From Desarmillaria ectypa (lineage: Eukaryota > Basidiomycota > Agaricomycetes > Agaricales > Physalacriaceae): a stretch of 64,000 bases of DNA. Location: positions 1,674,001 to 1,738,000 of the forward strand of contig JAUDYN010000006.1 in the NCBI GenBank assembly GCA_030407005.1, in the 5' to 3' direction. Below, in pieces: positions 1-64,000 of the stretch. The position numbers were made by a program, and so were the translations under genes. The first letter of the stretch is position 1, and every line of letters starts with the position of its first letter. The notes below the pieces were generated by a model that was not told where the DNA came from, ran no database searches, and was given only the letters and a program-made list of their open reading frames with translations.

Positions 1-606
1 ACTTATGCTCAAGTCGTCGAAATTAACCTTGGGATAGCCCTCTTCTCGTAGATGTGTTGTTTATTTCATTGCAATTATTCTCTTGTATCCGATCGGACAT
101 TCGTTGCTTTTTTATTTTTCTTGAACACCCTGCAACGCCCGGCATCCAAAAATCGAAATGTGATATGCTGTAATAGGTCAACAACTATCGCACAACGCGT
201 CTACCACTCTTGCATACAAGGCTCGGCTTACGACCCTTCTGTAAACTTTGCTTTAGGTGAGACGTTTGACAATTCGCGATGGTTTGTTTTTGGAACCCGT
301 GTCGAATGGAACAGTTACGGCCTCAACGGTTCTCCAATCTGAGGCGCCACATTTTGGGGTATGCGAAGATCGACGGGTCCATATTCCGCCTTCATATCGC
401 GATCCGCTTGCGAGATAGACTTGAAATCCCAACACTAGCAGCGAGAAATAAAATGACATTCTTTTACCTTCAGCAAATGTTTTCGGACCGGCAACCATCA
501 CAAGAATGCATATCCCGTGAACGACATCAACGTCATTTGGCTGGATCCATACGGACCGGTTGGCGTATAAAGCTCGAGCTGACAGTGGACTGATCAAAAC
601 ATCGTA
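1..606. other. 5' edge region, no gene recognised
   Basis: Open frames exist on both strands (for example 253-612 minus and 279-593 plus), but none resembles a known family and they overlap each other. The last part is presumably the promoter of the GH79 gene that starts at 607. An exon of a gene truncated by the window edge cannot be excluded. Confidence 0.4.
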
Positions 607-2734
607 ATGCAACCCCTTCCCCTCCTTCTGGCCTTCTCCACCTGCGTCCTAGCAGAAAACCTCTCCAACATCCGCTTGTCCGGCCCTTCTACACTTCCTC
701 CAGATGCATCCAAATACCTCAACCCAGCATTAGCCAGTTTCAGCATCGAGACCGCCTTCTGGACCTCATACGTCGGGAATGTGTCCAACCCTAACTCACT
801 AACTCAAAACCTACTGGAGAATCTTAAAAGCAGAACTGGTGTACCTGCAGAAATCCGGATTGGTGGCATTACCGCTGACTCGACGTACTGGAGCTCGACT
901 TTGGATGTGGCCTTGTTCAATTTTATCACTGATGAGTGCGACATGTGGTTTGTTCTGTTTCTGTCAGGCCTTGATCGTTTGCAGTGGAACTCTGCATAAC
1001 ACGACAGTTGGGCCAGAGTTTTGGAAAACTATGGATTTGCTACCAGAGGGAACGAAAATAGTCTTCAACTTGGTGTGTTTCTTTACATTCGATTCCCCAG
1101 AGTTCATAGATCGATGAGTAGGATCTCGAAGACCTCGATTTTGAGGGTGCTTTGGACATGGCGACGGTTGCCGTAGAGAATACGAAGTCCGGGCAGTTGA
1201 TTGGAATGGAAAGTACGCTGCTTCTCTTCCCGTCATTGATGAGTGGCTTGACATGTCCTTGAGCAGTCGGAAACGAACCCGATCATTATCTCAGGTTCAC
1301 ACCGCGAAGCTACACCAATCTATGGATGGTAGATAGGATTACTATTTTTTCTACTTGTCGCTTAGACTGCTTTTAGCCCTGGACTAAGAACATATCAGAC
1401 GCGCTGAACATCTCGACGCCATTCTTCCAGATTGCCGCCACTGCTGAAGATCCACTTTGGCCTTACGGAACAGCGGCGGCTAATGCACAGTTGGATTGTG
1501 TGAGTGTGTTAGCAGTGGGTGCAAATAATGATAGCACGGTGAAGACGTGTAGTGAGCACACGTATCAATATAGTGTAAGGGCATCTTTATTTCCGAAGTG
1601 ATGCATATGTGTACTGACTATGATGTTAGGTATGCGATCCAGTCCGTCTGCGGCAGGCTACGCTGGCTAACCTGGTGAGTTCTATAGACGTTTTATCCCC
1701 GTACTCGACATGACGCGCGTCGAGGTTAATCATACTCGTCTAGCCCAGTAGGCCAACTTTAACTTCCTCGTCATGTCGATAGCGCTTACATGCTCATCAG
1801 GTATCTCGACTTGTGGCAGCCTCGCATCAAAAGCGTTCGCGAACAGCTAGGTTCAGATTCATTTGTCATTGGTACGTTATCGCTGTCCATTTCGACACTG
1901 CAAGGTGTTCATCTTCCCTCTCAACCAGGGGAATACAATTCAGTATCATGCTCTGGCAGAGATGGGGTTAGCAACACATTTGGTCAAGCCTTGTGGCTTC
2001 TCGATACCACTCTTTATGCTGCTTCTATCAATGTATCCCGGTGCGTGACCACTTCTTTTTTACGTAGTAATCATGCTGAAGCACCTTACCTAGACTGTTC
2101 ATTCACCAGGGTGGTCCTTTGGCTCTACAGAGCTCAACTCAGCTCAACCACGGAGGACTGAGTCTCTACAACTTGTGGTATGTTGTTGCCACAGAACCGT
2201 CATTGGCATTTTAGACAAATCTACCATAGGTATCCCATTGAAAACCTTAACGGGCCAGTCAAAGTCTTCCCGTCCTACTCCGCCTACCTCTTCATCGCTG
2301 AAGCGATCGGTACTTCTCGAAGCCTTCGAATAGGGAATGTCTATCCAGGCCGACAAGCCAACGGGTCAAGCATCACTGCCGAGATGGGGGACGCATCCCA
2401 AGGACAGCTAGTGGTCTACGGATTCTGGGATGATTCAAGTGCAGATCATCCGGTGAAGTTGGCTCTACTCAACCTACAGAGCTACAACGAGACGACAGAG
2501 GGGACAAGACCGAGTACCACGTTCGACATTTCAGGGTACCTCTCAGAAGATAAAGGCTCAGTTACCGTCCGGAGGTTGCAGGCCCCAGGAGCTGATGTGA
2601 AGGAGGGGAATGTCACCACATGGGCGGGACAGACATATGCGAGTGGTGTTGCAAAGGGAGAATTGATAGAAGAGAAGATTTCCGGGAGAGAAATTGCTGT
2701 CGCAGCATCAGAGGCGGTTTTACTTTTCCTCTGA
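607..2734 (+). CDS. secreted glycoside hydrolase family 79 (beta-glucuronidase-like)
   Basis: Fungal GH79 enzymes remove glucuronic acid or 4-O-methyl-glucuronic acid from glycans such as arabinogalactan proteins. The first exon opens with a signal peptide (MQPLPLLLAFSTCVLAEN) followed by the family start, with a segment reading RIGGITADSTYW. Later exons carry VGNEPDHY near 1265, whose Glu is the expected acid/base, and GEYNSVSCSG near 1930, whose Glu is the expected nucleophile. The C-terminal beta domain is in the 2180-2734 exon. At least six short introns interrupt the gene; two are bounded by gtaagg and gtgagt. The protein ends in a hydrophobic stretch (AASEAVLLFL), so a GPI anchor is possible, though no clear omega site was checked. 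The start is the first ATG before the signal peptide. Substrate specificity within GH79 is not settled by the sequence. Confidence 0.85.
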
Positions 2735-2918
2735 TTCTCATCAATAGGTGTACAGAACATTATATTGTATTATGGGGCTACAGAGAAGTTGCAATTCAAA
2801 AATTCCGATGGGTATTCAATACGATTTCGGACCATGTGCTGCTTTCGATGGAAAGAGATGCATTGCATTAGAGCATCAGATCACACTTTTCCAGTGCTGA
2901 AAGTACATGCGGCGTCGT

Positions 2919-4628
2919 TCACGGGGCAAGGAGCATTTTCCGGGGGTCTTCGATGTAGTCGCGGATTTTAACTACGGAAGGGACACATCAGTAAGATAAA
3001 GAGACTCTCAGATTATGTGAGACCCACCAAGGAAAGTTACAGCCTCACGACCATCCAATAACCGATGATCATATGTGAGCGCAACGACCATAATGGGGCG
3101 AATAACGATCTGGCCATTGACAACCACAGGCTTCTCTTTGACGGCGTGCATACCTAGGGTGGACACATAAGAAACATAGCTTAGCCATGGCAATTACAAA
3201 AACGTACCAAGCACAGCCGACTGGGGAAGGTTAATGATGGGAGTTCCAAAGAGAGATCCGAAGACACCCCCGTTGGATCTAGACACCACGTCATCAGTAC
3301 AGGCCATTATTATAGGCACACACGTACATCGTGAAGGTTCCACCAGCCATATCCTCAAGCGTCAACTTTCCATCTCTCGCCTTCTTACCCAGCGCAGCAA
3401 TCTCCTTCTCGATCTGCAAGAAGTTCATTGTCTCCAAGTTCCTGACCACAGGTGTGACAAGACCCTTTGGTGTAGCGACGGCGACACTGAGATCAACGTA
3501 ATCCCTATATACAATCTCGTCACCCTCGATAGACGCGTTTGCTGCCGGGATCTCTTTCAGTGCCAATGCAGATGCCTTTGCGAACGCGCTCATGAACCCA
3601 AGCTTGATGTCATGCTCCTTCAAGATCGATTCCTTGTATTTAGCCCGCATGGAGATAAGCGAGGACATATCAATCTCGTTGAACGTCGTCAACGAAGCCG
3701 CAGCATTTTGCGACTCTTTTAGTCGCTCTGCGATTCTCAGACGCATGCGATTCATTTTGACCTGCATATAACGTCATGATCAATTTGAGATAATGAGAAG
3801 ATTTGACGTACTCTCGTCTCGTTCCTGCTGCCTGCGGTAGGCGCAGGCTTGGGCGATTCTGGTTCCTTTTTGGGTTCCTTCTTGGGTTCCTTCTTGGGTT
3901 CTTGTTTAGGCTCTGAGGGTTTCTTCTCAGGTGCTGATGATGCAGGGGGCTTCTCCGCCTGTTGCTGTTTAGGTTCCGTGGGGGCTTTAGGTGTGTCCTC
4001 CTTTGGTGGTGGCGGAGGTGCAGCGGCTGAGCATCCGCAATTCGCATCAGGGATTCATCGTAAGGATAGCAATATATCACTTACCACCACCCGTCTCACC
4101 GGGTTCAAGAACAAACAAATCTTGGCCGACAGTCACAGTGTCCTCCTCTGCTGCCAAGAGTTCAACAATCTTGCCAGATTGAGGAGCGTTGACAGACACG
4201 TCAATCTGTATGAAAACTGAATAAATGCGTCTATAGAGGAAAAGAGCCGGTCACCTTGTCGGTCTCAATGGTTGCTACTTCCTCGTCGGCCTCTACAGTA
4301 TCACCAACTTGTTTCGTCCATGACTTGAGTGTTCCCTCGGTAATGGACTCTGCCATCTGAGGCACCTTGATGGTCTCCGCTGGCTGCACGTCAGCGGGAA
4401 CGTGACGTCAGGAATGAGGCAGGCATACCCTGGAGTAATCTTGACGAATGGAAGCGTGCACGACGTGTACGTGCAGCCGCAGCTCCTCTGAAAGACACTC
4501 ATTGTGAGAATGACGCCAACAAGGAATGATACGTGTAAGACTACGGACAGTCCCTTCATGCATTGAACAGAGGTTACATCGAGTAACCCGCGACGTTGCG
4601 CGACAGCGATGATGCGCTTTGAAAGCAT
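2919..4628 (-). CDS. KGD2: dihydrolipoamide succinyltransferase, E2 of 2-oxoglutarate dehydrogenase
   Basis: This E2 core subunit transfers succinyl groups from lipoamide to CoA in the mitochondrial TCA cycle. The start ([14 protein letters not shown]) looks like a basic mitochondrial presequence. Next comes one lipoyl domain with the lipoylated Lys in [16 protein letters not shown], a Pro/Lys-rich linker, then the catalytic domain beginning [20 protein letters not shown]. The active-site signature is [13 protein letters not shown] naive reading stops at 3008, but an intron with donor gtgggt just after VTFL joins a last exon ending [16 protein letters not shown], the usual family terminus, at 2919. 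There is only one lipoyl domain and no peripheral E1/E3-binding domain is evident, as is usual for succinyltransferases. The gene is head-to-head with the broken HNH-type gene downstream. Confidence 0.95.
3863..3910 (-). repeat. 12-bp tandem repeat in the KGD2 linker
   Basis: About four 12-bp units (ttccttcttggg with small changes) encode Lys-Glu-Pro-Lys repeats on the minus strand in the flexible linker between the lipoyl and catalytic domains. The frame is kept because the unit length is a multiple of three. Confidence 0.8.
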
Positions 4629-5321
4629 GGCGACGTAGACCACAAGCAAGGACGGCCTAGTGGTGGTGGTGGTAGTGTTGATGGAGAGCAAGGTTGGTGA
4701 GGAACGGTGTAAGAACAACCCGGTACTGACCGCACCGAATCTTGATGTAATTTGTTTGTGCACATATTTTTCCAGTCCGTTTTCTATTTTTGTTTTCGGT
4801 TTCTTTTCAGAGCCAAAAATCCGAGATATTGCACTGTCATTCGGCAAAAAAAATTCCTGGTATGACTTTAATGACTCCCTGGAAGGTGGTCCGTAAAACG
4901 ACTCGGTTTATCCTTTGGCAGTCAGCCGGCATGGAATAAATAGTCGACCAATGAGGACGAGCTCCGGATATTCCATACAGCGCAGATTTGATTTGCTGGC
5001 GACCCGGAAAAACTGTATCGTACTGACTGGCGACGGCTGACTTGGTATCGGGGCAACTTAACTTCAAATGCTGCTGATCACAAAAGATGCCAAAAATCTC
5101 CTGGTGCTGCTATGACCCTTTGGGCTCTGAGTTCGTGCTGGACGCTCCAGTATTTTTTTTTTGGGAAAGATGATGCACGGACTTTGGTATCAGAGCAACC
5201 GGAACTTGTGCAAAGATAATCCAACATTACTTCGCTCTCAGTACGAATCTGAGAGATCTTGTGTCAGATTGCGTGGCGGGACTATTTATCCAGAACCATT
5301 CCATCTATCTTCAGTTCCATC
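4629..5321. promoter_or_regulatory. intergenic promoter region of KGD2
   Basis: Non-coding spacer between the KGD2 start and the first ATG of the HNH-type remnant. It contains a short ACC/GGT run near 4660 and an A/T-rich stretch at 4845-4855. No specific factor site was recognised. Confidence 0.4.
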
Positions 5322-6110
5322 ATGTCCAACGGTCAACCTTGTTATGAATTGTTCATCCTCCCCGATGGAAAGGACGACGAATTCCTTCAGATCCTGGTCA
5401 CCGACGTCGTCACTTCAGGAAAAGACCTGTCAAGTTCCTTCAGTTCGTGGGGTACTGCGTCCTCGGCATCAATGGAATGATCATGCCAAAAGGGGCATTC
5501 GTGGAAGACGATGAAGCAGTGGCGGAGGGAGAGTACTACTTTGTCGCACCCATCGCCAGCGGAGAGAACTTTTTGTCGACCCCGACGTGCTGACGAAGAT
5601 AGGAGAGTACATCGATAGTTGCAGCCTTTACTGGACATCAGATGCGCACGGGACTTTAGATGTAAAGTCGTCGCGCGAGACCGCTGCGGTCTTGTCACGA
5701 ACAACATATCTAGCGACTGTGACTCTGCCCACACCATACCGTACGCAAGGGGGAATGCGGCAAGTTCTCATAGCACCTTTTCTACTTCCCTCTAATTCTT
5801 TCGTCCAGTATATTTCAGCCATCTCTCAAGCTCGGCCTCGCGGCAACGAGCCAGAGATAACCGACATGCATGATGTTCGAAACGGTCTTCTCTTGGCTCT
5901 CACTATAAAAAAACTTTTCACCAAAGACTTGGTTTTGATCCGTGCAAATAACATTGCCTTCCATCCTCACAATTAAGTGACAGAATTAATAGACTCCTAG
6001 TGCTGTTTTGAATCACGACGACCTGCTGCTTCACGAAACGTCTATCACTCGCGACTTAAACATGCAGGGCATCACTGACGAAAACCATGTCTCGCTCGTG
6101 TTCATCTAGC
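5322..6110 (+). pseudogene. broken HNH-type (basidiomycete HNH_2-like) protein gene
   Basis: The reading starts well (MSNGQPCYELFILPDGKDDE), then continues in a second frame (KFLQFVGYCVLGINGMIMPK) and a third (VDPDVLTKIGEYID). The last change lies at a run of five T near 5571, with no splice signals around it. Further on, TDMHDVRNGLLLALTI matches the segment that mushroom HNH_2-type proteins carry after their nuclease core. The Cys/His core itself was not found. Weak similarity may continue to about 6110 in yet another frame. I judge it a decayed copy; sequencing error in homopolymers is an alternative. The family assignment rests on recall of the C-terminal motif only. Confidence 0.5.
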
Positions 6111-8879
6111 TCAGAGCAGAAGGCCCTCCCCCCTTCTTGTGTGGTGACGACAGTATATCAGCGGTAGGATCTCGCGACAAAGTATCCAGTGGAAATTGCC
6201 ACTGCTACGGTCCTCTATAAATTGTGCTCCTCTCTTCCGGTAGATTTCCTTCTCGAGTTTTTAGTGCTCTCGCTATCCGTCTGTGAGCGTCGAAACCTCT
6301 TCGAGCTGCTTAGAAACTGCTACACCTCCAATGTATCCATCCCGAGTTTCAGATATCGAAACGGAGGCAGGTGAGATAAAGCTTAGCCCTGAACAACAGG
6401 AAAATTTTCTTGCTATGGACGCAGTAATTGCTCTTCGAGCTGCCGCTTGTCACGGTCGAACGGCTGTACAACCAACGGGGAGGAATGTAACCCACGGATG
6501 CATTAGTATAATATCATTATCTGAATGAATTTGTACAAGTAGCAATTGTATTGAACCCTCTTATTCATGTAAAGTGTCATCAAGACTACTTACTAGTAGC
6601 GGTCAAGTTCACGAGTTTTTAACCTTGGTAAGATCCCTGATCTTTGGGCGCCATAAAATTGCGATTTTGGCAGCGCGAAACACCTCTCGAAGGTGTCACT
6701 CAGGGTGAATGACCATATTCGGGGAAAAAGACGGGGGAGTTGCTGGGTCCCACCGAACATCAATTTTCAGGAACTTTTGTATGCAGTAACGGGTTCCGTG
6801 AGTTTCTCATAAAGTCTGCTTACCAGGCTAGAACTTGAAGTTGCGGCGAGGTCCTGATCCTGTCACTTGTAGGCCCATCATAAAATTGAAGTCTCGCAAA
6901 AAAAATTCTTGCTCTCTACCACCATCGTGGTGAGTAGACATTGTCCTCCTCGTATGCCAAAGATCTTTGTCTCGTCAAGGAGAGGATATCTACTCGTTGG
7001 GGGATTACGACTTTTTGGTTTCTCGTTCACGTCCAGGGCGCTATCGGTCCGAGAGGCGACTCTTTTGAGCCGTGAAGGGCGCGGCGGGTCATCCGAGGAG
7101 GCGAGCGCTGCCCCTTGCTTCAGTACAAATTCTTGTCGTAGAAGGTGAGACCACTGTACTAGGTGGTCGCTACTCCGGAATAGCCCTAGAGTGGCCCAGG
7201 GAGATCTAATCCGAGTCAAGGTTTCTGGTTTCTGTGCAGGAACCCAGACGCTCTGGTGAGAAGCTGGAGACATGTGTTCTCCTCTATAAGCTACGCCCTG
7301 CAATGGCACGGTTCTATACGTACAACGATTGAGGCCGCGGCACAATGAGTTATCACAAGTAAGCGCTGACGCTACGAATCTACGATGTTGTGGACATCCA
7401 GAGTAAGATGAACCGGGAGAAGTACCGTTCGCTGACTAGAGTCAGATGTGCAGTCTCGCAGGACTACCGCTATCGACTCGTTGGCATTCCGTCCTTGGAA
7501 CGCAAGGTATTACGATGCCTTCCAACTGTACTTAGCGGTATTCAGTGGGCGTCTCCTGATAAAGATATGCCAGAAGGTGTAAGCCAACTTTGGCTGTAAC
7601 GAAGATCGCAGATTCCTGGCACGCGCATGCATGAGAGCTCGTTTGGACAAGAAGCTTCTCCGTAGGAGGATGTATTCGATCCACAAATGTTTCTTCGGAG
7701 GCGCCATTGACAGCATGAGCCCGGATTGCTGCGGTGTTGGAGATACTATCGCCAATGCGAGATGAATACGAATGCGCGGATTTGATCCACTATTATCCCG
7801 TGAAGGACTACGAGAACATCTCCTGATTGGAGACCGTGCTGGGTGTTCCGTCTGAGGACAATTGAGCAGTGATTGAATTTGGGATTTTGGTATTGACCAA
7901 TAATTTATTGCGGATACGAAGCTACTGGGGGAGAGATTAATCCTTGAATGTTTATCACGGAATGTGAAGACCTTCATTTGAGTGGAAGCCAGTACGGATT
8001 GCTATGGCATCTGGAGGAGAATACCTACATCTCACTGCGTCTATTGACGCGCCGACGAACGAAACTCTGTGTGAAGTCATCATGATACTCTAGCCAATGA
8101 CGTGGCAGAGATTAGATCAAAGCGGCCTGCTTAGATGAGTACTGAATCAAGGCCCGAGGCAGCAATGCTATCGACCTGAAGATCCTCTTTGTCGAGACGA
8201 GAATTTCTTTTCAGTGCGAGGCTAGGCAGGTGCTGAGGGTCTCAATAGCCTATCGCTACTGGAATATCTTACAAGGCGCGTACAAGCGCCACTGTTACCA
8301 TTCAAGAGGGAGTATTGAACCGGATACGAGGCAACACCCTGAACGGTGAAGTGTGGGTTCCGAAAGAGCCGTTTTTCCCCTCAGCCCCCACATGAAGTCG
8401 TAATGCACGTGACGTTATAGCTGTCAAATACTCCGACGTTCAGCGTCGGAATGTACTTGTGCCAATTTTTTTGTTTCACCTTCCTCTCTTCGGAGAGGTT
8501 TTCTAGATATCGGACAGCCAACTACAGGTTCGTCAGTTTGGTCGTCTATTCTGCGCCTTTTCAATTGATACTGATCTTGGTCCAGTGGTACCGTTCAACA
8601 GTTGATGGATCGCTGCTATCATGCTTCGTGTAAAGCATCGTATTCACCTCACATGTCTTGTTGAATTTGCAGACAATTGCAGACCAAGATGTCGGCCCTG
8701 AAGCTGTCCGGAAACTGCCGAAGCGATCAGCTTGATCCTGAATCAAGTGCTTCCTAAAAATTTACGACCACGACCCTTGGCCCTACAACGACGAGACCTC
8801 CGATGCTGGAGCCTGAGGAAACGTCTTTTTTCGGGAGGAATATTGCAAGTAAAGATGCATCATGTCGTTCTTGTTACTG
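6111..8879. other. 2.8 kb without a recognisable gene
   Basis: Short frames occur, for example 6331-6528 plus (contains LSPEQQENFLAMDAV) and 7510-7977 minus, but none matches a family I know and no consistent exon chain could be built. The stretch looks like degenerate intergenic DNA. Its last bases, ending TTACTG at 8879, resemble the exon that precedes the structured RNA copy at 45.7 kb. Confidence 0.4.
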
Positions 8880-8921
8880 GTGAGTGCAGTGTCCTTTTCC
8901 CCTTTCACCCGTTTACGATAT

Positions 8922-9014
8922 ATGATGTTTGAGGCATTTGGCTTTATGCGGGTGTAACCTGCGGTGCAGAAACTTATCTCAGCTACCTTCGGGCATTGAC
9001 CCGCTTTTTCTGAT
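8922..9014 (+). ncRNA. intron-borne structured RNA, copy A (C/D snoRNA candidate)
   Basis: This 93-nt core is almost identical to two minus-strand cores at 45238-45328 and 45509-45604. It begins ATGATGT (close to box C, RUGAUGA) and ends with CTGA (box D). A hairpin follows the first third: GCGGGT paired with ACCTGC around a GTA loop. The core lies inside a consensus-like intron (8880-9069): donor GTGAGT, branch-like TACTGACTG and acceptor TTTCAG. The D-box ends 56 nt before the intron end, against 55 and 58 nt in the other copies. The preceding exon end (AAGATGC...ACTG) also resembles that of copy B. A repeated introner-like element is the main alternative. Confidence 0.5.
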
Positions 9015-9069
9015 CCTTTCATATCTGCTTTCCATTCTCAATATACAATACTGACTGTCCGACTTTCAG

Positions 9070-9460
9070 CACACTGCTATATACCGTTCAGAACTGAGAT
9101 GGCTATGCTCAGGGATCGTTTCGCCTTCTCTCATTGGATACCGGGTTCAAGGTGAGCGACTGGAACAGACTAGACACAGCGCTACCCATAATGGACGCCT
9201 CGAGGGGCTTCTAATTGGCAGATCATTATATGTATAATAATATATCATTGGTCAGAGAGGTGGTGCTAGCAATACAACCATAATTTTGCCAGCTGAAACT
9301 GTCATTCTTCATCTTTGAAGACGAAGCAGAATGCAAACGCGTGGATAGCGTCACTTGCATTCGCGAAGGTCTCTTGTACTTCTGTCTCGACATGAAGGCA
9401 GTCCTTCGAACCCATTCCAATTTCACAATTGCGGAACACTTGACAGTCTCGACCGAGTAT
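9070..9460. other. spacer between RNA copy A and the ABC fragment
   Basis: No gene recognised. In the related locus at 44-45.2 kb the corresponding interval holds a methyltransferase gene; nothing similar to it is visible here. Confidence 0.4.
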
Positions 9461-9635
9461 ATACTCTGCCATATCGTATATAATACACTTGTTGGGTGAT
9501 TCATCTACAAAGGACTTCACCTTACCCTCTGGGTTGGCTGGAAGATTCTTCGGGGAATCGAACTCCATTTATCAGACGCAAATGAGAATCTGAAGTGGTC
9601 ACAATGTGGCCGGCATCTACGCTTGGGTACCGCAA
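9461..9635 (-). pseudogene. fragment of an ABCC transporter C-terminus
   Basis: The translated segment MEFDSPKNLPANPEGKVK, followed by SFVDES, closely matches the end of the ABCC transporter at 37.7-44.2 kb (VEFDSPKNLLANPEGKLR, then SLVDES). The match continues upstream through the position of the last intron into the GATGCCGGCCACATTG block, where the splice acceptor is lost and 8 bases are missing. No Walker or signature motif is present, so it is a dead fragment. Together with RNA copy A it forms a partial inverted copy of the 44-45.7 kb region. Confidence 0.75.
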
Positions 9636-10026
9636 GGTGGGATAAATATTGAGAGAGTCCTTGAGTGCGCGCGTGATGGTACAGAAAAAGGAATCCTCGG
9701 CCAGGCCCGAAGTATCGGCTTGTATGCAAACAATGGCAAATAATTGTCTTCGTCTCTACCACCAGGTGTAAAGCTGTAAGGCTCGTACCGTACAAGACAT
9801 TCGTCTTTCTTCGCGAGCGGGTAAGGTCTGAGTATTCAAAGCTCTCTTGCTGGGCTCTATCCAAGTCCGACTTGTTACGAGTCGAGCAACGTATCAGAAA
9901 CTCGCAGGGATCACATTTTACGGCCAAAGACACTTTCTCTCGAAAGCGAGGTCATACCGGGATCCTTTGCTTGGAATCGTTGTAGAGCTTTGGCAGGCTA
10001 TTCGATGCTTTCATGGTGCTATTAGT

Positions 10027-10056
10027 CCTCGGGTATTCCCACGTGGGAATGCGAGG
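10027..10056. repeat. palindrome centred on CACGTG
   Basis: ATTCCCACGTGGGAAT (10035-10050) is a perfect 16-bp palindrome around an E-box core, flanked by CCTCG and CGAGG arms that also pair. It could be a bHLH-type site or a relic of an inverted-repeat element. The rest of 9636-10681 has no recognised gene. Confidence 0.5.
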
Positions 10057-10681
10057 GTGATGACGGCTGCTTTCAGCGCTGCAAACCCTTTTCACGGTTT
10101 ATCGTGATGGATTATCGACGACTTGCTCGTTGGCAGCTGGGATCAGCAATGAACTTTGGGGGGCAGGCAAGGGATTAGATATAGCGTACTCTCCTGTATC
10201 CAATGGTACATGGACTATGGGCTACGTGGTTGCTTTTCTTTCAACCTGTCCTTAATCGGTCCATTTGCGGCCTTGCACCGACGCAGCCGGTCGTTCGATT
10301 AACAGGGCTCAAGGCATATTTGATGCTGAAGGATTAGTCTGTCCTTTAGTTCACTTTGTGGCGCGTATGCTTGCATACGAAACTTGATTCAGACTACTCT
10401 ATGTCTGTTGGGGAGGATCCCCCACAAAAAATTTTTTACCTCCCTTTACTCTTTTCGGAGAGCCTGTATACCCATTTCTACTGCGTTAAGGTGAGGAAAC
10501 TTCCTAGCTGTTTCGTCATAACTAATTAATGTCTGAAGTTACAGCTTTGGTATCATGGTTGCTAGTACACAGGGCTATCGTGATTCAAGTAAAAAAACTT
10601 ATATCGTTGTAGGGACGCTTGTATTGTAAGGTCAAAGAAGAAAAACAGATGGTTGTGTATCAGAACGTGCAAGGCCTGTGT

Positions 10682-11020
10682 TCAAGCCCGTTGATTCAGT
10701 TCCTGCCGTTCTTGTCCTTTCTCTCGGGGTGCATTTCCCAAAGGACATTATATCAGTAAGAGGCCTTTCACAGAGCGCACGGTTCCTACCCTCGGCCTGC
10801 TTAGACTTGTCTCCGACAACAGAGCCAATGATGGCGTCCTTGTAGCCGCCCACTCTGTCCTTGGTGCCTTCCGTGTAGTCTGGGCACGAGCGGTATTATA
10901 CTCTGCTTTCCCCACTGGGTGTTCTTCAGTACCAGAATGTTGCAAACCCTTTGGACCCAGTCAAATTGAAGAGGGCCTCGATGATGTTTCCTTTTACAAT
11001 GGAGCTACTGGAATACAGTA
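10682..11020 (-). pseudogene. broken CsbD-like stress protein gene
   Basis: On the minus strand, pieces read VKGNIIEALFNLTGSKG, then LQHSGTEEHPVGKAEYNTAR, then GGYKDAIIGSVVGDKSKQAE, then a tail like NAPREKGQERQELNQRA. They line up with the intact CsbD-like gene at 32535-32979. Two frame changes (one just after GSKG, one at the missing G after ARAQ) and the loss of an AG acceptor for the last intron make it non-functional as read. The start codon region is not preserved. A real gene with unusual splicing is unlikely because the breaks lie inside conserved blocks. Confidence 0.75.
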
Positions 11021-11448
11021 AGGTCTAAGTGAAAACTAGATGAATGCAACCTCGCCTCGGGCTCGGGTCAGAGGACATATTGGGTTTGATGGAACAATTG
11101 AGAAACAATTAAGGTGTGCACTTAGCATTTTCTGAGCATTGTGAAGAATGGGAGTACAACGTTGCGTGTATATATTGCTGAGTATGGAGACATAGTGTAC
11201 TGGGACATCATTTTTACATCACCACTACGGTAATCAGCGACATTTGGAGCAGAAGAATCTTGCGAAGTCGAACTTGGCAGGATCACACTGCTCCACTGTC
11301 GTCCTATGAATCAGCGACAGTAGCTTCCATCGTGAGCATAAAGGAATGTATGATGTCAGAACAATCATAAGGGACGTCCGTCCAATACTGAAAAGTCGAC
11401 TAGCTTTACAAGATATAATCATATAGTCTGCACCTATCTGCTATAGGA
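11021..11448. other. 3' intergenic region of CLF1
   Basis: No coding signal seen; A/T-rich, likely holding the CLF1 3' UTR and terminator. Confidence 0.4.
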
Positions 11449-14108
11449 TCAATCATCTCCACCATGCGAGCTAGCAGCATCATCTGCCTCCGTATTCTGT
11501 GCAACAGTAAATCCAGACAACGTCGCCGATGATCCGCCACCTTCAGCATTCCGGGACCGGGACCACGCGTGCGCCATTTGTAAGAACTTGAAAGACGTAG
11601 GATTGGACTCCCGCTCGTCGTCCGCAAATACTAGGTCCCAATCTACATCCATCCTAAGTATATTTAAAGCGAAGATAGACAAGTAACACATACCTTCCAC
11701 AGTCTGCCCAGTTTCTTGGTCAACGTGCCGCTTCTTACTGACGATCGGCATCATTCCTTGGACCTTGGCGACATCATCAGGAGTTCCATTGGTCTCCTCA
11801 AAGCTCTTCCAGACTTCGAGCAATGCAACACGCTATCATGGAAGATGAGGGCAATGTATGGTGAAAAGATATAACAAACGTACCTCGCTCTTCAAGCCCT
11901 TGCTCTTAAGATCTTTGTAACCACGGTCGAATACTTTCCGGGCCAAGTCATGATCTCCAGCCACCATGCGCTGCTCAGCCTCTTCGTCTTCATTTTCTTC
12001 GTCTTCTTCTTCTTCCCTCATAGCACGCGGTAGAGGAATAGGCTCCGCCTCGAAGAGTGCGTATGATATCCACACTTTGACGTGCCCGCTCAGAGCGATC
12101 AACCGCTCATACAATGAACGAGCTATCTCCCTCTCGCCTTCCTCCACCTCAAAGTCAATATAGGCCTTCCATAGGATTTCTGGCATAGAAAGCGGGCTTT
12201 GTGACACTCCAAGTTCGAAGATCGCCCTCGCCCTCACAAAGTCGTGCAGTTGCGCTTCGAGCTCGGCAAATTTGATCCACGCGGTAGAGTTCGCGGAGTC
12301 AAACTGAGAAGTGAGAAGTCAGTGTACGCTCAAAACGATCGTTGAATCAAAGGCTGACCTCCAGGTACCTTTGGTACAGCTGACGAGCCCGGTCGAATTC
12401 GCGAAGCTATGTGGGACATAAGGGTTCACGTTAGGATATCAGGTGGACCAGCACGAACCTCTATCTCAAGTTCAATATACTGCTTGAACAGTGCTTCTTT
12501 CGGACACATGCCTATGGCAGCACCGAGAATCTTTCTTGCCGCAGGCAGGTCAAGACGTCGTACTTCAAACTTGGCAAACATTACCCATAATTTTGCAAAG
12601 GTAAAAACTTTGTGTGGGACTATGTTGAGTGCCATCTGATAGATTTGTCGCGTCCGTTCATAATCCTAGACTATGTTAGTAATTCTGTCGAAAAGGTAAC
12701 GAGACAACGTACCTTGGTCTCTATCTCTTCAAAAAGAGCGTAGTCGATCCACAGGAATATGTACCGCCGCCAATGCCGTTTTTCACCACCAGGTGGAACC
12801 TGTGCTACGGCCCTCTCATAAACTTCCCGCACCCTCCCTATCGCAGCGTCTTCTTCCTCTTGTGTACCCCCTTCAGAACGAATATCCCGGTAGCCATTCT
12901 CTTCTAGTCTCGCGTAGTCAAACCAGACATCATAATTACGACCGTCATGAGACAACTCGTCCTCGTACTGTATGCGCCGCTTGCCCAAAACTGTGCTCTC
13001 AAGCGTTGAGCGCGTACCATGCTGCTTTTCGAACTTGGTATATGAAGCATACAGGCCGCTCGACTTCGACCGAGGTATCCGTTCCAATGCGAACTTGTAG
13101 ATCACCCTAGCACGATCATACTCCTTCATCCGGGTCTCCATTTTGGCGAAGGCGCTGAAAACTGCCTGGGCCTTTTCAATCTGCTCCTCGTCGTCACCAT
13201 AGAACTCGAGTGCTGTCTGGAAGACTTCGCGAGCCTTGTCCACCCTCTGCCTCTCCTCCTCAAATTTCCCCCATTTGACCCACACTCTTGGGTCCGGCCG
13301 CACTGCTACCCATCGCTCATAGATGGCACTCGCTCTGTCCAGTTCATGGTACCGCTCTTCAAGTTTGATGTACGCCTGCCAAGCCTTGTCATCTGGCTCC
13401 CACTGCATCCATCGTTCAAACACCTGGCGTGCTCCGGGAACATTCTGCAGCAGCTCTTCCAGATAGACATACTTGTACCATAGCTGGTCGACGCGAGGTA
13501 GAAGAGTGACTGCCCGATCAAAGAGGTTCCGCGAGTGCTGAACATTCCGTGAGCGCAGTTCCATTTCTGTGTATGATAGCCATAGTTGGATACTCCGTGG
13601 GTCGACATCGAGCGCTCGTTCATATACAGATCGCGACCGTGCAAATTCATTTTGGCTGGCCTCCCAGTTGGCATATTGCAGCCATTCTTTGCTAGACGAA
13701 GGGTCAATAAAACGGAATATTACGCATACTTTGGCACTCACATACTGCCTCTCGTCCTTCGGACCCGCTCTTCAAACTCCTTCCGCTTCCGTCCTCGATA
13801 TTCATGCAGTTCTTCGAAATCTTCAACGCGTTGCTTTGGTGCTCGGAAGGCACTTTCTTGCCGCTCTTGAGCCTATACAGAGTAAGACCAGATGAAACAA
13901 TCTGTAATTTGGGTATCGTACCTCCCGCAGGAGCTGCTCCGCGGTAATCTAATTGAAGATGTGTTAGCCAAAAAGTCGTTGGTCGAGAATTACTTGTTTG
14001 TGCACCTGTATAGCCGCGGGGGCTCGGTTTTTTATGCTAATGTATAGCGTTAGATGGTGTATGCCACAGTCAAAGAGACGCGTACCGTGGTGCACGACCG
14101 TCCTGCAT
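11449..14108 (-). CDS. CLF1: pre-mRNA-splicing factor CLF1 (crooked-neck-like, HAT repeats)
   Basis: Clf1 is a scaffold of the Prp19-associated (NTC) complex that helps activate the spliceosome in the nucleus. The start was assembled across two short introns: MQDGRAPR, then [10 protein letters not shown], then [15 protein letters not shown], matching the conserved family N-terminus. The long exon 12671-13741 carries consecutive half-a-TPR repeats with the W-x-x-Y and ERAL patterns, for example [15 protein letters not shown] and [18 protein letters not shown]. Smaller exons complete the array. The C-terminus is acidic and low in complexity, ending [11 protein letters not shown]. Its ATG lies 180 bp from the end of MCD4 on the same strand, so its promoter must be compact. 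Length and order agree with fungal Clf1; confidence is very high. Confidence 0.97.
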
Positions 14109-14287
14109 CCTGGCTTTGAGGGGAGTGAACGAAGGTCTTGTAGTCCAAACACGAGCAAACTTTGGACGAATGCCGGAGTGCCGGGACGAGGGCCGAGGAG
14201 ACCGGCGTCCAGTCGACTTGGATCCCACAAAAAGGGATAGACTGTAACTCACACCCTTGGTCGCTTTGCTCAATGTGGTATATTGTT

Positions 14288-17200
14288 CTAATCTACATGA
14301 AATTTTGGTGATCTAACGAGTACATCCGCCATCAAATATTCTCCACCAGTACATATCCCTCCGGACCACGCTAGCAACAGCGATGCAACCACAAAGAAAC
14401 TGATTGTCTGACCAATCTCCAGCCATGAGCCTGAAGAACAGATATGAAGGAAGCAGACCGAAGAGAAAATAATAAACAATTACCCGTATCCGTTACGTTG
14501 AAAAAGAATATCACGGTCATTCCTAGATCATGCTTCAGTTGCTCTGCCAAACTGAAAGATGTCGGCAACACTGACCGTCTGTTATCATGAGAGCATTGAG
14601 GAAGAGAGCAAATGGAGGGAGATGCAACTGGTACGTCAAGGTTGCAAATACCACGGACAAGATGATGTACGGTGCAACAATTTTGAATAGCTTAATGGAA
14701 CGTCAGTAAGATGCTTAGGAAGCAAGTATTACGAGCTCACCAGTAATGCAGACATATAGAATGGATTAAATATCGGTATCATTCTATACACCGGGGACAA
14801 GTAAAACGACCTGGTTGACGACAAAGATCAACCTAAATATTCAACAAGGATACCTGGATATCAATGCAGGTACTCACGAGACGGAAGCCACACTGGAAAG
14901 TCCATTTGAGAAACCGTCGAAGACGAAAGACTATATGACTTACTTTCCCGTGCCAAAGAAACCAACCTGCACGAAGAACAAAAAGAAAAGCACGACACGC
15001 AAATCATCCGCCTGAAAGCGATAGACTTCGGCATTGTCCGGCTTGGAACACTGCGCGTTACGAAGCGATGTCTCCACTTTAATCCAACACAGCAAGGTCA
15101 TACAGTACGCAACATAGAACATGCCCTCGACACTTATGGAAAGGATGACGAAACACGGACCAAACCCGAGAAAGTACATCAGAATCTTCGACATAGGAGT
15201 GGAGTGCTTCACCCGAGAGATGAACGGAAGCAACGAAGACATAGCTGTACATCGTCGACATGATCAATGATTGACGAGGAAGACTAGACGGCAGCGTACA
15301 TAACACAATCCACCCAGATATTTGATTCAGTAAGGGTAAACCTGTCTTGGCTTGTAGACATCGTATAGAGCTTGCGGTCACGATCATAGTGACCACAATT
15401 AAAAGGCACTGATAGATGAGTTAGTGGCTATTAGAAGGGGTAGGAAAGAACTTACTTGGGTGTAGAACACCGAAAGCAGCGACCTCGAGGCTGATCTAGC
15501 AACTTGTTCAATCATAAAGGCTCCAGTCAAAAGCATCACTACGCCGCCAAGTAATCTATTACATACCGGTCATGATAAGGAGTCGCAGATAGAGAAAACC
15601 CACTCACATAGAAGACAGTGCCTCCTTCTTGTCTACGCTAAGTAGCGGGAAAATGGCGGTGACGAGACAAGACGCCATCCACAACCACTGGGACCCAGCA
15701 ACATGGACTCGGTCTTCAGAGGACCAGAACGCAGGCCACACAAAGCCAATCACGAGGAAGCCGATGCTCCAAATCGATCGGTGCGTATAAGCGACCTTTA
15801 GAAAATGAGAAGCCCGCAATAAAAAGGGACACAGTTGCCAGCGCTCACCACCATGCTTATCAATGCTGCGAATACGAGGCAAACTCTTGAAATAGTCGCC
15901 CAAGCATGCCGTCGTGAAACATTAAGAGTCGAAAGCTTCAACAGAGGGAGAATTTGCGAGAAGAACCTTTGCCAAAAGTAACACGGGAAAGTTACATATA
16001 GATAATACGTCCAAGGCGCCTGCTCGGAGAAGAAAAGTCCCCAAAAACTTGTCAGCACCGCGAAAGCTGTAGCTGTTATGATTGGTGACTGTCGTGCGTC
16101 CGGGAAATCTCCCGGTTTGAAAACAAATAAAGACGCGTACGCTGCCCATCCAGCATAGGCGATGGTAGCAATCGTTCGCAGCAGGGTCCGTTCATATGTC
16201 TGGAGGTAACGGAGACCTTCAAGGCCGATGGTAATGAGATCAAGGGCGGCGGCACGAGCACCGTACCAGTCACTTTGGAGTATCAGATGCTCGATTTCTT
16301 GTAGCGCTTCTATCCTGCGGGGATTTCCCGACTTTGCTGGGGCTTCTAACGGAGTAAATGGTCTGTAGAAGTTCTTATGTCTTTTCTTGATTTCTGCTCA
16401 GGTTTATTAACCACGTTGCTTGATATAAATTTACGCTTACCATGCTGAATTCGATAGTTCTCCAATATCGTCTTGTCGTCATTCTTCAGTACCATCGACA
16501 AGCAAATAATGGCACGACTAACCTTTGCATTGACCAAGGCAGCTCCTGCAAGCGATTGATCTCCGTTCCTAGGAAGCAAATAACCAGGCCGAGTAGGATC
16601 CACGTCAGGTAAGACGCCCACGGAATTCACGGGCCAATCAATGCCCATTAGAGTAGCCATGAGAGCAGCTATATCCGCTTGTTCAACGTCCCTTCGGTAT
16701 AAATGAGTAAGTCCCCATGGCTGTGAATAACCGTCATGGGAAGAAGGAATCGAGTCAGAAAGAGGTCCACGGATTCCTTTGCCCCAAGCAACGAGAGGCG
16801 TTCGCGTACTATCAGGATCTGAATATGGTCGATTTATTAGAGATTACAAGTTTAAAAAATGGAAGACATACTTCCATCCCCATGGTTCCCAATGACGGAC
16901 ATGCCATGATCTGCGGTGAAGACGTAGCTTGTCTCATTGTCTCGGAAGAAGTCAGAAATCAATTTCTCTGTCTCTTTCACGATTCCATCGACGACTTGAA
17001 TGTTGTTCATATACTCCTGGTAAAGGTGAGCAGTGTCAAGTAACATTAAAATCGAGCTCCAACTAACAAGGGAATGAGGTCGATACGAATGTCCCGTCGT
17101 GTCCAGGCCCAAAAGATGCAGGAAAATCACGACCCTATCCGAGCGGAGTTGATAATCCAAAATAGGGTTCGTAGTGGCATTGCGAAAGAGATCACGCAGG

Positions 17201-18025
17201 TTGTCGAGGACCCACAAGTCGAGCTTTGTCGCATCTAAATAGGATTAAGTTCAGTTCATGAGGTTCGCAAGGCAAAAAGAAAACCTTGCGTGAAGTCTTC
17301 CGCGTCTTCGTCATAACTCCATTCTTTTACTACCCCTGGAACTGCACCACGAGTGAACATTGGTAAAATATCTGGAGACCCGAAGGAATACGTGTGACTT
17401 GACTTATTGAAGACGGAGTCAAAATCGACCTGAGAAACCAATCAATTCTTTTCTCTGGTAGAGGGAACAAAAAATTCTCACTGGGTTCGTCTTCCATCCC
17501 TTTGAGAACATCAGTATGAATTGTATGGAGATCGTTAAGAGGACGAGCCTTGGCTACTGCAGACACATCTTCATACATTCCGCCTTCGATCGCCCTCAGT
17601 ACGGAGATGAGCCGCCGCGTAAAAGACACATACCAATGATTGCAACGTGTCCTGGTCGACTCTCAGTAGGCACACGAGTGTGTGATACGCCAAAAGCGCC
17701 TCGCTGCTCGATGATAGAACGTATGTGGGGCGCCACGACTTCGGGTGTATTGGGGAATGCAGAAAATCCGTTCGGCTCAAACAAAAGATCCGCCCGCAGA
17801 CCGTCACCTACGCAAAATGTTTGAGAAATCTGTGCTAGCCCTGGAAAGATATGGCGACGTACCGACAATGAGAACTAGTCTTTTGGCTTCCTTGTAACCG
17901 ACATTGAAGCTTGACATTCCATGGACGACGGGACTTGTGAAATAGCAGTCGAACACGGAGTAAATGAAGATAAGATGGAACAGCAGCCCAATAATAAGAA
18001 GATGTGCGACATTATAGCTGGCCAT
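14288..18025 (-). CDS. MCD4: GPI ethanolamine phosphate transferase 1 (PIG-N / Mcd4)
   Basis: Mcd4 adds ethanolamine phosphate to the first mannose of GPI precursors in the ER membrane. The start [20 protein letters not shown] is the N-terminal membrane anchor. The luminal alkaline-phosphatase-like domain follows, with [14 protein letters not shown], the [15 protein letters not shown] segment, and [16 protein letters not shown], whose Asp/His are metal ligands. The second half is a series of hydrophobic helices in many exons between 16.3 and 14.3 kb. A TTG two codons upstream keeps the frame open, but the first ATG is at 18025. The gene order suggests CLF1 and MCD4 are simply neighbours. The many short exons of the membrane part were not all resolved. 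Confidence 0.95.
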
Positions 18026-18295
18026 TGCCAATAGAGTTCTTCGGTCGCGTCAAGGTGATGGGTCTTGAGTACGACGTGGAAGGAAGCGAGGACCCTAACC
18101 TAGACCTTCGCCACTCCGGACCGATCTGAACTGGCAGGCAAAAAAAAACTTTCTACAGGACTCGATACTCCTAATTATTATGTCAGAGTTGATATTTCGA
18201 AGTTCCCGTATACAGACAATCTAGGTAAATAATCCTACATTAGTTGATGAATGCTCCTTGTACAACGATCCCCATTTCCTTCCCAATTACCTTTG

Positions 18296-20813
18296 TTACA
18301 CATGGAACTTGATTTCCCATACCCGAACACACGCATCCGCACCAGCACTGACGAGCTTCCCAGTCTTTCCATCTCCACTCTCGACCCAAAGGACAGCACT
18401 AACACCTCCAGGCCCTACGTTCTTCAAAGCAATGTTCTTCATCGGCTTCTCGACACTCCAGATATACACATGAGTATCCAAAGAGCCAGATGCGCAATGC
18501 TTGGAATCAGCAGTCCATGAAAGCGAATTGACTCTAGCAGAGTGGAAGGACCACCGGGAGGTCACCAACTAAAGATATATCAATAAACTAAGTGAGTAAC
18601 ATGACAGCACGATTGACCTTCTTTTCTGCCACATTGAATAGGGCAACTCTGCCAGAAGACTACGGAACCATTAGCCGTCACGGCACCACACAGTTATCAC
18701 CACTTACATCGCCGGAAGCCAAGTAATTACCATCAGGTGAAAAACTAAGAGCACTGATCACTCCCTTATTCCCTTCCAGCAAGCCTCCTTCCTTTAAGCT
18801 CTTCCCATCCCATCCATATAACACAACCTTTTGCTAAACCCAAGTTCAGGGGCAACAGATAGTACAGGAGCAATAAACTGACCTCCCCACCGACAGCAAC
18901 AAGTTTGCCTGTCGCTGCCACAGCAGTTGGCGGCGACTTCGGAGTTATCTCAAACACTTTCTGGTTAGAGCGGATAACTTCGACTGTGTTAACTTCGGCA
19001 ACGAAAACTGATGAATCTTCCGCAACTGCTATTCCCTTTGGCTGTGATGCAGTTGACAACGAAGCCGGTCTGTGAGCAAGAATCAACGACTGTCCATGAA
19101 GGAACTGAAGACTACGAACGTGAACTCTTTGCCATCGTTAGTTATCTCGCGTACTCGATCATCAAACCCGACAGAGAACACTTTCCCGTCAGCCGAGGAA
19201 GTAGCCAGTGCAGTGACTAAGTTGGAATGCCCTTCACCCTTCAATGGCATGGACTCCCCAGACGCTATCGAGTACGACAAGACGCGTCCATCTGCCGAAC
19301 CTGCGAGGAACGTTTCGGCTGAGGAAGGAGATATTGTCGTGATAGCTTTCTGTGGTGCCTAGAAGGGAATCAGCGATTGCCAGGAGTACGAGAGAAGAAA
19401 ATATACGGTAAAAGCTTTTGTTGATTTGTCGCCAACTCTTGGATCGAAGACATTGAGGTCTCCCCCCAGCGATAGCGAGACAATCCCGCTCTCGGCGCTC
19501 CATGTATTTCCGACTTGCTGGTTGTTGACACCAGAACCAACAGTCCATGTCGTCACAGATTTACGTGTTTCAACGTCCCCTGAAGTAAAAGTTAACAGGA
19601 AATGCAGACAATGTCAGGACCTCTTACATAATTTGACGGTGCAATCAGCAGATGCGGTGACGATGGACTTGCTATCGGCACTCCATGAACAAGCCATCTG
19701 CAACGGGCATCAGAAGGAAAAATATAACTCTGATGCAAGGCTCACAATGCTTCCTTTATGAGGATTATCAGTAAATTCGCTCGAGGTCTCCCCTGTTTTC
19801 CCGTCGTAGATGAAAATCTTGGCGTCTGATCCAACACTAGCAAAGTGGTCTCCAGATGGAGCGTATCTGACATCTTGAATGAACTTGGTGTGCGTTTTGA
19901 TGGTCTAATCCCACCATTCAGCAAAGTCCGGAGATATCCACGTGCTTTATACGACCGACCTTGTCGTACTTGTACGGAGCTCCCTGATGGAATACGATGA
20001 GATTATCGTCCGCAGCAGTAGCAGCTCTAAACGGTCGTTGGTGACGAATGGAAACAGCATTGATGGCCTAAGGGAATGTCAGCACTCTTCGTAATCGTCA
20101 ATGCGACATACCTTAGAATGACCGATAATCTCTCCTGTAGACGATCCAGTGTCCATCATGAAGGCGTGCCCAAATCTAACTCGTGTTTCACGCGTCAGAG
20201 TGAGCAGGCCCTCATAAAGAAGACCTACTTCTCTCTTCCATCTCCGACTGCAAGAATTCGCTTGCTTTCCCCATCCCATTCTAGATCATTGCTGTAGACA
20301 ACAACGTCAAATCACAGACGGAAGTGACATAAAGAACATGACGTACATGCGCCCAGAAATGACTTTGTACTCCCCTTTCAGTGTCTGATCTTCACCAACG
20401 GTATCCCAAACTCTGACTGCGACCTGCATGTGAACACCCCGACAGGCCCTAAAGGACAAGTATCCATACCAGTTCCCGCTGCATCCGCAGACGCGCAGTA
20501 GTATCCTGATGGTGATATACGGGCAACCGTAGTATTCTGGACATGACCTGTATATGCAACGGACAGGCTTGGATTCTACAATACAACAGCTTGAATGTTG
20601 CTTGTCATGCGTTGAATAGCTTTACTGACGTTCAAATCGCGTATCTGCACGTCCGAGGTCATTCAAGCATCAACCCTGATCAGCATCGATACGCACCATG
20701 ACGGCCCGGCCATTAGCATACACGACCTTTGCTTTGCTTGAGCTGAGCTTCGTAGATATGCCACGGCTGGTGGTAGGATTAGCAGGGTAGAGTGCGAGAT
20801 TCTTGAACGACAT
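18296..20813 (-). CDS. AIP1: actin-interacting protein 1 (WDR1 family)
   Basis: Aip1 works with cofilin to disassemble actin filaments at cortical patches. The chain starts MSFKNLALYPANPTTSRGIS and is made of WD40 repeats that in this family form two seven-bladed propellers. Typical blades read GHVQNTTVARISPSGYYCAS, THTKFIQDVRYAPSGDHFAS, then ADSKSIVTASADCTVKLWDV. The last blade reads HSARVNSLSWTADSKHCASG followed by SLDTHVYIW. The stop at 18296 follows VRVWEIKFHV, the usual terminus. About ten introns of 50-60 nt interrupt the gene. Expected length is near 600 residues, consistent with the span after removing introns. Confidence 0.95.
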
Positions 20814-21338
20814 GGACGGTGGCGACGCGTGCGGTGATGGTGGTAACAATGCAAGATCAGTGTTACCACATTAGTCTCCTTTCTATTTCTTGCCACTCGT
20901 CGGTGCTGCGACCACCTCAAGCTGGCCGCGAAAGCGCAGCCTCTCTGCGGCTGATTGAAATGTCTCAATGTCGAAACTGCGGCGGTGGTGGCGCTAATTT
21001 GTTGTCAGCAATTCTCGTTCTCAAGAACCTCCTTTCCCTTTCATCACATTACCAAAGTGGTTTGCAGCCTGGTAAACGATAGATGATACAAGTAACAGGA
21101 ATTGTTAACGGACAACGATGTGTACGCCTGATCATCACCGACTCCACTTTCGATGACGAGATCTCGAGAAGCCACCATCGTTCTATGAACTGGAATATCC
21201 GTCGTCGAGATGTCACCCCAATTCTTGCTTCAAGTTCCTGCCGAACAGTTACATAGATTCCCAAGAGAAACAGAACTCATCATGACCACGTAAAAGTCGT
21301 AAATAGTAAAATACAAACGCCCCCACCATCACGAGAAC
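20814..21338. other. intergenic region between AIP1 and the UNC93-like gene
   Basis: No gene recognised. It should contain the AIP1 promoter and the 3' end of the UNC93-like transcript. Confidence 0.4.
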
Positions 21339-23239
21339 CTATCGATGTTCCTTGTTGCTCGTCTCAGCAGCGCCTTCCTCAACAGGCCGAATATGCCCTT
21401 GGTCATCCATCCGCGCTCTGTATATGTATAGATGTATCGATCAGCGATGATACGGATGCAGAAAATATTCGGACAACGTACAAAACCTCGTCATCAAGGT
21501 CGGTATGATTTTTCACCCGTAAAATGAGCATCGGCAATGCAAATACGAGTCCTGAAACCAGCAACACCCAGGTAGAAATGAAGATATTCATATACGGAAC
21601 CTTAATAGCATCAGCACGCCAGTTCCCTGCCGCACCCGCCGACTGAAGGGACTTGTAAAATCCAGCAAAGAACGCTAATTTGGACGGGTCATTCGACATC
21701 GCCCCCATAAGCCAATAGGCAGTCGTTTGCCACATCGCGTCGAGAATACCACAGAAGATATAAAATATAACCCGACCCGCATATCCATGGTCGTAGATAT
21801 CCATTTTATTAGATTCTGGAGGTACAGTCTCCCGGGAATATTCCTTCTGGTAGAAATATCCCCAGATGTGGACCACGAACACCATCAGGAAGAGGGAAGT
21901 CCAGCCAGAAAAGGCCCGCACGCGACGGCTGAGGGATTTCCGGTCCAAGAGTAAACCAATAAGGACGGATCCGATGATTTGCGAGATCCAGTAGCAAACA
22001 TTATTAAGGCCACGAGCACGGATACTAAATAGGGCGCCATTAAAGCCGCTGAATTCTACAGATGATATGAGTTCATGTGAATGAAACTAAAGGAGACCAA
22101 GGAACTGACGCCATGTATAGAACCAGTTAGAGGTAAAGAACATAGGAAAGAGAAGTACAATCATAGGATCCGTCTTGAGTGTTATGAAAAGACCCATGAA
22201 TTCGGTTTTCCACGAAGGCTGGCGGGGAGTAGTAACCTTTGTGCCGTCGGAGCGTATCATACGGTTTGGGTTCACCATTAGCAACGGGACCAGAACACCA
22301 ATAAGGGTAAGGATCAAGAAACCAATCTGATGGGGGCGCTCATGAGATGATAATATAAAATGGACAGAAAGAACACACATATGTGCCATTATCAACCGCA
22401 TTTGCCTAACAAAGCAAATAAACATCTCATCAATGCATGAAAAAGCCAATAACGTACCGTTGACTTCCAATTTCTCCCAGCGGCTATAGACGCTCCGACG
22501 ACGCCGCCCAGGTTGAAAATAGACCAGAAAATGCCGATAAACTTGCCCTTCTGCGCCTCCGTCGGATATGCCATCATCAGTGAGCCCTGGGCCGTCCAAA
22601 GAAGACCGGCACATAGCCCAAGGACGGCACCTGCACCGACGACAAAGCCACCTGCGTTAGAATGAATGTTCATCGCTCTGAAAACGTCAATTGGTTAGTG
22701 GTAGCTAGGCAGACCACTCGGACACTCACAGGTATGACCCGATGTACAAGCTGTATCCCATAGTTCCAATCAAGAGGGTAACTTTTGGTCCGAGAAAATT
22801 GTTAATGGAGCTACGAAGAATGAGCGCCACTTGCAACGCGACCTAGCATTTACATACCCAGCGAAGAACCCCATGACGGCGAATGTTGAATAGAGGGCGC
22901 TATTTGCGTTGGAATTGGTCTCAGAATCGACCTGCCCGCCTGCTCCCAATCCAGTTAAGGCATTGAACAACCCTATGAAGAGATTTAATAATCAAGGATG
23001 AAGGGACCAACCGGTGACATACCAGGTCCCATAAAACAAACGACCCCTAACATGGCGACCTGAAGAAAACTAAGAGGGTAGCGCGCACACGAATGCGACA
23101 GACATACCTGGGTAACGGGATTCATGTAGAACCCCATGAGGCCTTTTGGCTGCTCGTAGATCACGGGGGGCGGGCCATGAACGTGAACCTCGTCGCTGCT
23201 ATCGTAAGCCTTTTCGGGGTCGACAACTGGTTCAGTCAT
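21339..23239 (-). CDS. UNC93-like (DUF895) MFS membrane protein
   Basis: The protein starts MTEPVVDPEKAYDSSDEV with a short cytosolic tail, then about eleven or twelve hydrophobic helices. Family hallmarks are MLGVVCFMGPGLFNALTGLG, GPKVTLLIGTMGYSLYIGSY, GAGLLWTAQGSLMMAYPTE and GIFWSIFNLGGVVGASI. A final intron (donor gtacgt, acceptor atacag) adds a short exon that ends ETSNKEHR at 21339; without it the frame would end early. Fungal members are uncharacterised plasma-membrane or vacuolar transporters; the substrate is unknown. Confidence 0.9.
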
Positions 23240-26200
23240 GGCAAAGTTCTGTTTGGGAAAATGGGGGCACCAAAAGTTAATGTAACAGCCCGGCGGTTAT
23301 AAGTACGCCAGCTGATAAGTAAGAACATATGAAGGCTTGATCGAAGAAGCCCCAGGAACCATGAACTCCATCAACGCGAGATAGAGACAATTTTCGGATC
23401 ACGCTAGAGACACAGACGAATTCGAATTTGGAAATGTATAAGAACTTTTGAAGAGGTACGGTGACCGCCCCACATTCATCTATCTTTCATCTTGGTGAAA
23501 CGGACGAAGAAGAAGCTGCATACAGGTTCTAGACTGGGACCATGGACAGAAAAAATGAAGACGTACTGCCTCACGGAGATGTAAGACTGTGTCGATGTCG
23601 GTAATGTTGCTGACCTAGCGTCCGAGAGCGGGAGAGAATGAAAGTGTCTGCATATTTCATGACCAGATGATCAAGTGTCCATATGGTGCTGAAACTGATA
23701 TCCATGCAAAGATATTATAAGGTCACAGATGTACTACTTACTGTTCGTCAAGGAAGGTTAGCCAGAAGATAGTTCGGAATTTGAATCCAGTAGCGGCAGT
23801 TGCCGGGCCCCCGATTCTTTCCCTTTGTACAAAGATTCGGCAGCTGGTTTCTTTTTGTAGGTCAAAGTGCTGGTGCAAAAAGCTCGCTCGGCAGCTGTGC
23901 TGCCAGATTACATTTTTCACAATCTACATCTCAGAGTGATATGTGCTTTTCATTCGAACTGCTTGCCCCTACCTACTATAATGTCGAAAACTCCCGAAAA
24001 GCCTTATAAGAAATACGGCCGAATATTGCCCAGATAAGAGGTCATAATGCGGCATACCAGGTCCGATGCTGCCAAATAAGGAGTGGTACCCCTATGATTC
24101 CATGATATATGCCTTATAACGGCCATTGCTGCTGATAAAATGCCTATATGGCTCATAATACACCGGAACTTGTTACACCCTAGTGTGACATTACAGCATT
24201 ATGTTATCTTATACGTCATTTCTATTTTGGACAATTCCGACAATGTACCGTACAGTGCGCCAACCAATAGGGAGACATCGGGATTGAAGCATGCGCAGCC
24301 ACATAGACGTTGCCGTGAAGCCGTTGCGTGTCGTGTGCTCACTAATCACTTAAGCCGACTCAGAGTATAGCCCCTGTCCAGATGCTGCTCAGGACAGTTA
24401 CGCCTTGCTATAACCCTCTGTCGTTTCCCCATTCTTCAGAACGAATCAGGGAACGTAGCAGTGCCACCGGTACTAGTCGATCCAACACATGGACAGTGGT
24501 TAATATTAGTAGTACAGCTCCTGCAGTCAATTGCGGTCGTCTTTTTCTCCAAAGTGTTGCGTAAGTTCGTTTAATGTTGAAACCTGGACTTATTCGAAGG
24601 ACCATACCGCATTCCCGAAGACGCCATCGATGCTGGTATTTCGCCCATGCCTCCGGGATATCTTCCGGATATGAATCTCCAAGGTTCTTTCGACAACCTA
24701 CAAGCGATTTTGATAATTGCGATGAATAGAGATAAGCTTCTCCATGTTTGCTTCCAACGTAATTGTGTACACTTTGGTTCGAAGCATCCTTCGAAGTTTA
24801 GGCATCGTCCTTTATAGGGCACACCGAGGCGCGCGCACCAGTTAACACGTGGATCGTAAGCAGAAAAATATCATCGTCCTCGTCGTCCGATGCCTCCACG
24901 TTGTCGAGCAGTCACTGAAGCAGGTACCACCAAAAGGGCCATTGTTGTTCCGTGAGCCGCCAGGGTACAGCCACAGCCAGCCACCCGCTTCGTCCGGTTG
25001 CGTGCGATGAAAACCTTTGCTCCGATACTCCGTATTGCTCCGTTTTCTGCTCGTCTCCCTCGTATTTCATCGTGAGCTATCTGCTCAACGTCGAGTTTCC
25101 ATTATCATTTCCTGTTTTCTCTTATCTATCTACCCGTTCCTCTTACATCACAGCAATGGTCTTCGGTCCTAGAGTCAACAAGTTCATGTGCGCTGATTCG
25201 ACGTGGGCTGGGCCACGAAGACTGACCTGGATTGGCTCTGTAGACCCTACCTCTCGCTCGGTGTTGCTACGGCAGCCTTCATCTTCCAGACGTGCGTCTG
25301 TTCGATCACTGATGGGCGTCAGCTCATTGACGACGATGTCTTACTAGGACGGTCCTATATCCTTGGCACCATGAACTAGACGACGCCTTCCACAAGCTGA
25401 AAGGCGAGCAGGCGAGGATGCTCAAAGATTTTCACGACGTGTGTCATGATGGCCGTTACCCTTACGACCGGCTTATTGACGGCTTCTATAGATGAAGCTG
25501 AAACGTTTTGATGAACTGGAGAGGAAGGTCATTGGTGTAGAGAGACGGCAAGTGAGTTCCCTTAGTATCTGCAGTGCAGCGTATCAATTCATCTCCCAAC
25601 AGGATGTCGTAGAACAAGCGGTGCGACACCTATGATTGTTGTTGTACCCATAGATGTAGAGGTAAGTACGCTGAATCGTCCATATTACTTGCCTCCCTGC
25701 AATCTTTTACTTTCTTTGCTTTTCTACTACTCGTCATGCTGATTGAATCTTTTGTAGTACATAACCTATTTATATAATACTGCGCAGGTTACAGCGCTTC
25801 CTACACTCCCGACCCTAATGGCTCATCTACGAACGATTTTCGATCTACGGTATTCTACAGGCTCGGGGATGGCAGGTTTTCTGGTGTCTAGAGCTACTAA
25901 GTATGATAGAAATCTTGCAATGCATGAAAGGCCATTGTCGCAATCCAATATACCGGCAACTATCGATGCCGATTGCCGGTGAAGGCATGTGAGTAAAAAA
26001 AGGTCAATTTGAGTCAAGCGAAGATTTATTCAACTGACCGTGGGCTTGGATCAGTAACTCAGAAGGATACGGATTCCATGGCCAGAAGGCTCTCACCTCG
26101 TTCGAATAGCCACTGAGCGTGCCTTGCGATGCCACAGATTGCTCAGAGAGCACTTGTTTCGATGGATGGCATGCAAGGCATTGGGATGATGCCCGGGTGG

Positions 26201-27130
26201 AAATAGGGGTTGCGACAATTCTGACTGGAAACCTTCGCCCACTGCTTCCCTCATCGCTTTCGTAAAGGTTTATATGGCGACGGTAATCTCTTATAGGCCT
26301 CGGTGCTGGGAGTGGAACCAGAGGATGCGTCCTGTATGATCCAGCGCTGGGACAGCATTCAAGTTTTTGGCTCACATGACTTAACGATGAGCATGTGCAT
26401 GTACGTCCTGTATGCTTTAGTGCTCGGACTTGAGATTATTTGGATCTATCCTGCCACAATTCACGGACAGCTTGTCTGTGCTTGCTCCGGTGGGCGAATA
26501 TTTTCAGGGGCCCCTATATTCCCTACACCTTTGCATTTTAGTATACTTACTGTACTTTAGTATTCACACCTTTGACGGTAATTCTGAGAGACCGCGGGGG
26601 CTACGCTGAATCAGTTTGGCCCAAAGAGTGTTCGGCACCGTAGTACAAGCATGTGTAGTATGGACTCTGGTTAGCATCCTTCTCAGGGACATGAAAACTA
26701 GAATAAACATCGACCACCACCAGTACACATGTGCTGGAAACGAGTTTGTACCGGACTTCGGTCCAAGAGCCGATGAACCTGGAAAACATCTTTGGTCCCA
26801 AAGGCTTAACAAGTTAGTGTCACAGGTACTGGCCATGCTGCACTTACCTTCTAGATTACGCTGGAGTTGGGGTAATAGGCCTTCCGAAGCGGCGCGAGAT
26901 ACAAAATGTGATAAAAGGCATTTCATCTCTTGAAAGCAGATCAGCCTCGAATCTAGGTTTCTTTTTCTTGAACGAATCGATTTGTAGGATACACAATCAT
27001 GGTGAGTTTCTATGTCGGACTATAGCCGTTCGTGTCATTCACACCCTGCGTAGACCACGTCTGGTCTCGTCGATGGACCTATCAAGGACTTGGAAAAGCT
27101 GCCAGTGCACAAAGATTGAGGAAAAACCTG
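23240..27130. other. 3.9 kb gene-poor stretch with unassigned coding scraps
   Basis: Two places look partly coding but unrecognised. On the minus strand, 24408-24700 reads LGDSYPEDIPEAWAKYQHRW and continues to a hydrophobic segment (LTAGAVLLILTTVHVL). On the plus strand, 25156-25560 gives MVFGPRVNKFMCADSTW, then in other frames LSLGVATAAFIFQTCVCS and DDAFHKLKGEQARMLKDFHD. No intron set joins them cleanly, so both may be decayed genes. The rest shows nothing I can support. Confidence 0.35.
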
Positions 27131-28908
27131 AGAGCCGAGATGCACTCCCTATTCCCGCCAGCGCTTCTTCGTGTACTTTTCCCGGGGGAGGTCTCCGGGT
27201 GTGGATGACTGTTTTAGGGGTGTAAGGATGCTGCTTCCCATCAACTGTCTGGCGCCGACTAATATCTGTCTAGGTGGAACACCCAGTTTTCTACCTTCGG
27301 GTGGGTAGCCTTGCACCCGCTATATCACCGCCTCATCGTCATATTACAGGTACACAAACACGTATGGCGTTTACAATAGTCTATGTAGATTTCGCTTTTA
27401 TTCGACGAGGATTTCTGATGACGCTTGAATCTAGATTTTTACGTCCGGGAATACGTAGTCAACAAGTATACATCGTCTCAGATGGGGTATGTTTGAATGA
27501 ATTCTTGACAAAGACACTCGATGACATGTTCTACAGCTGGGTTGGTAGTGTACAACTGATGTTAATGCTCTTTATTGGTCTGATCAGCGGGAGACTTTAT
27601 AATACTGGTTACTTGTATGTCATAGTTGTCCACTGCCCTCGTCATCGCCTGATCTAACTTGAGCACCAGCTACCACCTCATGATCGGAGGGGGGATGCTG
27701 TTCATCTTTTGTCTCTTTATGCTCTCTTTGATGCGACAATATTATCAGGTTCGTGCGATCTGCTACGCTTGAAGGTCAACGGATTTATTCAATTATAGAT
27801 CATTATTTCTAACGCCGCCGTTCTTTTGCGATGGGAGTCGCAACTTCAGGAAGTTGGTCTTTCATGAAGGGGTGCTATCAGGGCAACCTTCCCATGATAG
27901 GTCGCAGGTTTGGGCGGTGTCATACAACATATAATGCTAAACAAACTGTTCCATGGACCTGTGGGATTCCACAATGACGTTCGCATCAGCGCTGGACTAT
28001 TGCTTATAGCCATACCTTTGATGCAAACACGATTGCCGCCGAGCCCAAGGAAGGAAGGAACTATTCTTCTAGACGTGAGTCATTTCTTCAGAGAGGGTAC
28101 GTATGCTACAACGGTCGCAGGGTACGCAGAGCACAATCAGTGAGGACTTGCACCATCTTAGATACACACTTAGGACCATCGTCACTATCTCTGGCCTATT
28201 TTTCCCTATTTTTTTTCTCACACCTAAATGCGATCAAAGATGGTATTAGCTCAGACGTGGCTTTTTATGTGGTTGGTTTTTTTCACCAAGTGTTGCGCAC
28301 CACTTACGATCTCGGTAGATACCAGTGATGAACGTGTTCGCAGTTGTTGGCAGAATCGTCTAGCCAGCGACAGTCCATTGGATTAGAATATATAACGTCG
28401 TTATTAACTGCGTCGGGATATGCTCGATTCTGTTCTGCTTGATAACAATCAAGACTGTTGCTACGACGTTCAGTTTCGCAGCGATTTACGGTCTATTTGC
28501 GGAGGGGGACTGTATGTGTGGCCATTCTACTCAGGCTTTGTAACTTTAGATATGGGATTGTTCGCGCCGATGATTGGTTCACTAACCCGGAAAGACTCAG
28601 AGATTGGGGCACGAATGGGAATATGTTTTACATTCACTGGTGAGTAGCAGCCATCGAAAGGTTACGCAGCTTGACTTATTCGAATCCAGGACTCGGCGGA
28701 CTTGTCGGTGAGTAGTCTGCTTTTCGAAACATAAACAATTCTTCCAAGGTCTTTTACAGGGACGCCAGTAGCTGGTGCCCTCCTGACGTCGTCTTATATA
28801 TGGTGGAAGCCTATTTTATTTGCAGGACTCTGTACATCTTGCGGGGCTCTCCTTTTTGCATGTGCTCGAATTGGCGTAGCTAGGTATAAGGGTACTCAAA
28901 AAGTATAG
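27131..28908 (+). pseudogene. decayed monocarboxylate-transporter-like MFS gene
   Basis: Pieces in successive frames follow the order of a fungal MCT-like (MCH) transporter: GGGLRVWMTVLGV, DFYVREY, WVGSVQLMLMLFIGLISGR, HLMIGGGMLFIFCLFMLSL, IMLNKLFHGPVGFHNDVRIS, PLMQTRLPPSPRKEGTIL, GLFAPMIGSLTRKDSEIGAR and the last exon GTPVAGALLTSSYIWWKPIL, ending ARYKGTQKV. In-frame stops (for example after LQEVGLS) and frame changes without splice signals separate the pieces. Several helices are missing or garbled. The final exon is intact, which suggests fairly recent loss. It sits in the gene-poor stretch and would have been a 12-helix plasma-membrane carrier. Confidence 0.8.
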
Positions 28909-29025
28909 AGTTAGGAGAACGACCATAAACTCCATACTAATCGATACAAAGACCTACAACATGCCGATGCTACAAAGTACCGTCCAAATTAAGAGATTAC
29001 CAATGTATAAGAGATGTCCAGCATC

Positions 29026-31099
29026 CTACATCCCACCCAACGCTTCCCGACACATCGGGCAAGTCTGACTCCTCGTCAGCCACTTCCTCAAACACACCTC
29101 ATGAAAGGCATGCCCACAGCTCGGACTCACAGCACCCTTATCAGCCTCTTTGAACTGCGTCAGACAGACCCCGCATCGATCCACCTTTTTTCCTAACAAG
29201 ACCAGCTTCAACTTGACCCTCCCGTCTTTCATCACCCTCCGCCGCTCCACCGACACACAGCCTAGCTTAGGCATGGGCAGCGGAGGCGAAGATCGAGTGT
29301 GCGTTACGGAGGCGGGCCCCATAATTTCCGAAACCAGTAGTAATGTCTTTGATTTTGAAAGAGTGAGAATGACGGATGGAGTGAAGAGTATCAAGAGATC
29401 TCACGTCGTAGTTCGACCCGTCAGACACGTCGTCGCGTTCCAAGCTTGCCATCAGCAGGTCAAAGTCTGTCAGTTCGCGTGCAGAAGAAGAGGAAGCGGA
29501 GGGCGTGACGACGGGCGTGTCGAAATCGATGAGAAGGTCCTCGGGACAAAATACGGGATTGGTTGGGATATTTTGAGAGGTTGCCTGCCCAGGACGGGGT
29601 GGCAAAGGTCTTCCGAGATAATGATGGCGTGTCGGTGTTTCCGAAGATGCTGGGGAGGGAACGGCCGATGATGGGGAAGACTGTGGAGATATAGGAAATG
29701 AAGCGGTTGACAAAGGATGCATATATGGTCTCGCAGATCGAACAGAAGAGTCTGTGTTATCAGGCTGACAGTACTGGCTCGGACTGGTCGATGGACCGAG
29801 AGCTTCAACGTCAGATGTGGAGGGAAGTGATCCTGGTAGTGGTGGCGGGTTTTTGCTCCGGTCGGTTGTGATCGCAACGTTCGCCTCTAGAGTATTTATA
29901 GGTGACGCTAGAGGCGATGAGGGCTGGCTAAGGATATGAGGCTGTGCAGCTCCGGGAGGCGGGGGAGGAGGGCGATGGACCTGACGAGGTGGTGGTGGTG
30001 GTGGGGGGAGACGGCATGTACGCGGTGGAAAGCTGGAACTCGTGGATGGGAAAGGATAGTCCTGAGTAGGCGACGCATCCGGAGACGATACTGCCTCCAC
30101 TGCAGATAACAGGCTCGTCGGCGGCTCTAGCTCTGATTCCAACACTTCCCAAGAGTCCAATGTTTCGCAACTTCTCGAATGTTCCTTGCCTTTTGAGAAT
30201 AGCTTACGTCCAAGAGGACTGTCTCCCCGCGGGGAAGATGACGGCGACAATGGAAGTCTGAGAGAAGAGGAAGACATTGTTGCCCTTAGGGACGTCGTGC
30301 TCCTCAAGAATGGCGAAGACAACCGGTACGGAGTGTTCTGTTGATCTGATTGAGCCGCTGGAGCCTTAAGAGACAGAAGACGGAAAGGAGAGAGGGAAAG
30401 ATGTCTGGAACGGCTCGGTGGTGGCGGTGACGGCTCAGCATCGTCGGAATCAGAGTCTAGGATAGCACGATCAGTGACCAGTCTGCGCCCGCGGTTATGT
30501 ACTGGGTCACTGTGCGTGGAAGACGGCGTCCACCGCTTTTGAAACCGTTTGCTCGTCTGATTTTCGGTCGCTCCGATAACTGAGGTCATTTCAATGATCT
30601 CGAGTGACTCATCCGAGTCTGGATCCGAGTGCGGACTGGTAGGTGACGGGGGCGAATTGTGAGGAGAATTTTGGGTAGAGTTTGTCTGCCGAGGTGCGGT
30701 TACTAGCGTCGTGGTGCTAGGACAGACAGACAACGGTGGTGTCGAAATTGCTTCGAGAAACGACGGTGGAGGGTAGTCAGGAATACTCATTTCTATTTTT
30801 CAATGAGTATCGTATCCATTTCTTTGAAATAAGCGAAACATACCGTCTTCATCTCGATGGTGTCTTGGCTGTCGAGTCGCAGTTCGACCAGAGGGTTTAG
30901 TGTGTCCATGCCTAGGCCCTACATTAAATCGTATCTCTTCTTCATCCCTTCGCTTTTCCGTCCTTCTGACGCCTTTCTTTGTCTTAAGTTTTCGGACACG
31001 ACCAGCATTATCTGGTGGTATCAGGGTGACCTGGCCATGGTGGCTTACTGCGTGGGTGAGGTAGGGAGCGATACGTGCTGCGTCCGCAACTCGCGACAT
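29026..31099 (-). CDS. RING-H2 E3 ubiquitin ligase with long disordered region
   Basis: A C-terminal RING-H2 finger reads CGVC, then SCGHAFHEVCLRKW, then CPMC, which gives the C3H2C3 ligands expected of an E3 ubiquitin ligase. About 500 residues upstream are Ser/Pro-rich and probably disordered, with polyproline runs (PPPPPPP) that could bind SH3 or WW domains. The longest open frame starts at 30790, but a good intron (gtatgt to aaatag, 51 nt) joins it in frame to an upstream exon MSRVADAARIAPYLTHAVSH that starts at 31099. A second intron (gtaacg to gctag) near 29300 connects the disordered part to the RING exon; without it the frame ends just before the finger. The target is unknown. It is divergent from ERV25 over 158 bp. 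Confidence 0.85.
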
Positions 31100-31257
31100 C
31101 GTGATGGAGGCTAACGTCAAGGCAAGGAAGATCCTGCAGGCGGGAGGCTGTTGCACAGCTGCACCATAGCTGCATGTCGGTGGGCAGGGATGAGGTCAAT
31201 GTTTGACATATGTTTGTCACCACGGAGACAAGTCAATACGCGTAAATAGCCTCCTCG
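31100..31257. promoter_or_regulatory. bidirectional promoter, RING ligase / ERV25
   Basis: Only 158 bp separate two divergent start codons, so the core promoters must share this spacer. No specific motif was assigned. Confidence 0.5.
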
Positions 31258-32110
31258 ATGTCTCTTCCACGTCGCCCACAGGTTTCGGCGGCTTCGTGGC
31301 TGTTGTTCTTGTCTTTTCTGTTTCTGGCACCTCTAGAAACGTATGCCATAAAATTCTCTTTACAAGCATATCGATACCCCCCAGCAAAATGCATATGGAA
31401 TCCAGCACACGCCGACACGCTGGTTATCGTCACCGCGAACGTTGCTCCCGGAGACAAGCAGAGGGTGGACATAGAAATTGTTGATTCAAGTCCGCAGAAG
31501 AATGTGTACCTTAGTAAGAGGAACATCAATGAAGAGACGAGGTTGGCTATAACGACACACGCCGGGGGAGAGGTGGGAGTATGTTTCAAGAATTATCTTG
31601 ACCCAGGTATGCCTCTCCTTTGTTCTCTTGCCACGCAGTGTCTCATGCATGGGTAGATGTACGGTCAGAGTCGTCAAAAATGTCTCGTATAATCGACTTG
31701 GATGTCGATATCGGTGCTGATGCTGTTGACTACAAGTGCGTTCACTTTACGTATCTTAATGTTCAGGCTTTCATCTTTTGCCTCTAGTGCCATTGCAAAT
31801 CAAGAGTCTCTGTCCGGACTTGAAACTGAAATGCGGAAGCTAGAGGGATTGGTGAAGGAGATTGTGGACGAGATGGGGTATCTCAAAAAGCGGGAAGAGC
31901 GGTTCACCGACACTAATAGTGCGTATTTTATGATAGCGTGCCCCTTGTGCGCTCTTATTCGTATCAGAAGTTTGATGTTTCTTTTCAGCTTCCACCAACC
32001 AGCGCGTCCAGAACTTTGCCTGGTTTACCATTATTTCTCTCACGGGTTTAGGAGTGTGGCAAATCATGCATCTTCGCGCATTCTTCAAGCGCAAATATCT
32101 CATTGATTAA
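31258..32110 (+). CDS. ERV25: p24 family cargo receptor Erv25 (TMED10-like)
   Basis: Erv25 is a p24-delta protein of COPII/COPI vesicles that helps load cargo between ER and Golgi. The N-terminal signal peptide (ASWLLFLSFLFLAPLETYA) is followed by IKFSLQAYRYPPAKCIWN and a GOLD domain whose Cys pair is in KCIWN and VCFKN. Next come a membrane-proximal coiled coil (LSGLETEMRKLEGLVKEIVD), one transmembrane helix (FTIISLTGLGVWQIMHL) and the short cytosolic tail RAFFKRKYLID, with the FF and basic signals used for coat binding. Three small introns were placed at 31.6, 31.74 and 31.92 kb. Confidence 0.93.
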
Positions 32111-32534
32111 GGCACATTTGTATTACGAAGTATTTCCTTGTAATGGACAGACGGGTTGGGTTCACTGTTACTGACAGTTTTCTCTCAAGTACAGAACACC
32201 AACTTTCAAGCAGCATTCCACACCTGTACGAAAATGCTTACTCTTGCGACATACCTAGCTAGTCTACCCTAGGCAAACTCTCAAATCACTTGACAGGCAA
32301 GAAGTAATTTTTTGCGAGTTTGAGAAAACTTTGGAACATCGGGAAGTTAGAAATGGACGACAGCTTTTCAACTTCGGCTGGCAAAACATTCAATCATTGC
32401 GCGATATAAAAAATCATGTCGTGCGTGTACACTTCATTGTGAGTGTTTGAGCTCACAGATATACTATGAAGATAGATAATAAATCAAATCGATAATTGGT
32501 ATTTCAACTTTCTCGAAGAAACTTTCTCCCGCTT
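32111..32534. other. convergent 3' region of ERV25 and the CsbD-like gene
   Basis: No coding frame of note. Both neighbouring transcripts end here. Confidence 0.4.
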
Positions 32535-32979
32535 CTACACCCATGAGTTTGCATCTTGCTGAGCCTGACCCTTGTCGTGCTTTAAATTGCCTGGCCAGCG
32601 TGTTAGCATTCTTCGTTGTGGGTTTGTGGTCTGAGATGCAACTCACCCTGAGCTCGTTGTGACTTGTCGTCAAAAACGGCGCCGACAACGGAGTCCTTCT
32701 TGCCCTCCAATCGGTCGGCAGCGCCTTGGGCCCAGTTCTTGGCTTGAGCAGCATTGTACTCTGCCTCACCGGCTGCGTGTTCTTCCTTTCCGGATTGTTG
32801 CCATGTTTGGGCGCCCGTAAGGTTCCCGACGGCCTCAACGACATTGCCCTTTACGGAGTGGTATTGACCAGTGGTCTTACTGCGAGAAAGTCAATAAGGT
32901 GGGGGAAAAGTATCAACGGCGCTTACTTGGACTCGCCAGAAGCGGTAGAGCTGGGGTTTCCGTTGTTGATTGAAGACAT
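32535..32979 (-). CDS. CsbD-like small stress-response protein
   Basis: A short hydrophilic protein of about 105 residues: MSSINNGNPSSTASGESN, then GQYHSVKGNVVEAVGNLTGA, a central EEHAAGEAEYNAAQAKNW, ADRLEGKKDSVVGAVFDDKS, and the tail NLKHDKGQAQQDANSWV. The VKGN / VVGA pattern is that of the CsbD-like family found in fungi and bacteria as a general stress protein of unknown mechanism; some fungal relatives are annotated as cruciform-DNA-binding. Two introns (32.88-32.93 kb and 32.59-32.65 kb) were resolved. A broken paralogue lies at 10.7-11.0 kb. Confidence 0.85.
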
Positions 32980-33246
32980 GGTGGACTTATAAAGTGGAGA
33001 GATTGTTTAGTCAATGGGAGTCTTTGTGATGATAATGTTGCTGTGAATAAACTCACTTTATATATCCCCAGATCTCCAACACAGACGTCATATCTGACTT
33101 TTGTTACTGCGTCATTCCGCTCACGAAGTTGGAGTAGTTCCTTTATCCCCCTATGACGCTGTTTCTAATAACGGCAATAAAAAGGGTAAAGGCTCCACGT
33201 CGCAATACTCCAGAGGCGATCACTCGGCTTATCATCTTCCCACATA

Positions 33247-33450
33247 GTGGAGGTTTTACGATGGAAGGAGCGCTATAGAAAGTTGTTACTGCGGAAATGG
33301 CGTTTGTGCCGATTCTGCAGGCTGACTGTTGAAGACAAAGTTCATGCTCTCCTCTCCTGTACAGGTCACATCGAACTTGCACACCGCCAGAATCGCTTCT
33401 TTGCAGACCCCTCGGCCATCGTTACCACATTCCATGAATTTCGTACTTCT
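33247..33450 (+). mobile_element. scrap of a non-LTR retrotransposon C-terminal zinc knuckle
   Basis: The segment RLCRFCRLTVEDKVHALLSC resembles the zinc-binding tail (zf-RVT type) found after the reverse transcriptase or RNase H of basidiomycete LINE-like elements. Nothing of the reverse transcriptase itself is nearby. It is best seen as a short relic. Confidence 0.5.
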
Positions 33451-33896
33451 TCGTGTACTGGACTGGATCAACTATGGTTCCTGATCAGAGTGTCTGAGTT
33501 GCCAGTGCGACGGCTACTACTACTTTTACTACTCCAAGGACGGTTGTCCCTTATCACTTCCGTATTATGCTATGCCAGCCCCCGTCGGATCGTCCGCTTC
33601 GTGAGTCCTTGAGTCTCAGAGGATATGAAGACCGGCTGTCTAACTTTGATGTTTAGCTTCTTTCAAGAACAGTTCATAGAGGGATTTCCTCATCTAATCA
33701 GGTAGGTTCTCAACACTGCAACCCGTGCAGCGCTTAATCCTTTGTCAGTGTTCGCTATCATCCGTACGGTACCCGTCGTGCCTCTCAGAGAGCATCGTAT
33801 ACCCTCGCAGACATTGAAATGAAACCAAAAGACGTGTGTAAGGGATATTAGTCTTCGTTTGATTGAGTAGTGCTTAATAGCTGTACAGCTCTTCGT

Positions 33897-34362
33897 CCTC
33901 CTCTTCTTCAGGATCTTCCGATGACACTCCCGCTTCTGTGACATCCTCTTCTGTTTCTCTCTCCTTCGAGTATTCCGTAAACAACGATCAGTTGATCCAA
34001 CCATGGTCAGCTTCCATTATGCTTTCGTTAGTTCCACATTGATCGTTCTCTGTCAGTAGGTTTTCAACATAGAGCCGAATTCGACGCCAGACGTCAAGAG
34101 GCTCGGCGCAAAAACTGAACCTCCTAGTCGATAAAGTTTTCTACTACGAAAATCTCCAGGATGAGACATTTCACATATGCCCTCTTGGATGCGGCACGGA
34201 ATTCTCTAGATATACGATCCGCGAACATATGAAGACGTTTCACAACCGTTGGACCTCTCAGACGCTACACGCTGATGGTGCGATCTTCCAGTGTTCCTGT
34301 ATTATTCACTCTGGCCACTGTTCAGTCGTTCTGTTGAAGGCTGTGGTCAAACCCGTCTGAGA
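33897..34362 (+). pseudogene. possible C2H2 zinc-finger protein, incomplete
   Basis: A Ser-rich stretch (SSSSSSSGSSDDTPASVTSS) at about 33897-33950 is followed, in another frame at 34118-34362, by VFYYENLQDETFHICPLGCG and then TEFSRYTIREHMKTFH. This is a C-x3-C-x11-H-x4-H pattern of a C2H2 finger. No clean intron or start codon joins the parts. It may be a decayed or a poorly modelled gene; I do not recognise the family. Confidence 0.35.
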
Positions 34363-34631
34363 AATATTTATTGCATTAATTATTTTACACAAATGGATTC
34401 ATCATTGTATTCAACTTCGACGATGCCAAGAAGCCTCCCGCCGCACGCGTCAGCATTGACGGTTTCAGTGAAGCTTGCCGCGCGCGATATATAACTTTGG
34501 GGCTCATGTCTCCTCTATTGCTCCGCTTCCTCCTTTCATCCCATATTCCACAGATACTAGAGAAGAGTACGTAGATCAAGCTCTACTGACTCTTCGCAAG
34601 TCTAATCAATGATCTTCGCAGGATTTACGAC

Positions 34632-36382
34632 ATGTCAAATTCCACGGTGAGCCTACAGGTCGCGGAGGCCGCCGCCTATCTTGGATGTGTCGCTCGCAGC
34701 AACCGTGACCCGGACATGCAAGGGTATGCAGTCAGGCTTTCTAGTAAGTTGTCATCGGTTGCGATACCCTTAAACCCAACTTAGTTTCTGAACGTAGCTT
34801 TCATTGCCAATGTCATGTTAGGTGTGTAGTTGTTTAGGTTGTGTGCTCCTCAGCTTGATTCGTCCTATAGCCATCCTGGTCAAGTGGTCTCATGATGAAG
34901 TGACGGAATCTGTGGGCGTGGTGCTCCTGCAGGTGTATAGCATCCTGCTCGTCACATTCATCAGTATGTGGCGAGGTAATCTCTCCATGGCCGATGCGCA
35001 TTTCGCTCTCTCTATCACCGTGTCTCCCCTCTCCATCTATTTCCTATACTCAACTCTTCGTGTTTGCCTGAAGAAAAAGAATACCCTCTATGATCGCCTC
35101 GGAAAATCCAAAATCATAGTCGGTGCCCTCACTACACTTATGCTTGTTCTTTGGATCATCCTGGACCTCCTTATATATTTCGCCAACGTCTTCGAGGGCG
35201 AGACTTGTGCGTCACCCACCTTTATAGGATGGTTTTTCTATCGGTCTGTTACCGCTGCAAAAGCGCTGGAGATAACGATCTATTTCCTCCCAATGTTGCC
35301 CTTATTCTATCTCATCTATGCTCTTCGCCATTTCTCAGACATTCGCAATGAACATCGGAGACACATGAGGAAGGTGATTTCTTGGCACAGCTTCCGATGG
35401 GTTCAGACGGTGTGGTTCGCTCTTCGCTCTTTTTTTGTTTCCCAATGGTCAGTACAATCACTAGATAATCACCGTCTTGTCTCTGAAATTGATACTCCAG
35501 GATCGTTATTACGCGCTCGCATCCTTGGACAATTTTTCTTTGTATATCTCTTACCTACATGTGCTGGGCAGGGACGCTCAAGATATGGATTGTCGACATG
35601 GATTTTTACTATCATAAGCTTCTTGCAAGCTTTCACGAATCACTGTCTTATGAGCCACGAATCAATTATGATCCCCTCGGTTTCGGTCAGGTGGGTAATA
35701 TTCACTCTGTATTCATTTCAATTCATTGATTCGACATTTTTAGCTTCTTGCCGCTACAGTCGCCCTCGAACCTATCTACGCAGTGTGCGTTCTCGCTTGG
35801 AAGACAAGAGCTGACATAGGAGGGTACCTACGACAGTTTCCTTCTTCGATATGGAATGGAATCGTCTTCATTGTTACGGGACACAGAAACCCATGGAAGA
35901 TCATGCACGAACCATCTCTGGATTTATCTACGGTGCAAAACCTGTTCTTCGAGGGAAAGCATGGAAGGTTCATATCGGCAGATTCATTCGCCCTTTCGGA
36001 TACGACGAATAGCTCAAGGAGCACGCCGGTAGTAACTCCATATCCTTTGTGTCCTCCCAACCAAGCACCGTCGGACGGTAGACATGCGAAGCATTCCAGT
36101 TATAATATAACTGAGTTTCAGTCATTACTTAGTGGGGCATCTCCGAGTCCCGATCCTGTTGCCCAGATGCCCAGACCCTATCGTCCCCTTCCTTCTCCTC
36201 GACAAACTCCCGAAGAGCGGCATATACGACATAGCAGCGGCAGCTACTCCCCCGCTGTTGACGCATACACTCTGCTCGATAATCACAGCAATAGGCCGCT
36301 ACCAACGTCATACGGACTATCGTTTTCTCCGAATGGGCCGGAGACTTCGTCTTTCATGCCTTATGACCCTCCCTGGCATTGA
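34632..36382 (+). CDS. seven-transmembrane-type protein with Ser/Pro-rich tail, function unknown
   Basis: Starts MSNSTVSLQVAEAAAYLGCV. Several strongly hydrophobic segments follow, such as VLLQVYSILLVTFISMW, IIVGALTTLMLVLWIILDLL and ALEITIYFLPMLPLFYLIYA, and one near IFLCISLTYMCWAG. With others this gives about seven to nine helices. From about 35940 the chain becomes a polar, Ser/Pro-rich cytosolic tail ending MPYDPPWH. The layout (N-terminal helices, long tail) resembles the many uncharacterised mushroom membrane proteins with receptor-like topology. Four or more introns are needed, including ones near 34745, 35450 and 35690. No ligand or G-protein motif was recognised. Confidence 0.75.
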
Positions 36383-37741
36383 TACCCAACAGCTCAGTCT
36401 GCTTTTGCCTTTAATGACTAATTACTTCCTTCGGTTTGGTTGTGTACCATTCATTGGATATTAAACGGCAGTCTGTAAACAGCAGCCAATCTATCGACCA
36501 ACGTGGATAGGAGGTAATTTGCATTTCAGTATTGTTATCTACCATTGAATAGCGCGTTTGTGCACGTCCCGCTGCGCTGAGTGTTAGAATGAACGGTAAT
36601 TCTCCAGCGCTCACCCGGACTTCAGCCGGGAATTCTCACAAACAGGCGAGGGTTGTTGTCGTTCAGCTATCTATTTATCTACACGCCGAGTACACTAATA
36701 GAAGCACTAGGACGCAATAAAGAAAGTCCTTGCCTGACAACCGATGATCCCGACGTCAACTGCGCTATGATGCGCGACACTTGATACTCCAACACTGAGT
36801 TCTATTTCGCTGTTTCAAAAATTGCAGACCACTTGATATAGATACGATTTCCACCAGTATAAACCCAGACTTGCCAGTAGTTACACGTCAGGAGCTGAGG
36901 CGGGTGGTAGTACAGGGGGGTCAGGTGACCGCAAGTAGAAACTCTCATTGATAGGTTTACACCTGGTGAGAAAAGCGGCGTAAAGTTCTTTTGGATGTTA
37001 AACCATATGGACCACGAGTTCACGACCCAGAGGGGCATGGCCAAGAGCCGCGTTTTGTTTTCTATGCGTGAACCCATTGAGCGTCGCCGAACGACGAGCA
37101 TACGTCGAGACTCACGTCGTAAGGCCTTATCGCCACATGATATCACCATCACACATCAACCCAGTTTCTCCACGTAGTACGTCTAATACATTTTGTCAAA
37201 GCATACCCAGCGCTAAGTTAAGTTCTCGAATCTAAAATAAGGTCTCTCATTTCCTCGGATCGTATGTTTCACTCACAAATCACGCACCCTTTCTCATTTT
37301 ACCTATCAAAAGGAAGACAGCCTTGATAGCGAAGCATGTGCCTTCCTTTATTCCTCGATGTACACAGGTTCCATCCGGACAAAGTCACATTTTGATAAGC
37401 GTTGACGCATTGACACTGCTCCCTGGCAGCCAAAGTTTTAGGTGATGCTTGAGCGAAAGACGAACACACATTTTGGTATGACTGGACTGGTATCTAGTTG
37501 CGAAAGACAGTTCACATTACTTGCTGCGCAGTGCACACATCCCAAAACGTCCACCGTAACGCGATTATAACAGGGTTTGACGGCAACATCATGTGCTTCA
37601 ATATGATGGGAATTCATGAGATAGGTTGATGATTTCAATTGTTACGTTTATCGGCAATCTTTTCCCCGCACTGTCAGACATATATATTTACGTGCGTCCT
37701 GCTCTCAGGCATCGTCTGCCAACAACTGTCATCACCATCAA
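36383..37741. other. 1.4 kb intergenic region before the ABCC gene
   Basis: A 116-codon open frame at 36802-37152 minus (contains AMPLWVVNSWSIWFNIQKNF) is not recognised and may be chance. A TATA-like TATATATTTA at 37680-37690 lies about 55 bp upstream of the ABCC start codon and is a plausible TATA box. Confidence 0.45.
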
Positions 37742-40700
37742 ATGGCGCCTCCAATTCCTTCCTTTGGGCCGCTGATGAATGCCCCAGATGGATCCCAGAT
37801 TGTTATGGACGCTTCAATCTTTGTAGATTTCGTGATCCAGTCCAAAAAGAAGTGAGTCATTTTGCTAACAGCTCCAGATTTTGGGTTTATTCCTCTGTAG
37901 GTGGTTAGCTGACACCTTTATCATTCCCTTATACGCTGCGACCGCCTCTGCCGTCATTTTATTACTTCAGATCGTCTTCTCCTCGCGAAGAGTTAGGCGA
38001 CTTTTCTGGAGGTCTAAAGACACTCCCTTAGTCACGGACGGGGAGCCTCAAGAAACTGAAGCTGTCATTCAGCCAGCGGGATATTTCCAGGACTTGAAGG
38101 AACACATCTCGCAGAACGGAGGCGCAAAGATATTTACCTATCGCGTTCTGAGGCTAGCTGGATGCCTTGTATTGTTAGTGCTCTGCATCGCAACCTTACT
38201 TCAAGACGTCGAGGAGAAAGAATTAGAAACCTCAGTCAAATGGGGTAAGAAGCACAAGAAAAAGCCTCGCGGTGATAGGTGGCTGAAGCCAAAAGAGTGG
38301 TTGGCCGCAAGTCTATGCTTGACCTTTGTACGTTTTCATTCGTTTCTCTAATCAGAGACTGTCTAACACTAGCGTCAGCTTTATACGTTCCTATTGGCCA
38401 TAATCTCTGTTACTGCGAGGAGAAAATGGAGTCATGTCGCGATAAGGCACTTGAATGTCGTTCTGGTTGTCACTGCGGGTGTATACATTTATCGTGATAT
38501 TACGCCATTAGCGACGTTCACCGACATCCCACGGGACATATCTGAGGGATGGATTCTGTGGACTAAAATCGCTGTGCTTCTGCTCGTTGGAATTGTGATC
38601 CCCTTGTTTATTCCGAGGGAATACACCCCCGTCAACCCCAATGATCCATTCCCGACACCCCATCCTGAGCAGACGACCCCTCTCATCTCATTGATCCTGT
38701 ACTTTTGGATGGATCCTGTCGTCAAGGCGGCTTATCGTGTGGCCCACTTGCCGTATGATCAACTCCCGCCTCTCGCTGACTATGACGCGTCCAGAACCCT
38801 CAGAATCCGTTCATTCCAGTATTTGGATGTTTTCGCGGGAGCCAACAAGCGTCACTTATTCTTTGGGTTAATGCGTGTCTTTGCCTGGGATTATGTCGCC
38901 TTGGTTGCTGTTATGATTGTCCAACTGAGCGCGGAATTCGCTGCACCTATCGGCATCAATCGTCTATTACAGTATGCATTTCTCCTACCAAACCTTAATT
39001 ATCCATTGAAAACGCCCCATACAGCTACCTCGAAACTGGGGGAAAGGATTCCCTATACCGTCCTTGGCTGTGGATCGTTTGGCTGTTTGTGGGACCTATA
39101 ACATCATCAATAGCCTTCGATTGGTATATTTTTATTGCTGTGAGTTCTATGCATTCACTTTCTAGATGTTCATCGAATAATGATTGGTTTATAGACTCGA
39201 TGTCTCGTTCGTTGCGAAAGTATCATAACACAGCTTGTCTTCGAGCACGCACTTCGTATTCGCATGAAGGCCGAGACTCATAGTTCGCCGATTTCATCCC
39301 AAACCGCAAGTGGTGGATCGACCACATCACCAGTGGATTCAATGGCTCACGTAGCGGAAAGTTCGAGCGACACCGAGGTGACCTTGCATTCACGCAGTCC
39401 CACCGAAACTGAAGCCGATCACTCGAGGGAGGAAACATTACGAGGAAGTCCATCCAGTATCAAATCGACAGACGATACGACGTCGAAACCTTCAAAGGAT
39501 TCGTCTTCAAGTGCCGCTGAAGGTGATGATGAGGCAAAGAACCTCGTCGGAAAGATCAACAACCTGGTCACTACTGATCTAGCGAACATCGCTGATAGCC
39601 GAGACTTCATACGCTTACTTGTTTTTGTACCGCTGCAACTCATCTTGTGTGTGGTATTCTTGTACGTAATTCTGGGTTGGAGGTGAGCCTGTTAGTAGTT
39701 TGTAATTGATGCCGATGCTTACTTGCCTTATGTCCAGTGCATTTGTTGGGCTGGCTGTCATTATCCTGATGTTCCCTGCACCTGGATTCCTTGCTAAGCT
39801 GACACAGGATGTTCAAGCGGCCACACTGAAGAAAACAGACGCGCGAGTCCAGGCTGTTACGGAAAGTAGGTGACACCTATATCATTATTTGATTAGACTG
39901 AAAACTTTCCAGTCGTCAATGTGCTCCGTATGGTCAAATTGTTTGGTTGGGAACACAAGATGAATGATCGCATTTCGAGCAAAAGGGAAGAAGAACTCGT
40001 GTGGATTAGGAAAAGACAGTTTCTTGACTTATTGAGTGGTCTTATAAAGTTAGTTTGATTAAATATGTCTCCTAACACTCTAACCTGGAACGCTTAGCTT
40101 CCTTATTCCCGTGTTAACGATGATGGCGACTTACGCTACTTAGTAAGTATCTCATCGTTAATTTGCTCTGAAAACATGCACTGACATATCCCCAGTGTTA
40201 GTCTCTTTGCTAGTAGTCGGAAATTACTTACCATCCCTACAGACCCTTATCATGAAACAACAATTGAGTTCCGCGAAGGTTTTCTCCAGCATGGCTATAT
40301 TCGACATGTTCTCGGGCCAGCTGCATAGGTTGCTCTACACCGTGTCTATGAGCGTAGTCGGAAAAGTCTCTCTAGATCGACTAACAGATTTCATGCATAA
40401 TGTGCGCTGTTCATTCTACGTGATCCTCAAAACTTATTGATATGTCTATCGTAGACCGAATTGCTTGACAGCTACTCGGTCAAAACATCCACTACATCAA
40501 TAGTCCCCACTGAAATCCCAACGAACGACGTTATCGGCTTCTGTGAAGCGGACTTCTCCTGGTCGAATGACGTTAATGGCTCTGCTACTCCTTCCGGTCG
40601 ACAGTTCCTCCTACGTATTGAAGAGGAGCTGATTTTCCACAAAAACTGCATTAATCTCGTCATTGGACCTACTGGGTCAGGGAAAACTTCGCTGCTGATG

Positions 40701-43700
40701 GCGCTCCTCGGTGAGGAATTACGACTTGTCGCATGGATCCCTTATTGATTTCGTCCAGGCGAAATGCATTACATCCATTCAGGTCCTGGTTCATGGTTTA
40801 ACCTGCCGCGTGAAGGTGGCGTAGCGTACGCAGCGCAAGAATCTTGGGTCCTTAACTCGACCATCAAGGTAAGACTTCGGCGTAAAACCGAGGGCAGATC
40901 TTGACATTCGTATGGATAGGAAAATATTCTTTTCGGTGCCGAGTTTGATGAGCAGCGTTATAAGAAAGTCATTCGTCAGTGTGGTTTGGAGCGAGACCTG
41001 ACCCTGTTCGACGCGGGTGATCAGACCGAAGTAGGAGAAAAAGGACTCACTCTGAGTGGCGGACAGAAGGCGCGAGTGACTCTTGCCAGAGCGATTTATT
41101 CCAAGGCGGATGTCATCCTTTTGGATGATGTGTTGGCTGCTCTTGAGTAAGTTTCCGATCTACAGTGAATTTTCGTCCTAAACTTGTGTACAGCGTCCAT
41201 ACATCAAAGTGGATAATTGACAAATGCTTCAAGGGCGACTTGATCAAAGACAGAACCGTCATCTTAGTGGTTAGTATAGTCCGTAAAACTATCCAATATT
41301 CTTCTGATTGTACACTAGACTCATAATATCGCTATGGCTGAGCCCATAGCTCAATTCGTCGTATCACTGAAAGACGGACGTATTGCGAGTCAAGGATCGC
41401 TTTCAAATGCGTTGTCCCGTGACCGAGCTCTCGCCAAGGAAGCACAACAAGACGAAGAGGCGCTACATAAAGCTGATGAGGAGGTCGATGCTGAGAACGC
41501 AGAAGGTACCGCAGGAGACCCCGTCAAGGACAAGTCCGATGGTAAGCTGATCATGGCTGAAGAGATTCAGGAGGGACACATCAGCTGGCCGTCGCGTAAG
41601 TATTTGTAAAGCTGTTTATTGAATTTTTCTAATATGTCGTGGTTCATCCAGTCAAACTCTATCTCACTGCTCTGGGGGGCAATCATGCGATGCTGTTCTT
41701 TGTTATTTTTGTTGGCTCATATATCGTGCAACAAGTTCTGAGCACAGGTCAAACGTGGTTCCTAGGATACTGGGCGTCGCAGTATGATGGGGACCGTGAC
41801 CCGTCAGAGGTTAATGTATTCTAGTGAGTCAAGTATTATCACAGTTCATCCATCGTCATTGACAATATCTGTAGTTATATTGGTGTCTATGGTATGAGCA
41901 CCGACCCATCCTCCATCCATCACTAATGCTGTCATTAGGTTTGCTTCTGCTATGCACGTTCCTATTTTATATCGTTGCGTATGTCGTTTTCGTTTTCGGC
42001 GCCATCCGGGCATCTCGGTCGATAAATCAGAAGCTGATCAAGTCAATCCTGGGAACGACGTTGCGGTATGAATCCATTCTATTCCCTGCACTTACGGGAC
42101 CTGAATATACATTAGATGGCTGGACACTACACCGACCTCGCGGATTATTACTAGATGTACACAGGACATCCGAGCTGGTATGACTTGAGTCTCTTTTCAG
42201 CATCAGTTATGCTCTTATCAAACGTCATTTCCTCTGCAGTCGATCACGCGGTTGCCGCGCTCTTGTTTGCTCTTTCCGAAATGACCTTGGGAATGCTGAT
42301 TAAATTTGCCGCCATTGTGGCGTTCACTCCCATATTCTTATTCCCCGGTATCCTTGTAGCTATCCTGGGCGCATGGTGCGGCCAGATTTATATCAAGGCT
42401 CAGCTCTCTGTGAAGCGGGAAATGTCGAACGCTAAGGCGCCTGTTCTGGGACAGTACGTTTACTCGAAGTGCATGTCAAACCTACGACACTGATCAATAC
42501 CTTTTTCAGCTTCGGGGCGGCTATTGCTGGCATAAGTCCGTCTCATTTAATCATCTGGTGCAGGACTCCAAAGCTTAAACATTCATGTAGCATCTATCCG
42601 TGCTTATGGTGCTCAAAATACGTTCATCCAAGAATCTACGTTGAGAATTGATAAATACACGAGGACTGCCAGAACATTTTATAACCTTAACCGATGGATC
42701 GATATTCGAATTGATGCACTTGGCGGGCTGTTTTCTGCGTGTCTGGCTGCATATCTAGTCTACTTCCAAGACACTGAAGCTTTCAACATTGGTTTCTCTT
42801 TGAATATGGCAATAGGTGTTAGTGGTATGATACTCTGGTGGGTTCGTTGTGTGAATCTGTTCGAAGTCCAGGGTAAGTCGTCTCCACTAGTTTCGCTGTT
42901 AAACGGTGCTCTGAGCATTTTCTTGTAGGCAACAGGTTCGTTATTTCCTACCCTGCGTTTCCGCCTCATCCTGATATTTTATCAGTCTGGAGCGCATACA
43001 GGGCTATCTCGGTGTAGAACAAGAAGAGAAATCTTCCAAGGATCGGGAACCCCCCGCATATTGGCCAACCAGCGGAGAGCTCCGCGTAGACAAATTGTCA
43101 GCAAGATATTCTCCTGATGGTCCGAAGGTCTTGCATGATCTGTCGTTTACCGTAAAGTCAGGAGAACGCATCGGAATAGTTGGACGTACCGGATCTGGAA
43201 AGGTTGGAAACGGTCTACATCTAGGAATGCATCTCATTCAAATGTCCACAGAGCTCTTTAACATTGTCCTTACTCCGCTGCATCTACACCGAGGGTACAG
43301 TTTACTACGATGGTATTCTAACAACGGCCGTCAATCTTGATGCCCTGAGGTCGAAGATAACCATCATTCCACAAGTAGTACGTACAAGTTTCTCAAATGT
43401 ATCTGCTCTGTATTTTAACTCTGCGCTCAATAGCCTGAGCTCTTGAGCGGAACCTTGCGACAGAATCTAGACCCTTTCGACCAATACGACGATGCCATAT
43501 TGAATGACGCCCTCCGCGCAGCTGGCCTTTTCTCGCTGCAGAACGAAATGGAAGAAGGCCGGATAACGCTGGACAGTACGATTGCCAGCGGAGGTGGCAA
43601 CCTATCTGTGGGCCAACGACAAATCTTGGCACTAGCGCGAGCACTCGTCCGAGGAAGTAAATTGCTCATACTCGACGAAGGTGAGCCTCTGTCGTATGAA

Positions 43701-44184
43701 ACTAAATAGCATGCCACGAATGCTGATGGTTATGCTCCAGCTACATCTGCTATCGGTAACGGCACTATTTGAAGACACTAAAGGAATCTGCTGACAAACG
43801 CTGCTGCACATAGACTACAAAACTGATTCGATCATCCAGTCTTCGCTAAGGAATGAACTTGGCTCAGACATGACGCTGATTACTGTAGCTCACCGTCTAC
43901 AAACGATCATGGACGCTGATAAGATTGTGCGTATGCCTTGTCACTGAGATAGACCTTCGCAACTTAATGTGTGTTGTTTTAGATGGTCCTAGAAGCCGGC
44001 CACATTGTGAGTCCTTCGCGAAATGTAGACTTATAGTAAGTGACTCATGTCCGTCCCGCAGGTGGAGTTCGATTCCCCCAAGAACCTATTAGCTAATCCA
44101 GAAGGCAAGCTGAGGTCCCTAGTGGACGAGTCCGCCGACAAGGATGTCCTAAACGCTATGGCGGAGCAACGTAAGCAGTCATAG
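37742..44184 (+). CDS. full-length ABCC-type (MRP / Ybt1-like) ABC transporter
   Basis: A large ATP-driven exporter of organic anions or conjugates, probably vacuolar or plasma-membrane. Order: N-terminal TMD0-like helices; first membrane domain with a long acidic Ser-rich insert between helices (39.3-39.55 kb); NBD1 with Walker A GPTGSGKTS, signature LSGGQKAR, Walker B VILLDDVLAALD; a Glu/Ala-rich linker; second membrane domain; NBD2 with Walker A GRTGSGKSS (split by an intron), signature LSVGQRQ, Walker B LLILDEATSAI and switch His in TVAHRL. As in other ABCC proteins, NBD1 carries Asp in place of the catalytic Glu (DDVLAALD), so only NBD2 is expected to hydrolyse ATP well. About twenty introns. 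The C-terminus (VEFDSPKNLLANPEGK) recurs as a fragment at 9.5 kb. Confidence 0.95.
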
Positions 44185-44344
44185 AATATATCCTCCATAT
44201 AGTACTATCTACAAGGGTATTTGTACGTTAAGCTCTGAATCAATGCTGTTGGGAATACATATAGACGCCAGCAGTAATGGATGTGGTGCTTTGTCTCGAA
44301 CGAGGTATATTCCGTTGTAAATATGAAAGTATGGATGTGCGCAA

Positions 44345-45175
44345 TCAGTAGTATATAGCACAGGCTACGAGACTGTCTTTACTCCTTCTGTCAAACCGAA
44401 CGACGGTGCCGGCGCCCAGGTTAAAAACCTTGAAGCATCCATCGGACGTGAGCGTAAAGGTGCTATCTACGCCGAAATCGGGTGTTGCTGTGAGTTTTAA
44501 GGCATGTCCTCGATCTGCAACGACCAACTTGGCTTGCAAGTTGGTAACGACGCTCGAAAAGCAGTCGCAGATGGATTCCCAGTAAATCGAGTCATCGCCA
44601 CTGACTTACACTCAGGTCAGCTTGTGCTGAATTCATGATTGAATAGTCTCTAAACGTGTGTGGTAGAATTTTGGAGTCTTGGGCACAAACTTTTCAAGCG
44701 CACACCAGACAGCTCCCCAGCACATCTCATTGCAGCAGATATTTTCCGGTTAAAGGACTTATCGGTGGACGACACCCCTGACCATACGCCCATTCCAGAA
44801 ATTCAGTTGCTAGATCAACCCAGGGGACGCGTATCGGCCATTCACGTAGCCGTGTTCTTTCATCTCTTCAACACAGAACAGCAGCTTCAGCTAGGAAAAA
44901 CCATGGTTATATTGCTATCGTCGACTCCAGGGTCAATGATATTCGGGACACATAGCGGTCTACCGACTAAAGAACATCGCGGAGAGCCTATCGCTCGGGG
45001 TGGCCACACTCGTAGCATGTTTTGTCACTCACCTGAGACGTGGCGATCTGTGTGGGACGGTGGGATATTTCCCAAAGACGCTGTCGACGTTGAGGTTAGC
45101 TTGAAGGCGATCGACCGCCCGGATCCAGCTGCAGCCAAGTTTTACATGCTTGTGTGGTGTATAACAGTGCGGTAG
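44345..45175 (+). CDS. small SAM-dependent methyltransferase, N-terminus unresolved
   Basis: Exons join to give AIYAEIGCCFGNDARKAVAD, GFPVNRVIATDLHSEFWSLG, HKLFKRTPDSSPAHLIAADI, then GRVSAIHVAVFFHLFNTEQQ, SMIFGTHSGLP, MFCHSPETWRSVWDGGIFP, ending AAKFYMLVWCITVR. This is a class I methyltransferase family common in mushrooms and often linked to secondary metabolism. The glycine-rich loop is in EIGCCFGND and the acidic ribose-binding residue in ATDLHSEFW. Introns with gtgagt/gcaag and gtcagc/gtag were needed. No in-frame ATG precedes YETVFTP; an upstream TGA at about 44325 closes the frame, so a 5' exon is missing from my model or the gene is truncated. Its 3' end overlaps, antisense, the last exon of the transcript carrying RNA copies B and C. 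Confidence 0.75.
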
Positions 45176-45237
45176 GCCATCTGAAAAACATGATAGTCAG
45201 GAACAAGATATTCATGGCGAGATAGAAGGAAACGAGA

Positions 45238-45328
45238 ATCAGAAAAGCGGGTCAATGCCCGAAGGTAGCTGAGATAAGTTTCTGCACTGCAGGTCGCCCC
45301 GCATAAAGCCAAATGCCTCAAACATCAT
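45238..45328 (-). ncRNA. intron-borne structured RNA, copy C (C/D snoRNA candidate)
   Basis: Core bounded by ATGATGT and CTGA, as in copies A and B. Hairpin GCGGG / CCTGC with a GCGA loop. A second small hairpin CGGG / CCCG with loop CATTGA follows, after the invariant stretch CAGAAACTTATCTCAGC. The D-box ends 58 nt from the intron 3' end. Confidence 0.5.
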
Positions 45329-45508
45329 GTACAAGAAGACTGGTGTATAGCAAAAACACTCACCGTGATATCAATCGGAATAGGATTAGAGCGGCGTCAA
45401 CTGATACTTCCAGGATGTGTTAGTCCCCTCGAAGTCGAACAATCTGATTTAGCTCTGCAAATAAGACAGTCAGCAAAAAAAGGAGATGACGAAACCAATG
45501 AAAATGAA

Positions 45509-45604
45509 ATCAGAGATAGCGGGACAAAGCCCGAAGGTAGCTGAGATAAGTTTCTGCAGTGCAGGTTATATCTCCTGCGTAAAGCCAAATGCCTCAAACA
45601 TCAT
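45509..45604 (-). ncRNA. intron-borne structured RNA, copy B (C/D snoRNA candidate)
   Basis: Same core as copies A and C. The first hairpin is GCAGG / CCTGC with an eight-base loop: the third pair is A-T here and G-T in the other copies, so pairing is kept while sequence and loop length change. The second hairpin keeps the CGGG / CCCG stem with loop CTTTGT. The D-box ends 55 nt from the intron 3' end. Confidence 0.5.
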
Positions 45605-45780
45605 ATAGTGGGGGATATCGGTTCAGAACAGTAGTACGAGGATAGACATGAAAGGTAATGGTTGGCGTACTCACCAGTAGTGAGGACAACGCATCTTAGA
45701 GGAGACACAGACCAACGCCATTGCCTTCCGCCGTCGTACGGAAGACATCTTCAACATGATGATGGTTGAAGTAAAAAAAA

Positions 45781-46296
45781 AAATCGAGTTGTATCAGCTA
45801 TTTAGGGCCGGTTATAGGTTACCCTTTTATGGAAGCTATCCTAGGACCGGCAATTCCCGATCAGCCCCCGGAATCATACCCGCCGAATGAACCAATATTC
45901 TTACTGTGATAATATTAGCAAAATACCCTCAAGTCATGCTGCAATTCCCCTCTTTAGTCCGTCATACGAGCTACACGTAGGAGTTGTTCGTGTCTCCTCT
46001 GCAACGCCGGGCGTCGGCTTCTGCACATATTTCTTCACCCCAAATTCCCCACTTTTGAGGGTAGATGGCATCAAAGATACCTGTATTAATCAAAATTCAA
46101 GTCCGCACGGATCAGCTGGGGCATCGGGTCACCTGTTGGATTATAAAGTCATATCTAGTGCGTCTTTGTTCAACTATATGTTCACGAGTAATCTCAAAAT
46201 ACATTCGCAGAAAGATGCCTGAAACTGAAACGCCCTGCGTAAAATTAGATCCCTTATATCCCGATTTCAGGCTTGTACATTCGATTTTGAATGGTC
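45781..46296. other. intergenic region before the D-amino-acid oxidase 3' end
   Basis: No gene recognised; short frames only. Contains a run of A at about 45774-45785, at the putative 5' side of the host transcript. Confidence 0.4.
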
Positions 46297-47498
46297 TCAT
46301 GTCATTGCTTTATCCACCAATTTAACTATCTCTTCCGCACATCCCCAGCTTGCCTGCCATCCCGCTCCGGAGTGCCCAATATTATGAAACACAGGAATAG
46401 ATGCAACATCAACTTCTAAATCTTTCCCTCTCTCTAATCGAAGACCACTTCTCCGCGCTGGCCGGAAGCCAACGACCTCCCTGATGACAATAGAGTCAAG
46501 GTCCTCGGGTACAGGAGCGCGGCCCTCCACGCGCAGATGAGGCGGAACAAGCTCAGGACATATTTCCAGAGCCCGTTTTTTGATATCCAACGAGGTTTCT
46601 GGGACAGGATCGTAATTCCTGGGAGATGGATTAGATAGACTCTTCTATAACAGGAGCAAGCTGCATACCAATCATCGGCCTCTCTTGTCCCACCAATGAT
46701 GACCTGCCCACTGCGTCTGGGGATGATATACGTTCGATCTCCGCCCTCTCCGCCCGCTAGATCACTCATCTGCTTTGTACGTCCCTCCTTGATCCAGGGA
46801 GCGTCGAGAACAATTACTTGCCCGCGAACAGGGTACATTTCATCGTCCAACACATCACCCAGCTTAAGCGATCCTAGGCCTGTGCAATTGATAATGGCGA
46901 GGGGCGTTTGTGGCTTTGTGAATTCCAACGCATCATGAAGAGAAGCGAGTGTGGCACGGTGGACGGTGCCTCCGAGATTGTGGAAGATCTTGACAAGTTT
47001 AGCCAGGTACGGAGATGTGTCCATCGTGAGGGACGTGAAAGAAACGCTGTGTTTAGCATAAGACTTCAGTTCATCTTGAGAATAGATGCGGAACTTTTCA
47101 TACATATTAGTCGCGAAACACCTCATGGGAGAATCGCTCACATCCGGCATCGACTCGTAAAACTTGATATGCTTCACGCCTTCCGACCCATATAATTCAA
47201 CCTGCCGAAGCTTCATCAAAGCACTTGCGTCGGCCTCTTCGGCCTCTTCTTTCCACATAACATTGAATGTTCGCTTATCTAGCGCTTGCTGACGAAGATC
47301 ATCATCTGCAGCGAACGAGAGGTGATGAGCTCCTGCCGCAGTTGATGCATAGATGGCGGTCAATGGATCTCCAGGTTGATGAGCTCCAACGGCAACGACG
47401 TGATATCCGGCCTGTAAGAGCCGTGTTGCAGATGTCAATCCGATGATGCCAAATCCTAGAACAAGGATAGGTCGGCTCGGTTTCGATGCAGATGACAT
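46297..47498 (-). CDS. DAO1: D-amino-acid oxidase (FAD)
   Basis: Oxidises D-amino acids to 2-oxo acids, ammonia and hydrogen peroxide. The Rossmann motif is GFGIIG at residues 15-20 (VLGFGIIGLTSATRLLQAGY). Later signatures are INCTGLGS, VRGQVIVLDAPW, DRTYIIPRRSGQVIIGGT, and the family C-terminal block FRPARRSGLRLERG and FHNIGHSGAGWQASWGCAEE with the conserved Arg and Gly. One intron (46.62-46.67 kb) was removed to give DDWNYDPVPETSLDIKKRA. The protein ends VDKAMT and so lacks an obvious peroxisomal SKL signal, unusual for fungal enzymes of this kind. It is divergent from the racemase gene with a 179-bp spacer. In context it would take the D-amino acid released by the carbamoylase. Confidence 0.95.
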
Positions 47499-47677
47499 TA
47501 TTCACTGTAAGAAAGGTCTTCGTTGGTGCGCCAGAGCTGAAATTATACACCCGCACAATACTGACGCTAATAGCCAGCCTTTGCCGACCCTTTGCCGGGG
47601 CGAATGCCCGTAACAGATGTGACGCCGTGACACTTGGATGACCTCCAAGTAGCTATGGTCATCTTAGTCTGTTATCC
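47499..47677. promoter_or_regulatory. bidirectional promoter of DAO and hydantoin racemase with repeated CCTTTGCCG
   Basis: The 179-bp spacer contains a direct repeat, CCTTTGCCG at 47578-47586 and 47589-47597, spaced by 11 bp, about one helical turn. Read on the other strand each half is CGGCAA, the half-site also seen before the carbamoylase gene. CGG-type half-sites are what Zn2Cys6 factors bind, and such a factor is encoded 5 kb away. The link is inference. Confidence 0.5.
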
Positions 47678-48489
47678 ATGGCTCCTGCATCTATCCTCGT
47701 CATAAATCCCAATTCTTCTCAGTCGATTACCAGTGGCCTGGAAGAGACCCTAGTGGCACCTCCAGAAACAAAACTGACGTTCTACACGGCCCCGAGCCAT
47801 GCGCCTCCATCCATCAATGATATCGTAACCGCCAATCTGACAGCGACGGCATGTTTCCAGGATATCCTTGAGAAGAAGTTGTTGGAGGAGTACGATGGGT
47901 TCTTGGTATGCTGCTGTGGGTGATGCTAGCCCTTAAACTGCGCATGCATGATGGTACTCACACCTATACCAGTTTCTGACCATCCGTTAGCATATATGCT
48001 ACGTGAAGTGACGACGAAACCTACAATCGGTATATTCGAGGCGGCCATCACACAAGCATTACTCGTCGGGAAGCGGTTTGGCATCGTGACCACTGGAACG
48101 GGATACAAGTTCAACCTGTACAACGGTGTACGCGCATTTCTGGGAGCTAATTCCGAAAGATTTGCCGGTCTTGTTACGACTGGTCTTGGCGTTGTTGAAC
48201 TCAGAGAAGGCGATAGAGAAAAGATTGAGAAGAAAATGAAGGAGGCGAGCGGAAAGATGGCATCACAGGGTGCAGATGTGATTCTCCTAGGGTGCGCCGG
48301 TGAGCCTTCTGAATGTATTGCTTTCTGAAGGTAATTCTTACCGTCTACTCTACAGGAATGGCTGGGATGGAACCGCTGGTCAAACAGGGTTCAGCGGAGG
48401 CAAAGCTAGGACTGCCGCCCGTCCGAGTGCTCGACGGCGCAAAAGCCGGTGTAGAAATCCTTTCTGCCTTGATCAGGTTGTCTGCATAG
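47678..48489 (+). CDS. Asp/Glu/hydantoin racemase family protein (Dcg1-like)
   Basis: Predicted 232-residue enzyme. Starts MAPASILVINPNSSQSITSG, the phosphate-like loop start of hydantoin racemases and yeast Dcg1. The two catalytic cysteines of this superfamily are seen in GFLVCCFSDHP (Cys78/79) and ILLGCAGMAG (Cys187). Two introns (gtgggt near 47918 and gtgagc near 48300) were spliced. The family interconverts the D and L forms of 5-monosubstituted hydantoins, or related substrates such as allantoin, so allantoin metabolism is an alternative role. Adjacent genes for D-amino-acid oxidase, hydantoinase and carbamoylase favour the hydantoin role here. Confidence 0.9.
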
Positions 48490-48945
48490 AAAAGAAAAGT
48501 GATGATTTGATATTGTGACACACAAGCACGTGCCAGTGACACATTCGCGCCAGAATCATGACGCGTCGCGCACCGCGGCAAATTTCCCCGTAACACCACC
48601 TTGCAGAGTGAGTTATTACACACACAAGCACTCTAATGCCCTGTTTCAGCCGCAGCATCTTGAGGATAACTAAGCATCAGTTACATCTCCAGTTCATCAA
48701 TGGCATTTCGGCAGTTAGATGATGAATCAGATCCGCAAAAAGGGCACCTTTCGCTCGCCTCTCGTCCTCACGCGCGACAGGCACACGCTTAGCCAGTATG
48801 ATCGGAAGTATTCGGTGAGTCTAGCAATTATATTAAGCAGAAGGCTGTGAGTTGGGCTCTTCTATTGATCCATATTTCCCCTACATATATAGGACGGTGG
48901 GCCAGCGGTAGCCGCTCGCTCCTCTCATCTGTGTAGGAGCTAATC
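48490..48945. other. intergenic region upstream of the DUF6534 gene
   Basis: No gene recognised; presumably terminator of the racemase gene and promoter of the next one. Confidence 0.4.
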
Positions 48946-50311
48946 ATGTCCGACACTCCAATCGTAGAATTGTAAGTGTTTCGGTTACCCTTAGCTACAA
49001 AATCAAACTCACTCAAGCACTAGAACTGGACCCGTGGTGCGCCTTTCTGCAGGGCTAACACTAGTTGTTTCGTCATTCATTGCATTCATCGCAGCTTCTG
49101 GGATACTTCTTTAACTGGGGCCTCTGTGGCGCTCTAGTTGTGCAAGTGTGTTGGTATACTTCTTTCTTCCTTCAAACCCACGTACTTTAACTGCTGCGTC
49201 TCATAGATATCTACTACCTCGCTTTCCCCAAAGACAGACGGTGGACAAAATGCTTTGTCCTTTTCATATTCTCCATCGAGCTCCTTCAAACGTTTCTTGC
49301 TACCCGTGATGCATTTCGCACTTTTGCTTCTCACTGGGGGGATAGATCGGACCTGGATAACTTGGGTCTGATATGGTTGAGCGTACCCGTGTTGGGTTCA
49401 ATCAGTTGAGTTTCAGTTGTATCTCCCGCTGATTGATGCTTACCCGCTTGTGGTCAGTCAGCTGCACCGCTCATTGCTTCTTCGCTTGGCGGGTGTATGC
49501 AATGAGCGGTAAAGTCTGGATCACCGGTGTCATTTTGACGGTGAGGGGGATACAGTTTATGTCATCGATTTCTACCATTGATGTGTGTGTGTGTGTGTTT
49601 TTGTTAAAAAAAAAGTTGTCCTTGGTCCAAGGTGGCTCAAGCATATGGACAGCAGTACTTGCTCGTGAATTCGGGCTGTTCTCCGATGTGCACCAGCGTA
49701 TATCCAAGGCGATTCTTGTAAGCTGTTGTTCTCCTCCAAAAAAAAACGTTGCTCACTTTATGCAGGTTTTGTTAGGCGGAAGCGCTCTCTGCGATGTATT
49801 TATTGCAGGAAGCATGCTCTACTACCTGAAAAAGTCTACATCGGGGTATAACCCGTACAGTGCTCCTCTCTACAAGTTCGTGCGGATGGTGGTGCAGTCC
49901 GGCGCCCTTTGCGCAACAGTTTCTGTCTTATACATCGTGCTTTTTTGCGTATATACAGACAACAACTTCCATATGGCTCCAGCTCTAGCTCTTTCGAAGC
50001 TGTATTCTAACTGTCTTTTGGCTGTAAGTCGATACCAACCTTCATCTTCAGGAAAGCTCAAGCCCCCATAGATATTGAACTCCCGTACGCGTTTTAACGT
50101 TGGAAACGGCGAAGTTCCATACTCCTCGAATAACCTTGTGCTATCCTCGTGGCATGTCAACACATCGATCGCTTCAAGTTCTCGTCCGATAAGTCGAGCC
50201 CGATTTGATCCATCAAGAATTCCCAACAGGATAAGATACAGTTCAGAAGCAATCGCAACAGTGAGACTTGGGCTTATAGAATGTGTGTTTGTACTAAATG
50301 CTAGTGTATAG
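48946..50311 (+). CDS. DUF6534-type multi-pass membrane protein
   Basis: A family expanded in mushrooms, with about seven helices and unknown function. Exons join as MSDTPIVELTGPV, LLGYFFNWGLCGALVVQV, then IYYLAFPKDRRWTKCFVLFI, an AHCFFAWRVYAMSG segment, SSIWTAVLAREFGLFSDVHQ, and LLGGSALCDVFIAGSMLYYL. The final family block is ALSKLYSNCLLAILNSRTRF, reached by splicing out 50023-50070; without this intron the frame would stop at 50071. The tail to 50311 is polar. The intron at about 49542-49613 contains a TG microsatellite and a poly-A tract. It lies inside the hydantoin gene group, but nothing shows that it is a transporter. Confidence 0.83.
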
Positions 50312-50438
50312 CCCTCGAAGGATAGCTTGGGAGGTATTGTGATCAAGGAACCCGAATCGTCATACGGATCGCGCTTTTCGTAGAAGGCTAAAGGGAAAAT
50401 AGTACGGGCAATTAAGAGACAACTGTGCTGAAGGTGAA

Positions 50439-52011
50439 ATGTATCAAGTACCCAAATGGAACTTTTCGGTTACTAGACGTGTGCACGCAGATACTGTGGC
50501 TGTGCAACCAGTCCCTTTCATTTCTACTATCATGCCAAAAGTTTGCAACACGTCTGAAACGTATACAGAATGCGAAATTACCGTGTTTCCGCGTGACAAT
50601 AAACTTGTCGTAGCTACTGATGGCAAACGACACGTCTTACTCACTTGAACGGCCTTTCAACGCTCCTAAGATGTGCGCTACTATTTCAATGTGGCATGTA
50701 ATTTTCTCAGCCACTTCCTGCTTAAGAGGAAGCCGTGGAGATAATATCTACTTACTTCTCTTCTATACCAAAATTTGCGTGGTGATACAGACAGACAGAC
50801 TTGAGGGGCTCGAAGGAGAATTTGTCGATGTTCCGAAGGAATCTTGGGCGGAGGTGTTGCCGTTGTTACCGTCTTTGAAGGTTACATTGGATGAAAGAGA
50901 ACTGATTATTCCTCAAGTGGCCGCTCCTGATACGGCCCTGGTTATAGCACCGGATACTTGTGACTGATTTTTCTGATAGCAATTCCAGATTCACTCGCTG
51001 CGCCTGTTCGCGCTACTCTACCCACCACCACTCCTGTCAGCCCGGGCGAAAGAATTAGCGGAAAGGAGATCTACTACAGCTATTGAAATGCCTTTCGCTG
51101 CCCGTTCTTCCGCCAAAGTTATGGGCCTTTTGCCGATGTTATCCTCAAAATCAACGAATGCTCCAAAAATATCGACTTTGTCTATGGAGGTGGCCGTATT
51201 CATTGGGATAGCACCTTCTTCGAAGTTTATTTTGAAGATGGCGACACAATTGACTGCTTTAAAAACAGAAAGGTGGAAAACCTTTCATTTATCTCTTCTC
51301 ACCTATCGAGCAAGACGTGTCTGTGCAGTTGTCGCTTGTAACGAGTGGCGATTTTCTGTCGTGTATCTTGCAGTCCCAATCAATCACTCGGCGCTCCTAG
51401 GAGGAGAAACTCTTACCTGGCGTGCCATCACGCAGAACGACCAGACATTGACGGAGACCACCACGGGTCTCCGAGCATCGTTTTTTTACTGGGAAGCAGT
51501 GTGCGTACCTGCGGTTATGCAATTGGATACATCACTTACAACGGCTCTCATTAGGACTGAGAACGACGAATGCTCTCCCCCTCCCCTACCAGAGACATCT
51601 GAGTCTTCTCTCGCAGGGAACTTCAGTCCAATATCGTGTGACCTCAACAACGACAATTCGGTTGTCCTACCCGTTTCTACTAGTACGCCCTACTTGGACA
51701 AAGTCTCCGCCTCAATAGGACTTCACATTGAAGTGCGAACTTCCTTCATCACGTAGGTCTTTGGCCTCCCCACATCATCTGGAGTAGTGTTAACCTTTCT
51801 TCTTCCAGGTATTGGCTTCCATCTATTCTGAAGCACACCCATGTCGCCCTGCGATTTGTTCCCCAACATGAATACGAAACTGCAGCCCCTCTCCGTATTG
51901 AACCATTACCAGATGCTGTGACACGCATCGTTATGTTGTTCAAAAGTATTTCTGAGGATCAGTTAGGTGAGTGGTCTGGGGCCATCTCACAATTTCAAGA
52001 CAGTGTGGGGT
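50439..52011 (+). CDS. unrecognised protein gene, model uncertain
   Basis: Three stretches look coding on the plus strand: MYQVPKWNFSVTRRVHADTV at 50439; EGEFVDVPKESWAEVLPLLP near 50815; and, after an intron at 51753-51808, YWLPSILKHTHVALRFVPQH followed by PDAVTRIVMLFKSISEDQL. I do not recognise the family. Joins between the first stretches are unclear and frame stops occur, so it may be damaged. On the opposite strand, 51060-51200 contains an ankyrin-like pattern (VDIFGAFVDFEDNIGKRPIT then LAEERAAKG), so two overlapping or alternative genes are possible. Confidence 0.35.
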
Positions 52012-52269
52012 GATGGTGGGACGTTGTGAAACTCGTTTCAAAAGAATGTCAAAGCGATGAGAAGCTGTTCAGAGTATTGTAATGGAGGTAAAGAGGCTGT
52101 AAGCGAGATTTATTAGTATTTTGTTACATCTATACATGCGGGTCCTGTTATCTTTCCCCTTATATGAGGCGACAATACACAATTCTTTAGTTCCTGTTTT
52201 CAAATTGGGTAAATCAGAGTAGATATCGCTATGCCTACATAGCCTCCTTTGCGCTGAACGCCCTTCCCA

Positions 52270-55031
52270 TCATGAAGAAATAAACCCATAATCTGGCGAT
52301 GGCCCTATAGCTGGCATCCCTTCAAACCCACTCCAATCCGCACCAGTCCCAAAGGCATTGAGATCGATATTCCAGTTCCTCACATCCGATGCGATCATCG
52401 CCTCCACGTTCCCATTATTATGCCCTCCCATAGCCTGAGGGAATATCTCCTCGTGTTGATTGAACAATGTGCCTTTAAGGGCAAGAACGACATTCCCAAA
52501 CTCCTCACCCAGGTTCTGTAGACAGGCAGCAACATTCTCGGCCCGTGTCAGGGCGGCATTGGCAAGGTCCCAGTGGTGGAAGTCCCGCGCCTTTTGAAGG
52601 GCGCATCGTAAACGACAAAGAAGAAATATTGGGTTCGTGCGGGAGTCGACCTGAAGACGGTGCTGTTGAGCTGAAGGGGACGTGGTAGGGGAGTCGAGAG
52701 AGGCCGTGGTAGCAAGACTGAGCCTGATGAGGGACGATGTTACTGACGAAAGAATGTGGCCGACATCTACACGTGATGAGTCCTTGCACATTGCAACTCT
52801 TACAGGCGACTTACAAACAAGCCAAAACCCATCAAATGTTCTGCCGTCTAGTGCGACGATATACTCCACAGCCTGAGCATACCTTTCCAATGTTTCTGGA
52901 TCAGGTGTAAATCTGTAGTCCTTTCAAGTCGAGTTGACTATGGTATTCAAAAAAAAAACTGCTCACGGACTGCCAAGCCCGATGCTGAGTTCAATTGCTA
53001 TACGCCTTGCCATGCATCGAAAGCCAAGGAGACAGGTCATTAGCGATGCTATACCGATATGATATGAGCTCCGAGTATTGTCGTGGAATTCGAAGATGCA
53101 ACTCACGGAATCCCGGGGCATCCGCTGCACCCTCTTTTTGCACGTCACGCACTTCCTCCAATAATGATTCCACTTCTTTCTCAATGTCGACGACACGTCC
53201 TAGCCGTTCATCCTTCGGCGCCATGAGAGTACATACTTGCGTTTGAAGTCGCGAAACAAGAATCGTTAGCCGACATAGATGAAGAAAAGAGTTGGCTGAG
53301 TGGACATGCGGGGGAACAGAAGGGACGGGACGAATGGAAGTAAATGGCGATCCTCGCTGCGAAGATGGGTGACCCTGGGGGCTATGTTGGTGCTGTGAAC
53401 GAGGTGAAGAGACATTCGAGAGATGTCCGGGGGAGCTACTTAGCACTGGATGCGAAGGTTTCAGTTGCTGGGTGGCAGAGAGAATAGTAGCGATGGACGG
53501 TAACGGGACAGTATGGTTGTTCGTCTGGACATGAGAGGGACGAGAGTTGAGGAATGATGCCCTAAAACGCATGAGAAGACCTGCTTAGTCGATAGGTGAT
53601 AGTACACACCATGAATCATGAATCCGTAATGCCCACCACAATACACGTCGAAAATCTTTCTCCCAGGACGGTATACCCCAATTAGTTGGGTCTATATGAA
53701 GCCCTAAAAGCTGCGCTTGTGCGAGAGCCTTCTATGTTTTAGTATAAAACGAAAAGCTGAGTAGGTCCGTTCACCCACCCGAGCCAAAATCAGATAGTCA
53801 TCCTCCGCACTACTCAAGGGACGCGCCGATATGTCCAGAAGGGCATCGGAGATACTCGATAAACTGCTCCTCGGAAGTCCTAGAGCCCGATGTAGGGACT
53901 GGGATTTCAAATCCGAAAAAGCCGACGCACCGGTTGCCTCCTGTCCTTCGGTAAGCTTCCTCACCGTTTTGACCAATGACCTATACATCCCTCTGGGTGC
54001 ATGGTTGAGCGCAGCAACGTAGATTTTAGAGAGAACGGGTAAAGGGTACGGATAATCAGGTGAGTATGGGGAGGAAGTCGACTGGGTGCCGACTAGAATA
54101 TGTTTGGTTGGGGGTAGAATCGGAAATGCGGCGTTGCTAGCAGACAGATAAAGGTCGAGAAGGGCCGTCTGGCTTGGCGGAGGATGCAGAAGAGACAGGG
54201 CAGACTTGACATTGTCAAGGTAGGAGTCTGGAGGGCACAGTCGTTGTTCTGTTGTTGCATATAGCCAGGTTAGAAGAGGAAACGAAGGAAAACGACGCAC
54301 TATCTGACTTTCTACTGAAAATAGCATATTGGGGGTTTCTTCCATCAAGTGAAATCTGTCGTGTCTGCTCACTCCTCTCGCCTAATGCAAGATCAGCTCA
54401 ATCGCCGGGGAAACAAATCGATGCTTACCACCAGCCTTGCGCGCCCCGACCGGTAAAAGATCGTCCGTCAATACTGCTGTGATGATGTGGTATCCGCGAG
54501 TTTCTTCCAGCGCGACTGCATCTGATTCATTGATCTGTTGCGTACTCGGACCAGGATCGATATTGACAGCCTGAGCATGGCCTGAAGCGTTCATACGCGA
54601 CCGTTTCGATGGAGCCGGATTGACGGTGTCAATGGTGAGTTCCTGAGGCGATAGTGACCGCTTGCTGGGCTTTTTCCGTTCTCGAGGGAGCTCGTCGAAG
54701 GTGCATTTCTTGCGAGTGTGCCTAGTTTGACCCCATCAGCGAACAGAACGCCACAGCCTATTTGAAGGTGACCCACTGGCACTCAACACACGGCGTTCCC
54801 ACCTCTGTTATTGCGCATCTCGTCTTTGCTCGCCGCTGACATTGTTCGAAGTGTATCGGTCATCAAATACTTTCTGCAGAGCTGTTAACTCACGCAGCCA
54901 TCGCATGGTCGATTTTTCCTGGATCTGAAAGGCCTTGCAAGGGTTACCGGTGGCGGATCATCGTCGTTCGAGTTCTGGTTTATCTCTTTGGGAGGATTAT
55001 TTGTAGTGCCTGACTCAGAGGCCGCGGTCAT
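52270..55031 (-). CDS. Zn(II)2Cys6 fungal transcription factor
   Basis: A sequence-specific nuclear regulator. The binuclear zinc cluster is at residues 43-72: CDGCRRAKTRC, then eight residues, then CVECQHTRKKC. The spacing C-x2-C-x6-C-x8-C-x2-C-x6-C is exact, and it is split over three exons by introns starting gtgagt and gtgggt. A basic linker (PSKRSLSPQ, PSKRSRMNA) follows, then a long middle region of the fungal-specific regulatory type (SVESQIVRRFPSFPLLTWLY, AQLLGLHIDPTNWGIPSWEK) and a C-terminal part ending DWSGFEGMPAIGPSPDYGFI. Its start is 171 bp from the hydantoinase stop codon on the same strand, in the middle of the hydantoin genes, so a role as pathway-specific regulator is likely but inferred. 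These factors usually bind CGG half-sites. Confidence 0.9.
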
Positions 55032-55201
55032 AGTGAAGGGCAGAAGATGTCGATCGGAAAATCCTTTACCTTATCAGCCGCCACGTGCGTTTATCTCGGC
55101 CCGGTATAGGTGCTTCTAATATACAAAATTCAACTGGCTGTATGCATATTTTGTACAAGACACGTACATATGTAGTAGTATCTTCACTATATGCAACAGA
55201 C

Positions 55202-57129
55202 TTACTCAGGCCGCCATTCTGACAACCACTGGTTTCGAGGACCGCTGTAGCGAAAATCAGGGATGGGAGAACTGATGTATAGCATAGGAACTTACGGTAG
55301 CGTACTTGATCTCCGTTGAAGGAACCTGCCAGACCCTGGTGGCGCCAATACTTCGTTAGTCTCGCCGTCATATACAATCCTTCCTCGCAGAATCGTGTAT
55401 CGAGGCCAGTCCTCCAAGACGACGTTCTCGTAAGGTGTGTAGTCACATGCGTGGTGTAGCTGTCCAAGGTGAGAATGTCAAACGGGAAAAGGGATGGATA
55501 GGAAGAACTAACCTTCGAGTTCTCGATCTTATGAGGCTTGCGGCTTTTATCTGAGCGCCAGATGATAAGATCGGCATCACTACCGGGCTGTATGGTCCCC
55601 TCTGTCAAGAAGCACAAGGTGAATACAACGGCAATACGGAGCTGCTAAGAAAAGCATACTTTGAGGATACATCCCATCTAGACACACGGTCAGTATGATA
55701 AGGCTTCAAGGAAAGCGGATATAGCATACATAACTTGGCCGCGTTGGTCGAATTTAATTCGACAAATTTCTGAGGGGTAATGCGACCCTTCAGTACACCC
55801 TCACTCCACAGTAAAGGTGTCCGGGTTTCGACACCAGGAAGCCCGTTTGGTATTGCCTTAAAATTTCCACGGGGGTTGTTCGTGGGATTCTTGGTGAGAC
55901 CGAGCTATGTGTTCACAAGAAAAAAATGAGCGATAAAGAAGTGAGCGATAAGGGATCACACACTTGCTTGCCACGCCCGTCTTTATAGCATGTTGGCGCA
56001 TGATCCGAAGAGAACACCGTAAATGTGCTATTCGCGAGACCCTCCCAGATTCTCTCCTTATCCTTAGGGTCATCTCTGAGGGGCGGTGCACAAACACATT
56101 TTGCACCTTCAAATCCGTCCTTCCGCATTTGCGAGCCGTCAAGTATTGCGTAATGTGGACACGTCTCTGCATAGATAGGGAGAAGTCGCGTTTGAGCTTT
56201 TCGGATGATGTTAATGGCCTCTGGAGCAGAAACATGGACGATAAGCATGGGTGTGTCCATAAGCTCTGCAAGTGCCAAGGCACGACTCGTGGCCTCAGAT
56301 TCAACGATAGGAGGCCTTGAGGTGCCGTGATGCCATGGTTCAGTCATGCCTCGCTCTTGCAGACTCTTCGTCATCCAATCGATGCTAGAGGAGGGTTAAC
56401 CAGATACTTTGAGAGGCGATATAGAAAACGCACACATCCGCGTTCTCGCAATGGACCATGGTAGTCACCTTGTACTTTCGTGCAGCAACTAATACATTGA
56501 GGATTTCGCCATCGTTGAGCTTCAGGTCGACGTAAGTCATATATATCTGGCGCGCGTTTCGATAAAATTTCAAGCTAACGTCAGTTGAGTCTAACCCACC
56601 TTCATCGATGTGATCCCTTCGTTAACAAGTTTTGGGAGTTCGGTGTGCATTTGGTGCTCATTGGGATCCGTCACAATGAGATGGAAGCTGTAATCACAGA
56701 CAGCAAAGTCATCAGACTTCTTGTGATAGTCAACAACTGCGTCCGCAAGCGATGTTCCCCGGCCCTGGACAGCAAAGGCGAGAATGGTGGTCGTCCCGCC
56801 TTGTGCACAAGAAATGAACAATGTTTCCCAAGCGCCTGGAAATGTAACGACTTACCAGCCAAAGCACTCCTAGTCGCGCTCGTCCAATTATCCGCGGAAC
56901 GAGCCCCAAGGCCCTTTGCGGCAGATTGAGCAACATGGACGTGACTATCAACACCTCCAGGAGTGATATATCCTCCCTCTGCATCTATTTCCTGGCACCC
57001 GTCCAGTGAGGGCAAACTGGCAGCGAGGAACCCAATTTTCCCATCCTTGATACCGATATCGCAAGCCACCTGGTCAGACGCAGTGACTACAATACCGTTA
57101 CGAACAATTAAGTCAAGGTCGAAGGACAT
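55202..57129 (-). CDS. dihydropyrimidinase / D-hydantoinase
   Basis: A cyclic amidohydrolase that opens dihydropyrimidines or 5-substituted hydantoins to N-carbamoyl products. The binuclear metal site is complete: HxH in GGVDSHVHV (His63, His65), the carbamylated Lys in EGITSMKIYMTY (Lys158), His in MVHCENAD (His190), a later His in LIVHVSAPEA and the catalytic Asp in VFSSDHAPT. The start MSFDLDLIVRNGIVVTASDQ is the usual one. Introns were spliced at about 55.5, 55.65-55.73, 55.9, 56.4, 56.58 and 56.85 kb. A last short exon ends QWLSEWRPE at 55202; reading through gives a stop a few residues earlier. Sequence alone does not separate pyrimidine from hydantoin use. The neighbouring D-carbamoylase and D-amino-acid oxidase suggest the D-hydantoinase role. 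Confidence 0.93.
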
Positions 57130-60100
57130 GATGGGATGTGCAGACGCAATTTTGCAGAGACCGGATGTATGAATGCATTGTTATGAGTAGTTTTACGTTC
57201 CGGGATCCAACTTGCAAGTTTTCCTGCCTCGGCCAATCCACGTGATGGCGTAAGAATAGGAGCGGGTCTCCCGAATCGCCGCAGGCCAACAATTCTGTGT
57301 TCTGCTTTTCTGCCCTCCAACCTCTTGTGTTGCAGCCATCCGGGTGGAGAGAGGAAGATCATGGAATGCAGTTCGCTCGCTTCAATTTATGCTCCTTGAC
57401 CGATCCGATGCAGTGTTGAACCGAAAATGGCGTCACCTTGCGCCAGTCACGACATTTTCGACATTTTTTCCGAATACTGAGAAAGACTTTCGCACATTAT
57501 ATGGAGCGGTGGGCATGCTGGCTGGCCAAAGGGCATATGTCGATAAGGACAACGGAACTCGGGATCAAGGTCGTCAGATACGAGGAGAGATTACATCCTG
57601 GCGGCCGAGCTGGTTCCCCTCTCATTGGCGCAGTGCACTGGCTAGGAACCATTGGTGAGCTTGCTATATAACTCGACCAGAGAAACGGGACTGAAATATA
57701 TATCAGCGAGAGTGCAAGAATGAGGTGCAATTTGAAAATGATTGCACTGTGCCGCATACAGCGCGCCGTGGTTGTTTGCTGTCGAGCTGCATACGCAAAC
57801 TACCAATGGATCCTTCAGACCGCAAGAAGGCTGTTCCCAGGCTGATATATCGCACGTTCGCTTGTGATCCTGCATTGAAGCTTCCAATTTCCAGCTTCGT
57901 TTCATGATGCGCCAGTGTGTTTCTACTTCTTCCTCTCCAGACCTCCTGCACAGTTGACCCAGGTAAGAAGCTCCTTTGTGTATACCTTACAACATTAAAT
58001 TTTCCTTTAGCCGCGATGCTTGACCATCGACTACATAGAGGGAGTACTCATATCACCTCAGTAACCGTAGTCGCCTTTTTCGAAATCATATACAATAACA
58101 TCTTCGACGATACCCATGATCGACATCTAGCAACATGGTCAGAATAGCATCGAGTCAAGAGACGACACAACCTTTACCTTATATGCGATGTGCTTCGCGT
58201 CGGGGATGAATTTATCTCGGTGTTTCTTTGACTAATTGACCGCGCGACGCTTTGGGGCAAGGGTATAACATGGCACTTACGCTAAACACACTTTGAATTG
58301 GATTATTGAAACTACGTCAAAGCTTTTGTCGAATCCGTCTGGGTTGTTGTTCTTGCCACCTGTTGGCAAATGAGAATATACACACGAGAATGATAGTGAT
58401 TAGACCAATGGGCCCATGGTTGACCATGTGTGCGTTCTCTTCATACAACTTGATGAGTCCGTCAAGGGCATGCCTCTTGTGTATCGGTGGTCCCTAGCTT
58501 GTACTTGAAAGCGGCGAAACGAATGACGGGCCATTATTAAGTGGTGAGTGGCGTTAAATGGGTGGGTTGGAGGGAGAGAGGGAGCAAGGCCTATAAGTAT
58601 GTGGCTCTTGGTACACCGTGCTCTTCGTCCCATTTCTGATAGTAGAGACAGTGTTTTCGTGTCCTAGAGCTGCATCAGTCGTTAATGCGATTTGCCGACT
58701 CATGTATGATCAAAGATAGCCGGGAAAGACGCGTTATGTACGCGATGCAACTACCAGAGAAGATAAACATGTGTTGAAAAATGACGACAACTGGCAGCAA
58801 GGCGCGCATTATTGGTGACCAGGTAGTCATCCTTTCCGTCCTCGTCATAGCCGGTGTATTCGTGTTCAGTCAATTATTATCTCATCACTGTGATATATCG
58901 TTCTAAGTGGGATTGGGATCGGCCTCCGCCTGATATAACACTCTCGCTTGAGACTTCTTCTATCACACATACACCATGGCCCCGCTGACTTGATCATCAG
59001 ACGTAGCCCTATCCGTCCTCATCTACGGCCACTGGAATCAGATTACTTTTCGGGTTTATCTGATACGCTCAGTCATCAGGCCATATCCACTAGAGTCATG
59101 CTCTGGTGAAGCCGGACTCAAGTATTCCATGTTCGAGGCAGGTCTGATGAGAGGAGTGTCGAATACGGCAGCGTTGCCCATACTCCGCTGCTAGACATTA
59201 CGTTCTTCTTATCACGGGCAATCATCCCCTTCAGTGTCTTCGTCGCTGCGGCATGTCTTTCTGTATCTATGCATGCGCTTTAATTGCCGTTTTTCTCTAC
59301 CAAACAATACGGGCCATGTTTTGTTCCCATACGGTCTAACACTTCAAAGCCAAAGTATGACATTCCATCAAATGTTACAACATCGAGGGTAATTCAACTC
59401 TGGCTCTTCTGTTTTTATTATGTTCGCATTATCGACCCAAACCCTAAGTTTTTGAGTCACAGGAAAGTATGCAAGGGCTTGAATCTCTTCAGCCACTTTA
59501 TGATACTATGAAGAAACCGTTCTGCCACACTAACCGTTTCCATGCAGCATTAGTGTTCACTACGCTACAGAAGGTGCCCTGAGAGATAGTCACAACGACA
59601 ACGACTTGGCGTCATCGGGAGTTGGTCTTCTTATTTCCTCCTCGGAATTTTCGATCTTTCCTGCTGGTCCTTTGCTTCCATGCATCTTCGTTGTTTCGCT
59701 ACTACTTCATTACCTATTGCGGTCGTCATATGCTGTCCCTTACACGTACACAGACAATGCGCAAATTGACACCGTGGTCGAAATCACGACAGTGTATCTC
59801 AATCCGTCAATAATCACCTTGCGCGTGTCTCTCACAGGTAGTTGTCTTGTTCGATCCAATGGACAGCCCGTATATATGAATGTATGCTTGAAGCGCGTCT
59901 TGACCACTTTAATGAATGGCTCAGAAGTAAAGCCCCCCATTCTCTTGATATCCTGACATTTCTCGAATCTCACTGATGGGTTCGATTACCACGGGAAATC
60001 ATAAGCTCGGCGTCTGTCTTTCTGAAGAGCCTTATGCTGGAACATTACAGCAGGCGCCACAGTGGGACCGAAAGTCATGGATTCTGTGCAGCCTAAGTAC

Positions 60101-60304
60101 GCCGTCTGTTAACACAAAACCACCGGAGCAAGGACCACCTTGGATTGTAAGACAGCGGTAGCATTACGTCATCATGCATGCTTGTACGAGAGGCGTCTGA
60201 CAGAACTAGACAAAGGGAAAGTCGTGCTACATAGATCGGGATCTTTCCAGGCACTTAGGCAACTGGTTGAGCATGGCGCGACGGCCTCAGCGGATATCTC
60301 GGTC
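57130..60304. other. 3.2 kb gene-poor gap inside the hydantoin gene group
   Basis: Contains the hydantoinase promoter at its left end. Short frames at 57438-57671 plus, 59606-59956 plus and 60140-60412 plus are unrecognised. On the minus strand 58317-58500 reads HALDGLIKLYEENAHMVNHG followed by a hydrophobic helix (PIGLITIILVCIFSFANRW), which may be a small membrane-protein exon. No transporter for hydantoins was found. It may hold one or more decayed genes. Confidence 0.35.
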
Positions 60305-60491
60305 GGGAATATGCCGTTCACATTTTCCGGCAATCGCTGGAGTTTACGGCAGATGCGGCTCGACTTCAGGTTGAGCTTGGAAGAATATGCTAGGCAGCGG
60401 CTTGGAACCTAGCAGTGGAGGTCGACACTTCTCCTTGCCCCGCCTCGGCGAAGTTATGTAGAAATAGGGGCTATTTCCGGCAATATTGCCG
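60305..60491 (+). promoter_or_regulatory. CGG-type half-sites upstream of the carbamoylase gene
   Basis: Three sites occur in order: CGGGAATATGCCG (60305-60317), CGGCAATCG (60329-60337) and the perfect palindrome CGGCAATATTGCCG (60478-60491). The last is an inverted CGG pair with an 8-bp spacer, the form bound by Zn2Cys6 dimers, and lies 75 bp before the start codon. The half-site CGGCAA also occurs twice between the oxidase and racemase genes. Confidence 0.5.
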
Positions 60492-60566
60492 CCGGCTGGC
60501 GGTGCGCACGAGATTTCCCTCAAAGAACCATGGAAGAGCCGACCCGCAGATATTCTCCTTGCTACA

Positions 60567-61833
60567 ATGCCTCGACCCCTTCGCGTTGCAGCAGCTCAAG
60601 TCGGCAGAGTCGACCGCGGAACGCCCAGAGCCCAAGTCGTCGCTCGCTTGATCACACTTCTGGAAGAAGCAGCAGCGAAATCCGTCAAACTAGTCGTGTT
60701 CCCAGAAACGACTTTCACTACGTTCTTCCCTCGATACCTCATTACCGATGAGAAGGAACTCGATTCCTACTTTGAGACCGAGGACACCGAAACCGGAATT
60801 GTCAACTCGGCTAACGTGAAGGCCTTCTTCGATAAAGCCACGGAACTGGAGGTTGACGTCGTCATCGGATATGGAGAAAAGACTCCCGAGGGTACACCAT
60901 ATAACACTGCTAGCTACATCTCTGGCGGTAGGGTTGTATCCAAGTACCGCAAAGTCCATCTGCCAGGAAGTTTTGGTCAGTAAACTTTACCGATTATGAT
61001 ATGGCGAACTCACTGTGTCTTCACTAGAACCTTTCAACGATGACCCCGACACAATTAATCAGCTCGAGAAGAGATACTTCAAGCCAGGGAACTTCGGGTT
61101 CCAGGCTTTCCGGGCCCCCGCTCTTCGTCACGAATCGAGGAGCCCGATCATTGGGATGCTGATATGCAACGACCGGAGATGGGCGGAAGGCTGGCGATGT
61201 TATGGCTTGCAAGGCGTGGAGATAATGTGTATCGGATATGTAAAGCCCACGAGGTGCTTATCTGCTGCTGCGTTCTCATTCGTCTTGATAGAATACGGTC
61301 GCATGGGCCCCAGAACTCTTGGGTGCTGATCCTAACATGGACCGTAATTATGCTCTGAAAGATGCTCTAGTTCGTTTTGGCTTCTCTGTTCCTCCCTTCT
61401 TCCCCTGATACCAAGAACAGTTCCACCACAAACTCGTCTGTCAAAGCAACGCATACACGAACGCCAGTACGCCCTCCTTTGCTTTATTTGAAGGACACCA
61501 TCGTTCATTGCTATAGCTTTCTGTATCACCGCTGCGAGATGTGGCTTGGACGACGGTAAATTTGAGCTGATAACTGGCAGCATGATTGTGGATCCCGAAG
61601 GCCATATCGTTGCCGAAAATAAAACCGATAGCGACGAGCTGATTGTCGCTGACATAGACCTGGATGCCTGCCAGTGCGCAACACATTGTCTCTATCGCTT
61701 AGAGTGAGCTTACGACCCTTGTTGCAGACAAGGCAAAAACTGCACTTTTGCGTTCGCAAAGCATCGACGACCCGAACACTATGGTGCTATTGTCGAACGA
61801 GCAGGAGTAATAGAACCGCTAGAGGTTATCTGA
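60567..61833 (+). CDS. N-carbamoyl-D-amino-acid hydrolase (nitrilase superfamily)
   Basis: Hydrolyses N-carbamoyl-D-amino acids to D-amino acid, CO2 and ammonia. The nitrilase triad is in place: Glu47 in VVFPETTFTTFFPRY, Lys129 in SKYRKVHLPGS and Cys183 in GMLICNDRRWAEGW. The blocks TTFFPR, LEKRYFKPGNFGF, ICNDRRW and FHHKLVCQSNAY are characteristic of D-carbamoylases and differ from beta-ureidopropionase, the pyrimidine-pathway enzyme. Five introns were spliced: near 60978, 61240, 61375, 61467 and 61675. The last uses donor GTGCGC and gives DACQQGKNCTFAFAKHRRPE, followed by HYGAIVERAG. The chosen ATG opens MPRPLRVAAAQVGRV, matching family starts. It lies 3.4 kb from the hydantoinase, in the opposite orientation. 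Confidence 0.93.
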
Positions 61834-62550
61834 GTGTTGACGTTAGGGAATTATGATGCAAGAGCGCAGCTGCGATAGATGTAGATGCATTTATTGAAGC
61901 CTGAAGGTTGGATAAAAGCCAACGCATTTGCTTCCTTCTGTGCATCTTCATGTCATTATGAATGTAGAAGCTTTGAACCTTCCAAGATTCAAGAAGAAGG
62001 GGAGTGAGGCTGCGAAGGATGTCTCGCCCTCAAGAAAGTTCAAACTGTTGCCACTGTTGGTCACTTAAAGTTAGTAGAAGAAAATCACATTGTTTTGTCA
62101 CGTGATACTTGTGACTTAACGCGATTGTGACACGACGCGGTGATTTAGTATGACGCGCCATCATCGCGTCAACGGCTTGGGCGATGGCGAACAGCTTTCG
62201 AGATTTTCCAATTGATATTAATTCATTACGAGCGGATCGACCGCAGATCTTCTTCGATGATGCCTGAGAAGTAAAAATAGGCCGTCAAAAAGCGGATACC
62301 CCAGAAAAACCTAAAAGGACAAGTGGGGAGTCCCTCGCCCTCGAAACGCCGACCCTGAAGTAATCAAGTGATTGATTTTTGTTGGCCTTGGGAAGTATTC
62401 TCTTTTTTAAGCAATCCGATACTTAGGACATTAAATAGTGAACAGTGAAAGCGGAACGGCGAATATCATTATAAATCCATTGGTGCTACCGAACTTTCAT
62501 GACGGTGTGTCAGATACAGCATATACATTGATGAAGCATCAATAAAATTC
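61834..62550. other. convergent 3' region of carbamoylase and aldolase-like genes
   Basis: No coding signal recognised in about 700 bp. Both flanking genes end here. Confidence 0.4.
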
Positions 62551-63798
62551 TCAGAGTAAGAATGCTCCATTTGTCTCCTGCAAAAGAAGCTTATACTCAG
62601 GTTGGAACTTCGGAGGTCGTCAGATGCAAAGGACAATTTTGATAGAAAACATACGTTGACATAGGTGTTCTCCCACCACTGGATCGTCTTGGCAGTAAAT
62701 TCGGCATCCTCCTTCGAGATGATGGTCTTTTTGAGTCCGTTGGCTGCGGCGGCCTCAGCCATGAGCTGGACTTTGCATTGCCGGTCGAGGGCGGCGAACA
62801 AGTAAACGGCTTCATCAACGGTGTTTCCGACTGAGGAACGATTGATAAGATACACAACTGACAATGGTGGTAGGATGAACTCAACGAGTCAAGAGTCCGT
62901 GATTTTGCAAGATACAAGTCTTAAACTTGGGTCCCAAGGCTTTGGCAATATTTTCGCCTTCCTCCCGGGCGAGAACGATGCCGCCAAAGTTCTGATACAC
63001 ACAGTGGTTATCGTAAAACAAGCACGAATCCTGAGTCAGTGTTTCGATGGGGCGGCCGAATAGAGACCAGGCTTTGGCGCTGACGGAATGGCAGTGAGCA
63101 GCTGCTTTCACGTCGGGGCGAGCCTTGTGGATAGCGCTGTCTGTGCATTGGGGCACATTGGGTAACGTTAGAGGGGTTTTATTTAGTTCACTTACGAATG
63201 TAGAATCCGGCCGTGTTGATGGGCAGCTGCGCGCCATGCTTGGTAACATAACCATCGGGACCGACGAGACACAGCATTGATTTCTTAGGAAGAACGTAAT
63301 GTGAGAAGTTCCAGAATTGTTTACAAAGCACTTACGGTCATGGTCGAGAAGTGCTCTGCAAAGGGGTTCATCCTTCTCACATGGTAAGTCATCGGATTAA
63401 TCAATATGTGGGAGAACTAACCAGTAATGGTCAGGGAGGACTGGATCACGTACAGTTATGTGGCCAGCAACACCCTCAACGAAACCCATCTTCCCCCAGT
63501 AACGGAAGGCAGCGGCCATATGCTCCTGAATAGATGTTAGTACTACTAATAGACTTGTAAAATTCCCTGGTTCTCTCACCTTGATCCATTCGCGTTCTTC
63601 ATAGGGATTGTCAAACGTCGGGACAGTCCCCAGCTCAATCGTTCCTAACAGCTATTCAAAGATAGTAATGGTGAGGAAATACAAGTGAGACTTACCTTGT
63701 TTGTTTCCACGCCAGGTCCGTCGCAAAGGGTTATCTGCGAGGCCGTCAAGAGACTGGTGGAACACGCCGTTAGTAGTACCAGTTGCTGTGGGGGACAT
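62551..63798 (-). CDS. class II aldolase / adducin head domain protein
   Basis: Zinc-dependent aldolase-fold enzyme of the L-fuculose-phosphate aldolase superfamily. Starts MSPTATGTTNGVFHQSLDGL. The core reads EHMAAAFRYWGKMGFVEGVA, GHITVRDP with the first ligand His, AAHCHSVSAKAW with two more metal His, and CILQNHGLLTLGHTVDEAVY with the last His. The end is joined through an intron (gtatgt to cgaag) as NFQPEYKLLLQETNGAFLL; the read-through form ending at 62469 is less likely. Fungal members of this size are mostly uncharacterised. Its place at the edge of the hydantoin genes could mean it handles a carbonyl product, but this is speculative. Confidence 0.9.
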
Positions 63799-64000
63799 GG
63801 TTCCTGGACAAGATGGGAGGAAAGCCTCACTGTTTTACGACTCGGTATAATAATTCACGGCTGAATGTGGGGAAAGAAGCCATGTACGCCGCGGCGAAGG
63901 AGTCAAGCCAATAAAATAGGAGCGATAAACTAGATCAGATCTCTCTGAAGCGGCGTTCCCAAAAAGGAAATAGATTTTCATAGTGTAACCCCGTTTGTCG

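Follow-up and report, generated by a model that had tools for sequence, protein, structure and literature searches.

A putative catabolic gene cluster for 5-substituted, probably acidic, hydantoins in Desarmillaria ectypa, with a core conserved in basidiomycetes

Within a window of 64,000 nucleotides from Desarmillaria ectypa (Agaricales), we found genes coding for a racemase, a hydantoinase, an N-carbamoyl-D-amino-acid hydrolase (carbamoylase) and an FAD oxidase, all lying within 15.5 kb. On balance, these genes probably form a catabolic cluster for 5-substituted hydantoins, likely acidic ones, with a carbamoylase–hydantoinase–oxidase core that is conserved in basidiomycetes and with substrates predicted from the enzyme families. 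On the best reading, the cluster represents a novel version of the hydantoinase route of bacteria, one that probably handles hydantoins of the acidic kind. In bacteria, the breakdown of hydantoins is put to industrial use although its natural purpose is unclear, and the hyu clusters comprise a hydantoin racemase, a D-hydantoinase and an N-carbamoyl-D-amino-acid hydrolase, in one case together with the NCS1 permease Mhp1. A search of the open-licence literature by title or start of the abstract revealed no described fungal cluster of this kind, and nothing on acidic hydantoins or N-carbamoyl-D-Asp/Glu in fungi.

The four enzyme genes are intact once spliced (Table 1), with GT-AG introns of 49–77 nt throughout and no internal stops, in agreement with the genes and gene order given in a preliminary description of the window. 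The carbamoylase model is 100% identical over 335 aa to a deposited D. ectypa protein, which provides an independent check of the splicing for this model alone. Pfam matches were obtained for the oxidase (PF01266, 105 bits), the racemase (PF01177, 160 bits), the hydantoinase (PF01979, 74 bits), the carbamoylase (PF00795, 145 bits) and the aldolase-like protein (PF00596, 150 bits), as well as for the Zn2Cys6 transcription factor (PF00172, 24 bits), confirming that such a gene is embedded in the set. The open stretches between the N-terminal exons of the latter and about position 52273, which gave no Pfam match, are presumed to be the rest of this gene. An intact NCS1 permease gene had been overlooked because the window stops just short of it. 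The racemase, hydantoinase, carbamoylase and transporter genes thus lie together in 20 kb of DNA, interspersed with further genes and with the oxidase as an addition. A DUF6534 gene is interspersed in the cluster, and 3 kb inside it are without a recognised gene.

Table 1. Features of the D. ectypa cluster (positions within the window unless marked as contig positions).
Feature	Position	Strand	Details
FAD oxidase, fungal D-aspartate-oxidase type	46297-47498	-	2 exons (46669-47498, 46297-46618), 383 aa
Intergenic stretch between start codons of divergent oxidase and racemase genes	47499-47677	.	179 bp; presumed shared promoter region
Asp/Glu/hydantoin racemase family protein	47678-48489	+	3 exons, 232 aa, C79 and C187 motifs
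Zn2Cys6 transcription factor	52273-55031	-	N-terminus modelled 54384-55031 (exons 54894-55031, 54777-54835, 54384-54721)
Hydantoinase/dihydropyrimidinase family amidohydrolase	55202-57129	-	9 exons, 498 aa
N-carbamoyl-D-amino-acid hydrolase family protein	60567-61833	+	6 exons, 335 aa, E47-K129-C183
Class II aldolase/adducin-like protein	62551-63798	-	8 exons, 284 aa
Intergenic stretch of divergent aldolase-like and NCS1 permease genes (part inside window)	63799-64000	.	
NCS1 permease	contig 1738098-1740429	+	14 exons, 542 aa; start 98 bp past window edge

Among solved structures, the carbamoylase matched 6lei best (225 bits), compared with 45 bits for the best chain of another kind and at most 39 bits for chains named beta-ureidopropionase, in line with its previous assignment to the D-type; its D-specificity would follow from family membership. 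The catalytic triad Glu-Lys-Cys stated for D-carbamoylases in PMC11503299 is present. At the place of His144, which contacts the ligand in the docking model of a characterised bacterial D-carbamoylase (PMC11503299), D. ectypa and 119 of 120 relatives among the matches listed carry Gln; in 80 bacterial carbamoylase loci, counted inside the carbamoylase match, the residue was His in 57, Gln in 19 and Asn in 4. His is not known to be required at this place. All seven bacterial loci of the sister group in a quick-search tree of chosen rows (26 of the 120 listed carbamoylases and 15 of the 80 bacterial loci) belonged to the 19 Gln-type loci.

The hydantoinase exceeded the cut-off of the dihydropyrimidinase model TIGR02033 (474 bits, cut-off 393) and scored higher against PRK13404 (604 bits), but below the cut-off of that model (647). 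Its closest solved relative is the yeast dihydropyrimidinase PYD2 (2fty, presumably from Lachancea kluyveri) with 454 bits, compared with 348 bits for the best bacterial D-hydantoinase, so that the name D-hydantoinase used in the preliminary description promises more than the comparison supports. Action on 5-substituted hydantoins with D-specificity would be expected from family membership. The metal ligands and the carboxylated lysine, which we take to be H63, H65, K158, H190, H246 and D323, are present, as are the two presumably catalytic cysteines of the racemase, so that the catalytic residues of racemase, hydantoinase and carbamoylase are intact, as originally read. Among the matches listed, H63, H65, K158 and D323 were kept in 26–27 of 27 cluster-type and 92–93 of 93 other hydantoinase relatives. 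In a quick-search tree of chosen rows (the query together with 32 of the 120 hydantoinases listed, two PDB sequences and 10 bacterial loci), the hydantoinase fell into a basidiomycete clade of its own and shared one fungal clade with PYD2, which, however, sits on a long branch. The two proteins have the C-terminal motif EWRP in common, whereas the D. ectypa enzyme belongs to a basidiomycete clade in which the loop following the HxH motif is distinct.

The racemase scored practically the same against hydantoin racemase (61 bits) and allantoin racemase (60 bits). Other activities occur among fungal members of this family: derivatives of nonribosomal peptides are the substrates of OpaE (PMC12661438), and for a Candida glabrata member D-amino acids were considered an unlikely substrate (PMC5169069). 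The permease exceeded the cut-off of the NCS1 model TIGR00800 (363.7 bits, cut-off 353.1) and matched PF02133 with 355 bits over model positions 1–440 of 440; its solved relatives were chains of the hydantoin permease Mhp1 only.

The oxidase showed its best solved match to a fungal D-aspartate oxidase (9vpf, 280 bits), followed among oxidases by 7ct4 (130 bits) and 1c0i (112 bits). Human D-aspartate oxidase (DDO; 6rkf) reached 83 bits, below these two fungal D-amino-acid oxidases, and with a high fungal and a low human score the protein was filed solely as fungal D-aspartate-oxidase type. The oxidase gene reported previously was thus recovered, but not its assignment to the general D-amino-acid oxidases. 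The protein is 44% identical over 97% to ChDDO of Vanrija humicola, and its R255 aligns with ChDDO Arg243, which we take to be an active-site arginine for the side-chain carboxylate. R272 aligns with human DDO Arg237, for which a role in side-chain carboxylate binding is described (PMC8260693), whereas ChDDO has Met at this place. Among the best 78 relatives listed, the Arg243 equivalent was present in 77 of 77 and the Arg237 equivalent in 74 of 77 matched sequences. Human Arg216, the main side-chain contact of human DDO, had no clear counterpart in the alignment with the oxidase; a Thr-Arg/Lys pair near this region is frequent among its relatives. In crude extracts, CgDao1 of Cryptococcus gattii, which is annotated as D-aspartate oxidase, had little activity on substrates other than D-Asp (PMC4489021). 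The resemblance to fungal D-aspartate oxidase, together with the two arginines, suggests that the end product of the cluster is probably oxaloacetate or 2-oxoglutarate. The C-terminus of the oxidase (VDKAMT) is without a peroxisomal signal of the SKL/AKL type, in contrast to the terminal AKL of many relatives from the Sporidiobolales.

In line with the co-location in related fungi proposed as a check in the preliminary description, at least two of the carbamoylase, hydantoinase and oxidase genes lay within eight locus tags of each other in 14 of the 15 basidiomycetes whose tags could be compared, and on one contig in 23 of 24 comparable species. This co-location spans Agaricomycetes, Tremellomycetes and Microbotryomycetes (one species per class looked up). 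The table was read by eye from match lists, with the same contig within a species taken from an identical longest-contig size, and covers species other than Sporobolomyces pararoseus, whose proteins came from more than one strain, and Armillaria (collapsed into 90% clusters). Counter-examples were Meredithblackwellia, where carbamoylase and oxidase do not share a contig, Pseudohyphozyma, where the hydantoinase is placed on a different contig, and Cryptococcus sp. DSM 104549, in which the carbamoylase is on a separate contig and hydantoinase and oxidase share merely a 4-Mb contig.

The flanks of the 80 bacterial carbamoylase genes contained a racemase in 40 cases, a hydantoinase-family gene in 36 and an aldolase-like gene in 2, but an oxidase in none (tblastn, E ≤ 1e-4). 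An oxidase that would add a further step to the bacterial route, as put forward in the preliminary description, is in keeping with our reading. Thirteen of the 19 Gln-type loci showed a racemase match; hydantoinase matches above 280 bits were found in 0 of these 19, all 28 such matches lying in other loci, and the closest bacterial relatives of the fungal carbamoylases are thus without a strong hydantoinase neighbour. The D. ectypa cluster resembles the bacterial hyu clusters in having the three enzyme families near each other and a Mhp1-related permease, but differs from them in being eukaryotic, in its introns, D-aspartate-type oxidase, Zn2Cys6 regulator and aldolase-like gene, and in a carbamoylase that groups with the Gln type found in 19 of the 80 bacterial loci. 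Its hydantoinase is presumably of a different family from hydantoinase/oxoprolinase. The latter is mentioned in a paper on caffeine and Desarmillaria tabescens (PMC12735256).

In the proposed pathway, the NCS1 permease would import a cyclic ureide, the 5-D and 5-L forms of which the racemase would interconvert; the PYD2-family hydantoinase would open the ring to the N-carbamoyl-D-amino acid, from which the D-carbamoylase would release CO2, NH3 and the D-amino acid. The D-aspartate-oxidase-type flavoenzyme, as its family and the two arginines suggest, would then convert the D-amino acid to the 2-oxo acid, NH3 and H2O2, so that the cluster could serve the nitrogen supply of the fungus. The acidic type of the oxidase points to hydantoin-5-acetate, hydantoin-5-propionate or the matching N-carbamoyl-D-Asp/D-Glu as the most likely substrates, which would yield oxaloacetate or 2-oxoglutarate. 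Several observations count against this reading: the hydantoinase is nearer to yeast dihydropyrimidinase than to solved D-hydantoinases, human DDO scores low and its Arg216 has no clear counterpart, the bacterial D-carbamoylase takes aliphatic and aromatic substrates, Gln replaces its His144, the Gln-type bacterial loci show no strong hydantoinase match, fungal racemase relatives can act on other compounds, and a DUF6534 gene and a stretch of 3 kb free of recognised genes interrupt the cluster. Histidine or ergothioneine was considered as a source of hydantoin-5-propionate, an idea weakened by the absence of a urocanase match in the D. ectypa genome, so that histidine is no obvious source. More tentatively, and as a picture that we regard as possible rather than probable, the cluster may be a basidiomycete-wide, undescribed one for acidic cyclic ureides, in which racemic hydantoin-5-acetate/-propionate is imported, deracemised, opened, decarbamoylated to D-Asp/D-Glu and converted by the oxidase, as a stereochemical sink, to a keto acid of the citric acid cycle; a bacterial-type carbamoylase and racemase would have been taken up by fungi and combined with a hydantoinase and a D-aspartate oxidase of fungal origin. 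Such a version conserved in eukaryotes, equipped with an oxidase, a transporter and a regulator, would place hydantoin breakdown in a natural context and offer both a class of substrates to test and a genetic test system (e.g. Rhodotorula toruloides). It would also suggest that D-aspartate oxidase serves basidiomycetes for more than free D-Asp, and add a fungal metabolic cluster apparently built from bacterial-type and fungal parts.

The same pathway could instead serve a broad range of, or neutral (aliphatic, aromatic), side chains, with the oxidase acting as a general D-amino-acid oxidase. The bacterial D-carbamoylase takes N-carbamoyl-D-Trp, -Ala, -Val, -Phe and -Leu (PMC11503299), a Rasamsonia D-amino-acid oxidase crosses the line by oxidising D-Glu too (PMC6697736), and two fungal D-amino-acid oxidases match better than human D-aspartate oxidase does; set against the 280 bits to fungal D-aspartate oxidase, with 130 for the next, and the two conserved arginines, this makes the alternative unlikely, though a contender. 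Improbable is reductive pyrimidine breakdown by a dihydropyrimidinase PYD2 and a carbamoylase acting as beta-ureidopropionase, for which speak PYD2 as the closest solved relative of the hydantoinase, in the same fungal clade, and a URC1-like GTP cyclohydrolase gene about 6 kb past the aldolase-like gene. It was rejected as the main reading because an exon-by-exon search of the genome, which can miss genes, found no PYD1- or PYD3-type partner, whereas a gene with DUF1688, which we take to be URC4 of the other pyrimidine route, was found. This search gave no match to TIGR01879, presumably the family holding yeast PYD3, and the sole match to Fer4_20, which we take to be a domain of both dihydropyrimidine dehydrogenase and glutamate synthase, lay in a frame that we identified by eye as glutamate synthase. 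The other CN-hydrolase loci of the genome, viewed by eye, might include an animal-type beta-ureidopropionase. Moreover, the carbamoylase is D-type, and neither a racemase nor a D-aspartate-type oxidase fits into pyrimidine breakdown.

That the cluster acts on allantoin or a different purine ureide is quite improbable. The racemase would suit allantoin as well as hydantoin, a number of ascomycete relatives of the hydantoinase bear the label 'allantoinase', and the permease matched two allantoin permease models (215 and 195 bits), though far under their cut-offs (620 and 800); the hydantoinase, however, is a dihydropyrimidinase by score, with 207 bits against the allantoinase model (cut-off 358), and to our knowledge neither D-carbamoylase nor D-Asp oxidase is part of the allantoin route. 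That independent genes came together by chance is highly improbable, even with the unrelated DUF6534 gene in between and the nearest bacterial carbamoylase loci without a strong hydantoinase neighbour. In the 40.6-Mb genome, the PF01177 racemase family has a single match, the carbamoylase matches itself only and the hydantoinase one further place (29% identity); by our own arithmetic, two single-copy genes would each come to lie no more than 15 kb from a third with a probability of about 5e-7. Stronger evidence comes from other species: the neighbourhood of the three genes, conserved in many genera, largely contradicts a chance origin, and some neighbours are shared with bacterial loci. Carbamoylase and racemase Pfam domains, moreover, are fused in one protein in 5 of the 120 carbamoylase relatives listed, three of them from named ascomycetes.

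Regulation of the preferred hydantoin cluster is presumably the task of the Zn2Cys6 protein. Among five stretches upstream of cluster genes, no 7-mer was common to at least four, and a CGG-N2-CGG dyad occurred in three (0.34 expected over all dyad types), which is not convincing because 63 dyad types were tested. GATA-type sites were present in two of the five stretches and absent from the 179-bp oxidase/racemase stretch. The aldolase-like protein belongs to the PRK06208 subfamily (above cut-off); its gene flanks the set, with a putative place in the pathway and without an assigned step.

The putative hydantoin gene cluster of Desarmillaria ectypa (Agaricales, Physalacriaceae; genome of 40.6 Mb in 32 contigs; window at G000:C29:1674001-1738000) was modelled by hand-splicing GT-AG introns of 49-77 nt. 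None of the cluster gene models was interrupted, in line with the intact catalytic residues of the preliminary description, and the carbamoylase model was 100% identical to the D. ectypa record P0001. The Zn2Cys6 regulator previously placed within the cluster was borne out by a zinc cluster match of 24 bits (cut-off 21 bits). The start codons of the divergent oxidase and racemase genes lie 179 bp apart. PF00596 (aldolase family) was found at two places in the genome, a small family that makes the presence of the aldolase-like gene notable but proves nothing. In the 10 kb examined past the window edge, an NCS1 permease gene, divergent from the aldolase-like gene, can be spliced from 14 exons without a break, with an ambiguous joint between exons 1 and 2. 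Its product matched the full PF02133 model (355 bits) and passed the NCS1 subfamily cut-off, and both solved relatives among the matches listed (2 of 2) were hydantoin permease chains. An NCS1 gene is not rare per se, because others exist elsewhere in the genome (24 exon-level matches, three of them at this locus).

Features of the cluster and its surroundings (window positions; L046, stretch to the right of the window edge; C29, contig)
Feature	Position	Strand	Remark
Nuclear RNase P RNA	9762-10408	plus	full model, 36.2 bits (gathering score 28)
Open stretches with ABC-transporter ATPase motifs	42975-44180	plus	recognised by eye; immediately left of cluster
Flanking family, left copy	44660-45175
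Oxidase	46297-47498	minus	hand-spliced
Racemase	47678-48489	plus	hand-spliced
Gene with DUF6534 match	49433-50068		between racemase and regulator
Zn2Cys6 regulator	52273-55031	minus
Hydantoinase	55202-57129	minus	hand-spliced
Stretch without recognised gene	57430-60370		~3 kb, hydantoinase-carbamoylase gap
Carbamoylase	60567-61833	plus	hand-spliced
Class II aldolase-like	62551-63798	minus	hand-spliced
NCS1 permease	starts 98 bp past window
Flanking family, right copies	L046:3772-4278, 7636-8106, 9295-9825
GTP cyclohydrolase II-like	L046:6029-7011 (C29:1744029-1745011)		~6 kb beyond aldolase-like gene; GTP_CH_N 164 bits, GTP_cyclohydro2 49 bits
Further oxidase relatives	G000:C29:2727526-2739227		four exon-level matches, 39-43% identity, <12 kb, same contig

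N-carbamoyl-D-amino-acid hydrolases made up 11 of the 26 solved chains listed for the carbamoylase and scored 220-225 bits, while the other kinds listed reached at most 45 bits and those named beta-ureidopropionase at most 39 bits, which upholds its earlier assignment to the D-specific type. Its Q148 takes the place of His144 of the bacterial D-carbamoylase; Gln was present in 119 of the 120 listed, mostly fungal, relatives, and the 80 bacterial loci had His (57), Gln (19) or Asn (4). Gln at this place defines a Gln-type subgroup of carbamoylases. The description of a D-hydantoinase of the dihydropyrimidinase family stood as to the family (dihydropyrimidinase model 474 bits, cut-off 393; well under the cut-offs of the allantoinase and ergothioneine-pathway models), but the best solved relative was yeast PYD2. 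The racemase matched PF01177 (160 bits), and hydantoin and allantoin racemases scored equally. Plain pyrimidine breakdown, which the preliminary description had argued against, was rejected as the main reading: in exon-by-exon searches of the genome TIGR01879, which we take to be the family of yeast beta-ureidopropionase, had no match, and the only Fer4_20 match belongs to a reading frame of 578 aa recognised by eye as glutamate synthase. A DUF1688 gene, presumably URC4, is present on contig C28, and the GTP cyclohydrolase II-like gene resembles what we take to be URC1 of uracil catabolism, a second pyrimidine-degradation route. Urocanase was not found in the genome.

The earlier reading of the oxidase as an intact D-amino-acid oxidase needs narrowing, since the D-aspartate oxidase 9vpf scored 280 bits versus 130 and 112 bits for fungal D-amino acid oxidases (human D-aspartate oxidase, 83 bits). 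Identity to ChDDO (P0306), the D-aspartate oxidase of Vanrija humicola, was 44%; R255 aligns with ChDDO position 243, where Arg243 presumably recognises the substrate, and R272 with human Arg237. Among the 78 closest relatives listed, the motif was matched in 77, all of which have Arg at the first place and 74 at the second; for the next 42 listed (motif match in 39) the numbers were 22 and 24. According to a passage of PMC8260693, Arg237 of the human enzyme helps to attract and bind D-Asp, and the apparent Km is raised 20-fold in R237A. In a passage of PMC4489021, Dao1 of C. gattii, which carries the annotation D-aspartate oxidase, is described as selective for D-Asp in crude extracts; the listed C. 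bacillisporus P0292 would be its orthologue. Because of the matching and conserved Arg residues and the selectivity of Dao1, the oxidase is likely specific for acidic substrates, although the alignment offers no clear equivalent of human Arg216, which makes the main contact with the side chain. The hydantoinase loop with positions 67, 72 and 77, which we assume to shape the pocket, hints weakly in the same direction: among the sequences listed, position 67 is Ala/Gly in 25 of 27 cluster-type members (Asp/Glu in 62 of 93 other relatives), position 72 is Lys in 18 of the 27, and position 77 is Arg/Lys in 25 of 27 versus 46 of 93.

Homologue lists of 120 rows each for the carbamoylase, hydantoinase and oxidase (the trio) were read by eye, contigs of equal size being counted as shared. 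Among the matches listed, at least two members were comparable in 24 species and shared a contig in 23, including Cryptococcus sp. DSM 104549, where only a 4-Mb contig is shared. The whole trio was listed in nine species and lay on one contig in five (Dendrothele, Phellopilus, Tremellales sp. Uapishka_1, Rhodosporidiobolus poonsookiae and Rhodotorula kratochvilovae). In the co-location check that had been proposed for basidiomycetes, listed trio genes were at most eight locus tags apart in 14 of the 15 species with comparable tags, among them R. poonsookiae (hydantoinase 002950, oxidase 002954, carbamoylase 002955), Tetrapyrgos (hydantoinase 000237, oxidase 000239), R. ruineniae (003085/003086), R. 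araucariae (004041/004040), R. babjevae (001975/001976), Coniferiporia weirii (008964/008965) and Kwoniella dejecticola (104138/104135). This conserved neighbourhood of three genes ranges over Agaricomycetes, Tremellomycetes and Microbotryomycetes; Meredithblackwellia departs from it, as do Pseudohyphozyma (in the hydantoinase alone) and Cryptococcus sp. DSM 104549, the carbamoylase of which falls outside the main group of basidiomycete sequences. The racemase is tied to the cluster by this window, by fusions and by bacterial loci. A carbamoylase followed by a racemase domain (PF00795 then PF01177) occurred in five of the 120 listed carbamoylase matches: P0040, P0092 (Friedmanniomyces; Ascomycota), P0114 (Colletotrichum), P0071, in which the window racemase match spans only 103 residues, and P0118; a sixth candidate, P0036, ends within the racemase start. 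Such a fusion is possibly a bifunctional enzyme, and some could stem from gene models that were run together; in both cases the carbamoylase and racemase genes would be neighbours there.

A prokaryote scan with one genome per species gave at least 566 confirmed carbamoylase relatives, and tblastn (E ≤ 1e-4) was run on the flanking DNA of the best 80 (10 kb at most, and less than that on some contigs). Among these 80, racemase matches were found at 40 loci, the hydantoinase family at 36 (28 above 280 bits) and the aldolase-like protein at two; the oxidase and ChDDO had no match in any of the 80, a search that more distant deaminases would escape. The sampled fungal carbamoylases grouped in a single clade (SH-aLRT 100) whose neighbours are sequences from Acetobacteraceae, Roseomonas and Bradyrhizobium. 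This is compatible with one ancient acquisition, to which the tree gives no date. Part of a D-amino-acid enzyme study (PMC5169069) counts 17 horizontal transfers in the racemase family, 15 of them into fungi. The bacterial sisters of the fungal carbamoylases were all of the Gln type, and the 19 Gln-type loci had a racemase match in 13 cases, a weak hydantoinase match (87-118 bits) in six and one above 280 bits in none, a content that argues against simple transfer of a whole bacterial set. The hydantoinase may instead have joined from the fungal side, because all 15 sampled cluster-type sequences fall in one clade (100), itself part of a larger fungal clade that has bacterial neighbours, and the Gln-type loci are without a strong hydantoinase.

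In the pathway that we infer, with substrates, stereospecificity and regulation predicted throughout, the NCS1 permease would import the substrate, which would be racemised, opened to an N-carbamoyl-D-amino acid and decarbamoylated; the final oxidation would in effect prevent reversal of the chain and free a second ammonium. What the sequences show directly is the set of genes, their integrity, the families to which they belong and the conserved neighbourhood of the trio. Both the permease and the aldolase-like protein would take part. The combination of racemase, hydantoinase and carbamoylase is well known from bacteria. A fungal version that includes an oxidase of the D-aspartate type and a permease related to Mhp1 was not met in the titles, abstract starts and passages of the literature searched, in keeping with the earlier statement that no such eukaryotic cluster was known to have been described.

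Three pieces of the hydantoinase-carbamoylase gap gave no Pfam match. Copies of one family flank the cluster on both sides, sharing stretches such as LGHxLFK and SMIFG; the two copies tested had no Pfam match.
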